From positions 1 to 48,426 of IMG/VR virus record IMGVR_UViG_3300047323_000302: DNA of 48,426 bases. One strand, given 5' to 3'. Shown in pieces: positions 1-48,426 of this stretch. Origin of the DNA: a virus. Made by a program: the position numbers and the translations under genes. Position 1 is the first letter of the stretch; each line of letters opens with the position of its first letter. The notes under the pieces are model-generated. The model was not told the origin of the DNA. It saw only the letters and a list, made by a program, of their open reading frames with translations, and made no database searches.

Positions 1-127
1 GGCGCGGACCCGGCTGCCATTTGGGACCGCTCCCTGTTGTCGCCCGCACAAGCGGAAAAGCTGCTTGAAAAAGACCGCCGCCCGGACATGGCCAACCTGA
101 CCAAAAAAGTTTCCAGCGGCACCACCC
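1..127. repeat. Terminal direct repeat, left copy (circular contig join)
   Basis: Identical to 48300-48426. The repeat is exactly 127 bp, lies inside a coding frame, and that frame runs through it correctly. A length of 127 is a common maximum k-mer in short-read assemblers, so this is most likely the overlap of a circular or circularly permuted molecule and not a biological end repeat. Confidence 0.9.
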
Positions 128-195
128 TAGCGCGTGATACCGACTCTCGACCGGGCGTTAAGTCCGGTCCCGCCGCCGAATTTACGCCTGTCTGA
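1..195 (+). CDS. DUF2800 PD-(D/E)XK nuclease, C-terminal part (continues from 47250)
   Basis: This is the last 64 codons of the nuclease that begins at 47250. Bases 1-127 repeat the last 127 bases of the window, so the reading frame is continuous when the contig is closed: the intact protein is 414 residues, a usual length for DUF2800 proteins. The segment holds no catalytic residues; it ends in a Pro/Ala-rich tail with FTPV before TGA at 193-195. It lies 23 bp upstream of the single-strand-binding gene and should be on the same transcript. Confidence 0.85.
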   Translation, partial: GADPAAIWDRSLLSPAQAEKLLEKDRRPDMANLTKKVSSGTTLARDTDSRPGVKSGPAAEFTPV

Positions 196-218
196 AACAG
201 TGAATCGGAGAAACACTT

Positions 219-785
219 ATGCCCGGCGAAGCCCGCAGTGAAGTCATTATCAGCCCGGAAGGGATCTTGATGTTTGAGCACCTGTTCCGTCCACGGTCCG
301 ACCAGAAGACCCGCGACGGACGCCCGAAGTTTACGGCCACGCTCTGCATCAAGCCCAAGTTTCAGAAAACCGCGCAGTTCAAGGCGATGAAGGCGGCAGT
401 TGACGCAGTGATCGCAGAAAAATGGGGCGAGCAGAAACCCAAGAAGCTGAAAACCCCGTTCCTCACGTCGGAGGATCTGGACAAGGTGCCCGAGGGGATC
501 GAGGAAGGCGACGTGTTCATTCGCGTCACCGCCGTTAACAAGCCAAAGCTGGTGGATCAGCACGTCCACGAAATCATGGACGAGTCCGAGCTGTATGCCG
601 GTGCGCGCGTGCGCATGTCGATCCAAGCCTACACATGGACCGATGACAAAGGCGGCAAGGGCGTCAGCTTCGGCCTCAACAACGTGCAAAAGATTGGCGA
701 CGGCCCACACCTGAGCGGCGGCAGCCGGGCAGAAGACGACTTCGACGAGGTGGAAACCGAAGACGAAGAAGACCTGCTCACCTGA
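219..785 (+). CDS. DUF2815-type single-stranded DNA-binding protein
   Basis: A 188-residue protein recognised as the DUF2815 family, which sits beside DUF2800 nucleases and family A polymerases in phage replication modules and is regarded as the module's ssDNA-binding protein. Visible features are a beta-rich core (SPEGILMFEHLF, KFTATLCIKP, GARVRMSIQAYTW, KGVSFGLNNVQKIGDG) and a strongly acidic tail (DDFDEVETEDEEDLLT), as expected of an SSB tail that recruits partners. GGAG lies 9 nt before the ATG. It is flanked by the nuclease and the polymerase, which supports a joint role in replication or recombination. Confidence 0.8.
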   Translation: MPGEARSEVIISPEGILMFEHLFRPRSDQKTRDGRPKFTATLCIKPKFQKTAQFKAMKAAVDAVIAEKWGEQKPKKLKTPFLTSEDLDKVPEGIEEGDVFIRVTAVNKPKLVDQHVHEIMDESELYAGARVRMSIQAYTWTDDKGGKGVSFGLNNVQKIGDGPHLSGGSRAEDDFDEVETEDEEDLLT

Positions 786-797
786 CCAAAGGGAGGC

Positions 798-833
798 GGC
801 GTGAGTATTTAAGTGAATACTCACGCCTTTTTT
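798..833 (+). terminator. Hairpin with T-run containing family A site 1, just before the polymerase start
   Basis: A 12-bp perfect stem (798-809 with 816-827) and a 6-base loop are followed by six T's (828-833), the form of an intrinsic terminator. The stem contains a family A palindrome (804-821, one mismatch). The polymerase ATG follows at 834, so the structure may attenuate transcription. If folded in mRNA it would also bring GGGAGG (791-796) to within about 7 nt of that ATG. See the finding on this element. Confidence 0.7.
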
Positions 834-2957
834 ATGTCCGAAGACCGCCTGCACATCGACTTTGAATCACGCTCCCGGCTCGACCTGACCAAAGTAGGGA
901 CCGTGATCTATGCCAACGAGCCGAGCACCAGCTGCTGGTGTTTCGCCTGGGCTTTCAACCACGAAAAAGTGGCCCTGTGGGAGCCGGGCCAGCCAATCCC
1001 CCGACGCATCATCGAGCACATCGCGTCTGGAGGCACCGTTTCCGGCTTCTCGGTGCAGTTTGAGTACCACTGCTGGAACATCATTCTGCCGCGCCAGCTG
1101 GGCATCGAGCTGCCGCCGATGACCTACCAGCAACTCGACTGCACCCAAGCGCGCGCCGTGGTGATGGGCCTGCCGCGCAATCTGGACGCTCTGGCCGGTG
1201 CGCTGGATCAGAAGCACCACCGCATGCAGAAGGACGCCGCCGGGCGCCGGTTGATGCTGCAAATGGCCCGTCCGCGCTACGTCGGACCGGACGGCAGCGT
1301 GACATGGTGGGACGATCCCGACCGCCGCCACCGCCTCGGCCTGTACTGCATGCAGGACGTCGAGGTGGAACGCTGGAGCGAGCACTTCCTGCGCCCACTG
1401 ACGCCGACGCACCGCCAGTATTGGGAAATGGATTTCCGCATGAACTTCATTCGCGGCATCCAGATCGACACCCATCTGGTGGAGCAATCGCGTGACCTGC
1501 TGGAGCTGGCAGCCAAGGGCGCGAACAAGCTGCTGCGCAAGATTACCGGCGGCAAGTGTACCGGTATCGCGCAGATCCAAGGCTTGCGCGACTGGCTGGC
1601 CAGCGAAGGCGTGGAGACCCCCTCGCTGGACAAAGAGCACCTGCAAGCCCTGCTGGACAGTGAGCACGTCGAAGGCAAAGCCCGCGCCGCGCTCCAGCTG
1701 CGCCAAGACTTCGGCAAAGCGTCACTGGCCAAGATCGCCCAGTTCATCCGGCGGACAGCGGACGGACGCATGCACGGCCTGCTGCTGTTCAACGGCGCCG
1801 GTCCGGGGCGCTGGACCGGACAGGGCGCGCAGCTGCACAACCTGCCCCGCCCTGAGCTGGAGGCAAACTTTGTCGAGTACGTAGTACAGATATTACGTAA
1901 TACGGAGTACACCGCTCAGAACAAGTACGACCTGCTGGAAATGGTGTTTGGTGCGGTCCTGCCGCCGATGGCGGACGCGATCCGGGGGTTCATCGTTGCC
2001 AAGCCCAAGCACAAGCTATTCGTCCGCGACTTCTCCAACATCGAAGGTCGCTGCATCGCCCGGATGGCGGGAGAGCAATGGAAGCTGGACGCCTTTGCCG
2101 CGTTCGACGCCGGACGCGGACCGGACCTGTACAAGCTGGCCGTGGCACGCGCGTTTGGTATCCCGGTCGAGGAAGTCACGGACCGCCTGCGTCAGCTGGG
2201 CAAGACAATGGAATTGTCGCTAGGCTATGCTGGCGGATCGCCAGCTTTGGTTAAGCAAGCACGTAAATACGGAATCAATCTCGCTGACTACTATGAGGTA
2301 GTGAGCCAGTCCGTCAGTCGTGCAGCGGTCTCTAAAGCGGAGTGGGGTTGGTCCGTCTTTGGTTTTAAGACAGGCATAAAAGAGCGCACTTGGCTGACCG
2401 CTGAAATGCTCAAGCTAGCCTGGAGGGAGACCAACCCGGCGATAGTGGCCTTTTGGGATAAATTGGATGAGGCAGCTATCTGTGCGGTGCGTGAACCTAA
2501 GAAGGTTTTCAGCTATCGCGGTATCTCGTTTCAGCTAGGGAAGATCAAAGGGATACCCTATTTAATGTGTCAATTGCCCTCCGGGCGATTGCTGTACTAT
2601 CCCTACGCCACATGGACGGAACTCACGACGCCGTGGGGCGCTCAGAGGGAAAGCGTGCGGTTTATGGGTATTAATCCCAACACGCACAAATGGTCTTCAT
2701 CTCACGGACGCGGTGGACTATGGGCAGAGAACATCACCCAAGGAGATAGTTTCGATTTCATCGCAGCGGCCATGCTGCGTTGTGAAAATGCGGGATTCCC
2801 GCCGGTCCTTTCCGTGCATGACGAGAACGTCGCGGAAGCCCCGGAAACAGCGGATGACGCGCTATACGGACGCCTGATGGCACAGCGTCCGCCGTGGGCT
2901 AGAGGCATGCCGCTTGCTGTGGCGGGCTTCTCAGGGCCGCGCTACGCCAAAAAGTGA
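834..2957 (+). CDS. Family A DNA polymerase with 3'-5' exonuclease domain
   Basis: About 707 residues; replicative polymerase of the phage. The N-terminus has a DEDD-type exonuclease signature (HIDFES). The polymerase domain has motif A (DFSNIEGR, near residue 400), motif B (RQLGKTMELSLGYAGG, near 455-470) and motif C (SVHDEN, near 660). An in-frame GTG at 813 would add seven residues but has its nearest Shine-Dalgarno 16 nt away. ATG 834 is preferred because a hairpin could bridge GGGAGG to it. Part of the gene (about 2220-2720) is visibly more AT-rich than its flanks, suggesting mosaic origin. It follows the SSB and nuclease genes and precedes the partition genes. Confidence 0.9.
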   Translation: MSEDRLHIDFESRSRLDLTKVGTVIYANEPSTSCWCFAWAFNHEKVALWEPGQPIPRRIIEHIASGGTVSGFSVQFEYHCWNIILPRQLGIELPPMTYQQLDCTQARAVVMGLPRNLDALAGALDQKHHRMQKDAAGRRLMLQMARPRYVGPDGSVTWWDDPDRRHRLGLYCMQDVEVERWSEHFLRPLTPTHRQYWEMDFRMNFIRGIQIDTHLVEQSRDLLELAAKGANKLLRKITGGKCTGIAQIQGLRDWLASEGVETPSLDKEHLQALLDSEHVEGKARAALQLRQDFGKASLAKIAQFIRRTADGRMHGLLLFNGAGPGRWTGQGAQLHNLPRPELEANFVEYVVQILRNTEYTAQNKYDLLEMVFGAVLPPMADAIRGFIVAKPKHKLFVRDFSNIEGRCIARMAGEQWKLDAFAAFDAGRGPDLYKLAVARAFGIPVEEVTDRLRQLGKTMELSLGYAGGSPALVKQARKYGINLADYYEVVSQSVSRAAVSKAEWGWSVFGFKTGIKERTWLTAEMLKLAWRETNPAIVAFWDKLDEAAICAVREPKKVFSYRGISFQLGKIKGIPYLMCQLPSGRLLYYPYATWTELTTPWGAQRESVRFMGINPNTHKWSSSHGRGGLWAENITQGDSFDFIAAAMLRCENAGFPPVLSVHDENVAEAPETADDALYGRLMAQRPPWARGMPLAVAGFSGPRYAKK

Positions 2958-2974
2958 GTATTTAAGTAAATACT
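2957..2974. repeat. Family A palindrome, copy 2 (perfect)
   Basis: AGTATTTA-AG-TAAATACT, a perfect 8+8 bp inverted repeat with a 2-bp spacer. It overlaps the polymerase stop codon and lies about 100 bp upstream of parA, the position of an operator for the partition transcript. Confidence 0.85.
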
Positions 2975-3008
2975 TGTGGTGTGGTGGCAATTTAACGCCT
3001 ATATTTAC

Positions 3009-3042
3009 GACAGGTTGTCGCACTCCTGCGACAACTTGTAGC
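3009..3042. promoter_or_regulatory. Tandem family B sites upstream of parA (possible partition operator/centromere)
   Basis: Two family B elements lie back to back: CGACAGGTTGTCGCA (3008-3022) and TGCGACAACTTGTAGC (3027-3042). Their inner halves form a 9-bp inverted repeat (3014-3022 with 3027-3035) with a 4-base loop. In type Ib partition loci the RHH protein commonly binds repeats just upstream of parA, both to repress the operon and to form the partition complex. These repeats are the obvious candidate, but other B sites also occur at non-par loci. Confidence 0.6.
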
Positions 3043-3073
3043 TAAACTTGTTTAACCTGTGGGGGTTAATAGT

Positions 3074-3691
3074 ATGACTAAACAAAAAGTATGGGCCATT
3101 GTCGGACAGAAAGGTGGAGACGGAAAATCGACCGTTGCCTATGCCCTCTCCTATTACCTCTCAAAGCTCGGTAGGAAAACGACCTTGCTGGACGTAGATC
3201 GGCCTCAATTCTCCAGCGTGCTCTTGAGCAAATTAGGAGATAGGCCACTCGCTTTTAAGCTCGTCCGCTGCATGAATCTAAGAGACATTCCTAAGCACGC
3301 GGATGGCTTCGACGCGGTAATTTTCGATGGAGCCCCCCACGCCAGTGTGGATACGCTAATGCTCTGTGAGCACGCCGATTGTGTGGTGATCCCTACCCGA
3401 ACCTCGACAATCAATCTAAAGCCTGCCCTTGAGCTAGCGGAGGAATTGGTGGCCAACGGCACCCCCAAGAAGAAAATCATTTTCCTAGTCAGTCAGGCAC
3501 TCACTGACGCAGAAGCCCGTGATGCTAAGGAAACAATCGCCGCGCACAACTTCCGAGTAGTAGACGAAGATCTACGCATGTACGCCGCTTACGGTAAGGC
3601 AGGGGATGCAGGACGCTCCGTTTTAGAGGTGCCTTACGTCTCTCTACGCACTCGCGCAGAAGCTGTTTTTGCCGAGTTAGCAAAAGCCTAA
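3074..3691 (+). CDS. parA: ParA-type partition ATPase
   Basis: A 205-residue Walker-type ParA/MinD-superfamily ATPase, the size of type Ib ParA proteins such as ParF. It shows the deviant Walker A motif (QKGGDGKST, near residue 15), Walker A' (LDVDRPQ) and Walker B (FDAVIFDGAP). It has no N-terminal HTH extension, so it would not bind its operator directly. The start is ATG 3074 with GGGGG about 9 nt upstream; an in-frame GTG at 3059 lacks a good site. The next gene encodes an RHH-like protein, completing a ParA plus RHH adaptor pair. Its base composition is more AT-rich than the structural genes, consistent with separate origin. Expected role: segregation of the extrachromosomal prophage. 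Confidence 0.88.
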   Translation: MTKQKVWAIVGQKGGDGKSTVAYALSYYLSKLGRKTTLLDVDRPQFSSVLLSKLGDRPLAFKLVRCMNLRDIPKHADGFDAVIFDGAPHASVDTLMLCEHADCVVIPTRTSTINLKPALELAEELVANGTPKKKIIFLVSQALTDAEARDAKETIAAHNFRVVDEDLRMYAAYGKAGDAGRSVLEVPYVSLRTRAEAVFAELAKA

Positions 3692-3726
3692 ATATCGATA
3701 AATTGCCAACCCCGAGGCGCAGAAAA

Positions 3727-4059
3727 ATGGTTATTAAAGTAAATACTCAGACTGAAAAGAAGGATGGCCGGACCGTCAACAGCAAGACCGGTCAGCGCAA
3801 TAGAGGGCAGATTACGCGCATGTCTATCGACCTGACGCGCGAAGAACAGAAAACGTTTCTGATGCAGGCCATCGACCACAACATGACGCTGCGCGGCTTC
3901 TTCTATCACATATGGAAATTCTACGAAGCGAAGGCCGCTGAGGGCGAGACCGACGATTTCAGTTGGAATGCTGTGGCAGAAGACGAACCGCTGACTGGCT
4001 CGCAGGTGGCGAAAAATGCCGTGTCGGAAGCAAAGAAGCGCCGCGCTACCAGCGCTTAA
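3727..4059 (+). CDS. Ribbon-helix-helix partition adaptor (ParB/ParG-like)
   Basis: About 110 residues. After a basic, flexible N-terminus, residues from about 25 read as an RHH fold: a strand (QITRMSIDLT), a helix (REEQKTFLMQAIDHN) and a second helix (TLRGFFYHIWKFYEAKA). An acidic/basic tail follows. This layout, directly after parA, matches centromere-binding partners of type Ib partition loci, whose N-terminal tail stimulates the ATPase. ATG 3727 is chosen because GAGG lies about 10 nt upstream; a TTG at 3703 is possible. It is also a candidate for binding the dispersed palindromes, since RHH proteins read short inverted repeats. Confidence 0.6.
   Translation: MVIKVNTQTEKKDGRTVNSKTGQRNRGQITRMSIDLTREEQKTFLMQAIDHNMTLRGFFYHIWKFYEAKAAEGETDDFSWNAVAEDEPLTGSQVAKNAVSEAKKRRATSA
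3730..3747. repeat. Family A-like site, copy 3 (right arm perfect)
   Basis: GTTATTAA-AG-TAAATACT: the right arm matches the consensus 8/8, the left arm 5/8. It overlaps the first codons of the RHH gene and is the only good A match within a coding sequence, so it may be a translational or autoregulatory site, or a chance match. Confidence 0.4.
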
Positions 4060-4066
4060 TTGGTTT

Positions 4067-4101
4067 CGAGAAACACAAGCCCGCCGAAGCGGGCTTTCTC
4101 G
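4067..4101. terminator. Bidirectional intrinsic terminator between converging transcripts
   Basis: AAGCCCGC (4077-4084) pairs with GCGGGCTT (4089-4096) around a CGAA loop, with an outer CGAGA/TCTCG extension. It lies just after the RHH gene on the + strand and just after the 26-residue peptide gene on the - strand, so it can end both operons. The T-tracts are short. Confidence 0.75.
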
Positions 4102-4102
4102 T

Positions 4103-4183
4103 TTATAGGTGGATGCCCACGAACAGCAGCAGCACCATGATGAAGGTCAGGCAAAGCAACAAACTCGATACCCACGCTGGCAT
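4103..4183 (-). CDS. 26-residue single-helix membrane peptide
   Basis: A very short gene at the end of the leftward virion operon. From ATG at 4183 it encodes 26 residues beginning MPAWVSSLLLCLTF and ending FVGIHL, essentially one hydrophobic transmembrane helix. A perfect GGAGG lies 6 nt before the ATG, immediately after the stop of the 1,921-residue gene (TAA at 4200-4198), and the terminator follows directly. Spacing, Shine-Dalgarno and position make this a credible real gene. Its function is unknown; a lysis or membrane role is possible because no conventional lysis cassette was recognised. Confidence 0.6.
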   Translation of the reverse strand: MPAWVSSLLLCLTFIMVLLLFVGIHL

Positions 4184-4197
4184 GTCACACCTCCGGT

Positions 4198-7100
4198 TTA
4201 GTTTTGCGGACGGGATGCCCGCTGCGGACGGCTTGCGCGTTCCGCTCGTTTCGGTCTGCCGCCGTCGTCCTCGTCCGTGAACTTTTTCTTAATCGTCTCA
4301 AACGTGCTCTCAATCGGGGGCAGTTCCTTCTTGTTCCCTTCCTTCGGCGGCAGCATGGCGTCTACCAGCATTTCGCCCGCTTTCGGTACACCTACGGCGG
4401 TCAGGCCCAACCCTACCGGGCTGGCCTTGATCGGCGTCAGTGCAGCTTGCAACAGCGGTTCGCCCAGGACTTGATAGGCCGTGCGCGCCGCCTTGCGTTC
4501 GGCGGTGTTGGTGTTCTTGGAGTTGTTCGGTCCGCTCAGCGCGGACAGACTGCTGACCAGATTGGCCGCGTTGCCCAAACCCGGACCACCCACTGCGGCC
4601 AGTGGCGACGTGCCGTAGCGCACACCACCGCCGATGGCCTGTAGCGCGGAATCGTACTTGCCGAAGCTGCCCGCCCCGGACAGGGCGCGCTCGACCTTCG
4701 CCCCGGTGGTCAGCTTGCGGCTGTCAGGACGGCTGAATGCGGCGTCTCGCGCTTCCCACACCGCCGCGCTGATCCCGGTCATCGCCGCCATGTGAGCAAG
4801 GAAACTGCCGCCCATCTTGGCGCGCTCGGCCACGCTCAAATCCTTGTCCGCCATGGCCTTACCCATGCGGTTGAGGATGTTCTTCTGCGCCGCGAAGTTG
4901 AAGGATTGGAGCTGGAACACGGTGGAGCCCAGCGGATCGCTGGCCCATGCCGGACGCGTGGACGCGGACGGACGCTGAATCGCCTGATCGACAAAACGCA
5001 GCATGGCGGTTTTGTACTTGTCCGCCATTGGCCCTTTCAGGTCCGCCGGGGTGGCGTGTTTGCCGTCCAGATCGCGCACCCATTTGGTGAAGGCTGGTTG
5101 ATCCTTCGGCGCAATGCCCAGCTCGCCCAAGAAGCGTTCCGTTTTGGCCTTGCCTTGTCGCCCAGGTGCAGACAGACGTTTCAGAAAGTCCATGGCTTGG
5201 CCGGTGGCTGTGGCGCGCTGGTAGTTGGTCAGGTGCTCCAGTCCGTTGCGCCCGAAGAACTTGGACAGCATGGCCGACGCGGCGCGCTGGGTCGGCTCAC
5301 CCGCCGAAGCGCGCGCCGCCATGAGGCTGTGCTGGCCACTGCCGCCGATAACCCCCGCTGCGCTGGCTACGTCGAAGGTGTTTTGCAGCTTGTTGGTCCG
5401 CCCGGACTTGCCGCCCACAGCGGTGCGCACGGAGTTATAGGCGTGCTCACCCATGGCCTTGAGCGCGGTGGGGATGTCGTTCAACTCGCCCATGGAGGCG
5501 CGCAGGCTGGGGGTCAGCAGCTCCGTCATCGAGCTGAGCGCGGACTTCTCCATGCTGCCCAGCGTGGTCGCCGTCTTGACCGCGCCCAGCGCGTTACGCA
5601 CACCGCTGCCCAGCTTGGAATCACTGATCCCGGCGCTGGTCGCCACCAGTTTGCTCATTTCGCCCAGCACGCCGCTGACTTCCGGGTCTTGCTTGCGCAT
5701 GGCGTCGGTGATGGTTTCCCAGTTGCTGAAATTGTCACCGAAAGGGACGTGTTTGCCATCGATGGTAACGCCTGACTTGGCAATCTCGGCGCGCTGCACG
5801 GCGCGGTGCAGGTACGTCGAGAGCATGGCCGGGATTTCCTTCACGTAGAAGTCATCCAGATGCTTGGCCGCATCCTTGGAAAAGGCCCGCGCTTTCATGT
5901 GCGACGGCGTAGCGCCGCCGCTGGCAAGGTTTGGGGTGCCAGGTTTGGCAATGTCGCCGTTCACTTCCCGCTCCCAATAGGCCTCGGCGGCTTTCTGCGC
6001 GTCCGCGTCCGTCATGCGCGGATTGTCCTGCTGGTAGGCTTTCTTCGCGGCTTTGAGGAAGCTGCCACGGTGGCCAGCGACCTTGCCGTTATCGAGCACG
6101 CGCTGGAAGTAGCCTTTCACCTCGCCCACGTCCACGCCTGCCTCTTTCTGATAGGCGAGCATTTCCTTGTAAAACGCCTCGACTTTCTTGGCGGCCTCAC
6201 CTAGCAAGCCACGGCGCGGCGTGTTGGGGTTTTCCACCAGCTTGATGATCTGCGCTTGGGCTTCCGGGGTGTTGATCTTGTTGTCACGCAGCCAGTCGTC
6301 CAGCGCCTCGATTTTGTGCTCGCGCGGGTTGGTCTGTTGCTGACGGCGCTCGTCCAGACTGGCGCCCTTGCCTTTCTTGTCCCCGGCTTGAACGTGCAGT
6401 GCGTCCGCGATCTGCTCGCCAATGTCGCCCTTGAACGGCTTCAACAAGCTGCGCAGGTTGCTGTCCGCGTCCGTCGCGTACCGGCGCCATGCGTCTTTGA
6501 CGACGCCGCGCTTGGTCGGGCTCTCCCGGCTAAACAGGTCACGGGTGGCCGCTGAAAGATCCTTGGCCACGTCGCTCATTGAACTCTTGTCATCGCCGTG
6601 GAACAGGCGGCGGTACAGCCATTTCAGCGGAGCCTTCGCCCGGCTCGGCACGGCGCCGATGTCCAGCAAAGTGCCTTGGCCGTGGCTGGTGGCCACGTCC
6701 GCCGGACGATCACTGCCGGACAGCTTGAAGTCATCACGATCCTTGTCGGCCTGAGCCTTGTCCTCGGTCGCCTTACGGCTCTCTGCTTGCTCTTTGTCCT
6801 TGGCCTTGGTGTCTTTCTCGCGGGTGGCGCGCTCGGCCTCGGTTTCGCCTTTCAGCTCCAGATCCGGGGCTTTCTCAGCCTTGGCCTTGTCCTGCGCGCT
6901 TTTTAAAGAAGCCTCTGCACGCGACACGCCTTCGTCCGCCATGCGGCCACCGAGGCCGCGAAGGTTTTCGGACTCGCGCCGGGCCTTGCTGCTTTGCAAA
7001 TGCAGCTCTGCGATTTTTACCTGCTCGGCAGGCGTAAGGTCTTTCATCAGGCGGTATTCGCCCTGCTTGGTGTGCGTGATCTTGCGCATTTCGGCATAGG

Positions 7101-9963
7101 CGTCGTTGGCCTCCTGATCCAGCTGCCGCACGCGCTCCGCATCTACAGCGGACCCCGCTTTTGGCTTGGCCGGTGCAGGCTCAGGACGCGGTGCGCGCGG
7201 CGCCTTGCGCTCGCTCAGTGCCTTGGCCAGATCGTCCACGATGTTCTGCTGACGTTCGGTCAGGGGCTTACCCTTGCCAGACTTGGAACGCGCGATCAAA
7301 TTGCGCGCCTGCTCAGGTTTGGTCTTGTACGCGGTCAGCACGGCATGGATGTCGGGATTGCTCGACGCCCATTTTGTCCGCGACACCTTGCCTTCGTTGT
7401 CGCGGTTCAGCTTGCCGCCCACGGTGTCCCACTTGGTCCCAGCCAGCTCGCGGTCCAGTGCGTCCAGCACCTCCGGCGGCTGTTTTCCAGGCACAGGGCT
7501 GACGTCTGGCGTGGTTTCAGCGGCGCGCGTCTCTGGCGCGCTCTCAGGCGCCTTACCGCTCACAAGGTCGTCGTATTCCTGTTGCAGCTTGGCGGTTTCT
7601 TCGGGCGGGTCGAACGCCTTGGACGTGGCAATTTCGTGATCGAGCGCAGTAACGCGGCGCTGCTGATCCGGCGTCAGGTGATCGAGATTTGGTTTGTCCG
7701 AAGGCGCGGCGGGCTGCTCGCTCTTGGCAAAGGCCCGCTCCAGAATGTCGTCCGGTCCGCCCGTGCGTTCATCGCCTAGCGCGCGGACTGGCCCTGCCTC
7801 GGCGGGCGCTTCTGTGGGTTGTTTAGGCGCCGGGGTTTCTGCCGGACCTTCCAGCTTGGGCTCCACGCGCTCGCCTTCAAACAAGTCACCCGTGCGGCCT
7901 TCTTGTGGGGCTTCAGGTGCGCCCGGACGCTGGCCCGGTAGATACTCACCGCGCAGACCGCCGACCGATTTCGAGCCAATAACATCAACCGAACGACGCG
8001 GCGCGGGTTGCTGGCTTCCGACACCGGGCGCGGGCTCTTGAGAACGCGCAGCAAGATCCTGTGCCATGCGGGGTGTGATTTCGTCTGCATTGGGCGCCCC
8101 CGCTGAGTAGTCAGGTTTCAGATCCGGCTCCCACGCGCCAAGGTCTTTCTCGCGGCGTTGACGGCGAATGTCGGCAATGTCGAACGCTTCCTTGGCGAAC
8201 TGCTGGCTGTTGGCTTTCTCGCCTGCGGCGCGCTCCAGATCCGGCGTCATGCCCTCGCGCGCGGCAGCGGTGCGCGCACGCTTGAACGCATTCACTGCGC
8301 CCAGCGGGCTCAAGCCCTGCTGCTGGTACGTGGCCACAGTGCGCATCATGTCTTCGTCAGGCTCGATCCCGGCCTTGCGTAGCAGTGCTTCGGCTTCGCG
8401 CAGCGGTGCCAGGGTGTCGGTGGTGGCCTGCCGTCCGGTTGGATCGCGGACCGGCTGCGTACCCTCGGGAATCTCGATCCCCTCCGGCCCGACCTGCACT
8501 TGATCGCGTGGCCAGATATTCGCCTCGTTGTTGAACAGCTGGCCCAGCTCGCTCTCGGTCTGGTTGCGGGCTTTGTACTGCTCAGGGGTCAACCGCTGGC
8601 CGGGCTGCGGGATGGTCTGCGACGGCGGCAGGTTCGTGCCGGTGTTCTGCGCAACCATCTGCGCTTGGAACTCGGGATCTTCGGCCACGCGCTGGCCTTG
8701 CTCGGATACGGCCTTGGTCTGGTTGAACAACTGCTCTGCATCAATGCCCTGCGGCTGCACCGTAGGCGCTTGGCCCCGGCGAGCCAGCACGTTTTTAGCG
8801 CCCCGCCATGCGTCCGGCGCAATGTTCAGACCGCCGCCCATCAACCCGCCAAGCCCCATGGACAGCGCGGTTTGCTCAGGGCTGTACTTGTCCTGCGCGC
8901 CGGTCTGCGTGGCCACGTACTGGTTGATTGGATCGGTCGCCCCAGCCATCAGCGCATTCACGCCCGCGCCCTTGGCGAAGGTACGCGCAACCGTGGCACC
9001 ACGCCCAACCGGGACAAAGCCCTCTGGCGAGAGCAAGGTGGGTGCGGCTTCCGCCGTGCCGGACACCAGCGCTCCCGCGATCTGTCCGGGCAAGCTGTCC
9101 GCCGTGGTGAAGGACGGCACGGCCTCGGCGGCGGCAAAGTCTGCCAGCCGGTTTTGCTGATAGTCCGCCAGCCGCGCCGCGCCTTCCTGCTCCAGTCCGC
9201 TCGCGCGCTGCTGCATTTCGGCGGGGCTCTGGAAGATGCTCGGCTGCTGGGCCTGTTGCGCCATACGCTGCTGGAACGGGGTTTTCGGCTGCACCTGGGG
9301 CTGCTGCAAATCCGCCGCTTCGCGCAGCCGCTCGGCCTCTATCGGCATTGGCAGACCAGCGCGGCCCGCCTCGACAAAGTTACCGGCCAACGTGTTTTTC
9401 GACCATGAAACGGGCGCCATCGTCTTGAAGGCTTCCCACTCGCCGCCGGGCGTACCGCGCACAATGTTCCTCGCGGCCTGCACGCGCGGATCGCCCGCAA
9501 AGCGCTGCGCCAGTGAAGGCGCAGCGCCGGGCTTGACGGTGCCGTCGTCCATCACCACCGGACCGGCGGACGCGGCGGGGCTTTCGTCCGGCAGATCGTC
9601 AAAGGACAGACCGCCAGCTGCGGGTGGAGCCGCGTACTCTTTGGCTTGGTCGTTGTGCAGCGATTCCGCGTAGGCCGTCGCATGCTCTGGCGTATCGAAC
9701 GCGCCCAGGTGCTGGCCAGTTTTCAGGTACTGCTGAATCGCGCCCTCATTGCTGAGAATGCCGGAGCCGTCCGCCGCGACGGTGGGGATCAGGTATTCCT
9801 TACCGTCGAAGTTGGCTGACATCGAGCGCACGGTGCTGATTGAGCCGTCCGGGTTTTTCACCACCGGACGTTTATGCAAATCGATGTTGCCCGGCTCCAG
9901 CTGGCCCGCAAAAGTCTGCGCGACCGGGCTCTCGTCCGGCAGATCGTCAAAGGACAGCGCCAT
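4198..9963 (-). CDS. Giant internal virion (DNA ejection) protein
   Basis: About 1,921 residues, the largest gene. The N-terminus carries the acidic motif SFDDLPDESP twice, near residues 3 and 121, flanking a domain often seen in podovirus internal proteins (GNIDLHKRPVVKNPDGSIST... LGAFDTPEHATAYAESLH). A long Ala/Pro/Glu-rich region and a charged coiled coil near residues 1040-1110 follow, then a helical C-terminal half. It is last of a run of ejection-type genes, as for T7 gp16-like proteins. No lytic transglycosylase motif was recognised. ATG 9963 (GGGGA 8 nt upstream) is chosen over TTG 9969, within 3 nt of the preceding stop. Likely role: ejected with the genome to form the trans-envelope channel. 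Confidence 0.75.
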   Translation of the reverse strand: MALSFDDLPDESPVAQTFAGQLEPGNIDLHKRPVVKNPDGSISTVRSMSANFDGKEYLIPTVAADGSGILSNEGAIQQYLKTGQHLGAFDTPEHATAYAESLHNDQAKEYAAPPAAGGLSFDDLPDESPAASAGPVVMDDGTVKPGAAPSLAQRFAGDPRVQAARNIVRGTPGGEWEAFKTMAPVSWSKNTLAGNFVEAGRAGLPMPIEAERLREAADLQQPQVQPKTPFQQRMAQQAQQPSIFQSPAEMQQRASGLEQEGAARLADYQQNRLADFAAAEAVPSFTTADSLPGQIAGALVSGTAEAAPTLLSPEGFVPVGRGATVARTFAKGAGVNALMAGATDPINQYVATQTGAQDKYSPEQTALSMGLGGLMGGGLNIAPDAWRGAKNVLARRGQAPTVQPQGIDAEQLFNQTKAVSEQGQRVAEDPEFQAQMVAQNTGTNLPPSQTIPQPGQRLTPEQYKARNQTESELGQLFNNEANIWPRDQVQVGPEGIEIPEGTQPVRDPTGRQATTDTLAPLREAEALLRKAGIEPDEDMMRTVATYQQQGLSPLGAVNAFKRARTAAAREGMTPDLERAAGEKANSQQFAKEAFDIADIRRQRREKDLGAWEPDLKPDYSAGAPNADEITPRMAQDLAARSQEPAPGVGSQQPAPRRSVDVIGSKSVGGLRGEYLPGQRPGAPEAPQEGRTGDLFEGERVEPKLEGPAETPAPKQPTEAPAEAGPVRALGDERTGGPDDILERAFAKSEQPAAPSDKPNLDHLTPDQQRRVTALDHEIATSKAFDPPEETAKLQQEYDDLVSGKAPESAPETRAAETTPDVSPVPGKQPPEVLDALDRELAGTKWDTVGGKLNRDNEGKVSRTKWASSNPDIHAVLTAYKTKPEQARNLIARSKSGKGKPLTERQQNIVDDLAKALSERKAPRAPRPEPAPAKPKAGSAVDAERVRQLDQEANDAYAEMRKITHTKQGEYRLMKDLTPAEQVKIAELHLQSSKARRESENLRGLGGRMADEGVSRAEASLKSAQDKAKAEKAPDLELKGETEAERATREKDTKAKDKEQAESRKATEDKAQADKDRDDFKLSGSDRPADVATSHGQGTLLDIGAVPSRAKAPLKWLYRRLFHGDDKSSMSDVAKDLSAATRDLFSRESPTKRGVVKDAWRRYATDADSNLRSLLKPFKGDIGEQIADALHVQAGDKKGKGASLDERRQQQTNPREHKIEALDDWLRDNKINTPEAQAQIIKLVENPNTPRRGLLGEAAKKVEAFYKEMLAYQKEAGVDVGEVKGYFQRVLDNGKVAGHRGSFLKAAKKAYQQDNPRMTDADAQKAAEAYWEREVNGDIAKPGTPNLASGGATPSHMKARAFSKDAAKHLDDFYVKEIPAMLSTYLHRAVQRAEIAKSGVTIDGKHVPFGDNFSNWETITDAMRKQDPEVSGVLGEMSKLVATSAGISDSKLGSGVRNALGAVKTATTLGSMEKSALSSMTELLTPSLRASMGELNDIPTALKAMGEHAYNSVRTAVGGKSGRTNKLQNTFDVASAAGVIGGSGQHSLMAARASAGEPTQRAASAMLSKFFGRNGLEHLTNYQRATATGQAMDFLKRLSAPGRQGKAKTERFLGELGIAPKDQPAFTKWVRDLDGKHATPADLKGPMADKYKTAMLRFVDQAIQRPSASTRPAWASDPLGSTVFQLQSFNFAAQKNILNRMGKAMADKDLSVAERAKMGGSFLAHMAAMTGISAAVWEARDAAFSRPDSRKLTTGAKVERALSGAGSFGKYDSALQAIGGGVRYGTSPLAAVGGPGLGNAANLVSSLSALSGPNNSKNTNTAERKAARTAYQVLGEPLLQAALTPIKASPVGLGLTAVGVPKAGEMLVDAMLPPKEGNKKELPPIESTFETIKKKFTDEDDGGRPKRAERASRPQRASRPQN

Positions 9964-9965
9964 GG

Positions 9966-11246
9966 TCAAATCCCCGCTGCTTGAATTTCTTGAGGGCTGT
10001 GCCCGCCTTGCACCAGACGCTGGATGACCGCTTGCCGCGACTTACCGCTGGCCACGGCGTTTTTCGCGGCCACCAGATCGGGGTGCAGGCCACCAGCTGG
10101 CGCGGCAGCGGGTGCGGCGGCTGGCATTGGCATAGGCGCCGGGGCGGCCTGCGGTGCTGCGAATTGCTGCGCCAGATTCGGCAGCGGCGGACGCTGGCCA
10201 GCGGGCAAGGTGTTGACTTGCTCGGGCGTATTCGAGGAAAGCCACGGTTCTTGGGCAGGCGTAATGCTGGGCGCTTGGCCGAACACTTCGGCGGTGGCGC
10301 GCTGAATCGCGCCGTACTGGTCGCGCGGGTTTTGCTGGAGGTAGTGCGCGGCACGGGTGCGCACTTCGGCCAGATCGGCAGGCAATATCGACGGGTTAAC
10401 CAGCCAACCTTTGTCATCTTGGGTGCTGCCCGGAAGGCTTTGCAGCAAGGCATTATCAAACTTGGCCGGGTCCACCGCGCTGCCGCCGCCGCTGCCAGTG
10501 GTCTTGTTTACGTCGTGCTCGGTGTCGAACTGCTTGGCCAAACGTGACTGGTCCGCTGTGTACTGCGTGCCCTCTAGCCCCTTCGCGTTGCGGTCCATGC
10601 CCACGTCATAATCGACATCGTTTTTGTCGAGCGCAGCCGCGTTTGTGAGGTTGTGGTAGCGCGTGTTCTCGGCGTTGGTGTTGGCCTCGGCGGTCTGATA
10701 GAAGCGGTTGCGCTCATGCCCCACAGCGGCCTGCGCGTTGGAGCCGTAAATCGAGGCGTTGTATTGCAGGTCATCGCCCCGGCGCGTGGTGTCGTTTTTC
10801 TGGTTGGCTTCGGCGGTCTGGCGGTCCTGATTGGCGTTAAAGCCCAATTGAGTATTTGCGTAATTACCACCGTTACCCATCGACAGCGTGGCTTGCACCA
10901 TCGGGCTTACGGTCTCGCCTTGTGCTGCGCCGGACGCATACAGCGCTTCGTTGAAGCCGCCCATTTCCTTGAGGACGGACGGATCTGCACCGCGCATCAA
11001 TTCAATCCCGGCGCCGCGATAATTGCCTTGTCCGTAAAGGTCCGCCGCTGTGTTGCGCGATGTCCGCGAATCGTTAATCACGTCGCCCTGGAGTTGTTTC
11101 AGCCGTGCGTTACTGGCGTAACCCTGAATTTGCAAGTCGCGCAGCGGGTTGGGCGCCATGGCCTGGAACACACTGCCCAGCGCGCCGATTTCGTTGCTGT
11201 AGGTCGGTACGCCGTTGGCGTAGAGCGGGTTTGCGAGAGTGGCCAT
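9966..11246 (-). CDS. Internal virion/ejection protein, Gln/Asn-rich
   Basis: A 426-residue protein between two other internal virion genes. The N-terminus (MATLANPLYANGVPTY) is followed by a long helical region rich in N, Q and A, then a Pro/Ala linker (PAPMPMPAAAPAAAPA) and a short C-terminal helix-rich motif (LHPDLVAAKNAVASGKSRQAVIQRL). No enzymatic motif is visible. Position in a three-gene ejection cluster and the low-complexity helical composition suggest an ejectosome component; this is inference from synteny. Confidence 0.6.
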   Translation of the reverse strand: MATLANPLYANGVPTYSNEIGALGSVFQAMAPNPLRDLQIQGYASNARLKQLQGDVINDSRTSRNTAADLYGQGNYRGAGIELMRGADPSVLKEMGGFNEALYASGAAQGETVSPMVQATLSMGNGGNYANTQLGFNANQDRQTAEANQKNDTTRRGDDLQYNASIYGSNAQAAVGHERNRFYQTAEANTNAENTRYHNLTNAAALDKNDVDYDVGMDRNAKGLEGTQYTADQSRLAKQFDTEHDVNKTTGSGGGSAVDPAKFDNALLQSLPGSTQDDKGWLVNPSILPADLAEVRTRAAHYLQQNPRDQYGAIQRATAEVFGQAPSITPAQEPWLSSNTPEQVNTLPAGQRPPLPNLAQQFAAPQAAPAPMPMPAAAPAAAPAGGLHPDLVAAKNAVASGKSRQAVIQRLVQGGHSPQEIQAAGI

Positions 11247-11249
11247 GTC

Positions 11250-12113
11250 TTACCTCCGGTTCGCCAATAACGAACCAATGCCCGCTGCGCCTTGTGCGCC
11301 TTGCTGCTGTTGCCACCACGGCATGGCGCCCCCGAACAGACCGCCAAGCATGCCCGGCTGCGCCGTGGCGACTGGCGCGGCCTGCGACAGTGCGGCACCT
11401 GTGACGCCCGGCGTGAAGCCGGACAGGTTGCCGCTGTAACCGGCGGCGGTCGCACCTGTGGCCCCTGCACCAGCGGCACCCGCTGCGGCTGCGCCCATGC
11501 CGGGCGCACCGAAGCTGCCGTACATTTGCAGCGCGGTCCCTAGCAGTTCCTGATTGCGGCCCTTGCCCGCTTTGCTGGCCATCGCCGCCTGCACTTCGCC
11601 GGGCAGGAGCGACGAACTCATGCGGCTGAATCCGCCGAGCATGTTGATCTTGCTGCTCGCGTCTTGATTGAGGATCTGATTGCCCAAGCCGACATCGCCG
11701 TAAGACTGGAGCCGGGCGCGGGCATTGCCGATGCTGCGCACGTCCGCGTCCGCCTTGGCGCGCTGCTTGGCGGTCTCTTCCTGCACGACCTTGGGCTGGC
11801 CCATGGTCGATTCCGCCGGGGCTTGGTAGTCCGCCGTGCCTTCGTCGCCCGGTAACGTGGTGTCGCCTTCGTAGGCCGCTTCGCGCTTGGCAGCGGCTTC
11901 GGCCAGCGCAGCCTCCTGACTGGCGCGCGTGGCGTTGTTCAGCGCCGGGTTGAGCGCTTCCTCGCGCTCTTTGCTCAAGCTCTGCTGACGCAGCACTTCG
12001 GCGTTTTGCGCATCTTCGGCGGCGTTCTCCATCGCGGTCTGGCGACGTTTCTGCGCGTTAACCTGCAAGGCCGTGCCCGCGACCATGAGCCCAATGGCGA
12101 CTGGATTGCACAT
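11250..12113 (-). CDS. Internal virion protein (MCNP-type N-terminus)
   Basis: A 287-residue protein starting MCNPVAIGLMVAGTALQ, an opening seen in many podovirus internal virion proteins of the T7 gp14 type. A short hydrophobic N-terminal helix (residues 5-17) is followed by a long charged coiled coil (about 20-140) and a Gly/Ala-rich C-terminus with a WWQQQQ patch. This is consistent with a small ejection protein that inserts in the outer membrane. It is 4 bp from the next gene. Confidence 0.65.
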   Translation of the reverse strand: MCNPVAIGLMVAGTALQVNAQKRRQTAMENAAEDAQNAEVLRQQSLSKEREEALNPALNNATRASQEAALAEAAAKREAAYEGDTTLPGDEGTADYQAPAESTMGQPKVVQEETAKQRAKADADVRSIGNARARLQSYGDVGLGNQILNQDASSKINMLGGFSRMSSSLLPGEVQAAMASKAGKGRNQELLGTALQMYGSFGAPGMGAAAAGAAGAGATGATAAGYSGNLSGFTPGVTGAALSQAAPVATAQPGMLGGLFGGAMPWWQQQQGAQGAAGIGSLLANRR

Positions 12114-12117
12114 AGCC

Positions 12118-13494
12118 TTATCCTACCTTGCCCGACGTGCGGCTGAGGGAGTTCGTGTAGGAGTCGCCGCCAGTGGCCTTGCGGATCGCGTCCGCCGTCT
12201 GCTGATTGGACAGGTAGGTGCCCAAGCCGGAGGCCACGTTGCTGATGACCGGAGACAACGGGGAGAACGTCGGCATGGCCGAAGCTGCCGCGACTTGGCT
12301 CTGCGCGACGTTGGCCACGGCGTCCGGGTCCGCCGTCGCTTGCAGCATGGAAACCAGATTGGCTTTCTGCTGGGCCATTTCCGACTTGGCCTTGTTCACG
12401 TAGTCCTGCCCGGTGTCGTAGACGCTCTGCTGCTGCAAGGAATAATCCTTGTTCAGCGCGGCGGACTTGGACGCGGCCAAGGACGAGCCCAAGTTGCCGC
12501 CACGCGACAGCGCGTAGGTCAGCGCCTTGCGCTGATCGGCGTACTGGTCTTGCAGCTGCGGCATGGCGTAATCGACGTAGGCTTGCTTGCGCTTGTTAAA
12601 CACCGCGTCGTCAAAGCCGCCCTGGTGCTCTGTGGTCGTGCCCGTGTACAGCTCGTCTGGCACGTCCTCCCAGTTGCCATTGTTGAGGTACTGCAAGTGC
12701 GCGAATTCCGGCCCTTTGCCCGGATGGGACGTACCGGCCCAGCGCACATTGCCAAAGTTGTTGTTTGACGCATTGCCGTTCTGCACGTTGTAGACCTTGC
12801 CCGTCGCGTCATAAAACGTGCCGTCGCCAATCCCTGCCGTGCTTGGGTTGATGGCCCCGGTCAGGCCCGCCGCCGGGTTGTATCCGGTGTACAGCTGGTC
12901 CGGCAGGTTCGCCCATGACTTGCCCGCACCGTATTGCATCACCGCGCCCGGCGTCTGCCTGCCCGGACTGCCGCCAGTCCAGCGCACATTGCCGAAATAG
13001 TTGTTGCTGGCATCGCCGTTTTTAACGCTGTACGCCTTGCCGTCCGGTCCGTAGAACGTGCCGTTGCCAAGCCCTGCCGCGTTCGGGTTGATGGTGGCGC
13101 CGGACAGCTGTTGCGACATGTCGCGCCCGCTGTAAATCTCGGACGGCATGTCGGTCCAATTGCCGTTGTCGTTGTACTGCAAGCGCGCAGCGGACGGCGG
13201 CGTGCCCGGCGAAGCGGTGCCCGTCCAGCGCACATTGCCATTTCCGCCGTTGCTCGCATCGCCGTTGGCCACGGTGTATGCGCGACCGCTCTTGTCGTAG
13301 TAGGTGCCGTTACCCACGCCGCCCGCTAGTTTCGGGTTGAAGCCGCCCGTGACGCCGGTAAAGACGTCTTTGCCGTTGAAAATCTCGTCGATCTGCGTCA
13401 TACCCTGCCGGATACGCGCTTGCCGGGCTTCTTCTTGTTCGCGCTGGTAGTCCACCGCGTCGTTGCTGCCGCCGCCACCGCCGCCACCGCTCAT
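12118..13494 (-). CDS. Virion protein with three tandem about-80-residue repeats
   Basis: 458 residues. After a Gly-rich start (MSGGGGGGGSND) and a short coiled coil, the middle contains three similar modules of about 80 residues, each with GNGT(Y/F)YDxxG(K/R)xYxVxNG(D/N)ASN, then GNVRW(T/A)G and a (L/I)YxG ending. A helical tail of about 190 residues (QLQDQYADQRKALTYALSRG) resembles other phage internal or tail proteins. ATG 13494 overlaps the upstream stop (ATGA), so translation is probably coupled. Function is not known; repeated beta modules suggest an exposed or structural role. Confidence 0.65.
   Translation of the reverse strand: MSGGGGGGGSNDAVDYQREQEEARQARIRQGMTQIDEIFNGKDVFTGVTGGFNPKLAGGVGNGTYYDKSGRAYTVANGDASNGGNGNVRWTGTASPGTPPSAARLQYNDNGNWTDMPSEIYSGRDMSQQLSGATINPNAAGLGNGTFYGPDGKAYSVKNGDASNNYFGNVRWTGGSPGRQTPGAVMQYGAGKSWANLPDQLYTGYNPAAGLTGAINPSTAGIGDGTFYDATGKVYNVQNGNASNNNFGNVRWAGTSHPGKGPEFAHLQYLNNGNWEDVPDELYTGTTTEHQGGFDDAVFNKRKQAYVDYAMPQLQDQYADQRKALTYALSRGGNLGSSLAASKSAALNKDYSLQQQSVYDTGQDYVNKAKSEMAQQKANLVSMLQATADPDAVANVAQSQVAAASAMPTFSPLSPVISNVASGLGTYLSNQQTADAIRKATGGDSYTNSLSRTSGKVG
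12640..13390 (-). repeat. Three tandem about-240-bp coding repeats
   Basis: The landmark CCAGCGCACATTGCC recurs at 12739, 12979 and 13225, spacings of 240 and 246 bp, with similar sequence around each. Units are diverged but clearly homologous at DNA and protein level, indicating in-frame duplication. Confidence 0.8.
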
Positions 13495-13925
13495 GGCTGC
13501 ACCTCGATTTCGTAGAGTTGTTGAGCGGGCTTGTAGCCCAGCTGCTGCGCGCGACGTGCCCAGCCGATCCGCTTGGAAGCGAATTGAACATGGGAGCACC
13601 CCAGCTGCGCGGCATAGCGTTTACAGGCGGCGAACCCTGCCTCCAGTGCGTCCGAGCCAACGCCCGGCACTGTGTACGCCAGAAGCACAAACAACTTGCC
13701 GAGACTGCTGCGGGTGTCGATCTGCTTGCGGCAGATGAACACGCCAGCGGGCTCGCCGTTGTCCGAGACCACAAACAGCACCCAATTGCCCGCCATGATT
13801 TCGGCGTACAGGGTCGGTGCGAAAAACGGTTCGCCCTCGCGTTCGCTGATGCGCAGGCAACCGTCCGCGATCAGCGGATAGGCGCGCTGGATGTCGGCCA
13901 GATCCACCACGGGCTTACACTGCAT
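13491..13925 (-). CDS. GNAT-like protein 2 in virion operon
   Basis: 144 residues. Features resembling a GNAT acyltransferase fold are a central beta-strand segment (GNWVLFVVSDNGEPAGVFICR), a helix (GVGSDALEAGFAACKRYAAQLG) and a late strand (CSHVQFASKR). It follows another GNAT-like gene with overlap (ATG inside the last codons of 13915-14400, GGAGA 6 nt upstream). Small GNAT-like proteins are common among podovirus internal virion genes and are often thought structural. No clear acetyl-CoA P-loop could be confirmed. Confidence 0.5.
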   Translation of the reverse strand: MQCKPVVDLADIQRAYPLIADGCLRISEREGEPFFAPTLYAEIMAGNWVLFVVSDNGEPAGVFICRKQIDTRSSLGKLFVLLAYTVPGVGSDALEAGFAACKRYAAQLGCSHVQFASKRIGWARRAQQLGYKPAQQLYEIEVQP

Positions 13926-14400
13926 GGCAGTTCTCCGGGTAGAACACGTAGGTCGCAAAGGTTTCCCCGTGCCGCCCCATGCGTTCGTTGACGGACTCGC
14001 GCAGTCCGCCCAGGTGTTCCAGCCATTCGCAGGCCACAACGTTCTTGACGGCTACGCGGCACTCGGCGCGGCGAAAGCCCCGGTCGATCATGGCCGGTAT
14101 CATTTCCTTGAGAACCAGCTTGGTCGCGGCCTTGACGATTTCGTTGCTGCGCGTGGTGCCCATGGCCCATGGCGCCCAAAAGCCCGGCCACACCTCATAC
14201 GCCCCCACCAGAAACGTCGGCTCGCTGTCGTCCGTGCCAAGGCACCAGAGAAACCCGTCGCCTTGCGTGCCGTGCAGCTGGTACGCCAGCTGGCCCGCGT
14301 CGTCGTCCCAGCGGGTAGCGAACACTTCCAGCCGGTCTTGCAGACGCAGGCGCTCGCAGACGTGCAGCATGTTTTCGTAAGTGGCTGGCAACCGGGTCAT
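13915..14400 (-). CDS. GNAT-like internal virion protein 1
   Basis: 161 residues starting MTRLPATYENMLHVCERL. ATG 14400 overlaps the stop of the upstream tail gene (ATGA). It resembles T7 gp13-like and GNAT-type phage proteins: strand FLWCLGTDDSEPTFLVGAYEV, a PGFWAPWAMGTTR turn, a long helix (NEIVKAATKLVLKEMIPAMIDRGFRRAECRV) and a final strand (TFATYVFYPENC). Located between the tail protein and the ejection cluster. Confidence 0.55.
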   Translation of the reverse strand: MTRLPATYENMLHVCERLRLQDRLEVFATRWDDDAGQLAYQLHGTQGDGFLWCLGTDDSEPTFLVGAYEVWPGFWAPWAMGTTRSNEIVKAATKLVLKEMIPAMIDRGFRRAECRVAVKNVVACEWLEHLGGLRESVNERMGRHGETFATYVFYPENCHAV

Positions 14401-16511
14401 GATTTCTCTCCCTGTCCGCTGAAATGAATCATCAGGTTGGCCAGACGGGCATAACCGCGCGCCCGGCTTTTCAGCGTCAGGCTGAAGTGCGTGGACTGCC
14501 CAACCACCACGCAGCGGCCCCAGCTGCCATACGTGGAGTCCTCCAGAATGCCGACCAGCTCCGTCACTTCCGGCTGCTGCGGATCGAGCGCAAGGAACAC
14601 CGACCAAAAGCCTTCTGCGCCTGTGTCCACGGCTTCAAGATTTTTGGTCTGTCCGGGCTGTCCGGCGTCGAGGAACGGCAGCTGCACTTCGTATTCAAAT
14701 TCCTCGTTGGCCGCGTATTCCTGTCCGGTCTGTCCGCCGTACAGGCACAGCCGGTCGCCCACGCGCGCGATGATGCTGCGGTGGGAAACGGCCAGATCGG
14801 TGACGGTGCGCGAGCCGTCCGTATCGCCCAATTCCTCCAGCACGTAGGTGGTCCACGCGCTGACTTTCGAGCCGGGGAAGTGGCTGAACACGTAGATGGT
14901 GGGTCCGACCGCCAAGAGATAGCGGCCCTCGAAAGGCTCCGTCGTCGCCACGGCATCGCGCACCAGTGTTTCGTCCAGCGCGTGCGTGTACTCCAGCACC
15001 TCGCCATCAATCGAGCTGCCCACGTCGTCCGCGCTGGCAAGGTTGGACGAGTCGCGCGCCCGCAAAGAACGAATGCCGGACTCGGACAGAAAGAACACGT
15101 CTTGCTCGCCAAAGGCCGAGAGGGTTTTCGGGCTGTTGGTGCCGATGTTTATCAGCACCTGAATCTGCGCGTTCTGCGCTTCGTCCGCATCGACGGACCA
15201 GATCTGCGTGTTACGCCGGGATAGCACGGCCATTTTGTTCTGGTAGACCGCAAGCCCGGTCAGCTGGCTGGAACCGCCGTCTTGCGTGGACATGTTGACG
15301 AACCCGGCGCCTGTGGTGCCGGTGTCCCATTGGGTCGGGTCCGGGCGCGGCGGATCGCCGGTAAAGCCAGAGAAATACATGAGGCTCTGCGCCACGGCAT
15401 ACATCTTGTCGCCCAAGGTCCGCACAAAGGTGGCGGTGCCGGACGCCCCGGCCTGCACGCTGATGACGGCGCCGTTGATGTTGACCTGGAACAAGTCCGG
15501 CACTTCAAAGGTGCCGCCCACAGTAAACGTCACCACTTGTGACATGCCGGTCACGGGCGTTACCCCGCCCGACATTGTGGCCGGTGTGCTCAGCGTGACG
15601 TTACCAGCGACCACGCTGGCTACCGGGAAGGCGTTGGGGCCAGCGCCTGCGGTGTCGGACGTGATGATGACATTGGCGCCGGACGCCAGCGCCGAATAGT
15701 TCGGCAGCGTCAATTGGCTGTTGATCTGCTGGGCGATGGCGGTTGCCGTGGTGCCGTTGGCACTGCGCCAGTCCACCGGCACTGTCAGCAGTTCCACGTT
15801 GTTGACCTTGATTGAGCGTATTTGGTTGACGCCCTGCGCTTCCGTGCCGCCGGTCACGGTTATTGTGGCTGTGGCCTGCTTGGCAGCCACGCCCGCGACA
15901 GCGGCCTGATTCAGCGTTGGGGACAGCGAGTCGTCTGGATTGGCGCCGTGGTTGTAACTGGCAGAGCCGTAGGTGAAGGCCACGCCCGGCACGTCCGCCG
16001 TGACCACAGCGGACGTACCCGTGGCAATCGCGCTGATCCCGTCCATGGCATCGAGCTTGGCCGCTAGCGCTGTGGCGATGGTCTGGTTGCTGCCCACGGA
16101 CGCGGCGATGGCGTCCCAATCGGTGACGCGCACGCCGTCGAAGTAGTGGTAGATCGAGCCGTCCCCAAACTCCGCGACCACATAAATTTTGCCGTCGAAG
16201 TTGTCCGTGCTGAGGATCTTGCTCAGGTAAGCGCCGGTCGGGCTGGCCAGGTATTGATAAATCACCCCGGCAGGCGTGACCACGTTAGGGACCGAACCAA
16301 ACACGTATATCTGCCCGCGCACCGTGGCCACGCCGCACGTCTGGCCCGCTGGCAGGGTGTAGACCGGCACGAACTTCTTGCGTACCTCAACCTCACCGCC
16401 TCGCGTCAGGTGGACATTGCGCGCCACACGCAGCGAACCGGGCGCTGCCGTGAAACGGCTTTTGCGGGTGTCCAGTCCGGCGATAAAGTCGGTGATAAGT
16501 AGGTACGCCAT
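14397..16511 (-). CDS. Tail nozzle/stabilisation-like protein
   Basis: 704 residues, rich in Thr, Val, Gly and Ser. It starts MAYLLITDFIAGLDTRKSRF, a pattern common in large podovirus tail tube or nozzle proteins (GLDTR; RNVHLTRGGEVEVRKKF). The middle is Ala/Thr-rich with no cysteine motifs, and the C-terminal half has repeated short strands (IYVFSHFPGSKVSAWTTY, DRLCLYGGQTGQEY) compatible with a beta-propeller. It follows the adaptor gene by 3 nt. By position and length it is the counterpart of P22 gp10 or T7 gp12-like proteins, but homology is not proven here. Confidence 0.65.
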   Translation of the reverse strand: MAYLLITDFIAGLDTRKSRFTAAPGSLRVARNVHLTRGGEVEVRKKFVPVYTLPAGQTCGVATVRGQIYVFGSVPNVVTPAGVIYQYLASPTGAYLSKILSTDNFDGKIYVVAEFGDGSIYHYFDGVRVTDWDAIAASVGSNQTIATALAAKLDAMDGISAIATGTSAVVTADVPGVAFTYGSASYNHGANPDDSLSPTLNQAAVAGVAAKQATATITVTGGTEAQGVNQIRSIKVNNVELLTVPVDWRSANGTTATAIAQQINSQLTLPNYSALASGANVIITSDTAGAGPNAFPVASVVAGNVTLSTPATMSGGVTPVTGMSQVVTFTVGGTFEVPDLFQVNINGAVISVQAGASGTATFVRTLGDKMYAVAQSLMYFSGFTGDPPRPDPTQWDTGTTGAGFVNMSTQDGGSSQLTGLAVYQNKMAVLSRRNTQIWSVDADEAQNAQIQVLINIGTNSPKTLSAFGEQDVFFLSESGIRSLRARDSSNLASADDVGSSIDGEVLEYTHALDETLVRDAVATTEPFEGRYLLAVGPTIYVFSHFPGSKVSAWTTYVLEELGDTDGSRTVTDLAVSHRSIIARVGDRLCLYGGQTGQEYAANEEFEYEVQLPFLDAGQPGQTKNLEAVDTGAEGFWSVFLALDPQQPEVTELVGILEDSTYGSWGRCVVVGQSTHFSLTLKSRARGYARLANLMIHFSGQGEKS

Positions 16512-16514
16512 TAC

Positions 16515-17201
16515 TCAAGTCCCCGGCGCTTTGATCGTGATCGGCACCCATGGGACTGGCTGCCCGGCGGCAATCGGGTACACGCGCTTGCGCTGCGTGT
16601 TGCCCTTGATGCGCCGGTAGTGCGCATCCGCCATCGCCAGCACGGTTTCGGCGGATGGGTCTTTGGCCTTCTGTAGCCACTCTCCGGCAGCGAACAAGAC
16701 GATCAGCCTGTCATCGAGCACGGCGCGGTCCGCGTCCTCGCGCAGCGGCGGCAGTTTCATCATGCCGGTGAAGCGCAAAATGCCCGTGCTGTTGGCGGGC
16801 ATTGGCCAAACCTCGTATTGGTTGTCCTCGTAGTATTCCCAGGCGCAGACCGGATCGCGGCGCTCGTCCAGCTCGCCGTCGCAGTCGTTGCGCATCCACA
16901 GATCAATGCCGTACAGGACCGGGCGCCATTGGCTGTCCGCCGTTTCGCGGACCTTCGTTGCTTCCAGTCGGTCCGGGTCCAGCTCTGGCGGAAAGCTGTA
17001 GTAGCGCTCCCCGGCCTTCAACACCTCGTCGCGCTGCATGCGCAGGAACGGCCACGACCAATCCGCGTACAGGACTTCTTGGGTCCGGCGCAGCTTGGTC
17101 TTGATCGACTCCAGCGCGTTTTGTGACATCGCGGCAGTGCTGGCCATCCCGGCTTCATTGCGAAATTCAACCACCAGTTCGCCCAGCGTCGTGCCGCGCA
17201 T
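16515..17201 (-). CDS. Head-tail adaptor (tail tubular A / gp4-like) protein
   Basis: 228 residues, mostly helical with conserved-looking aromatics (EVLYADWSWPFLRMQRDEVLKAGERYYSFP, DLWMRND, YEDNQYEVWPMPANSTGILRF, AAGEWLQKAKDPSAETVLAMADAHYRRIKG). This order is typical of podovirus adaptor proteins that bind the portal ring. GGAG lies 9 nt before the ATG, and the gene sits 3-6 nt from its neighbours in the operon, between capsid and tail genes as expected. Confidence 0.7.
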   Translation of the reverse strand: MRGTTLGELVVEFRNEAGMASTAAMSQNALESIKTKLRRTQEVLYADWSWPFLRMQRDEVLKAGERYYSFPPELDPDRLEATKVRETADSQWRPVLYGIDLWMRNDCDGELDERRDPVCAWEYYEDNQYEVWPMPANSTGILRFTGMMKLPPLREDADRAVLDDRLIVLFAAGEWLQKAKDPSAETVLAMADAHYRRIKGNTQRKRVYPIAAGQPVPWVPITIKAPGT

Positions 17202-17207
17202 AGTCGT

Positions 17208-17636
17208 TTACTCCGTCAGTTGCGGGTGCTTGCGCGGACGTCCGCCAAGGTTGCGCGCTTGCGGCGCGTCACCGGGCTCTTGTGGCTCTTGTTCGTCCGG
17301 CACTGGCGGGTAATCGTCGTCATCCTCGCCTTCGTCAAAGGCGGACTGCTCGATGTCGGCCAGCTTGGTCGGCACGCTGGGGTTGCGTCCGGGGTAAACG
17401 GCCTCGATCAACGAGCCGCCTTCTTTGGTGACGTTGGAATTGGCGTAGTCCATGCGCAGCCGGGCCAGATCCTGAGCGGGCTTTTCCCGGCCTACAAAGG
17501 TGGGCTTGATGTTGCCCACGGCGTCCGGTCCGTGGATCGCGCGCAAGAGCGCGATTTCAGCCACCGTCACGTCCGTTTTGTGTACGGACGAATTGCGGTC
17601 GCCATCCAGATAAACGATGCAGGAGCAATGTTGCAT
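17208..17636 (-). CDS. Small virion-operon protein with acidic patch and basic tail
   Basis: 142 residues, first gene after the capsid gene. The N-terminal part (MQHCSCIVYLDGDRNSSVHKTDVTVAEIALLRAIHG) is compact. Then follow an acidic stretch (FDEGEDDDDYPPVPDEQEPQEPGD) and a basic end (NLGGRPRKHPQLTE) with a GRPRKHP element like an AT-hook. GAGGG lies 7 nt before the ATG. It may be a head-completion or decoration protein, but no family was recognised. Confidence 0.6.
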   Translation of the reverse strand: MQHCSCIVYLDGDRNSSVHKTDVTVAEIALLRAIHGPDAVGNIKPTFVGREKPAQDLARLRMDYANSNVTKEGGSLIEAVYPGRNPSVPTKLADIEQSAFDEGEDDDDYPPVPDEQEPQEPGDAPQARNLGGRPRKHPQLTE

Positions 17637-17662
17637 GTTGGAACCCTCGGCTATAAGTAGGC

Positions 17663-17748
17663 GCGCGGATACTCAAGGTCTGACAGCTAACGACTCACCC
17701 ACGTCAGCTGTCAGTTTTGCCACTTGAGTATCCGCGCAAATACTCAAG
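17663..17748. repeat. Nested inverted repeats with family A site 4, downstream of the capsid gene
   Basis: An outer 15-bp perfect inverted repeat (17663-17677 GCGCGGATACTCAAG with 17723-17737) encloses an inner 9-bp repeat (17680-17688 with 17706-17714). The right outer arm is part of a second palindrome, CTTGAGTAT (17723-17731) with ATACTCAAG (17740-17748), which includes a family A-like site (AGTATCCG-CG-CAAATACT, 17727-17744) covering the capsid stop codon. It could form a large hairpin in mRNA between the capsid and adaptor genes, acting as a partial terminator or processing site that raises capsid expression. Confidence 0.7.
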
Positions 17749-18775
17749 CGATGGAGAACACAGCGCTTGTATTCAACTGCTTAGCGGCCAAACCGCCCGC
17801 CCAAGTCCAGCTGCGATAGATGACCATCTTGTCAAAAGGACGAGCCGGGTAATGCTTCTTCATGTCCTCGCCTTCAATCGGCATGAGCTTGAATTTGGAC
17901 ATGTCGATGAAGTAGCAGTATTTCGATTTGCCCACCGCATCCAGCGTTGGGTCGTACTCGAAAGTCCCGAGGCCGGCGAGGGTCAGCTTGCCCACGCCGA
18001 TGTCGCCGCCGCTGCTAAAGCCGGTCTGGCTGTACACGCCCTTCGCCGCATACTCCAGCTCCAGGGCGTCCAGAAAGGCCGAGCCGCAGAGGATTTTGTA
18101 TTTGGGGGTGCCGTACTTGGTCATCAGGCGGACCGCTTTACGCATGGTCACGGTCAGCATTTGCGTGGCTGGGTCCGACGCGATCAGCAGTCCGGCGACG
18201 TTGCGCCACAGTGGCTGGGTCGCGCTGTCGATGCCGCCGACAATGCCGGTCGTTGGGTCGTCGCGGAGAAAATACGGAATGCCGGGAAACACTTTTGCGG
18301 ACTGACTGCCATCCTTCCAAAGAATGTCATTGAAGCCAGCGGCCCAGCCTTCGGCGGCGTCTTCCAGCTTGGTTTGCAGGATGTTGGCCAGCATGGTCAC
18401 GTCGCGCGAGCTGTGCTCACTGGTCTGCGCGCCGTTGGTGTCCACGATGCTGATACCGTCGTGCAGCAGCTCGTCGGTGGTCATCGTGATGCCCAGGTGC
18501 AGCATCTTCCAGTTGTAGCTCGCCACCTTGATTGGCGTAGGGTTCACGAAAGTCAGCGTGTCATCGCTGTTGAAACCCTGAATCGCGCTGAACGTCTGGA
18601 AGATCGGACGGACCGTGATCGCGCCCTTACCGCCGGGAAACGACTTCTTGTTGTTCATGAACGCATCGAGCAGCGGCTTGGCAGTGATGTGCTGCGCAAA
18701 CGTCTTGCCTCGCTCCCACGCATAATCGATGGCGGCGTTGGCAATGTTGTCGATGACGGCTTGGGTAAGCGCCAT
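17744..18775 (-). CDS. Major capsid protein
   Basis: 343 residues, starting MALTQAVIDNIANAAIDYAWERG. It lies directly after the scaffold gene and two genes before the adaptor, where the major capsid gene is expected. Sequence such as SYNWKMLHLGITMTTDELLHDG, a middle helix (DVTMLANILQTKLEDAAEGW) and a C-terminal strand-rich part (SKYCYFIDMSKFKLMPIEGEDMKKHYPARPFDK, VIYRSWTWAGGLAAKQLN) fit HK97-fold capsid proteins of podoviruses. GAGG lies 8 nt before the ATG. Confidence 0.85.
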   Translation of the reverse strand: MALTQAVIDNIANAAIDYAWERGKTFAQHITAKPLLDAFMNNKKSFPGGKGAITVRPIFQTFSAIQGFNSDDTLTFVNPTPIKVASYNWKMLHLGITMTTDELLHDGISIVDTNGAQTSEHSSRDVTMLANILQTKLEDAAEGWAAGFNDILWKDGSQSAKVFPGIPYFLRDDPTTGIVGGIDSATQPLWRNVAGLLIASDPATQMLTVTMRKAVRLMTKYGTPKYKILCGSAFLDALELEYAAKGVYSQTGFSSGGDIGVGKLTLAGLGTFEYDPTLDAVGKSKYCYFIDMSKFKLMPIEGEDMKKHYPARPFDKMVIYRSWTWAGGLAAKQLNTSAVFSIA

Positions 18776-18793
18776 GATAGGAACCTCGCAGAG

Positions 18794-19873
18794 TTATTGC
18801 GGTGTAAACCCTGCGGCTATCAAGCAAGCTTCCTCAAAATTACGCGGTTCGGCCTTGACGTTCTGGCTGTTCCCGGTCCGCTGTCCGGCGGTGTTCTGCC
18901 GGACCTCGGGGCGCTTAATCATGCCCCGCAGACTTTTGGTTACGTTGTCATAGGCCATCTTCGCCAGCTGCACCGCTTGCTCTGCATTCTCGACGCGGTA
19001 TTGCGTCTGGAGCGCCTGAAGCTCACGGACCACAAAAGGCTCTTTCTGCGCGTAATCTGGATCGCCCTGCCGGACCTGCGTTTCCCATGAAGCAACGGCT
19101 TGCGCCATCTGCCCGCGTACAGCCTGGAATTGCTGCTGTGCCTGTTGCTCTTGTTGCTGGACCGTTTGCTGTTGGTGTTGCTGTTGCACGCGCACGTCGT
19201 TATTGCGACGGAACGCCAGCTCACGGGCCACGTCCTCGGTCACGTAGCCTTCATCGACCTGTTGTTGCAGGTCTTGCGGCAGGGCGTGGCCAAGGAACTG
19301 ATTCAACATTTGCAACTGGTCTAACAGCGCTTCCCGCGCGGCAGCCGGGTCGGCTTTCATCAGTGCCATGATCTTGAAGCCGGTTGTCACCTCAGCGGGT
19401 GACAGCTGGTTTTCGCTCATGTACTGCTCGATCAACCCGTATTGATTCGCTGGTTGACGCAGCGTGTCGAGTTCGCGGGTGGCGCCTTGCGCCTGTTGGC
19501 GATACTCGTTACGTGCCGCGACCATTGCTTTCCAGCGCGGGTGTTTGCCGAAGCCTTCGCCCCGGTCCTCGCCTTCGTCTTCCAGTTCCGGCTCTTTCGG
19601 AGCCTCGGCTTTCGGGTCTGGCTTGGATTTGTCCGCGCCGTCCGCCTTTGGCGTGTCCGCTGGAACAATCGGGTCTGCCTCTACAGGCTTCGCCTCGTCA
19701 GCTGCCTTGCGTGCGACTTCAAGGAATTCCGCGTCTCGCTCAGCTTCGGTTTGTTCTACGGGTTGTACGTCAGTGACGGCAGCTGACTCGGCGGGGCTGG
19801 CCGAATCTACGGGTGACGGGTCCGTGGCTTGTTCTTGCCCTACGTCTGCGGTGTCCAGTGGCGAATCTGACAT
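18794..19873 (-). CDS. Capsid scaffolding protein
   Basis: About 359 residues, very acidic in the first half and Gln-rich in the middle (a coiled coil around VQQQHQQQTVQQQEQQAQQQF), with a short basic C-terminus (KRPEVRQNTAGQRTG). Composition, length and location immediately before the capsid gene are typical of a scaffold protein, which binds capsid subunits through its basic end. ATG 19873 with GAGG 6 nt upstream is preferred over GTG 19885. The family A palindrome at 19890 lies just upstream, so this gene probably opens a new transcription unit. Confidence 0.8.
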   Translation of the reverse strand: MSDSPLDTADVGQEQATDPSPVDSASPAESAAVTDVQPVEQTEAERDAEFLEVARKAADEAKPVEADPIVPADTPKADGADKSKPDPKAEAPKEPELEDEGEDRGEGFGKHPRWKAMVAARNEYRQQAQGATRELDTLRQPANQYGLIEQYMSENQLSPAEVTTGFKIMALMKADPAAAREALLDQLQMLNQFLGHALPQDLQQQVDEGYVTEDVARELAFRRNNDVRVQQQHQQQTVQQQEQQAQQQFQAVRGQMAQAVASWETQVRQGDPDYAQKEPFVVRELQALQTQYRVENAEQAVQLAKMAYDNVTKSLRGMIKRPEVRQNTAGQRTGNSQNVKAEPRNFEEACLIAAGFTPQ

Positions 19874-19889
19874 GTCACGCCTCACGATG

Positions 19890-19907
19890 AGTATTTAAGT
19901 AAATACT
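19890..19907. repeat. Family A palindrome, copy 5 (perfect), between divergent genes
   Basis: AGTATTTA-AG-TAAATACT, identical to copy 2. It lies in a 58-bp gap between the leftward scaffold gene and the rightward gene at 19932, so one bound protein could control both directions. Confidence 0.85.
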
Positions 19908-19931
19908 GTCTGAGGCACAGTGTAGCCAAAC

Positions 19932-20204
19932 ATGAAAACCCCGCAACAGGAGGTTTTCGCCGCTATGCTGGTTTTGGTTGGTAAGGTCGATGAGGCTCTT
20001 TCGATGGAACAGCAACCGCTTGACCGCGTGATCGCGGCACTGATGCGACAAAACGGGGTAACGCGCGAAGACGCGGCGTCCCAGGTACACGACTTTTTGG
20101 GGAAGGTGGACGGCTGGATGCAGGAGGGGGTGAACGTGCTGGACCTGTTCATGACCCGGTTCCAGCTGCACGAAGACTATCTGCTGGATTTGTTGTTTAG
20201 CTAA
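19932..20204 (+). CDS. Small helical protein of unknown function
   Basis: 90 residues, predicted all-helical (VFAAMLVLVGKVDEALSM, DRVIAALMRQNGVTRED, ASQVHDFLGKVDGWMQEG, VLDLFMTRFQLHEDYLLDLLF). Acidic, no cysteines, no known motif. The start is supported by AGGAGG-like sequence only weakly. It is first in a rightward three-gene set inside the maintenance island, downstream of a perfect A site, so it is probably expressed in the prophage or early state. Confidence 0.6.
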   Translation: MKTPQQEVFAAMLVLVGKVDEALSMEQQPLDRVIAALMRQNGVTREDAASQVHDFLGKVDGWMQEGVNVLDLFMTRFQLHEDYLLDLLFS

Positions 20205-20209
20205 CTGAT

Positions 20210-20244
20210 CCAATCGCTGCTGCGTTAAAAGTGGCAGCGATTGG
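20210..20244. promoter_or_regulatory. 11-bp stem hairpin between small genes
   Basis: CCAATCGCTGC (20210-20220) pairs perfectly with GCAGCGATTGG (20234-20244), loop 13 bases. No T-run follows on either strand, so it is not a standard terminator; it may modulate translation or RNA stability of the downstream gene. Confidence 0.6.
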
Positions 20245-20270
20245 CCAGCAACCTCACCGAGATTTCAAGC

Positions 20271-20495
20271 ATGGCAACGTGGCTCATTGAGATTGACGAC
20301 CTAAACGGTATGTCCAAGGCCGACACCACCGAATACATCACCACGGCCATTCGCGCCTGGGCGAACGGCGACAACCCCGACCACCCTTTCTACGGCAGCT
20401 TTCTGAGCGCTGAGCGCAACGGTGTTCTGCACGTCCGCGAGCTGACGGCAGAGCAGACGCTGAAAGTGAAAACCGCACTGCGGCGGATCGGCTGA
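20271..20495 (+). CDS. Small protein of unknown function
   Basis: 74 residues (MATWLIEIDDLNGMSKADTT...VKTALRRIG). ATG 20271 is chosen over TTG 20241, which would lie in the hairpin stem. A strand-helix-strand pattern is likely, with a conserved-looking middle (AIRAWANGDNPDHPFYGSF). The stop overlaps the next start (TGATG), so it is co-translated with 20495-20731. No family recognised. Confidence 0.55.
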   Translation: MATWLIEIDDLNGMSKADTTEYITTAIRAWANGDNPDHPFYGSFLSAERNGVLHVRELTAEQTLKVKTALRRIG

Positions 20496-20731
20496 TGGGC
20501 GAAGTGCTGCGTCTGCCCCGTCCGCGCCGTTACCCGGTGAAGTGGTCCGCCGTCCGCTACAGGGACTACATCGAAATCACCATGGAATGGCGGACCAAGG
20601 ACCGCGCTTTCTGCACCACGCAGCTGGTGCAGGTGTCCGAATGGAAAGCGATCAGGAATCAGGCGTACCACTTTTGGGCGCTGATCGAGTTCCTGAAAGA
20701 CATGGCCATTGAACGCGGGGCGCGGTTCTAA
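20495..20731 (+). CDS. Small basic protein of unknown function
   Basis: 78 residues with a basic N-terminus (MGEVLRLPRPRRYPVKW) and strand-rich middle (RDYIEITMEWRTKDRAFCTTQLVQVSEW), ending in a helix (QAYHFWALIEFLKDMAIERG). Its start overlaps the preceding stop (TGATG). It ends 4 bp inside the oppositely directed gene 20728-20976, so the two operons converge with no visible terminator between them. Confidence 0.55.
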   Translation: MGEVLRLPRPRRYPVKWSAVRYRDYIEITMEWRTKDRAFCTTQLVQVSEWKAIRNQAYHFWALIEFLKDMAIERGARF

Positions 20732-20976
20732 TCCATCAGCGCGACCATGGCCTGCGTGATCGTACAGCCGTGCTCCTTGGCGTACGCTTCAATCTGCGCC
20801 ATCTTCTTGCCCTTGCTGATAGCCTTACCGGCTTCGCTGGACGCCTTGACCAGACTGCCGCCTGTACCGGTTTTCTTGAGCCCTGCGCCTTTCACGGCGT
20901 AGATGTTTTTATCCCCGAACAGCGCGGCGTTCGGGTTGTTCTTCGCGGTCCGTTTGTTCTTCTTGCGTCTCGCCAT
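20728..20976 (-). CDS. Small highly basic protein, end of rep operon
   Basis: 82 residues. The first 15 residues are very basic (MARRKKNKRTAKNNP), followed by a Gly/Lys-rich middle and a C-terminal helix-turn-helix-sized segment (MAQIEAYAKEHGCTITQAMVALMD). It may bind nucleic acid, but no family is recognised. It follows the coiled-coil membrane gene by 10 bp and is likely co-transcribed with rep. Confidence 0.5.
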   Translation of the reverse strand: MARRKKNKRTAKNNPNAALFGDKNIYAVKGAGLKKTGTGGSLVKASSEAGKAISKGKKMAQIEAYAKEHGCTITQAMVALMD

Positions 20977-20986
20977 GATTCCCCTC

Positions 20987-21208
20987 CTACCAGATGTGTG
21001 CGACGGACAGTAGCTTGATAAGCACGCCGGTTACGGTCGCCACGGAGACCACCAAGCCGGTAGCTATCGCCATCGGGAACCAGAAGGTTTCGCGCGTCAG
21101 CTTGCCAGCCTCAGCGTGCAGCTTCGTGGTCTCGGCGCTGAGCTTCATGGTTTCCGCCATAAGCTTGTTGATGTTTGCGTGGACCTGCTCAATTTCTTCG
21201 GGGGTCAT
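20987..21208 (-). CDS. Coiled-coil protein with C-terminal membrane helix
   Basis: 73 residues. Residues 12-42 form a striking 7-residue repeat (KLMAETM-KLSAETT-KLHAEAG-KLTRET), a parallel coiled coil. One transmembrane helix follows (FWFPMAIATGLVVSVATVTGVLIKLL). Similar small heptad-plus-TM proteins are widespread in proteobacterial prophages, with no settled function. The gene overlaps the 3' end of rep by 20 nt, so it belongs to the rep operon. Membrane anchoring of the replication or maintenance complex is one idea; holin-like activity is another. Confidence 0.6.
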   Translation of the reverse strand: MTPEEIEQVHANINKLMAETMKLSAETTKLHAEAGKLTRETFWFPMAIATGLVVSVATVTGVLIKLLSVAHIW

Positions 21209-21746
21209 CAGCGTTCTCCGGCGGGAACATTTCCTGCTGTGGTTTGGTTTTTTCGGGCTTCGCCAGCTTCCTGTGCCAAGGGTCGTTGCCCTCGACTGGA
21301 GCCGCGACCATGCCGGGGATCGGGCTAAGCGGGTCGGTGGTCAGGTTGTCTTCGTCGGCGGAAGACACCAGCACTTGCGCGCGGAAAGAGGCCAGCCGCA
21401 AGTTATCGCGCTTGTCAGCCCAAGCCACGCAAGAGTTGACCACGTAGGCCAGCACGCCGCCGCGCTCGCTACCGATGCGGACGGCTTGAATCCACTTGTT
21501 CTGGACAAGGTACGCAAGGGCGCGCTTGACGGTGGACGCGGACAGGCCGGACAGCTCGCAAAGCGTGGCATGGCTGACGACGAGCGCGTTTGAGTTGTCC
21601 ATGTGCTCGATGAGGATGTGCAAAATCTGGCTCGCACGCGGCTGCTTGCCTGTCAGCCTTGACCACTCGCCATGGGCTGCGCGCTCAGTCTGCACCCAGC
21701 TCCCGTGTGGCTTGTCTTCTACCAGTGCTTTTGCCATTTTCCTCAC
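21189..21746 (-). CDS. RepL-like winged-helix replication initiator
   Basis: About 185 residues. The core (SQILHILIEHMDNSNALVV, LCELSGLSASTVKRALAYLVQNKWIQAVRIGSERG) is a winged helix. A following segment (LAYVVNSCVAWADKRDNLRLASFRAQVLVSS) resembles plasmid replication proteins of the RepL/HTH type. Start GTG 21746 has AAGGA 9 nt upstream; a more distal TTG at 21797 is excluded because it lies in the -35 box. A strong promoter lies just upstream and an iteron array begins 24 bp beyond the -35, the usual arrangement for an iteron-controlled plasmid replicon. A pure regulator role is the alternative. Confidence 0.65.
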   Translation of the reverse strand: MRKMAKALVEDKPHGSWVQTERAAHGEWSRLTGKQPRASQILHILIEHMDNSNALVVSHATLCELSGLSASTVKRALAYLVQNKWIQAVRIGSERGGVLAYVVNSCVAWADKRDNLRLASFRAQVLVSSADEDNLTTDPLSPIPGMVAAPVEGNDPWHRKLAKPEKTKPQQEMFPPENADDPRRN

Positions 21747-21769
21747 CGCGTTGATTCCTTGTGAGCTAA

Positions 21770-21797
21770 AGTATATCGATAGCCGGTTATTCGTCAA
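21770..21797 (-). promoter_or_regulatory. Sigma70-type promoter of the rep operon
   Basis: On the minus strand, -35 TTGACG (21797-21792), 16-bp spacer, -10 TATACT (21775-21770); each hexamer matches consensus 5/6. Transcription would start near 21763, giving a short leader with AAGGA before GTG 21746. The iterons sit immediately upstream, so Rep binding could repress or activate it. Confidence 0.75.
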
Positions 21798-21820
21798 TAG
21801 TGGCTGCTAGCTCCCAAAGA

Positions 21821-21968
21821 TGACCTAAGTTAGGTCAAACCCCGAATCTGACCTAAGTTAGGTCATTCATGGGAGCTATCGCGCAAATATGACCTAGGTT
21901 AGGTCAAAGCTATGACCTAGGTTAGGTCAACCCTTGACCTAACCCTAGGTCAACCCTTGACCTAACCC
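21821..21968. repeat. Palindromic iteron array (putative plasmid-mode origin)
   Basis: Four full palindromes: TGACCTAAGTTAGGTCA at 21821-21837 and 21849-21865, TGACCTAGGTTAGGTCA at 21890-21906 and 21913-21929. A variant with perfect 6-bp arms follows at 21935-21952 (TGACCTAACCCTAGGTCA), and a half site TGACCTAACCC at 21958-21968. The last four are spaced about 22-23 bp, roughly two helical turns. A 9-bp inverted repeat (21808-21816 with 21870-21878) flanks the first two. The motif was not seen elsewhere in the window. Its position just upstream of rep suggests origin or copy-control iterons. Confidence 0.8.
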
Positions 21969-22119
21969 CCTCGCTGAAAGCCTTGATTTAGAGCCTTCGA
22001 CAAATCGTCCTTTCTAATGATCTAGGTCCGCCCCACCCCTGACGCGCTTCGCTTGTCTGCCCAGCCGTGGCACGGCGCTGCTGCGCATCACCGCACCCCG
22101 TCCGGGCTTCATGAAAATT

Positions 22120-22135
22120 ACGACAAACTGTAGCA
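22120..22135. repeat. Family B site
   Basis: ACGACAAACTGTAGCA, a diverged match to TGCGACA-NN-TTGTCGCA. It ends 6 bp upstream of the -35 of the promoter at 22142. Confidence 0.5.
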
Positions 22136-22141
22136 GTGTTT

Positions 22142-22169
22142 TTGACACGTAAGTATTTGTGTGCATACT
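22142..22169 (+). promoter_or_regulatory. Sigma70-like promoter overlapped by family A site 6
   Basis: -35 TTGACA (22142-22147, perfect), 16-bp spacer, -10 CATACT (22164-22169, 4/6). The A site AGTATTTG-TG-TGCATACT (22152-22169) covers spacer and -10, the ideal position for a repressor. No clear gene follows rightward before the terminator at 22321, so its product may be a short RNA. Confidence 0.6.
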
Positions 22170-22302
22170 GTCACCTGCAAGTCCCTATTGCATCTGGCCG
22201 GACACCGGGGCTTTAGGTTGGTGGTTGTGCATGTGCTTTAAGCGTTTCCCTCACGGGTCGGGTTTCCGGGGTAGTGTCCTGATTCCCAACCGCCCCCATC
22301 GG

Positions 22303-22351
22303 TATAATGGGGACAAACTGCCCGCCCCTACTCTCTGGGGGCGGGTTTTTT
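22303..22351 (+). ncRNA. Possible very short RNA: TATAAT box followed by terminator
   Basis: A perfect TATAAT lies at 22303-22308, with a weak -35 (CTGATT, spacer about 18). It would start transcription near 22315. An intrinsic terminator follows: CCCGCCCC (22321-22328) pairs with GGGGCGGG (22338-22345), then six T's. The transcript would be about 36 nt. It may instead be only the terminator of the promoter at 22142 with a chance TATAAT. Confidence 0.4.
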
Positions 22352-22413
22352 GTTTGTGAGGATTGGCTATTCTGAGTTTGCTGCTGGAGCCGCTGTAGGC
22401 TGCAACAGTGGCC

Positions 22414-22449
22414 GTCTGGTCCGTTCTGCCCACACGGGGCGGACCGGAC
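22414..22449. repeat. Imperfect inverted repeat after the membrane-protein gene
   Basis: GTCTGGTCCG (22414-22423) and CGGACCGGAC (22440-22449) pair with one mismatch, loop 16. It starts just beyond the leftward stop codon at 22451 but lacks a T-run; it may protect the 3' end of the portal-operon mRNA. Confidence 0.5.
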
Positions 22450-22450
22450 G

Positions 22451-22714
22451 TTAAATTCCCCCTATCCGGTTAGGACACGGCTCATGAGCTTCTACGAGGA
22501 TTTCATTGCAGAGGGCCATGCCTGCGCTGGGTGCCTGGAGTTCTTTTTCGAGGAAGCGGTGGACGGCGTGCTGCATGGGGTCGGATACCCGCGCCTGTGC
22601 TCGCGGTGCCAGCGGATCGAAGAACAGCACCACTTGCAGGAACAGCAGAAAAATCCCGTAAATCAGCGCCCAGCACACAAGCCCCGCCGCAAAAATTAGC
22701 GCCCATTTCTTCAT
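22451..22714 (-). CDS. Small membrane protein at end of portal operon
   Basis: 87 residues. Residues 4-33 are one long hydrophobic segment (WALIFAAGLVCWALIYGIFLLFLQVVLFF) after MKK. The rest is soluble with two cysteines (ALCNEILVEAHEPCPN). Its ATG overlaps the portal stop (ATGA), so it is translationally coupled. An overlapping rightward frame (22484-22699) is rejected because this one has coupling and a convincing membrane segment. It is a candidate holin or spanin-like protein, but there is no adjacent endolysin. Confidence 0.6.
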   Translation of the reverse strand: MKKWALIFAAGLVCWALIYGIFLLFLQVVLFFDPLAPRAQARVSDPMQHAVHRFLEKELQAPSAGMALCNEILVEAHEPCPNRIGGI

Positions 22715-24909
22715 TGGCCTTGCCCCATTTGAACCACGTTACCCGGTGTCGTTGGCGGCTGTCCGCCCTGTGACGTCGCGCCCGGACCGGTCGATGGTCC
22801 GGCCTGTGGCGGTTTCTGGTTGTTGTTTGCGCCTTGCGGGCCTTGCTGCTCGGGCGGGGTTGGCCCACCGCCCGGCACCGCAGCACCAGCGCCTTGCGGC
22901 GGCTGATTCATTTGCATGATCGACGGCAGCGAACTGGCGAAGGCGTCCGTGATGTCCACGCGATCATCGAGGCGTTGAACCAGTTGGGACGCGATCCACT
23001 CAGGTTTGATACCTGGCACCTGCATGAGAAACGGCGCGATCTGCTGCATGTTCTGGATTTCTGCGGCCTTGTTCGGACGTCCGCTCGATCCCGCGCGGAC
23101 AGTCAGGGTCAGGTCTTTGGCGATCTGTTCGCGGCTCAGCTCTGGCCACAGCGCGCCCGGACCGGCAATCTCCGTCGCCGTTTCGGGCGATAGCTCGCTC
23201 AGCAAGATATGGCTGGCTGCCTGCGCAATGGCCGTCAGGAAGTCGTCCAAGTCGTCGGCATTGCTCCCCTGCGCCGTCATACGCGACGATTCGGCAATAC
23301 TTGACTCGGTAGCAGTGCTACTGCTTGTACCGCCTAGATTCGCTTCCTGCGAGCCCACAGCCTTGAGCACGTCCTCCATCGACGAGTTGACTTCGTACAG
23401 CTGCGGGTCAATGGGCGAGTAAGGTACACGCTGTAGCACGCTGTCGATGGGTGTCCCCGGCGGCAGGCCAGACAGTTCGACCAACGTGTGCGCACTGCTC
23501 CCTGTTAACGCTTGTTTGTCCGGTTCGTCCAGCAGTCCGCGCGCGACCGCATGCTTTGGCCGCGCCGCGTCCCGGTGCTCCTTCAAGCGCTGGCGGGCGA
23601 CGTTGTGCTCTACCTGCATGTTGCGCATCAGGAACACGTCGGACGGTGGGAAAATGCACTCTTCGTCCTCAGTGGCGTTGAACACCAGCACGAACCACGG
23701 CCAAAAGGTTTCAATGGCCAGCGGCGGCGGTGCAGGCTTGACCACAAAGTCAGGGAAGCCTTCGCACAGGGTCATGGTCATGCCCGTGGCCTTGTCGTAC
23801 AGCTCGTACACGGCGCACTGGCTGCCCTCGGCGCGCTTGCTCTCGGTGCCGTAGATCAGCTGTTGAGTCGCCGCGTTCTGTCCGCCGGACGTGTAGCCCG
23901 TGAAGTTCTGGCCGATGTCGATGCCATAGACCTCTTTCACGTCGTCCGGGGTCAGCATGTACTCCTGCGCCACCCAGCGCGCGCCCACGAACCCCACCAG
24001 CTGGCGGCAGCACGGATCAACGATCAGGGTTGTTGCACCTGGGAACTCAAAATCGAGCCCTTCCTTGACCAGCACTTGCTCCTGCTCCTGAATCGCCGTC
24101 GCCATGGAAAACAGCTCAGCGGCTTGGGCGTCGTCCTTGTCGATCTTGTCAGCTTGCAGCGCCAGATTGATGCGCTCAGCGCGGCGTGCGGGCTGGGTTA
24201 CGTCAGTCACGCGCTCAACGTCACCGGGCAACTTCTGCATCAGCCGGTGATAGCCCAGCTTGCAGTAGCCCACGCCCGTAACGACGGTCCGGCGGACCAG
24301 CTGTTTCATGCTGGTTTTGAACGGAATCTGCTGCTCTTGCACCTGCCACTCGTAAACGATTTCCAGCGTCTTGCCGATCTTGTCCGCCTGCATCCGCCGC
24401 TCCATGCCTTGCTGCACGTCTTGCAGGAAGGCTTGCGCCATGGCCATCGCCTGCGGCGGCACCGGCAGCGGCTGGCCCGTCATCGGGTCCACCTGATTCA
24501 TCGCCTGCTGCGCCTGCATGATCGATTCGGGGTTGCCGTCCCACATCTTGAAGTCCAGCGACTTGCGCCGCGTGGCAATGGTCGTCGGGTTTTTCGCGTA
24601 GAGCCCGGCAACCTTCTGGTTCACCTGACGCAGCGTGATGTTGCACACATAGCGGGTGTCTTCTTCCTGCTGCTGGGGCCATTGCTTGCCTTGGGAAAAG
24701 GCCATGTCGTCGCGCATGCGCTTGAACACGGGCGCCCATTTGGTCTTGGCCTTCTTGATGCGGCCCATCCACTGCCGGACCAAGGCACGCTCAGCCTCGT
24801 TCGCATCGCCCTGCGGACTGGCGGACGGCTGCGGCTGTCCGCCTTCTTCCGGGCTAGGGGGAGGCGGGGTTGTCTCCCCCGGCAGCGGTTGGTCTTCATT
24901 CGTTTGCAT
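22711..24909 (-). CDS. Portal protein (P22 gp1-like)
   Basis: About 732 residues, the usual length of P22-type portals. Typical features are an N-terminal helical region (ALVRQWMGRIKKAKTKWAPVFKRMRDDMAFSQG), KQWPQQQEEDTRYVCNITLRQVNQKVAGLYAKNPT, a central part with FVGARWVAQEYMLTPDDVKEVYG, and a Pro/Gly/Gln-rich C-terminal tail. The N- and C-terminal tails are low complexity. ATG 24909 has AAGG 8 nt upstream. It follows the terminase gene, as in most tailed phages. The dodecameric portal forms the packaging and ejection vertex. Confidence 0.85.
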   Translation of the reverse strand: MQTNEDQPLPGETTPPPPSPEEGGQPQPSASPQGDANEAERALVRQWMGRIKKAKTKWAPVFKRMRDDMAFSQGKQWPQQQEEDTRYVCNITLRQVNQKVAGLYAKNPTTIATRRKSLDFKMWDGNPESIMQAQQAMNQVDPMTGQPLPVPPQAMAMAQAFLQDVQQGMERRMQADKIGKTLEIVYEWQVQEQQIPFKTSMKQLVRRTVVTGVGYCKLGYHRLMQKLPGDVERVTDVTQPARRAERINLALQADKIDKDDAQAAELFSMATAIQEQEQVLVKEGLDFEFPGATTLIVDPCCRQLVGFVGARWVAQEYMLTPDDVKEVYGIDIGQNFTGYTSGGQNAATQQLIYGTESKRAEGSQCAVYELYDKATGMTMTLCEGFPDFVVKPAPPPLAIETFWPWFVLVFNATEDEECIFPPSDVFLMRNMQVEHNVARQRLKEHRDAARPKHAVARGLLDEPDKQALTGSSAHTLVELSGLPPGTPIDSVLQRVPYSPIDPQLYEVNSSMEDVLKAVGSQEANLGGTSSSTATESSIAESSRMTAQGSNADDLDDFLTAIAQAASHILLSELSPETATEIAGPGALWPELSREQIAKDLTLTVRAGSSGRPNKAAEIQNMQQIAPFLMQVPGIKPEWIASQLVQRLDDRVDITDAFASSLPSIMQMNQPPQGAGAAVPGGGPTPPEQQGPQGANNNQKPPQAGPSTGPGATSQGGQPPTTPGNVVQMGQGQ

Positions 24910-24922
24910 GGCGCGCACCTTG

Positions 24923-24940
24923 AGTATTCAAGTAAATACG
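24923..24940. repeat. Family A palindrome, copy 7
   Basis: AGTATTCA-AG-TAAATACG (7/8 and 7/8) in the 35-bp gap between the terminase stop and the portal start, placing a control point in front of the portal gene. Confidence 0.75.
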
Positions 24941-24944
24941 TACT

Positions 24945-26555
24945 CTAGTGTAGATAGCGGTCGCCCTTCTCCGGGTTTTGGCGGCGCAGCCGCTCAGCGC
25001 TCTGCAAGATCCACTGGATCGAGCCGGACTGCGCCTGCCGGACGGCGGGCTGGGCGTTGTTGGGGCGGTGCAGGGTGTCGAGTGACAGACCGATCAGCGC
25101 CAAGAAGTCCACAAAGTCGTCATTGGCGCCGTTGGGGAAATTCAGCAGCTGGTCTATCGCGTCCTCGTACCAGGGCGCGAACTTGGGCAGGAACACCTTG
25201 CCCATGGCCCAGCGACCAGCAATCGCTTGGGCGCGGGTCTGCTTGTCCTTGGACGGCACGCGCTCGTCGATACTGATGTAGGTCTTTTCCTCGTTCATCC
25301 GCTTGCGCAGAAACGGACCGAGGGACAGCGAAATGTGCCCACGTTCCGCCGTCCACAGCAGCGGCTTGTGGCGCTGCATCAGGTCGAGCATGCCCTCCAC
25401 CTGTTGCTCGGCGTCGAGTTGCCGCCAGACCAGATCCGGCAATACCCAAATGTTGTCGTCCAGATCCACACCGACCACGCCCATGCAGGTAGGGTCGCGG
25501 TTCGCCGCCAGACTGACCGCGTGGTCGGATGCGGCGTAGTAGCGCAGCTGTTTCGGCAGCTGGTGCGCGTTGTAGCCGTGAATCCCGGCGCGCTTGAATA
25601 AATTCCCCTCGGGGGGTGAGGGGCGGCCCATGTATTGAGCCGAAAAGCCCGCCGGGTCCAAGCGCCGCATTGATTCTAGAAACGCTTGCGGCGTCCTTTC
25701 GGGCCAGAGGATTTCCCCCGGCTCGCGGCCCATCGGGTCGTTGTCTTCGGCAAAAGCCGGAATGTTGATGACGGTCCACTTCGCGGCTTCGTCCGCGTCA
25801 TAGTAGGGATTGCGCGGATTGGTCAGGCGCCCCACCAGATCGTCCTCATGCCAGCGGGTCATGCAGATGACCACGCGGCCTTGAACGCCCATGAGTCGGG
25901 TCATGGCCACCTGAGAGAACCACGTCCAGATTTGATCCCGAATGATCTTGCTGCGCGCTTCCTCGGAATTTTTCAGGATGTCGTCGATCACCAGCAGGTC
26001 AGCACCCTTACCGGTCAAACCGGCGTTGCGCCCGGCGAAGGTCAGCACGCCGCCGCTGTTGGTCTGGATGCGGTCCGCCGCCGCGTTGCCTCGCCGCAAG
26101 CTGATACCGGGGAACACTTGCTGATAGAAGGCGCCGCGCATGATGTGCCGACATTCCCGGCCAAACTCAGTGGCCAGATCGTCGCCGTAGCTGGTGACGA
26201 TGGTTTGCCGGTAGGGATCGCGTCCGGTGAACCACGTCGGAAACTTGCGGCTGACCAGCTCGCTTTTGCCCACGCGCGGCTGCATGCACACGATCAGGCG
26301 CAGAATCTCGCCACGCTCCACCGCCATCAGCTGGTCGCAGAGAAAGCGGTGGATCTTGTGGGCGTCGTAGCGAGAGGCGGCGGGGTTGTCCGGGTCCAGC
26401 GGGTCCGGCATGGACAGCTGGGTGTACATCAGCAAATCGTCCTGGCAGCCGCGCAAGGTGAGCAGGCGCTTGGCGGCGAACAGCTTGCGCTCGTAATCCG
26501 CCACTTCGCGGTCCGCCGCTTGCTGTGCTGCCCGGATCTGCGCTGGTGTACTCAT
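24945..26555 (-). CDS. terL: Terminase large subunit
   Basis: 536 residues; packaging ATPase and headful nuclease. The ATPase shows Walker A (QPRVGKSE, residues 92-99), Walker B (DLLVIDD, 186-192) and a coupling motif region (VVICMTRWHEDDLVGR). The nuclease half has acidic residues in YAASDHAVSLAANRDP, an internal GVVGVDLDDN and a late ANDDFVDFL, consistent with an RNase H-like fold. No good Shine-Dalgarno is visible at ATG 26555. Located upstream of the portal gene. The putative small subunit is about 5 kb away, beyond the fibre genes. Confidence 0.9.
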   Translation of the reverse strand: MSTPAQIRAAQQAADREVADYERKLFAAKRLLTLRGCQDDLLMYTQLSMPDPLDPDNPAASRYDAHKIHRFLCDQLMAVERGEILRLIVCMQPRVGKSELVSRKFPTWFTGRDPYRQTIVTSYGDDLATEFGRECRHIMRGAFYQQVFPGISLRRGNAAADRIQTNSGGVLTFAGRNAGLTGKGADLLVIDDILKNSEEARSKIIRDQIWTWFSQVAMTRLMGVQGRVVICMTRWHEDDLVGRLTNPRNPYYDADEAAKWTVINIPAFAEDNDPMGREPGEILWPERTPQAFLESMRRLDPAGFSAQYMGRPSPPEGNLFKRAGIHGYNAHQLPKQLRYYAASDHAVSLAANRDPTCMGVVGVDLDDNIWVLPDLVWRQLDAEQQVEGMLDLMQRHKPLLWTAERGHISLSLGPFLRKRMNEEKTYISIDERVPSKDKQTRAQAIAGRWAMGKVFLPKFAPWYEDAIDQLLNFPNGANDDFVDFLALIGLSLDTLHRPNNAQPAVRQAQSGSIQWILQSAERLRRQNPEKGDRYLH

Positions 26556-26570
26556 TGGGGCTGGCCGTTA

Positions 26571-26588
26571 AGTATTTACGTAAATACG
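26571..26588. repeat. Family A palindrome, copy 8
   Basis: AGTATTTA-CG-TAAATACG (8/8 and 7/8), 16 bp upstream of the terminase start codon and after the stop of the holin-like gene. Confidence 0.8.
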
Positions 26589-26609
26589 TAATAGCACAGT
26601 CCGTCGCAG

Positions 26610-26900
26610 TCAGGGCTTTTCCTTATCATCCGGGTGCGGGCTGCGGTCGTAGCGCTCCTTCACTTCCAGCACAATCAGGCGCTCGATGACTTGCCGCTGG
26701 TTGTCGCGCACCGCGTCCAGCAAGCTGATCTGGCGGACCACAAAAAACTGGATGCCGCCGACCACCAGCGACACCACCACCAGACCGCCGACCAGCTTAT
26801 TACCGAACTTGCTGGCAGCCTCGGACCGCTCCCGCAGTTCATCGAGTTGACGCTCAAAGTGCTTGAGGATCAGCTCGATGGACTCCGGGGTGAGGCTCAT
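26610..26900 (-). CDS. Holin-like coiled-coil membrane protein
   Basis: 96 residues: an amphipathic N-terminal helix (IELILKHFERQLDELRERSEAASKFG), one transmembrane helix (KLVGGLVVVSLVVGGIQFFVV), then a charged C-terminal coiled coil ending DKEKP. Its position just before terL fits the podovirus pattern of a small membrane protein near the packaging genes, and the size fits a class II/III holin. It overlaps the preceding gene (ATGA). No enzyme partner is visible nearby, so the holin call is tentative. Confidence 0.5.
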   Translation of the reverse strand: MSLTPESIELILKHFERQLDELRERSEAASKFGNKLVGGLVVVSLVVGGIQFFVVRQISLLDAVRDNQRQVIERLIVLEVKERYDRSPHPDDKEKP

Positions 26901-27424
26901 TTGCGGGCTTTCTTGCTCTTGGTGGCCACGGCGGACGGGGCCATCACGCCGGACGCCTGCATGGCAGCGAGCAAGCCGTTGTACTTGGTGGCCAGCTCGT
27001 CATGCGCCGCTACGGCGGTGTTGTACGCGGTGGCCAGCGTCACCAGATCCACCGTCGCTGGATCATCCACGGCCTGCGCTACAAGGGTGACTACAGGTTG
27101 CGCAGCGACTTGGGACAGTCCGGGCGGCAGTCCGCCGCCTTCCCCTTCCTTTACGTAGGTGGTCTGGAACTCGCAGTTGTACTCACCAATCGGCAGCGGG
27201 TACGGCGCGTCCGCTGGCCACGTCACGTCCGCCGACGTCTCGGTGATGGTCACGGCCAGATCCGGGAACTCGCGGCTGTAGGCCGTCAGGTACACGGTCT
27301 GGTCCGCCAGCAGGTCGTCCGCCGTCAGTGCAGGCACGAACGGAAAGGACACCGTGCCCCCGGCGGCGATTTCTTCGGTGGTGTCCGTGGTCAAGATCAC
27401 GGTGGGTTGGTTGATGTCGCTCAT
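26897..27424 (-). CDS. Virion-operon protein with beta-rich N-terminal domain
   Basis: 175 residues. The first 100 are strand-rich (TVILTTDTTEEIAAGGTVSFPFVPALTADDLLADQ, VTITETSADVTWPADAPYPLPIGEYNCEFQTTYV), like an Ig-like or fibre-associated domain. The rest is helical with a basic end (SAVATKSKKARK). It lies between the tail-fibre chaperone and the holin-like gene with overlapping stops and starts. Probably virion-associated; no family assigned. Confidence 0.55.
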   Translation of the reverse strand: MSDINQPTVILTTDTTEEIAAGGTVSFPFVPALTADDLLADQTVYLTAYSREFPDLAVTITETSADVTWPADAPYPLPIGEYNCEFQTTYVKEGEGGGLPPGLSQVAAQPVVTLVAQAVDDPATVDLVTLATAYNTAVAAHDELATKYNGLLAAMQASGVMAPSAVATKSKKARK

Positions 27425-27436
27425 TGGGTTGCCCTC

Positions 27437-27700
27437 TCAGATAATCCAGATGGATTGTTTGGCCTCAACGGCCAGCCCTAACGCCTCTTCCAGCTCGGCC
27501 ATGGTGATGCAGACCACGGAGTTGTCCGCCATGATCCAGTCCACCTCCCCGTCCGGCAGGTCGTTTTCCATGGCACGCAAGGTAATGACCATGCGCGCCT
27601 GACTGGCCTCGTCCGCCTGGAACACGTTGCCCATGCAGGTTTCCACGGTCAGGTGATCCATTTGCTCTTGGCGCGCGGCCTTGGCTTGCTCGCGGTTCAT
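27437..27700 (-). CDS. DUF4376-like tail fibre assembly protein
   Basis: 87 residues starting MNREQAKAARQEQMDHLTVE. The segment FQADEASQARM...WIMADNSVVCITMAELEEAL matches the DUF4376 pattern found at tail fibre C-termini and in short fibre-assembly proteins. Its ATG overlaps the fibre stop (ATGA, 27697-27700). Expected role: folding or tip completion of the adjacent fibre. Confidence 0.7.
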   Translation of the reverse strand: MNREQAKAARQEQMDHLTVETCMGNVFQADEASQARMVITLRAMENDLPDGEVDWIMADNSVVCITMAELEEALGLAVEAKQSIWII

Positions 27701-29667
27701 GGCGCAATCTCCGCGTCCGCCGTCCAGCTGAAATCGCAAGAGAAGCCCTGCGGTGCTGCGTTGATGGGCAAGACGGAAGCCAGCGCCGCGTAGGGGGTGT
27801 ACGCGTTGTACGAGGGTGCGCTGGAGTTGGTCAGCGCACTGGACACCGTGGCCATGGCCGGTCCTGTGCGCTTGAGGGTGCGAAAGGCGATGGTCCCGCA
27901 TTCGCCTGCCACGCTGCTGCCGTAGCCGCGAATGTAGCAGTCGCCGCGCTCGTAGTAGCGCTGGCACAGCTCGACTTGCAGGCCGAACGGAATCTGCTCG
28001 AAAGGCGTGGCAATCGAACCGCGCTCAAACTGAACGCCCGTCACCTGGAACTCGCCGCCGTCATTCCAGCCCGGAATGGCGCCGTAGCCACCCGGCATCA
28101 CGTTGCCCATCACGGCTACGTCAAAACTCACAATCATGGAGTTGTGCGCGACCATCGTTTTACCCACCATCGACGGAATGGTGACGGGCACGGTGTAGCG
28201 CTTCCAAACCGTGCTGATAGGCACTTTGATGCAGCCTATCTCTACGCCGGGCGAAGCCCCGGCGCCGCCGAAGTTCTGCCGCAGACGAATCCCCACCGAA
28301 CCGGCCACGGTGCGCCGGGCGTAGAAACTCACCACCGCCGGACCGGGTGGCACGCTTTGGCAGTTCTCGATGTGCTGGTAAAGGATCATCAGGCCGTTCG
28401 CGCCGCTGATGAGGCCCGCCATGGCGATGTAGCTGGTAATCCCGGCTTCGGCTTGGGGCAAATCACCAAACGTCACGCCGCGTTGCTGCGCGCCAGGCGC
28501 GGGAGCTGGCCCGAGCTGATTGGTCTGTATAACCCAGCGGTCCAAGCCATATTTGGCATCGTTTTGCGCGTAATTGATACCGTTGCCGCCGAAGCGCTGC
28601 GACATGTACATGTTGCCGTTGATGATGTAATTGCGCAGGGCGTAAGGCGCTTGCACCGTAGCCGAACCGCCCGGCCCGTAGGCGAACTGCTGTTGCTGCG
28701 CCGTCATCTGCGCTTGCAGATTGGCCATGTCCGTCGCCAGCTGCGCCGCGTCCGCGCTGCCGGGATTGATGACCGCGCCGAACAGCTTGATTGCCCAGGT
28801 GCCGGTGACGTTCAGCGGACGGGTTTCCGCCGCCAAGGACACCGAGGGGTTGACGTTGCCCGTGGTGCGAGTCATGTCGCCCTTGTTGCCATCCAGATTC
28901 AAGCCGGTGTTGCCGTAGTTTGGTCCGGCGTCCGCGTTGGCGCTGGAGGGCACAATCCCGTGGTTGTGGTCGGCCATCGCAGATGACTGAATCAAACCCA
29001 TGTTGATGCCGGACAAGTAGCCATCACCGCGCAAGAAACACGCACCCATCGAGCCTGCTGCCTTGCCGTTGTAGTCGGGGAGGCGGAAGGTTGTGGCGCC
29101 ATCGCCACCCGTGTAAGCGCCGCGCCAGACGGTCTGGGCCAACCAATCCGGGTCGTTGGCTACCGGCACGTTGCCCGCCTGAATCCCTGCCCACGCTTCG
29201 GGATACGTGGCGCGGCTGAGCAGCTGGCCGTCCGCCACGACAAACCCCGGCGGACAGGCTGCGCGCTTGGCGATCCAGAACACCGAGAACAGCGGAATGC
29301 TGTCCGCCCCCACCGGCTGCCAGAGCAACGTGGCATTGATATAGCCTTCAAATTTCCCGGTGGTGGTGTTGAAACGAAAATCACCGGGCTGTGGCGCTGC
29401 CGGACGTTGCGCCGTGGTCCCTTTGGGCACCTTGGCCGCACCGGTTGGCGAATCTTGCGGCACCTTCAAGGCCAGTTTCGCGTCCGTGTCCGCCGTGGAT
29501 TGCACGATGTCGCGCGCAGACGCTTGCGGAAACCCGCCCGGCGTCACACCGTCATGCACCACCTCGACCATCTTGCTGGTATCGACAGTGACCTCACCGA
29601 GTGCGCCGGTAAACACCGCTGTCTGCGACGTGGAACCCCGGCGCCGTTGTACCTGTTTGCCAGCCAT
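27697..29667 (-). CDS. Tail fibre with collar domain and carbohydrate-binding-like C-terminus
   Basis: 656 residues. The N-terminus (MAGKQVQRRRGSTSQTAVFTGALGEVTVDTSKM) is a common virion-attachment motif. A tail collar domain follows near residues 130-300 (PLFSVFWIAKRAACPPGFVVADGQ, TFRLPDYNGK, ADHNHGI). The C-terminal half (RNYIINGNMYMSQRF, QVTGVQFERGSIATPFEQIPFGLQVELCQRYYER) is a jelly-roll-like receptor module seen in many fibres. GGAGG lies 4-5 nt before the ATG. The chaperone gene follows. This is the likely host-range determinant. Confidence 0.85.
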   Translation of the reverse strand: MAGKQVQRRRGSTSQTAVFTGALGEVTVDTSKMVEVVHDGVTPGGFPQASARDIVQSTADTDAKLALKVPQDSPTGAAKVPKGTTAQRPAAPQPGDFRFNTTTGKFEGYINATLLWQPVGADSIPLFSVFWIAKRAACPPGFVVADGQLLSRATYPEAWAGIQAGNVPVANDPDWLAQTVWRGAYTGGDGATTFRLPDYNGKAAGSMGACFLRGDGYLSGINMGLIQSSAMADHNHGIVPSSANADAGPNYGNTGLNLDGNKGDMTRTTGNVNPSVSLAAETRPLNVTGTWAIKLFGAVINPGSADAAQLATDMANLQAQMTAQQQQFAYGPGGSATVQAPYALRNYIINGNMYMSQRFGGNGINYAQNDAKYGLDRWVIQTNQLGPAPAPGAQQRGVTFGDLPQAEAGITSYIAMAGLISGANGLMILYQHIENCQSVPPGPAVVSFYARRTVAGSVGIRLRQNFGGAGASPGVEIGCIKVPISTVWKRYTVPVTIPSMVGKTMVAHNSMIVSFDVAVMGNVMPGGYGAIPGWNDGGEFQVTGVQFERGSIATPFEQIPFGLQVELCQRYYERGDCYIRGYGSSVAGECGTIAFRTLKRTGPAMATVSSALTNSSAPSYNAYTPYAALASVLPINAAPQGFSCDFSWTADAEIAP

Positions 29668-29679
29668 AAAACCTCCGAT

Positions 29680-30489
29680 TTAAGCGACAGAACCCCAGTC
29701 GTCCGAGGCGCCCACGGCCTCATAGACGTACCCCCAGTCTTCAATCAAAACCTGCATCACCTGCACCGATCCGGCGATTTTGATGACCACCTTTTTCCCG
29801 CTGGCGATGGCCGGGGTAAACGTGACCGTGCTGCCCAGCACCGAATAGGCGGACGGCGGCAGCAGTGCCCCATCCACATGCACGTCGATAAATTCCTCGT
29901 CCGTGACTGCTACCGGCAGGACATAGCTACCGGTCGAGGCGGACGTGGTGAACTCGATGGTCAGCGGGGACAGTGCGTCGATGGCGTCCGCCATCTGCTC
30001 GTAGTAGTACCTGGCCAAGTCGGCAGCGGCCTCGGCGGTGGCTTCGGATTCATCAGCGGATTCGGCGCTGTCGAGCGCGTCATTGGCGGAATCCTCGGCG
30101 GCAGCGGCGCAGGCGCAGGCCTGATCGCGGCACAGCGCCGCCGCATCCCGTGCGGCTTCGGCTTCATCGGCAGCGGCTTCGGCCTCGTCCTTGATCGCCT
30201 CAATCTCAACGATCCCGGCGTCAATCACTTCTTGCGCGGCGTTCGCTGCGTCGTTGCTGATTTCGGTGTAAGCGTCGTCCGTTAACTGGTCCTGTCCGAC
30301 CGAATCGTTTGCCAGCTTGCCGTCATCGCGCTGGATCTCAGCCAGTCGCGCTTGCGTTTCGTCCAGGGCGACCTCAACCGCATTGAATTCCGCGTCCAGA
30401 TTGAAACCCTGAATCGGCTTGCTCGGGTTGTTGGATGATTCCGAACCAAAGACGTGTTGGCGATCATAGGGCTCTGGCACGCGGCTCAT
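29680..30489 (-). CDS. Fibre-associated protein with Ala/Glu coiled coil
   Basis: 269 residues. The N-terminal 70 (YDRQHVFGSESSNNPSKPIQGFNLDAEFNAVEVALDETQARLAEI) resemble a particle-anchoring domain. A long Ala/Glu/Asp coiled coil follows near 85-170 (AEAAADEAEAARDAAALC, ADESEATAEAAADLARYYYEQ), then a small beta domain (FIDVHVDGALLPPSAYSVLGSTVTFTPAIASGKKVVIKIAG) as in T7-type fibre necks. It shares its anchor motif with the next upstream gene. Probably a trimeric neck fibre linking the tail to the receptor-binding fibre. Confidence 0.7.
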   Translation of the reverse strand: MSRVPEPYDRQHVFGSESSNNPSKPIQGFNLDAEFNAVEVALDETQARLAEIQRDDGKLANDSVGQDQLTDDAYTEISNDAANAAQEVIDAGIVEIEAIKDEAEAAADEAEAARDAAALCRDQACACAAAAEDSANDALDSAESADESEATAEAAADLARYYYEQMADAIDALSPLTIEFTTSASTGSYVLPVAVTDEEFIDVHVDGALLPPSAYSVLGSTVTFTPAIASGKKVVIKIAGSVQVMQVLIEDWGYVYEAVGASDDWGSVA

Positions 30490-30758
30490 GGCTTGGCCTC
30501 CAGCGCCGACAAGCGCGCGTCAAGGCTGCCGATCTGGTCCGCCAGTCCCAAGTCGAGCTGGTCCGGCCCCACCGAATCGTTGGCCAGTGTTCCGCTGTCG
30601 TTCTGGATGCGCGCGAGGCGCTGCTGCAAATCCGTGAGGGCAGCCTGAATCGCGTCCAGTTCGGCATCGAGCGCTGTACCGGGCGCAGGTTTCGCCGCGT
30701 GATTGGCTTCCCAATCCGTGAAGGAAAAGCGGCGCTGGTAGAGGGGTGTGGTGGGCAT
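30486..30758 (-). CDS. Short paralogue of the fibre anchoring domain
   Basis: 90 residues, first gene of the leftward fibre-terminase-portal operon. It shares an order of motifs with the N-terminus of the next gene: LDAELDAIQAAL / LDAEFNAVEVAL, RIQNDSGTLANDSVGPDQL / EIQRDDGKLANDSVGQDQL. It ends after a short coiled coil. Its stop overlaps the next start (ATGA). It may form an extra ring or adaptor on the tail; duplication of the anchor is inferred. Confidence 0.65.
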   Translation of the reverse strand: MPTTPLYQRRFSFTDWEANHAAKPAPGTALDAELDAIQAALTDLQQRLARIQNDSGTLANDSVGPDQLDLGLADQIGSLDARLSALEAKP

Positions 30759-30802
30759 GACGACACCTCGTTTCTTGGATGTCGTCAGTGTAGCAATCTG
30801 TA

Positions 30803-30820
30803 AGTATTTACGTACTTACT
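30803..30820. repeat. Family A site, copy 9
   Basis: AGTATTTA-CG-TACTTACT: left arm 8/8, right arm 6/8. Upstream of the leftward fibre operon. Nearly identical to copy 13 at 38633. Confidence 0.65.
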
Positions 30821-30918
30821 TACAGTAAATCGGTCTGAAACCCGCGTCCTTGCGTGTCAAATGCCGTTCGTCCGATTCTCCTGTATCAGCTGGCAGCCGG
30901 TGCGGTGGTTACGAAATT

Positions 30919-30934
30919 ACGACACTCTGTCGCA
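30919..30934. repeat. Family B site
   Basis: ACGACACTCTGTCGCA, right arm near-perfect, in the non-coding region upstream of the fibre operon about 100 bp from an A site. Confidence 0.55.
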
Positions 30935-31164
30935 CTTATCTGTGCATTTTGAAAAACTGTATTGGTGGCCGATAGAGATGAATGCGCGCGGACCGCACAT
31001 GGGTGGAGGGGCGGACCGGGCCGGGGTGAGCAGGTGGGTGGCCGGTCGGTTGGTGCCTGCTGCCTGCTGCGCCCCGTCATTGAGCCCTCGTCCGCTGTCC
31101 ACGGACGAAGGAAAAGCAGCGATCAACTTATCCTTAGTCCTCTGTGGACTGCGGATAGCATGCG

Positions 31165-31662
31165 CTAAGCCAGTAAATCCGCCACTTCCAGCCGTTCCAC
31201 TGCTACCAGTTCGGTGTTGGCTTGCGGGTTATGCTCAATTGTCCGCATCTGTGAGAGCGTTTCCTCGCCTTGCTTGATGAACTGGCCCAGCTCAGAGAGC
31301 GTCATGTCCGCTAGTGGCTTGTCCATGTCCAGCGGCGCGGCTACCTCCTGTTTATGGTGGCCACATGCCTCTAGCACGTACCGCGCAGCCTGATAGGCGA
31401 CGGCTGGCGGCACCTTCGCACCGGGCGTTAGCAGCGCCTCAATAGTGGCGTAGGCCATCCCGGCAAGCTCTACATTGAACAGCCGCGACCGCTCTACGGC
31501 CACCATTTCACCGATTCGGGGATCTTGTCTTAATCGGTAAATTTCCGTATCAGTGGCGAACCCTGCCTCCTGAGAGGCGAACTTTTCCGAACCAGTCCGG
31601 GCCAGTATCTTTGCGTAGCGGTTGCGACGATATGACGCCGCCTCTTCTTGTGTCCGTGCCAT
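31165..31662 (-). CDS. Putative terminase small subunit
   Basis: About 165 residues from ATG 31662 (MARTQEEAASYRRNRYAKILARTG). An N-terminal helical part (FASQEAGFATDTEIYRLRQDPRIGEMVAVERSRLF) looks like a DNA-binding domain. The later KVPPAVAYQAARYVLEACGHHKQE fits the 'R..AA..iL...G' pattern near the end of many small terminase subunits. An upstream TTG at 31776 is unlikely because it lies inside the family B operator. The gene is leftward, upstream of the fibre-terL-portal operon. The Shine-Dalgarno is weak. Other regulatory roles are possible. Confidence 0.5.
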   Translation of the reverse strand: MARTQEEAASYRRNRYAKILARTGSEKFASQEAGFATDTEIYRLRQDPRIGEMVAVERSRLFNVELAGMAYATIEALLTPGAKVPPAVAYQAARYVLEACGHHKQEVAAPLDMDKPLADMTLSELGQFIKQGEETLSQMRTIEHNPQANTELVAVERLEVADLLA

Positions 31663-31768
31663 CTGCTGCGCCCACTTAGTTATGCCCTGGTAAAGCGCAG
31701 CATAGAGCACGCGGCAACTAACGGCTGTCCGCCGTCCGCAACTAAGCGGACGAAAGGCCTTTACACAG

Positions 31769-31815
31769 TGCGACACCTTGTCGTAGTGTAGTGGCTCAGT
31801 ATTTACTGAAATACT
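31769..31815 (+). promoter_or_regulatory. Early promoter with B site at -35 and A site at -10
   Basis: The B site TGCGACACCTTGTCGTA (31769-31785) contains -35 TTGTCG (31778-31783). After 16 bp, -10 TATTTA (31800-31805) lies in A site copy 10 (AGTATTTA-CT-GAAATACT, 31798-31815). The gene at 31848 starts 33 bp downstream. The arrangement repeats at 32846-32893. Confidence 0.6.
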
Positions 31816-31847
31816 GATTAAGCCCTGACACTACCGGAGCTACAGCC

Positions 31848-32192
31848 ATGAACATGACCAACGAACAGATCCGCGCCCAATACCCTGAAACAGCCGAACG
31901 TATCATTGGCGAGCGCGCTGTAATCCGTCGCCTTGTGACTGAGGCACTGAAGCGCGGCCTAACCGTATCTATCAACGACGGCGAAGAATGGGCGCTCAAG
32001 CACTCGGTAAAGCTGACCGAAGTTATGTCCGCCATCATGAGCACGGACGAGGACTATCTGCGCCTGTGCAACGCCGACAAGAGCATTGCCGCCACGTTCC
32101 ACCTGATATACGGCAACAGCCCCGAGGAAGTTATTGCGGACTGCTCGACTAACGCACTAGCCAATGAGTTGTGCGCCATCGCTGACCGTTGA
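31848..32192 (+). CDS. Early protein of unknown function
   Basis: 114 residues, helical, mildly acidic (MNMTNEQIRAQYPETAERIIGERAVIRRLVTEALKRGLTV). GGAGC lies 7 nt before ATG. It follows the A/B-controlled promoter, so it is probably an early or lysogeny-related gene. No motif recognised. Confidence 0.65.
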   Translation: MNMTNEQIRAQYPETAERIIGERAVIRRLVTEALKRGLTVSINDGEEWALKHSVKLTEVMSAIMSTDEDYLRLCNADKSIAATFHLIYGNSPEEVIADCSTNALANELCAIADR

Positions 32193-32260
32193 TGAATGAA
32201 CCTTGCCCACTCTGACAGTGGGCAAGCTTGATTCATCCGCACACTACGGAGCACAACACC

Positions 32261-32569
32261 ATGGCTTACCCGAACAACTTTTGCGTAACGACTGCCTACA
32301 AAGGCCCGACGAATTCGCGCGGCTCGCGCATTGAGGCTAAATGCCAAGGCGGACGCCATACCCGCGCCTATGACGCCGAATTGAGCGCCGTCGAGAACCA
32401 CGAACAAACCGCGCGCGAGCTGGCCAGCTACATGGGCCACCCGAGCGAGCCAATCGGCGCGCAGTTGCCGGACTACGACAACTACGCGTGGATCTTCCCA
32501 AAGACCAACGCCGAACACCCGGCGGACTGCCTTTGCTCGCGCTGCACTGGCGCCATAGGGGGCAACTAA
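32261..32569 (+). CDS. Unknown protein with C-terminal CxxC
   Basis: 102 residues (MAYPNNFCVTTAYKGPTNSRG ... ADCLCSRCTGAIGGN). The C-terminus has LCSRC, perhaps half of a zinc site with the earlier cysteines. The middle (YDAELSAVENHEQTARELASYMG) is helical. GGAG lies 9 nt before the ATG. The stop overlaps the next ATG (TAATG). Confidence 0.6.
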   Translation: MAYPNNFCVTTAYKGPTNSRGSRIEAKCQGGRHTRAYDAELSAVENHEQTARELASYMGHPSEPIGAQLPDYDNYAWIFPKTNAEHPADCLCSRCTGAIGGN

Positions 32570-32772
32570 TGTCCGTCGTAATGGCCTTTTTCTACACGTC
32601 CGACGTAGCACAAATGGCGATCCCTCTGGACAATGCCGAGCCACTGCAAAAGGTTATGCGCACCGTCCATGCCGTGGCCCGCTTGAGCCGCGCAGACAGC
32701 TATCAACTGCTGCGCCTGAACTACCACAAACCGCCCACGCCGATAACGCACCGATACCACCTGCAACACTGA
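32569..32772 (+). CDS. Small unknown protein
   Basis: 67 residues (MSVVMAFFYTSDVAQMAIPLDN...HRYHLQH). GGGGG lies 5-8 nt before its ATG, which overlaps the previous stop. Basic C-terminus. Last gene of a three-gene unit ended by the terminator at 32777. Confidence 0.55.
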   Translation: MSVVMAFFYTSDVAQMAIPLDNAEPLQKVMRTVHAVARLSRADSYQLLRLNYHKPPTPITHRYHLQH

Positions 32773-32776
32773 ACAG

Positions 32777-32800
32777 AGCCCCGCCAGCCGGGGCTTTTTT
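32777..32800 (+). terminator. Intrinsic terminator
   Basis: AGCCCCG (32777-32783) pairs with CGGGGCT (32789-32795), loop CCAGC, followed by TTTTTT. It separates the small-gene unit from the CobS-like unit. Confidence 0.85.
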
Positions 32801-32845
32801 GTGCCTGTCCGTTGGTCGGTCCGCCGTCCGCCGGACTTGATAGAG

Positions 32846-32893
32846 TGCGACACCTTGTCGTATTCTGAAAGCCTACGTATTTACGTAGATACT
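32846..32893 (+). promoter_or_regulatory. Early promoter of the ATPase operon with B site at -35 and A site at -10
   Basis: B site TGCGACACCTTGTCGTA (32846-32862) holds -35 TTGTCG (32855-32860). After 17 bp, -10 TATTTA (32878-32883) lies in A site copy 11 (CGTATTTA-CG-TAGATACT, 32876-32893). ATG 32915 follows with GGGAG. The B sites here and at 31769 are identical over 17 bp. Confidence 0.65.
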
Positions 32894-32914
32894 CAACTTG
32901 TGGGAGCTGAGGAA

Positions 32915-34063
32915 ATGAGCACAGAGCAACTGATTCAACTGGCGGACGAACTCGGACCGCGCCCTATCACCGTCAACACCGGCAACCGTAACAAGGTGCG
33001 CAAGTGGCTGCGCTTGGGCGGAGTCGCGTCCTCCGTGGTCGAGAAGCTGACCACCTCGGAGCTGGGGTTTGCGTACAACGACACCGAGTTTTTCAAGGAT
33101 CTACAGCAGCAAGCACCAGCGGCGCCACGCGCACCGCGCGCAGCCTCGCCGTCCGTTGATTCGGACGCGCTGGCCAAGTCGATTGCGGCAGCCGTGGCCG
33201 GAGCAATGGCCAGCATGCCGCAACCGTCCGCCGATCTGGACGAAGAACGCATTATCGAATTGATCCAGACCTACAGCGCGCAGCCTGCCGTGATTACCTT
33301 CGAAGTGCGCGACGGCGAAGGCGTGCGCGAGCGCATCACCGGCTTGCAGCACAAGCAAACGCCCGACGTGCTGGGCTGGCTGATTGCAGGCGTTAACGTG
33401 TGGCTGGCTGGCCCTGCGGGCTCAGGTAAAACCACCATGGCCGAGCAATGCGCCAAGGCGCTTTCCCTGGAGTTCTATTCGACCGGCGCGGTACAGAACG
33501 AGTACAAATTGACGGGCTTTATCGACGCCGAAGGCCGGACCGTGCGGACAGCTTTTCGCGAGGCTTTCGAGCATGGCGGACTGTTCTTGTGGGATGAAAT
33601 CGACGCCTCAGCGGCAAACGCGCTGGTGGCCTTCAACCAAGCTTTGGCTAATGAGTCGTTCCCCTTTCCTGACGGTATCGTCAAGAAACACCCGGACTTC
33701 ATCGCCGTTGCAGCGGCCAACACTTTCGGCAATGGCGCGACAGTGGAATACGTAGGCCGCAACCGCATCGACGGCGCCACGCTGGACCGTTTCGCACAAA
33801 TCGAGATCGAGTATGACGAGACGCTAGAGCGCGAGCTGGCAAACCAGATCCACCCCGAATTTGGCCGCTCTTGGGCCATTGACGTACAGAGCTATCGTCG
33901 CGCTGCTAAAGCGCTGGGCCTGCGCCACCTGATAACCCCGCGCGCCTCGATCAATGGCGCTAAAGCACTGCGCATTGGCCTGCCACGCACCGACGTTGTA
34001 AACAACCTGATTCGCCGGGGCTTGGATAAGGCCAGCTGGGAAAAGCTGGAGGCGCACGCATGA
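32915..34063 (+). CDS. CobS/MoxR-type AAA+ ATPase
   Basis: About 382 residues. The N-terminal about 60 residues (TEQLIQLADELGPRPITVNTGNRNKVRKWLRLGG) are small and helical. A Pro/Ala linker precedes an AAA+ core with Walker A (GPAGSGKTT, near residue 167), Walker B (GGLFLWDEIDA) and sensor 1 (AVAAANTFGNG). This is the CobS/MoxR subgroup, which remodels protein partners, usually with a VWA-type protein. ATG 32915 has GGGAG about 8 nt upstream. The next gene overlaps by 4 nt and is the likely partner. Role in phage unknown. Confidence 0.8.
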   Translation: MSTEQLIQLADELGPRPITVNTGNRNKVRKWLRLGGVASSVVEKLTTSELGFAYNDTEFFKDLQQQAPAAPRAPRAASPSVDSDALAKSIAAAVAGAMASMPQPSADLDEERIIELIQTYSAQPAVITFEVRDGEGVRERITGLQHKQTPDVLGWLIAGVNVWLAGPAGSGKTTMAEQCAKALSLEFYSTGAVQNEYKLTGFIDAEGRTVRTAFREAFEHGGLFLWDEIDASAANALVAFNQALANESFPFPDGIVKKHPDFIAVAAANTFGNGATVEYVGRNRIDGATLDRFAQIEIEYDETLERELANQIHPEFGRSWAIDVQSYRRAAKALGLRHLITPRASINGAKALRIGLPRTDVVNNLIRRGLDKASWEKLEAHA

Positions 34064-34890
34064 AATGGTCAGCCTTTCGCGCCTTTGATTGGGCGCAATT
34101 CTGCGAACTGGTGGAAAGCCGCCCGAACGTTTACGGCTGGACCTATGGCGGCGCAGAGAACCGCCATGACGGCTGGAGCGGCACCGAAACGCACGCGGAG
34201 AACGTCCGCCTGCTGCGTCAGGGCTGGCCGGACGGGACCGCGCGCATTCTACAAGGTGTCGCAACGCTCAGCGCCACCCAGGACGACTGGAGCCCACAGT
34301 GGGCCATGGACGTGTGCGGCGCCTTTCCCGACGTCGGCGCCTATCTGGCGGGTGAAGTGGAACACATGCACAGCCCTGACCTTGACCAGCCAGCGGCACC
34401 CCCGCTGCGCCTGTACGTCAATGGCAGCTACTCGCACAAGATCACCACAAGGCAGATTGAGAACTTCGGCATTGCCCTGTTAACCATGATCGACGCGCTG
34501 GAGCGTGAAGGTCGGCAAATTGAACTGGTCTGGCACATGACCGCCGGAGCCGTGAAACCCAAGCGCAAAGGCTCTAAAACGCTGGTGTGGCAGAACATCC
34601 CGCCCTTCACGGCGCAGACCACGCTCAAGCAGGCCGGAGAGCACATGGATCTGGACCGCATGGCCTACGCCCTCGCCCATCCGTCGATGCTGCGCCGTAG
34701 CGCCTTCGCCATCATGGAGCAATTCCCCGAATATGCCCCGCTGGGCGATTACTTCGGCGCCCCGACCGATTACCCGAGCGAGGCAAAAACCGAGGATTGC
34801 GTCTATCTGCCGCGACTTTCGGTAGACATGTACGACCTGAGCACCCCGGCAACCGCACTGGCTGCTGTTCAGGCGTTCTTTCGGATATGA
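34060..34890 (+). CDS. Partner of the CobS-like ATPase (VWA-like, putative)
   Basis: 276 residues. Starts inside the ATPase stop (ATGA) with GGAGG 7 nt upstream. Motifs include FEHLF-like N-terminal WSAFRAFDWAQFCELVESRPN and a core resembling a VWA-type Rossmann layout (LRLYVNGSYSHKITTRQIENFGIALLTMIDALEREGRQIELVWHM). A complete MIDAS (DxSxS) is not visible; NGSYS may be a degenerate form. Pairs of CobS-like ATPase and such a protein recur in phages. Tight coupling supports a two-protein complex. Confidence 0.6.
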   Translation: MKWSAFRAFDWAQFCELVESRPNVYGWTYGGAENRHDGWSGTETHAENVRLLRQGWPDGTARILQGVATLSATQDDWSPQWAMDVCGAFPDVGAYLAGEVEHMHSPDLDQPAAPPLRLYVNGSYSHKITTRQIENFGIALLTMIDALEREGRQIELVWHMTAGAVKPKRKGSKTLVWQNIPPFTAQTTLKQAGEHMDLDRMAYALAHPSMLRRSAFAIMEQFPEYAPLGDYFGAPTDYPSEAKTEDCVYLPRLSVDMYDLSTPATALAAVQAFFRI

Positions 34891-35030
34891 GGCGCGGCAT
34901 AGGTAGCGGGTCGCGCTTAGCGCGGCTCCTGCGCAATCGTAGAAGGTTTAGCGCGTACCACTTCTGGCTGGCCAGTCCTTGGCTAGCCATCCTCTGGATT
35001 CTCTTCTGCTTCACTCTGGCGCCCCGTTAA
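34887..35030 (+). CDS. 47-residue basic membrane protein
   Basis: ATG 34887 overlaps the stop of the preceding gene (ATGA). The protein begins with a highly basic segment (MRRGIGSGSRLARLLRNRRRF) and ends with one transmembrane helix (FWLASPWLAILWILFCFTL). The stop lies in the terminator stem. A real coupled small gene is likely; function unknown. Confidence 0.55.
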   Translation: MRRGIGSGSRLARLLRNRRRFSAYHFWLASPWLAILWILFCFTLAPR

Positions 35031-35040
35031 AACGGGGCTT
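35021..35040. terminator. Terminator between converging ATPase and resolvase operons
   Basis: GCCCCGTT (35021-35028) pairs with AACGGGGC (35031-35038). It overlaps both the stop of the 47-residue gene and the end of the leftward resolvase gene, and can act in both directions, though T-tracts are short. Confidence 0.65.
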
Positions 35041-35536
35041 CGCCGTACTTCGCTCGCCAGCACCGAACCCACAGCGTCACCCCTTCCGCCTCGCCGGGCT
35101 TGGCGTAGCGCTTGCTGATCGTCAAGTCCACCACCTGTCCGTCATCGATCCAGGCCACGCCGTTCAACGCATCGAGCACCAGCTTTGCCAGGTTGTCCGC
35201 GTCCGGCTTGCCGGTCGGACGCTTGCGCCCCCGTGCGGCCGCGTTTTGCAGGTACGCGGGCCAGCTTTTCGGGATGCGCTTTCGGGTGATGATGCGCACC
35301 TGCAACGGCCCAGCCAGCAGCGTGACGCCCACTTGCGTGACCCAACACAGACGGGCGAACGCCTCCCCGATTTCCGTCCGCTCCGGTGTGTACATCTGCA
35401 CCGTCTTGCCGCGAATCCGACCCCTTGGACGCCCCTTCGGGATGGCCTCACCAATCACGTCACACTGCCACCATGAGCCGTCCGCTATGCCTGAAAGGCG
35501 CGTGCTAGAGCGGTCTAAACCCAATAAATCGAGCAT
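35027..35536 (-). CDS. rusA: RusA-like Holliday junction resolvase
   Basis: 169 residues. The C-terminal core KPDADNLAKLVLDALNGVAW-IDDGQV carries the RusA signature with its three metal-binding aspartates (D of PDADN twice, and DDGQV) followed by a conserved lysine (TISKRY). It resolves branched recombination or replication intermediates before packaging. Downstream of the primase gene but separated by a 414-bp repeat region. GGGG lies about 7 nt before ATG 35536. Confidence 0.85.
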   Translation of the reverse strand: MLDLLGLDRSSTRLSGIADGSWWQCDVIGEAIPKGRPRGRIRGKTVQMYTPERTEIGEAFARLCWVTQVGVTLLAGPLQVRIITRKRIPKSWPAYLQNAAARGRKRPTGKPDADNLAKLVLDALNGVAWIDDGQVVDLTISKRYAKPGEAEGVTLWVRCWRAKYGEAPF

Positions 35537-35693
35537 TTTTGTCCCCGTTTATTTTCTCTGTCCCTCTTTTTTCCGACCCTACAACCACCAATAAAATCAG
35601 GCACTTACAGCGCAAAATGTACCCTTAAATGGCTGTCCCTGTTCTCTTGTATCCACTGACAACGTACGTAGTGTGTGTGGGTGTGTGTATGTG

Positions 35694-35725
35694 TGCGACA
35701 CAATGTATGTGCGACACTTTGTATA
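35694..35725. repeat. Two family B sites in tandem
   Basis: TGCGACACAATGTATG (35694-35709) and TGCGACACTTTGTATA (35710-35725) are direct repeats; left arms are perfect, right arms degenerate. Confidence 0.55.
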
Positions 35726-35796
35726 TGTGTATATTGCTCTTAGGTGTACTAATGTATATTTAAGTAGGACAACTAGGACAAATATATAGAGTAATA

Positions 35797-35814
35797 AGTA
35801 TTTCAGTAGCTACT
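35797..35814. repeat. Family A site, copy 12
   Basis: AGTATTTC-AG-TAGCTACT (7/8 and 6/8) in the middle of the AT-rich region upstream of the resolvase gene. Confidence 0.6.
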
Positions 35815-35904
35815 ACAACGACTTACAAAATTTTCAGTGCGACAAACAACTAGGACAACAAGACGGACAAAACACGGACAACGCCTGGTAAAACACGGAC
35901 AAAG

Positions 35905-35942
35905 TGCGACAACTTGTATCCAGTACACGACAACTTGTCGCA
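35905..35942. repeat. Two family B sites adjacent to the primase stop
   Basis: TGCGACAACTTGTATC (35905-35920) and CACGACAACTTGTCGCA (35926-35942), the latter the best B match in the window. They are 21 bp apart, two helical turns, suggesting cooperative binding. Confidence 0.65.
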
Positions 35943-35950
35943 CTAGTCCG

Positions 35951-38347
35951 CTAGTCAAACTCTGTTTTCTTGCGCTGTTTAAGTGCTGTTTTGATCGTCC
36001 GCCACGCCGTAGGCAGCAAACTACTGTCGGTTTTTGCCAGCATGTCCCGGTTTTTCACCCAAATATTCAACCGATCTTCACCGTCACGCTGGCGAAATGA
36101 CCGGATAAACCCGTGCCGGTTCATAAACGAGGACACGGCACGACCCTTTAAACTGTCACCAAGGGCATAGCCTTTAGCTAACGCGCGCATAACAAAGTGC
36201 CCCCATATAACAAAGTCATTGTTTATGGTGAGTTCGCTGTCGTCCGCCATCAGCTCGACCAAGGCCTGATCCGCCTCGGATTGGCTGGACTCGACCATGA
36301 TTTGCTTGGCGATCGTATCGGGCGCGCGGCGGTCCGGGTTGTAGAAGCGCGACCACGGACGGGTATCAAACCACTGGCGCAGCTCACCGGCGCCGCGTTC
36401 TGTGCAGAGCGTGCGCCACACCGTTGGATAGAAGGCAAAGCCGTGCTCAGCCTGAAAGGCGGCTTCCCATTCCTCGACTTCCTGTTTGGAATTGAAGCGC
36501 GTGCTCAGCACCAGAAAGCGCGAATCACTGGCCGTAATCGGTATGGCGTCGGCGTAGTTGGTGGTCAGGTACAGGTTCGCGTAGTTGTCGATCACCCGGC
36601 TGTCTTGGCGCATCGCGCGAATGGCAATGTGCGCATTGGTGATCTTGGGTTTCAGCCGGTTGATGACATCGAGCGCGTCCTGTCCGTGCTGCTTGATTTC
36701 CTCGATGCAGACCACGCGGCGGTTTTCCATCCATGACGAATACTTCTCGTTGATTTCATCGTTCGTCACCAAGCCCCAATTGGACGGACCGACCAGCCAG
36801 CGCAGCAGCTCGGCAATGATCGTCTTGCCGTCTGACTCGGCGCCGCGCAGCAGTAGCGCATACATCAAGCGCTGGCCGGGGTAGCGGACAACGTGCGCGA
36901 TCCAGTCCAGCAGTTTGGCTTGGTCGTCCGGGTCCGGCAGGATGTTGTCCAGGTACACACCGAACAATTTAACGGCGGTGCTGTGCTCGCCCGACTCGAC
37001 GGCCTTGGCGCCGTCATCGCGGTAGCCGTTGACGTAGTGCAGTCCGCCGTCCGTGTACAGCAGATCGGCGCCGGGGCGATAGCCCACATAGTCCACCATC
37101 GGCACCGGTCGCTGTTGCAGCGCTATCTCGCTGGCCGACAAGTTGGCCACGCCGCGCTTGCTCTTGCCGGATACCCGCACCGCGTCAACCGCGTGGATGG
37201 CGTCGAAATTGCCCGCGCCTACGTGAAATCCAGAAGATTCGCAGTAGAACTGCCCTGCGCTTTTCACGTACAGCCACGGTTTTAGCCAGTCATAGCGCCC
37301 TAGTCCGGGGTTTTCCGGCTCGTCCTCGACCGGCTCAAACTCACCCTCTACTTGCGCCTTGAGTTCGGCGGCGACGTCCACCAGCTGCGCCGCGTAGGTT
37401 TCCATTTCCTCACCGTCGTAGCCCAGGTGCAGGCGCACCAGATCCCAGACGTTGTGCTGTCCGCGTGCCGGGTCGCTGTCGTGCTCGCTGTGCAGGTAGG
37501 CTTGAAAGCCGTCATCAGTGCTGTAGATGCGCGCACCGCCTGCCGTGGTGCCTTCGCTGTAGTGGTAGCGTCCGCCGTCTTCCTCGACGTAGATACCGGG
37601 GATCAGCTCGTCCAGTGCGCGCGGCACGTCGTACACGCGGCAGAAGGCGCCGAGAATGCCGCGCTTGGTCCGGGGGTCTTCGCGCTCGTTACCGGCGACG
37701 TGGATTTCTTCGTCCTCACGGCGCGGCCATTCGTTGGCGTCCGTGTAGTCGTTGAAGTGCGTCAGCGTGGCGTTGACGGCAATTGCGTAGCCGTCGTTTT
37801 CCCACGCCAGCACGTCACCGTCCGCCGACGCGGACGGCCAGAACATCACGCGGGTGTAATCAAAGCTGCACCGGTCCACCCACTCCATCATTGAATCAAG
37901 GATGTAGGCGAACAGCCGCGCCAGTGCTTCGTGCTCGATGGCGTTGGCATCGCGTGACAGGGGAATGACGATACGTAGGCGGGGCTTGGCGAAACAGTGC
38001 TTGTGGGTGGAGTGGCAGACGTAGGTGTAATCCTTGAGCCGGGTGCTGATTTCCTTGCGCGCCTGATCGGCGTTGACCGGGATTTCGTCCAGATCCAGCG
38101 TCAGCATGCAGCGGCCTATCTGGTTGGCCTTGCGCCGCAGAAAGCCTTTGAAGTTACCGGCGAGAAAGCCGCCGCTGTCCTTGATGGCCAGCTGCGCGTC
38201 CTTTGAGAGTGCCAGGTATTCGGAATAGGTTTCCCCAGTCCGCTTGAAGGTCTGCAAGCGCTTGGCCATGCTCGCCCAGCTGACTTTCTTGTGGGTAATG
38301 GCATAGGACTCGCGGCTTTCGCAGAGCGCGATGTGATAGAGCTTCAT
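35951..38347 (-). CDS. Primase-helicase (archaeo-eukaryotic primase plus superfamily 3-like helicase)
   Basis: 798 residues. The N-terminal third resembles an archaeo-eukaryotic primase: TLDLDEI (acidic pair), CFAKPRLRIVIPLSRD and TRVMFWPSAS. The C-terminal half is a VapE/DUF5906-like helicase with Walker A (GAESDGKT, near residue 500), Walker B (VVCIEEI) and LYLTTNYADAIPI. A winged-helix-like end follows (GRAVSSFMNRHGFIRSF). It primes and unwinds at the phage origin, working with the polymerase, SSB and nuclease encoded in the other arm. It is 3 nt downstream of the excisionase-like gene. Confidence 0.85.
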   Translation of the reverse strand: MKLYHIALCESRESYAITHKKVSWASMAKRLQTFKRTGETYSEYLALSKDAQLAIKDSGGFLAGNFKGFLRRKANQIGRCMLTLDLDEIPVNADQARKEISTRLKDYTYVCHSTHKHCFAKPRLRIVIPLSRDANAIEHEALARLFAYILDSMMEWVDRCSFDYTRVMFWPSASADGDVLAWENDGYAIAVNATLTHFNDYTDANEWPRREDEEIHVAGNEREDPRTKRGILGAFCRVYDVPRALDELIPGIYVEEDGGRYHYSEGTTAGGARIYSTDDGFQAYLHSEHDSDPARGQHNVWDLVRLHLGYDGEEMETYAAQLVDVAAELKAQVEGEFEPVEDEPENPGLGRYDWLKPWLYVKSAGQFYCESSGFHVGAGNFDAIHAVDAVRVSGKSKRGVANLSASEIALQQRPVPMVDYVGYRPGADLLYTDGGLHYVNGYRDDGAKAVESGEHSTAVKLFGVYLDNILPDPDDQAKLLDWIAHVVRYPGQRLMYALLLRGAESDGKTIIAELLRWLVGPSNWGLVTNDEINEKYSSWMENRRVVCIEEIKQHGQDALDVINRLKPKITNAHIAIRAMRQDSRVIDNYANLYLTTNYADAIPITASDSRFLVLSTRFNSKQEVEEWEAAFQAEHGFAFYPTVWRTLCTERGAGELRQWFDTRPWSRFYNPDRRAPDTIAKQIMVESSQSEADQALVELMADDSELTINNDFVIWGHFVMRALAKGYALGDSLKGRAVSSFMNRHGFIRSFRQRDGEDRLNIWVKNRDMLAKTDSSLLPTAWRTIKTALKQRKKTEFD

Positions 38348-38350
38348 GGT

Positions 38351-38554
38351 TCACCCCAACAAGGCAGATTTGTCGGAAGTCGTCGGCTCGGTGGGGGCTT
38401 GCTTGAAGGTGTCCAGCACAGGCTCCAGTTCGTAGCGGTACGAACGGCCAATGCGGTAGAAGGGGATTTTCTTGGCGGCAGTCAGGCGGCGGATGGTTTC
38501 CATGGACAGGCCGATGGCACTGGCCAGCTCCGCGCGGGTGAGAAATTGAGACAT
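38351..38554 (-). CDS. Excisionase/MerR-type HTH protein
   Basis: 67 residues. LTRAELASAIGLSMETIRRLTAAKKIPFYRIGRSYRYEL is the winged helix typical of excisionase-family (HTH_17) proteins, with the 'IPFYRIGRSYRY' wing. GGAG lies 8 nt before the ATG. It precedes the primase by 3 nt, so it may act as excisionase for the integrase 4 kb away, or as a regulator of the replication operon. It lies just downstream of an A site. Confidence 0.75.
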   Translation of the reverse strand: MSQFLTRAELASAIGLSMETIRRLTAAKKIPFYRIGRSYRYELEPVLDTFKQAPTEPTTSDKSALLG

Positions 38555-38593
38555 GTCAGGGGCTCCGGCTTTCTTGTGTGGAGTCCTGAGTAT

Positions 38594-38650
38594 CGGTCTA
38601 GGACGCGGACCGCCCTAGACCGTTTGATTATAAGTATTTACTTACTTACT
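38594..38650. promoter_or_regulatory. Hairpin and family A site 13 upstream of the HTH-primase operon
   Basis: CGGTCTAGG (38594-38602) pairs with CCTAGACCG (38614-38622). The A site AGTATTTA-CT-TACTTACT (38633-38650; 8/8 and 6/8) follows. They occupy the gap between the small-gene operon and the HTH gene, a likely internal control point in the leftward early arm. Confidence 0.65.
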
Positions 38651-38654
38651 CAAA

Positions 38655-38864
38655 TCAGCGCCCGTACTCGATTTCCCCCAGCAGGATCAGCATTTGCGTT
38701 TCGTCCGCGATAACCTGCTCGTCCGCGCCGTTAGGCGACTCGGCAATCTTGTCATCAATGAACGCCACGGCTTGCGAGTCCTCGCCCCACAAGGCGGCGG
38801 ACAGCATGCGGTAGGTGGCCAGCGTTGAAGGGTGTCCGGTGGATATGATCGGCATGTCAGGCAT
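38655..38864 (-). CDS. Small acidic protein of unknown function
   Basis: 69 residues (MPDMPIISTGHPSTLATYRM...LILLGEIEYGR), acidic and helical. Its start overlaps the stop of the preceding gene. Last in a run of small early genes. No motif recognised. Confidence 0.55.
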   Translation of the reverse strand: MPDMPIISTGHPSTLATYRMLSAALWGEDSQAVAFIDDKIAESPNGADEQVIADETQMLILLGEIEYGR

Positions 38865-39204
38865 CCAAGTAGGTCTTTTTCCATTTCTTCACAGCGGCGG
38901 CGTGCATCGCTTCCGCTTCGGTCCACGTCGAACAGCGCCACGTATCCACACCCCTTGAATCGCCGTCGAACACCATTGTTTCAAACAGCTGCGGCGGACC
39001 GTCGCCCATGTTGTGATCGAGCCCAAGAAATACCGTGCTGACTTCCAGCCCGCCCGGTAGCGCGGTCTTGGCGACGGTGCGTTCTTCGGTTTTCCCAAAC
39101 CAAACCGCCGCCTTGGTAATGTCCGGCTCATGAATCGGCGTGTGTCCGTCTGGTCCGCCAAGGACGTACCAGCGGGAAACGTAGCGGTCTGGCAGCTGTT
39201 TCAT
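38857..39204 (-). CDS. Unknown early protein
   Basis: About 115 residues (MKQLPDRYVSRWYVLGG...). Strand-rich (SRWYVLGGPDGHTPIHEPD, TVFLGLDHNMGDGPPQLFETMVFDGD) with a final basic helix (AMHAAAVKKWKKTYLDA). ATG 39204 has GAGG 5 nt upstream; GTG 39210 is an alternative. Likely a small cytoplasmic protein found in other phages, function unknown. Confidence 0.6.
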   Translation of the reverse strand: MKQLPDRYVSRWYVLGGPDGHTPIHEPDITKAAVWFGKTEERTVAKTALPGGLEVSTVFLGLDHNMGDGPPQLFETMVFDGDSRGVDTWRCSTWTEAEAMHAAAVKKWKKTYLDA

Positions 39205-39211
39205 ATTCACC

Positions 39212-39487
39212 TCAGTTCATCGCGTTGTGAATCGCCGTTTCAGCCTGGAAAAAGGCATTGGCCTCTTCCATCAGCTGCGTGACCAGATCCATGTCGGCTT
39301 GGGTTGGTTCTTCATTGTCGGATGACAGATGCACCAGCGCCATCAGCCCCTTGGCCGCGCCGCCGTAGAACGCGCGCTTGCATTCGGTGTGCTGTTGTCC
39401 GGCAGGCAGTAGGTGGCCGTAGGCATCGCTTTGATAGGCTTCCCACAGGGTCGCCATCAGGTCCACAGGGTTATCGTCATTTGCCAT
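39212..39487 (-). CDS. Small early phage protein (helical)
   Basis: 91 residues from ATG 39487 (MANDDNPVDLMATLWEAYQ). AAGGA lies 8 nt upstream. The layout of LPAGQQHTECKRAFYGGAAKGLMALVHLSSD followed by acidic MDLVTQLMEEANAFF resembles a small protein family seen widely in phage early regions without known function. It overlaps the preceding gene by 11 nt. Confidence 0.6.
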   Translation of the reverse strand: MANDDNPVDLMATLWEAYQSDAYGHLLPAGQQHTECKRAFYGGAAKGLMALVHLSSDNEEPTQADMDLVTQLMEEANAFFQAETAIHNAMN

Positions 39488-39752
39488 CGTCTTGATCCTT
39501 CGGTTGCCAGCCATATCGGAACTCGTCTATCCGTTCGTGAAAGGTTACTTCTTTCTTTAGGTCCGCAAGCTGCTTGCGCAGCCGCAGGACGGTGCCCGCC
39601 GCCACGCCCAGCGCAAACGACAGTTCCATGGTGGTGGCGTTGCGCAAGTCGCGCTGGCACAGCTCGGTATACATTGCCTCAAACATCCGGTCGTCTGACT
39701 CGCCAATGGCGGACGCAAGGCCGGTGAAAGGCGCGTTGATTGGGTCAGTCAT
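39477..39752 (-). CDS. Small unknown protein
   Basis: 91 residues (MTDPINAPFTGLASAIGESDDRMFEAMYTELCQ...). The middle (ELSFALGVAAGTVLRLRKQLADLKKEV) is helical and could dimerise. GAGG lies 9 nt before ATG. Within the leftward early operon. Confidence 0.55.
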   Translation of the reverse strand: MTDPINAPFTGLASAIGESDDRMFEAMYTELCQRDLRNATTMELSFALGVAAGTVLRLRKQLADLKKEVTFHERIDEFRYGWQPKDQDDGK

Positions 39753-39763
39753 TGGCGACGGCC

Positions 39764-40150
39764 TCAGTTGGGTTTGATGTGTTTCATGCTGGTGTGCGTG
39801 GCGCCTGTTGCCTCGCCCAGCGTTTCGTCCAGACCGCTCAGGAACATGGCCGCATGCCCTGTCAGCTCAAACATCGAGGACACCATATTGCAGGTGGCCG
39901 TCAGGTCGCGGTTCTTGGCCTCTTTGTCGCCGTTGTAGTCCGCCAGCTTTGAGCTGATAACCGCCCGGCCCTTGTCCAGCTTGACGCGCGAATAGCTCGG
40001 CTCAAGGTTGATAATCACCTCGCTGGCATTGGGCGCGCAGTGCAGCACGACGTGCGCAGCGATGTCGTATTTCTTGATCGTGGCTTCAATTTCAGCGCGG
40101 GCCAGCAGCAGCTTTTCACGGGCTACAGGGTCATCATTCATGTAAGGCAT
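39764..40150 (-). CDS. Unknown early protein
   Basis: 128 residues from ATG 40150 (MPYMNDDPVAREKLLLARAEIEATIKKYDIAAHVVLHCAP). An alpha/beta pattern with EVIINLEPSYSRVKLDKGRAVISSK and a helical end. AAGGA lies 9 nt upstream, and the ATG overlaps the preceding stop (TGATG). No family recognised. Confidence 0.6.
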   Translation of the reverse strand: MPYMNDDPVAREKLLLARAEIEATIKKYDIAAHVVLHCAPNASEVIINLEPSYSRVKLDKGRAVISSKLADYNGDKEAKNRDLTATCNMVSSMFELTGHAAMFLSGLDETLGEATGATHTSMKHIKPN

Positions 40151-40494
40151 CAGTCTTTTTCCTTGTTGGGCCAGAACTGGCTCGGGTCGTAGTTGGGCTT
40201 GCTCTTGGCCTCGATGTCCTCGGGCAGCTCGGGGCGCCGTGCTACCCAGCCACTCGGCACGTCGTCGCCGGTCTTCATGTCGTTGTATTCGCCCAGCGCC
40301 AGTGTCGTGTCGCGGAAGCAATAGCGCCGCTTGTACGGCGTGATCGGCCCGACACCGACGAACAGGCCAACGGTGGTCATCAGTCGGCCCAGCGCAATGT
40401 AGGTGCCATCGTCCAGCCGTCGCCAGCATAGAAAATGGTTGTCCGGGTGGTTCAGCGCCTTTTCAGTCGCCGCGCAGAACTCGGGTGTCATCAT
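40150..40494 (-). CDS. Unknown early protein
   Basis: 114 residues from ATG 40494 (MMTPEFCAATEKALNHPDNHFLCWRRL). AAGGAG lies 8 nt upstream. Strand-rich centre (DGTYIALGRLMTTVGLFVGVGPITPYKRRYCF), acidic/basic tail ending WPNKEKD. It overlaps both neighbours, so is co-translated. Function unknown. Confidence 0.6.
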   Translation of the reverse strand: MMTPEFCAATEKALNHPDNHFLCWRRLDDGTYIALGRLMTTVGLFVGVGPITPYKRRYCFRDTTLALGEYNDMKTGDDVPSGWVARRPELPEDIEAKSKPNYDPSQFWPNKEKD

Positions 40495-40763
40495 TTGCCT
40501 TGCTCCTTTGATTCCAGCAGTTCGGCTTGCTCGCGGTTCAGCGGTCGCGCCGTGCATTCGTCAATCGAGTACAGGCGACGGATCGGGCTATCAAACGGCA
40601 GGCCGTTATAGAAGCCTTGCCCCTTGCGGATCGCGCCGTACTTGGTGTCCGCCTTGACGTTGAACAGGAAGGCGCTTTGCCCGGTGGCGCGAAAGACGCC
40701 GTAGAACACCCACCAGCCATGGCTAAAGCGCGAAAAGTCCTCGTCACCGGTCTCTGTCTGCAT
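40491..40763 (-). CDS. Unknown early protein
   Basis: 90 residues (MQTETGDEDFSRFSHGWWVFYGVFRATGQSAFLFNVKADTKYG). Aromatic-rich beta segment then a helical C-terminus (REQAELLESKEQGK). GAGG lies about 7 nt before ATG. Overlaps the neighbours at both ends. Confidence 0.55.
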   Translation of the reverse strand: MQTETGDEDFSRFSHGWWVFYGVFRATGQSAFLFNVKADTKYGAIRKGQGFYNGLPFDSPIRRLYSIDECTARPLNREQAELLESKEQGK

Positions 40764-41028
40764 TCTCTTTCACCTCTTTACGCATCGCTTCCAGCTTAGC
40801 GATAGTGCTTTCCAAGTCCGCTTTCACGTCGGACCGCATAAGCAGGATTTTCAGGTTCAGGTCGATGCGCGTCAGATAGGTGAAGTTGTAGAACAGGTAT
40901 TGCGCCGCTGAGAACACCCAGCACCCCACCGTGAAGCTGTTGAAGTAGTTACCCGCCGAAATGCCGAACAGCAAGCCGCCGCTCAACCCGATCAACGTAT
41001 CCCAGGTGACGTACTTGGCTAGGTTCAT
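40744..41028 (-). CDS. Two-helix membrane protein with coiled-coil tail
   Basis: 94 residues. Two hydrophobic segments (TLIGLSGGLLFGISAGNYF and TVGCWVFSAAQYLFYNFTYL) are followed by a charged coiled coil (KADLESTIAKLEAMRKEVKENADR). Likely in the inner membrane. Sits in the early operon, so superinfection exclusion is one speculative role; it is not near structural genes. ATG overlaps the preceding stop. Confidence 0.6.
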   Translation of the reverse strand: MNLAKYVTWDTLIGLSGGLLFGISAGNYFNSFTVGCWVFSAAQYLFYNFTYLTRIDLNLKILLMRSDVKADLESTIAKLEAMRKEVKENADRDR

Positions 41029-41450
41029 GCGCGCTCCCGCGCCGGACGGTGATCGTTCAGCAGGTCGTCGCAGTCCGCTTGCAGCTTCTTGTGTTTCTCT
41101 TGCAGGTCCAGATGTTCGGCGCGCAGATCGTCGAGGCGGTCCTGTAGCGCAGCGTGCTGCTTTTTCAGGTTGTTGTGCTCGTTGGTCAGTGCCCCGAAGC
41201 GCGACGGCAGGTCCGCGTCATCGGCCACCTTGGCGGACCGGTCGCGCGGCGGCTTGGCGTTGGCAATCGCTAGCAGCTGGCGCAGCTGGTCGCGCTCGTC
41301 GGCAATCGGGCGCCATTGCTGGTGGATGAACGTCAGGCTTTCCGATTCCAGCGTGGCGACCAGCATACGCAGCTCAAAGTCCACGATAGGCAACTGGTCC
41401 GGCGGACACACGGCCAGAATGCGGCGTTTTACATCGTCGAGTGTGCTCAC
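41025..41450 (-). CDS. Coiled-coil protein of unknown function
   Basis: 141 residues. A globular start (MSTLDDVKRRILAVCPPDQLPIVDFELRMLVATL) followed by a long coiled coil (LTNEHNNLKKQHAALQDRLDDLRAEHLDLQEKHKKLQADC). GTG start 41450 is coupled to the upstream stop (GTGA) with AGAGG 7 nt upstream. Could bridge to the MvaT-like protein encoded just before it, but no evidence beyond adjacency. Confidence 0.6.
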   Translation of the reverse strand: MSTLDDVKRRILAVCPPDQLPIVDFELRMLVATLESESLTFIHQQWRPIADERDQLRQLLAIANAKPPRDRSAKVADDADLPSRFGALTNEHNNLKKQHAALQDRLDDLRAEHLDLQEKHKKLQADCDDLLNDHRPARERA

Positions 41451-42094
41451 AGTCCAGCCTCTTCAGGGGTGATGGGGCGTTTCCAGCCTTCTACGACGGC
41501 CTTGCCGTATTCAGCGACCCACGCGCGCAGGGTGTCCGTGCGCGCGCCTGATGCTTCCTCTGCCTCTTGCGTATGCGGATTGGTGTAGAGGAACCATGTG
41601 CCATTTTTGATGCACTCAATACGGCGTGCCGCGTTACGTGTCGCGTTGTGTTTGCTGCTTTCGCGCTTCCTCTTCTTGGGCGGCTTGGCAGGTTTGTCCG
41701 GCTTGGCGGACGACTGCGCCACGGCACTGATGGCGTCCAGCAGCTCTTGCGGGCTCTCTGGATTGGTGGCCGCTACCTCGGCCATGCCGAAGCTGGCAAA
41801 CGGCGAAGCTTTCGGCACCGGCACGATGGACACGGGCGCCGGGGCGGTCTTGTCCGCGCGCGGTTTGTAGGTGCGCTTGACCTTCTCTTTGACGGCGCTG
41901 GCCAGCAGGTTCGGGTCGATGGCCATAATGGCCTCACGTAGCGTCCGTCCGTGCATTTCCAGCACGTCTTGCAGGTCTTTGATGAACTCTTGCTCAGCCA
42001 GATATTCCGGGGTCTGCGCCAAGTTCTGGAGCATTTCCTCACGGGCGCGGATTTCTTCTTGCAGCTGTCGGACACGTTGCAGGGTGGTGGTCAT
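41447..42094 (-). CDS. MvaT/H-NS-like nucleoid protein with enlarged linker
   Basis: About 215 residues. The N-terminus (LQRVRQLQEEIRAREEMLQNL...RTLREAIMAIDPNLL) resembles the MvaT oligomerisation coiled coil and its SLRDVISLLDPD segment. The C-terminus (FLYTNPHTQEAEEASGARTDTLRAWVAEYGKAVVEGW) resembles the MvaT DNA-binding domain (YKNPHTGEVIETKGGN...LKEWKA...VESW, from memory). The linker is about 90 residues, basic and Pro/Ala-rich, longer than in MvaT. The KGGN loop that enters the AT-rich minor groove reads as SGAR, so binding may be changed or lost. It may modulate host silencing or silence phage genes. AGGGA lies 10 nt before ATG. Confidence 0.65.
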   Translation of the reverse strand: MTTTLQRVRQLQEEIRAREEMLQNLAQTPEYLAEQEFIKDLQDVLEMHGRTLREAIMAIDPNLLASAVKEKVKRTYKPRADKTAPAPVSIVPVPKASPFASFGMAEVAATNPESPQELLDAISAVAQSSAKPDKPAKPPKKRKRESSKHNATRNAARRIECIKNGTWFLYTNPHTQEAEEASGARTDTLRAWVAEYGKAVVEGWKRPITPEEAGL

Positions 42095-42117
42095 GGGGTT
42101 GCTGTCCCTAGTTGTTG

Positions 42118-42621
42118 TTAATCGATGAATCCGGCAATGGCTTCGCCGTCCAGCAGACCTTGCTCGCTCAGGTCGAACGCCCAATCACGCAAGGACAAAT
42201 ACAGGTCACTCATTTGCTGCGCCGCGCGGTATTGCGCGGTGCCCTGCTCGGCGCCGTCCGCCAGATACCAGCCGAAATGGTTAACCACCAGTAGCGTCGT
42301 GGCCATGCCGAAGCTGGCGGAATCCATGGCCGGGTTCTGGTAGCCGTTTGAGAGCACAGACACGTCCAGCGTGTCCGGCTTGGCGGGCATCCAGAAGCCC
42401 AGGCCGCGCTCGGGGCAGGCCACAAACAGGCAATCCAGCGCGCGCTCGATGTTGGTGTGGTGGCGGAACGCTTGGCCGAAGGCATCGCGCAGCATGGCGG
42501 CATGCCACTCGTAAACCGTTTCCGTCTCGCGGGTGTAGGGGCCGTGCAGGTATTCCGGTATCACCGTGAACTGGCGGATTTCCGACATGTTCAGCGGGTC
42601 AAAAGCGTTGTGGGTTTTCAT
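42118..42621 (-). CDS. ArdB/KlcA-like antirestriction protein
   Basis: 167 residues. The order of motifs follows KlcA/ArdB: PEYLHGPYTRETETVYEWHAAML (as PAYFG...GEALVYAWMDRL), GFWMPAKPDTLDVSVLSNGY (as GFYMAP...NGF), MDSASFGMATTLLVVNHFG (as LSADAAGIVATLFALNHLA) and YLSLRDWAF...EAIAGFID (as YHRLRDFA...ILAAID). ArdB proteins block type I restriction enzymes without DNA mimicry and are typical of plasmids. AAGGA lies 9 nt before ATG. The likeness is remembered; divergence is high. Confidence 0.6.
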   Translation of the reverse strand: MKTHNAFDPLNMSEIRQFTVIPEYLHGPYTRETETVYEWHAAMLRDAFGQAFRHHTNIERALDCLFVACPERGLGFWMPAKPDTLDVSVLSNGYQNPAMDSASFGMATTLLVVNHFGWYLADGAEQGTAQYRAAQQMSDLYLSLRDWAFDLSEQGLLDGEAIAGFID

Positions 42622-42624
42622 CGG

Positions 42625-42873
42625 TCAGATTCCTTGATGCGATGTGTCCAGCTCAGGGTTGTAGTTCGGGTTTACTTCATGGATGAAGCGCAATCGAAAC
42701 GTCAATATTCGGCCTTTGGGCGTGTTGACGATCTTCCCGGCGACATACTCCAGCGACTTAATCAGCTCTTTACGCTGAAAAGGCAGGCTGTCCACGCGGA
42801 CGAACCGCGCACCGTTTCTGATCGCCTCACGGCAGAACTGAATGTTTCTATCTTGCGGGGTGATTGCGCCCAT
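42625..42873 (-). CDS. Small unknown protein
   Basis: 82 residues (MGAITPQDRNIQFCREAIRNGARFVRVDSLP...ELDTSHQGI). Mixed helix/strand; FCREAIRNGARFVRV looks globular. AAGGA lies 8 nt before ATG. Between the integrase and the ArdB-like gene. Confidence 0.55.
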   Translation of the reverse strand: MGAITPQDRNIQFCREAIRNGARFVRVDSLPFQRKELIKSLEYVAGKIVNTPKGRILTFRLRFIHEVNPNYNPELDTSHQGI

Positions 42874-42885
42874 GGTCGTATTCCT

Positions 42886-44064
42886 TCACTCCAGTAGTGG
42901 CCCCACCTCGGGGTGTTTGAGGGCCGGTTTCCACGCATTAACCGCTGTCCGCAAATGGTCCGGGCAGTGGTGCGCGTAGGTTTTTTCAACGATGGCGGCA
43001 GAGTTGCCCAAGACACCGGCCACCTCCCACAAGCTGACGCCACGGCGGGCCATCAGGGTTGCAGCGGTGTGGCGCAGAGAGTGGGGCGTCATGTCGCGGT
43101 ACTTCGGATTGCCTGTTTCCTCGAAAGCGTCACTGCACAGCTTGCGGAACTGGCTTTGCAGCTCGGTATCGACATCGAGCACCCACGGCTGGCCGACGTC
43201 TTCCTGTTGCGCTCTTTCGAGCATCGGCAGGAGCCAGTCCGCGATGGCCACGGACACCTTTTTCTTGCTGGACGCCTTCTTGTCCTCGGTGGTGTTGGCC
43301 GCTTGGAAGTTGATGCGCCCCACGGAAAAATCGACTTGCGCCCAGGTGAGCCCCAGCACCGCCGCCTTGCGTCCGCCGGTCCCAAGGACCAGCCAGACGA
43401 ACCGCCACAACCGCGACATGCGCCCGGTTTCCGGTTCTTCTACCTGCACGAAGCGCAGCAGCCAACTGGCCTCTTCCTCGTTGAGCCACAAGTCCTTGGG
43501 AGCGTCCGCCGCCGGTACTTTGATCTTTGGTACGGCTGCCGGGTTGTATCCGGCGTGCTCGACGGCAAACAGGTACGCGGTGCGCAGCAGGCTGATTTCC
43601 TGCCGGATGGTGCCCTTGGCGGCGCACTTGGAGACGTTCAAACGGTGGGAAGGATAACCGGGATAAATTGGAGCCGTTCCGGCGGCGCGGTTGGCCTCAT
43701 ACGTTTTCAGTGTGAGGGGTGGCAGGTTGTCCGCCGGGAATTTCCCAAGGCTCGCTTTGAGCCACGCCAGAGAAACTTTGCGCCGATCCTTATCAAGAAC
43801 GTCGGTGTCGATGTGAAACTTGCTGTAGCAGTCGAGAATATCGCCAACGGTATTTAAGTCCGGTCCGTTTTTATCGGCGGACAACTTCTCGATGTAACTT
43901 TGCAGCGCTTTCTTTGCAACGGTTTCGTCTTTGGTCTTTAGCGAAAAGATCAGCGCGCGTCCGCTGGGTCCGGCGCCGGGGTGGTTGATCGTCCAATAGT
44001 CCAACTTGTTCAGTTGGAGCCAGGGCGTGCCGTCCATGCTGCGCTTTCTGGTGAGTTGTTTCAT
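42886..44064 (-). CDS. int: Tyrosine recombinase (integrase or dimer resolvase)
   Basis: 392 residues. The C-terminal catalytic domain has R232 (LGTGGRKAAVLGLTW), a lysine at about 268 (SSKKKV), H328-R331 (HSLRHTAAT) and nucleophile Y363 (VEKTYAHH). The position often His/Trp before the tyrosine is Asn (VLGNS). The N-terminal half has a SAM-like core-binding domain (TVGDILDCYSKFHIDTD) and an arm-type start. It could integrate the phage, as in temperate phages, or resolve multimers of a plasmid prophage, like Cre in P1. Paired TTGTACAAG repeats lie just upstream. Confidence 0.85.
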   Translation of the reverse strand: MKQLTRKRSMDGTPWLQLNKLDYWTINHPGAGPSGRALIFSLKTKDETVAKKALQSYIEKLSADKNGPDLNTVGDILDCYSKFHIDTDVLDKDRRKVSLAWLKASLGKFPADNLPPLTLKTYEANRAAGTAPIYPGYPSHRLNVSKCAAKGTIRQEISLLRTAYLFAVEHAGYNPAAVPKIKVPAADAPKDLWLNEEEASWLLRFVQVEEPETGRMSRLWRFVWLVLGTGGRKAAVLGLTWAQVDFSVGRINFQAANTTEDKKASSKKKVSVAIADWLLPMLERAQQEDVGQPWVLDVDTELQSQFRKLCSDAFEETGNPKYRDMTPHSLRHTAATLMARRGVSLWEVAGVLGNSAAIVEKTYAHHCPDHLRTAVNAWKPALKHPEVGPLLE

Positions 44065-44084
44065 GTCTGTTGTCTCGGGTTTTG

Positions 44085-44112
44085 TTGTACAAGAATTTTT
44101 GATTTGTACAAG
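44085..44112. repeat. Paired TTGTACAAG repeats upstream of the integrase
   Basis: TTGTACAAG occurs at 44085-44093 and 44104-44112, 19 bp apart, each containing the palindrome TTGTACAA. They lie in an AT-rich 50-bp gap next to the integrase start: candidate arm or core sites of attP, or an operator of int. No core sequence can be confirmed without the host junction. Confidence 0.5.
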
Positions 44113-44114
44113 TT

Positions 44115-44477
44115 CTACTTGTTGATTTTATCGGTGAGGTAATGCGGCGGAACACTACTGAGGTAGTCCGCTATATCAAGTACACAAAGAGTTTTGTAGC
44201 CAGATTCACGGGCCTGCCGTTTGGCATCCATGATTGCGATTTCGCGTATGAGGGTTTTGGACTGGTAGCAGTAGTAGTGCGTGATTCCGATGTTTCCTTT
44301 CTGTACGGAGAGGACTATGTGCAATCCCGGTGTGACTCCGTAGTGGTCCAGCTTCCTAGCGTTTTCCCTTCGCTCGGTCTCCTTGTCGATGACCGTTAAC
44401 CCTAACGCTCGCTGCATGTCGCGCAGCATTTGTTGCTCTTGGATTTGTTGTGATCGCGCAGCGGTTTGTGTACGCAT
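44115..44477 (-). CDS. Unknown protein, first gene of the leftward early arm
   Basis: About 120 residues (MRTQTAARSQQIQEQQMLRDMQRALGLTVIDKETERRENARKL). A basic/Gln-rich helical start leads to an alpha/beta part (GLHIVLSVQKGNIGITHYYCYQSKTLIREIAIMDAKRQARESGYKTLCVLDIADYL). AAGGA precedes two consecutive ATGs (44480, 44477). Being promoter-proximal in the early leftward operon and next to int, it may be a host-takeover or regulatory protein, but no family was recognised. Confidence 0.55.
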   Translation of the reverse strand: MRTQTAARSQQIQEQQMLRDMQRALGLTVIDKETERRENARKLDHYGVTPGLHIVLSVQKGNIGITHYYCYQSKTLIREIAIMDAKRQARESGYKTLCVLDIADYLSSVPPHYLTDKINK

Positions 44478-44480
44478 CAT

Positions 44481-44671
44481 TCAGTCCTTCGGAGGGTTGT
44501 GGGTTGGTAGTGCAACTCAAGTCCTAGCCCGAGTGTGCTACAGGTCGTCGTACATCACAATAGCAGACGCTCAGTATTTACGTAGATAAGCAGCTGCTAC
44601 ACTCTATCGCATTGCCAGCCGGTGCCAGACAAGCAGGCGACCAGCGGCCACCGCTCACTGAGGTTTAGACC
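44481..44671. promoter_or_regulatory. Divergent early control region with A site 14 and a B site
   Basis: 191 bp between the leftward early arm and the rightward replication arm. It holds A site AGTATTTA-CG-TAGATAAG (44573-44590; 8/8 and 5/8) and B site TGCTACACTCTATCGCA (44595-44611), centres about 21 bp apart. No consensus promoter is clear, but divergent promoters must lie here, making it the best candidate for the main lysis-lysogeny switch. Confidence 0.6.
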
Positions 44672-44938
44672 ATGAGCTTCGATGTTCAAGCGATTTTCAA
44701 CCTGTTTGGCGGACGTTCAGCGATTTTCGCACGCCTGAACACCCGCCGTCATCCCATTACTATCCGCGCGTTAGACAAGTGGCGCGAGCGTGGTTCAATC
44801 CCGCCGGTCTGGTTAGCGCATATCACCAAGTTGGCGGACGCGGACGGGATCGACTTCAACTTGCACAAGTTTCTGCAACGTGACGCGCCTCCCAAAAATG
44901 AAGCGTCAGCCAAAGAACTGCACTCTTTACTGGACTAA
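44672..44938 (+). CDS. Cro-like HTH protein (carph-isopro-type), candidate regulator
   Basis: 88 residues. FNLFGGRSAIFARLNTRRHPITIRALDKWRERGSIPPVWLAHITKLA follows the pattern of small phage HTH proteins of the carph-isopro/YdaS type (GG...A..L......W..RG.IP..W). GAGG lies 8 nt before ATG. It is the first gene after the divergent A/B control region, the position of Cro in lambdoid phages, so it is a good candidate for binding the A or B palindromes. Confidence 0.65.
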   Translation: MSFDVQAIFNLFGGRSAIFARLNTRRHPITIRALDKWRERGSIPPVWLAHITKLADADGIDFNLHKFLQRDAPPKNEASAKELHSLLD

Positions 44939-44942
44939 GAAC

Positions 44943-45266
44943 ATGATCGAAATGACGGACTCGGAAATGTCCAAGTTGGCCATCCTGTTGACGGCGGATC
45001 AGGACGAATTCATGCAAGTGGATCGCGGCGCGGACCGCGTGATGCACGGACTGGCGCGTATGTGGCTGGTGGCAGCCATTGCGGACGGCCTGTGGCGCGC
45101 TTCGGGGCGCTCCGCTGTTATCACCGTCACCTCGCTGGACGTGCTGATCCCTGAGTTCGACGGCGAGCTGGCCCTCCTGTCCAAGCGCATGGCGGCTTAC
45201 CTGCGCGGACGCATCGCCGCTTATGAGGCGGAAATCCGCAAGGTTCAGAGCATGAGCCGTCACTGA
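44943..45266 (+). CDS. Unknown helical protein
   Basis: 107 residues (MIEMTDSEMSKLAILLTADQDEFMQVDRGADRVMHGLARMWLVAAIADGLWRASG...). Mostly helical, with a central hydrophobic segment that is probably a buried helix. The stop overlaps the helicase start (TGATG), suggesting coupling to it. No good Shine-Dalgarno; starts at 44943 or 44952 are possible. Confidence 0.55.
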   Translation: MIEMTDSEMSKLAILLTADQDEFMQVDRGADRVMHGLARMWLVAAIADGLWRASGRSAVITVTSLDVLIPEFDGELALLSKRMAAYLRGRIAAYEAEIRKVQSMSRH

Positions 45267-46624
45267 TGCCGAAGCTGCTGCCCAACCAGCGCGCGGCAGT
45301 GGATTGGCTCTCCCAGGAGCGCGACACGCACCACGCCTTTCTGGTGATGGACATGGGGCTGGGCAAGACGGCAACCGCCATCGAGCACGCCAAGCAACAC
45401 CGCCCCGACACCCTGCTCGTCATCGTCCCTGCCGGTCTGCGCATCCATTGGGCGCGGGAATTTGACCTGTTTTGGCCCGGCCACCCGGACGTGGAGCTGG
45501 TGCTTTCGAGCACACAGCGCATCGGTCCGGCGTCCGTCATCGTCGTTAACTACGACCTGCTGGTTTATCCCACCATCCTCAACCAGCTGCGCGTCCGGCA
45601 GTGGGACATGCTGGTGTGCGATGAAAGCCAGATGGCCAACAACCTCGACACCAAGCGCGGCGCGGCGATCCTTGGGCGTGACGGTCTGGTCAAGCGCAGC
45701 GGGCAAGTCATCTGCCTGTCCGGCACCCCGGCGCCCAACCATATAGGCGAGTTGCACGGCTGGTTCTCGGCGTTGGTGCCGGAACTGCTCAAAGGCTGCA
45801 AGCAGTGGCCAGACGTGCGCAGTTACTACAGCTTTCTCACCCGGTACGCCAAGTTCAAGGTTGGCCAGTACGGCGTCACTGTGCTGGGCTCACGCAATGC
45901 CGGGGAGTTTCGCCGCCGCTTCTCAGGCGTGATCCTCCGGCAGCGCAAATCCGAAGTGATGAAGGATCTGCCGCCGCTGCGCACAGGCACCGTGACCATC
46001 GAAGCCGACGACCTGAGCGAGCTGCAAGTGCTGCTGGATCATCCCGACTACGCCGGGCTCAAGCTGGCGATGGAGAACCTACGGGCGGACGCGCCGGACG
46101 CCATGGCCCGGTTGCGCGAAGCCCTGTCCAGCACGCACCTTGCGACACTCCGTCGCTTGATCGCGGTCCACAAGATCGACCCCGTAGCCCGGTTGATCCG
46201 CGAGGAACTTGCGGGAGGCGACAATAAGCTGGTGGTGTTTGCCCACCACCGCCAGCTGCTGGAGGGGTTGCACGCCCTGCTGTACAGCTTTGGCCTGTAT
46301 CCGGCCATGGTTCACGGCGGCGTGGCCCCTGCCGAACGCCAGCGCCAAGTCGATCATTTCCAGAACTTCAAACGCTGTCGTGTGTTCCTGGGACAACTCG
46401 ACGCCGCTGGAACCGGCTACACCCTCACCGCTGCCAGTGACGTGCTGATGGCGGAATCCAGTTGGTCGCCGTCGAAGAACCTGCAAGCCATCAACCGTGT
46501 GTCGCGCATCGGCCAGAAAAACGCCTGTCTGGCCCGGTTTGTCTCGTTGGCCGGTTCGGTGGACGAGATTGTGAACATGGTACAGCTGCGCAAACTTGAC
46601 GCCCTGAATTCGCTGCTACTCTGA
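45266..46624 (+). CDS. SNF2-type superfamily 2 helicase
   Basis: 452 residues. Motif I (DMGLGKTATA, near residue 30), motif II as DESQ (VCDESQMANN), motif III (LSGTPAPNHIGE) and motif VI (AINRVSRIGQKN) mark a SNF2-family DNA translocase. Such proteins accompany DUF2800, DUF2815 and family A polymerases in phage replication modules and are thought to act in replication or recombination. Starts at ATG 45266 in a TGATG overlap. A family B-like sequence (TGCGACACTCCGTCGCT, about 46140) lies within the coding region and may be chance. Confidence 0.85.
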   Translation: MPKLLPNQRAAVDWLSQERDTHHAFLVMDMGLGKTATAIEHAKQHRPDTLLVIVPAGLRIHWAREFDLFWPGHPDVELVLSSTQRIGPASVIVVNYDLLVYPTILNQLRVRQWDMLVCDESQMANNLDTKRGAAILGRDGLVKRSGQVICLSGTPAPNHIGELHGWFSALVPELLKGCKQWPDVRSYYSFLTRYAKFKVGQYGVTVLGSRNAGEFRRRFSGVILRQRKSEVMKDLPPLRTGTVTIEADDLSELQVLLDHPDYAGLKLAMENLRADAPDAMARLREALSSTHLATLRRLIAVHKIDPVARLIREELAGGDNKLVVFAHHRQLLEGLHALLYSFGLYPAMVHGGVAPAERQRQVDHFQNFKRCRVFLGQLDAAGTGYTLTAASDVLMAESSWSPSKNLQAINRVSRIGQKNACLARFVSLAGSVDEIVNMVQLRKLDALNSLLL

Positions 46625-46637
46625 GGTTTCAGAGATA

Positions 46638-46655
46638 AGTATTTAAGTAAACACT
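46638..46655. repeat. Family A palindrome, copy 15
   Basis: AGTATTTA-AG-TAAACACT (8/8 and 7/8) in the 80-bp gap after the helicase and before the gene at 46705. Confidence 0.75.
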
Positions 46656-46704
46656 TAACCACTTATCGCAACTTGAGACCACACCAGCGAAACAGAGGCA
46701 TGTT

Positions 46705-47253
46705 ATGCACCTGAATATTTCTGTCGAAAACTACGACAATCCGCAGCAAATTCGCTCCCTCGCCGCCGCTTTAACCCTCTTCGCCAACGAACTTGAGACA
46801 AACGGTCGCACTTCCGGTCAAGTCGGCTACGCCGCCGAAGGCAGCGCCGCGTCCGTGCTGGTTACGGACGGAATCGACGGTGTTGGCCAGACCTCCGGCC
46901 AGACCCCGGACAAACCCAAACGCACCCGCAAGCCTGCTGCCGTCGCCGCGCCAGAACCTGAGCCCGAAGACGACCCGGACCTGCCGCCAGAAGACAGCGA
47001 CGACGGCGAAGAAAGCGAACCAGAGCCGCCCGCGAAAGAAGCCAAGGCCAAGCACAACGGCAAGGCGGCTGGCGACGACAAAGCCTTGCGCCAAGAAGTG
47101 CTGGAGCGCTTCGCCAGCTTCGCGGACGAAGCCGGTGTGCTGGAAGGCAAATCGCTCCTGGGCGAGTTCAATGCCACCAAGTTCAGCGAAGTCGCCGGGA
47201 CTGACCTGCGCGCCTTTGCCAAGCGCCTGACGGTGCTAGAAGCGTCCCTGTGA
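46705..47253 (+). CDS. Unknown protein of the replication module with acidic linker
   Basis: 182 residues. A short N-terminal domain (MHLNISVENYDNPQQIRSLAAALTLFANELE), a long Pro/Glu/Asp linker (APEPEPEDDPDLPPEDSDD), and a C-terminal helical domain (LRQEVLERFASFADEAGVLEGKSLLGEFNATKFSEVAGTDLRAFAKRL). GAGG lies 6 nt before ATG. The next gene starts within its stop (GTG-A). Its place before the nuclease suggests a recombination accessory protein, but this is inference. Confidence 0.65.
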   Translation: MHLNISVENYDNPQQIRSLAAALTLFANELETNGRTSGQVGYAAEGSAASVLVTDGIDGVGQTSGQTPDKPKRTRKPAAVAAPEPEPEDDPDLPPEDSDDGEESEPEPPAKEAKAKHNGKAAGDDKALRQEVLERFASFADEAGVLEGKSLLGEFNATKFSEVAGTDLRAFAKRLTVLEASL

Positions 47254-48426
47254 CCACGTTCGTGCTCAAGCCGGGCAAGGAAGCCAAGGACAGCGAGCAC
47301 AGCGCGCTGGGCGGTTCAGTCATCGCCCTTGTCGAGCTGTGCCCCGGCTCCTACCGGCTCAGCAAAGGCATGCCCAACACTGCCGGGCACTTCGCGCGCG
47401 AGGGATCGCTTGCGCATGAGCTGGCCGCGCACTGCCTTGAAAACGGCTTTTTCCCCAAGCGCTTCCTTGGCAAGACCATGCCCGGTTTCGAGGACATGAA
47501 GATCGACAAGGAAATGGTGCTCTACATCACCGAGTACGTGGACTACTGCCGCGCGCAGTGCGAACCGGGCGACGTGGTGTTGATCGAGGCCAGTTTCAAC
47601 CTCGACGAGCTGGTGACGGACGCGCCGGAATCGCTGTTTGGTTCGGCGGACTTCACCCGTTACCGGCCACGGACCGGCCACCTGCTGACGCTGGACCTGA
47701 AATACGGTTCTGGCGTGGCGGTGGAAGTGCGCAACGAGAAAGGCCAACCCAACCGCCAGACGTTGTACTACGCGACCGGCGCGACCCTGAAGCTGCGCGA
47801 GCAAGGCTACAAGGTCAAGTCCGCGTCCGTGGGCATCTTCCAGCCGCGCGCCATGCACCCGCACGGACCGGTGCGCATGGCCGACGTCAGCGCGCTGGAC
47901 CTGCTCGACTGGATGGGCGACCTGGCAGTCATTGTCCGCAATGCCGGACGCCCGGACGCGCCGCTGGTGGCTGGGCATCACTGCCGCGAGAAGTTTTGCA
48001 AGGCGTTGCCCCGCTGCAAAACCCATCAGGCATGGCTCATGTCGCAAGCGCAGCTGGAGTTCAGCGACGGCCTGTTGCAGCCGATCTTTGACGACCCGTC
48101 ACTGCTCAGCCACGACGACATCACCCGCGTGCTCGACGCCGCTCCGGCGTTGGTGGCGTGGGTGAAGGCCTGCCAAGACTACACGCACCGCACGCTGGAA
48201 AAAGGCGACGAGTTCCCCGGCTGGAAGCTGGTGGACAAGCGCGCCACTCGTTCATGGGACGGCGATCAAGACGAGATTGCCGCCGAGCTGGTGAAGCTCG
48301 GCGCGGACCCGGCTGCCATTTGGGACCGCTCCCTGTTGTCGCCCGCACAAGCGGAAAAGCTGCTTGAAAAAGACCGCCGCCCGGACATGGCCAACCTGAC
48401 CAAAAAAGTTTCCAGCGGCACCACCC
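47250..48426 (+). CDS. DUF2800 PD-(D/E)XK nuclease, N-terminal part (continues at 1)
   Basis: 392 codons from GTG 47250 to the window end; the rest is at 1-195, and the closed gene has 414 residues. RecB/Cas4-like motifs: FGSADF (motif II Asp), LLTLDLKYGSG (motif III, DxK) and QTLYYATGA (motif IV). Cysteines LCPGSYRL near residue 34 and HCREKFCKALPRC near 248-258 (Cx4Cx5C) resemble the four-cysteine iron-sulphur arrangement of Cas4/AddB nucleases. It should be the exonuclease of the replication-recombination module, with the SSB just downstream. GTG is used because it overlaps the preceding stop. Confidence 0.85.
   Translation, partial: MTTFVLKPGKEAKDSEHSALGGSVIALVELCPGSYRLSKGMPNTAGHFAREGSLAHELAAHCLENGFFPKRFLGKTMPGFEDMKIDKEMVLYITEYVDYCRAQCEPGDVVLIEASFNLDELVTDAPESLFGSADFTRYRPRTGHLLTLDLKYGSGVAVEVRNEKGQPNRQTLYYATGATLKLREQGYKVKSASVGIFQPRAMHPHGPVRMADVSALDLLDWMGDLAVIVRNAGRPDAPLVAGHHCREKFCKALPRCKTHQAWLMSQAQLEFSDGLLQPIFDDPSLLSHDDITRVLDAAPALVAWVKACQDYTHRTLEKGDEFPGWKLVDKRATRSWDGDQDEIAAELVKLGADPAAIWDRSLLSPAQAEKLLEKDRRPDMANLTKKVSSGTT
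48300..48426. repeat. Terminal direct repeat, right copy
   Basis: Identical to bases 1-127. Joining the copies gives a circle of 48,299 bp and restores the nuclease frame. Confidence 0.9.

Follow-up and report, generated by a model that had tools for sequence, protein, structure and literature searches.

Two site families at the promoters of a tailed phage, one of them most likely the box of a partition protein used as a genome-wide operator

Introduction

Two promoter regions of a phage genome, at 31760 and 32837, share a pair of short sites, here called B and A. Do these sites supply the promoter hexamers themselves, or are they operators laid over a promoter, and which proteins would read them? 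We addressed this in the whole stretch of DNA analysed, referred to as the window, which comprises the 48,426 nucleotides of IMG/VR virus record IMGVR_UViG_3300047323_000302.

The window ends in an exact 127-bp repeat (1-127 and 48300-48426), so it is very likely a circular tailed-phage genome; a DUF2800 gene running from 47253 spans the join of this repeat. Coding sequence accounts for 91% of the window and non-coding DNA for 9%. On the replication side the genes match DNA polymerase, a Gp2.5-like ssDNA-binding protein, DNA helicase, primase and RusA, and further matches are to ParA, integrase, terminase, major head protein and tail fibre. Rfam and tRNA searches of the window gave no match. 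The close relatives used for comparison are the IMG/VR contigs G002 (48,498 bp) and G005 (48,211 bp) and the fragments G033, G003 and L126, with G013 and G006 as sister lineages. Scans of genome contigs for a host or an integration state confirmed no relative. One virion-region gene contains a 121-bp repeat, 76% identical (12734-12854 and 12974-13094).

Results

The 17-mer GTGCGACACCTTGTCGT occurs identically at both promoters on the plus strand, at 31768-31784 and 32845-32861, one base upstream of where the original prediction had begun it. The A sites are likewise present at 31798-31815 and 32876-32893, and TTGTCG of B is separated from TATTTA of A by 16 and 17 bp, as predicted. The further proposal, that TTGTCG serves as the -35 and TATTTA as the -10, was not supported by comparison with the relatives. 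B and A stand further apart at the two promoters of G033, where the TTGTCG/TATTTA spacers are 23 and 21 bp.

A different promoter is conserved at both places. At promoter 1 it would consist of a -35 TTTACA (31760..31765, plus strand) and a -10 TAGTGT (31784..31789, plus strand), with an 18-bp spacer in four genomes and a -10 of the form TAnTnT in all four. At promoter 2 a promoter scan gives a putative -35 TTGATA (32837..32842) and -10 TATTCT (32861..32866), both on the plus strand, the latter assigned by cross-genome comparison as well. On its right side B is regularly flanked by TA and not by the symmetric CA, both in the list of all B sites and in alignments with G002, G005 and G033, and it is this TA that completes TAnTnT at both promoters. 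Across the two promoters in the window, G002, G005 and G033, the spacer from TTTACA/TTGATA to TAnTnT is exactly 18 bp in all eight cases, with TATACA and TGTACA as -35 variants in the relatives. The 18-bp promoter also outscores TTGTCG/TATTTA in each of the eight (8.0-13.5 versus -2.3 to 7.4 bits, using sigma-70 frequencies that may not be those of the host). Because the best promoter score in shuffled sequence has a median of 6.5 and a 95% point of 11.1, the argument for the 18-bp promoter rests on its conservation and not on its score. In a separate consensus scan TTGATA-18-TATTCT was the sole match in the region, and shuffles yield about one such match.

Retention of the 18-bp promoter, together with the spacing in G033, places B within the -35/-10 spacer and A near +1. 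The B operator of promoter 1 is conserved in G002, G005 and G033. By PWM the A operator of promoter 1 covers 31796..31817 (31.7 bits), beginning near +1, and that of promoter 2 covers 32874..32895 (33.5 bits), upstream of the AAA ATPase gene 32915+. TATTTA was also considered as a general -10 and rejected, as a -35 is absent at most sites with A only. As a separate observation, the 8-mers CGTCCGCC/CGGCGGAC are over-represented in G005 (47 versus 5.7 expected) and are seen at loci L096-L101 (G002, G005); examples in the window lie at 31728-31752 and 32819-32836.

Both families recur through the window, A at about 19 sites and B at about 10, nearly all within intergenic gaps. Strand-matches number 27 for the A pattern and 16 for the B pattern, where shuffles give 0.11 and 1.35. 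The A PWM has 21 hits in the window against approximately none by chance; two pairs of these overlap, hence about 19 sites, and 18 of the 21 touch non-coding DNA. Among the 20 gaps of at least 30 bp, 15 hold A and five do not, these being two convergent gaps and three between same-strand genes. With this PWM, G002 shows 19 sites, G005 17 and G013 none. Families A and B are thus both real and well above chance.

A sites, given here without strand, lie before the DNA polymerase gene (802..823) and parA (2955..2976), and at the equivalent places G013 carries arrays of another motif, A', as does L128 at parA. The parA promoter region also holds two B sites 21 bp apart (3006..3042), and a weaker A site (3728..3749, 24.1 bits) over the start of the RHH gene is absent from G005 and L116. 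An A-like site is found within virion gene 9966-11246 (10849..10870, 21.9 bits), a weak A site at the start of gene 14397-16511 (16496..16517, 18.7 bits; absent from the relatives), and two more before gene 17208-17636, one weak (17654..17675, 15.4 bits) and a second of 27.1 bits (17725..17746). The A site between 18794- (the major head protein operon) and 19965+ (19888..19909, 33.8 bits) is conserved in G002, G003 and G005. A B pattern match on the minus strand (22119..22136) has an A site beside it (22150..22171, 22.9 bits). Strong A sites stand before the portal gene (24921..24942, 32.9 bits; an A' array is there in G013 and G006), the terminase gene (26569..26590, 37.3 bits), the fibre operon (30801..30822, 34.1 bits), which has a minus-strand B site upstream (30918..30935), and an HTH_17 excisionase-like gene (38631..38652, 32.7 bits). 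Between primase and RusA, 35695..35943 contains a weak A site (35795-35816) along with four B-like ones, and an immunity-type divergent region at 44535..44609 has the order B, A (44571-44592), B. The longest A array, at 46636..46665, has four boxes at period 8 and is a candidate centromere.

Two of these neighbourhoods hold other repeats. At 21813-21980, upstream of gene 21189-21797, there are four copies of TGACCTA(A/G)GTTAGGTCA and degenerate ones, which look like an iteron origin or an autoregulatory array; the gene encodes a winged-helix, replication-initiator-like protein and is shared by G002, whereas neither G005 nor the G003 fragment gave a match to it. The AT-rich primase-RusA gap (35540-35950) is rich in GACAA repeats, has GT-rich runs besides the four B-like sites, and is a possible replication origin.

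Read in register, A is a series of tetramer boxes separated by AT-rich 4-bp spacers at a period of 8, as in GAGT-attt-ACGT-aaat-ACTC. Most sites fit [G/A]AGT-attt-[A/G]NGT-aaat-ACT[C/T], with extra boxes added in 8-bp steps, for example at 46636, and are palindromic and placed at gene starts. There are three boxes at most A sites, four at 46636 and up to nine in G013. G013, with no hit to the A PWM, and G006 have A' instead, which is built of GTCC/GTAC boxes with AT-rich 4-bp spacers and the 8-bp period as in A. A' occupies the A loci before polymerase, parA, portal, 17208- and 46705+, as far as the G013 and G006 contigs cover them, and the longest A array and the longest A' array, in G013, share the locus before 46705+. 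This switch of box between lineages was seen once. ParG/omega-type partition operators have such a layout.

The window encodes a probable partition pair. ParA (3074..3691, plus strand, 205 aa) matches phrog_164 and AAA_31, has no N-terminal HTH domain and is of the small, ParF-like type, matching the ParF structure 4dzz at 1e-7. Its probable RHH partner (3727..4059, plus strand, 110 residues), which we propose binds A, has a strand-helix-helix in an AF2 model of low confidence (mean pLDDT 56, helices 70-85). Foldseek with this model returned CopG, MatP, AmrZ, Arc, AtaR and NikA, nearly all of them RHH DNA-binding proteins and every one at E>1. Searches of the protein with family models, ParG included, and against plasmid and phage records gave no match. 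In type Ib systems the flexible N-terminal tail of the partner carries an arginine finger that stimulates the ATPase; the candidate here has a tail of about 30 residues in which R15 and R26 are invariant. Genomes with A keep the RHH strand TRMSIDLT though the proteins are only about 50% identical, and G013 has RRLPVDMP. The par promoter in G013 and L128 has A' and no B, and the divergent immunity region of G013 has a B-like site and no A', so that A goes with par and B with immunity. Since ParA, RHH, HTH and 44115 proteins have all diverged in G013, covariation by itself does not point to the RHH protein rather than another of these.

The 8-bp period extends to other ParA systems. Upstream of 74 non-redundant ParA relatives, tetramers recur (as the same tetramer or its reverse complement) at lag 8 in 331 instances versus 101 expected from shuffles (3.3-fold), a count that takes overlapping tetramers from loci that are not fully independent. 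Lag 16 gives 277 versus 102 (2.7-fold) and other lags at most 1.9-fold. A small RHH-like ORF lies next to parA in most of 13 operons inspected by eye. Enterobacterial plasmids with ParA 36-38% identical have ATGA/TCAT boxes at lag 8, and their partner weakly matches RHH_10 and in one case also ParG; BLASTP of a plasmid partner (L205) against the RHH protein of the window gave no match. In a distant phage, G036 (ParA about 30% identical), arrays of AGCGTT boxes are not confined to parA and the RHH gene: they also stand 20-40 bp before the start codons of several other genes, one of them for an exonuclease, and the 14.5 kb of L207 (G036:4001-18500) contain 10 lag-8 pairs where shuffles give 0.08. 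Dispersed boxes therefore occur in at least two lineages, and G036 encodes its own CI-like repressor. Boxes of this kind are known to mediate repression by ParG and omega (TP228, PMC7308502; pSM19035, PMC9499535). As far as the sequences go, the likeliest reading of A is a box for the partition protein that works as an operator throughout the genome.

For B, position points to a carph-isopro/Cro-like HTH protein encoded at 44672..44938 on the plus strand (NF046037, 39.9 bits, cut-off 38), the best Foldseek matches of which include Xfaso1 Cro and N15 Cro at E of about 1. B sites at 44535 and 44596 lie upstream of this gene. By site position alone 44672 is a plausible reader of B, with its divergent partner 44115..44480 (minus strand, no family match) a rival reader. 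The B half-site GTGCGAC is that of the N15 IR, around a 3-bp centre in B. An N15-like partition role for B was rejected, as we saw no SopB/ParB-type gene in the window and B is missing from the G013/L128 par promoter. A MerR-type activator site was set aside too, given the 18-bp spacer and a small HTH_17 gene as the sole MerR-like candidate.

It had also been predicted that A and B neighbour each other as a code, with early genes answering to two regulators and virion genes to one. The pairs themselves were found, at 22120/22150 and at 44537 and 44596 around 44571; the primase-RusA gap (35695-35943/35795) also has both kinds of site, as have the regions ahead of parA and of the fibre operon (30919/30801). 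Their significance was not borne out: all seven B-bearing gaps also hold A (p=0.08), and as A is already in 15 of 20 gaps this is weak evidence, which we dropped as support for a code. Virion units number five with A only and one with both, the other units three with A only (PolI 813+, 38351- and 46705+) and six with both; the fibre operon carries A and B. Hence early and regulatory units tend to carry both operators and most virion units (5/6) A alone, a tendency only (Fisher p=0.12). What stands is that two operator families, conserved in G002, G005 and G033, share the early promoters, and there are thus probably two regulators.

Discussion

We consider it fairly probable that A comprises the boxes of the RHH partition pair, serving as a phage-wide operator, and that B is the operator of 44672. 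The RHH protein (3727-4059) and ParA (3074-3691) would form a type Ib (ParF/ParG-like) partition pair, with RHH dimers binding the tetramer boxes at their period of 8. As boxes stand at nearly every transcription unit, beyond the par operon, the partition protein may be a phage-wide repressor, acting, at the best-mapped promoters, close to the transcription start or slightly downstream of it, and the dispersed boxes may turn the whole genome into a centromere. Cro-like 44672 would take B as its operator, filling the 18-bp spacer at 31760-31790 and 32837-32867. The sequence itself displays the site families with their positions, conservation and period, the change of box in the sister phages and the setting of the par operon; the protein-site assignments, the repression and the partition function are what we infer. 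A wider version, a class of temperate phages in which one RHH code would govern segregation, lytic-gene silencing and possibly immunity and in which box specificity switched between sister lineages at all loci together, is somewhat less likely to be true than false. Most A arrays have three boxes, and the related pSM19035 system needs four for full ParA activation. Plasmid maintenance is not certain, because an integrase is also present.

Could A instead serve a phage repressor of the classical kind, be it 44672, 44115 or a protein that escaped recognition, through sites dispersed like the L5 stoperators of mycobacteriophage, with the partition pair incidental? The number and spread of the sites and the divergence of the motif among relatives resemble L5-clade stoperators (PMC6550527), and one A site falls within the divergent 44115/44672 region. 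However, boxes of period 8 are a general feature ahead of parA relatives, plasmids included, the G013 immunity region is without A', and A is palindromic and at gene starts, whereas stoperators are one-directional and mostly away from promoters. We judge this reading unlikely.

It is less probable again that A is a centromere only, a set of N15-like dispersed partition sites confined to gaps by gene packing with no part in transcription. Such a role would fit the several SopB sites (IR1-4) of N15 (PMC7205306) and the presence of A in nearly every gap, but the placement of A is consistent, near start codons and, in conserved promoters, at +1, both convergent gaps are without it, and known RHH partition proteins repress via sites of this kind. 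That B is a -35 and A a -10, each occluded by its own repressor, we regard as highly improbable: although TTGTCG-16/17-TATTTA is present in the window and its hexamers and spacers are held in G002 and, with one change, in G005, the lengthened G033 spacers, the eight lost comparisons with TTtACA/TTGATA-18-TAnTnT and the missing -35 at most A-only sites all speak against it.

Boxes of a partition protein at almost every operon, as the favoured reading has it, have partial counterparts. In the pSM19035 delta/omega system the RHH ParB omega binds six parS sites of 7-10 heptads over the copS, delta and omega promoters (PMC9499535). The likeness lies in a ParA with what is here a probable RHH protein and in short contiguous boxes over several promoters, which in the window too would combine regulation and partition; the differences are heptads there and an 8-bp period here, six parS over three promoter regions there and about 19 sites over most operons here, and the location of the window system in a tailed phage. 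With TP228 ParF/ParG/parH (PMC7308502) the window has in common a small ParA matching ParF and degenerate tetramer boxes set apart by AT-rich spacers, and it would also share autorepression and an RHH partner whose N-terminal tail is flexible, but TP228 has a single par locus where the boxes here are genome-wide, and the partner here is too diverged for the ParG model. Cluster A mycobacteriophages have up to about 30 repressor sites phage-wide and similar motif divergence between relatives, yet their stoperators are one-directional, mostly off promoters and bound by the immunity repressor (PMC6550527). The N15 prophage-plasmid also has several partition sites (IR1-4) on a phage genome (PMC7205306), with an HTH-type SopB and four sites, unlike the window, in which no SopB-like gene turned up and the halves of B flank a 3-bp centre.

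If the favoured reading is true, a single protein, acting at sites on nearly all operons, would both drive plasmid segregation and silence phage genes. Such a link is known on a small scale from pSM19035, and the phage-wide scale is not described in the literature searched. The switch of boxes at shared loci would let the joint change of a regulator and its approximately 19 sites be studied, and period-8 tetramer boxes upstream of parA would provide a rule for finding such phages.
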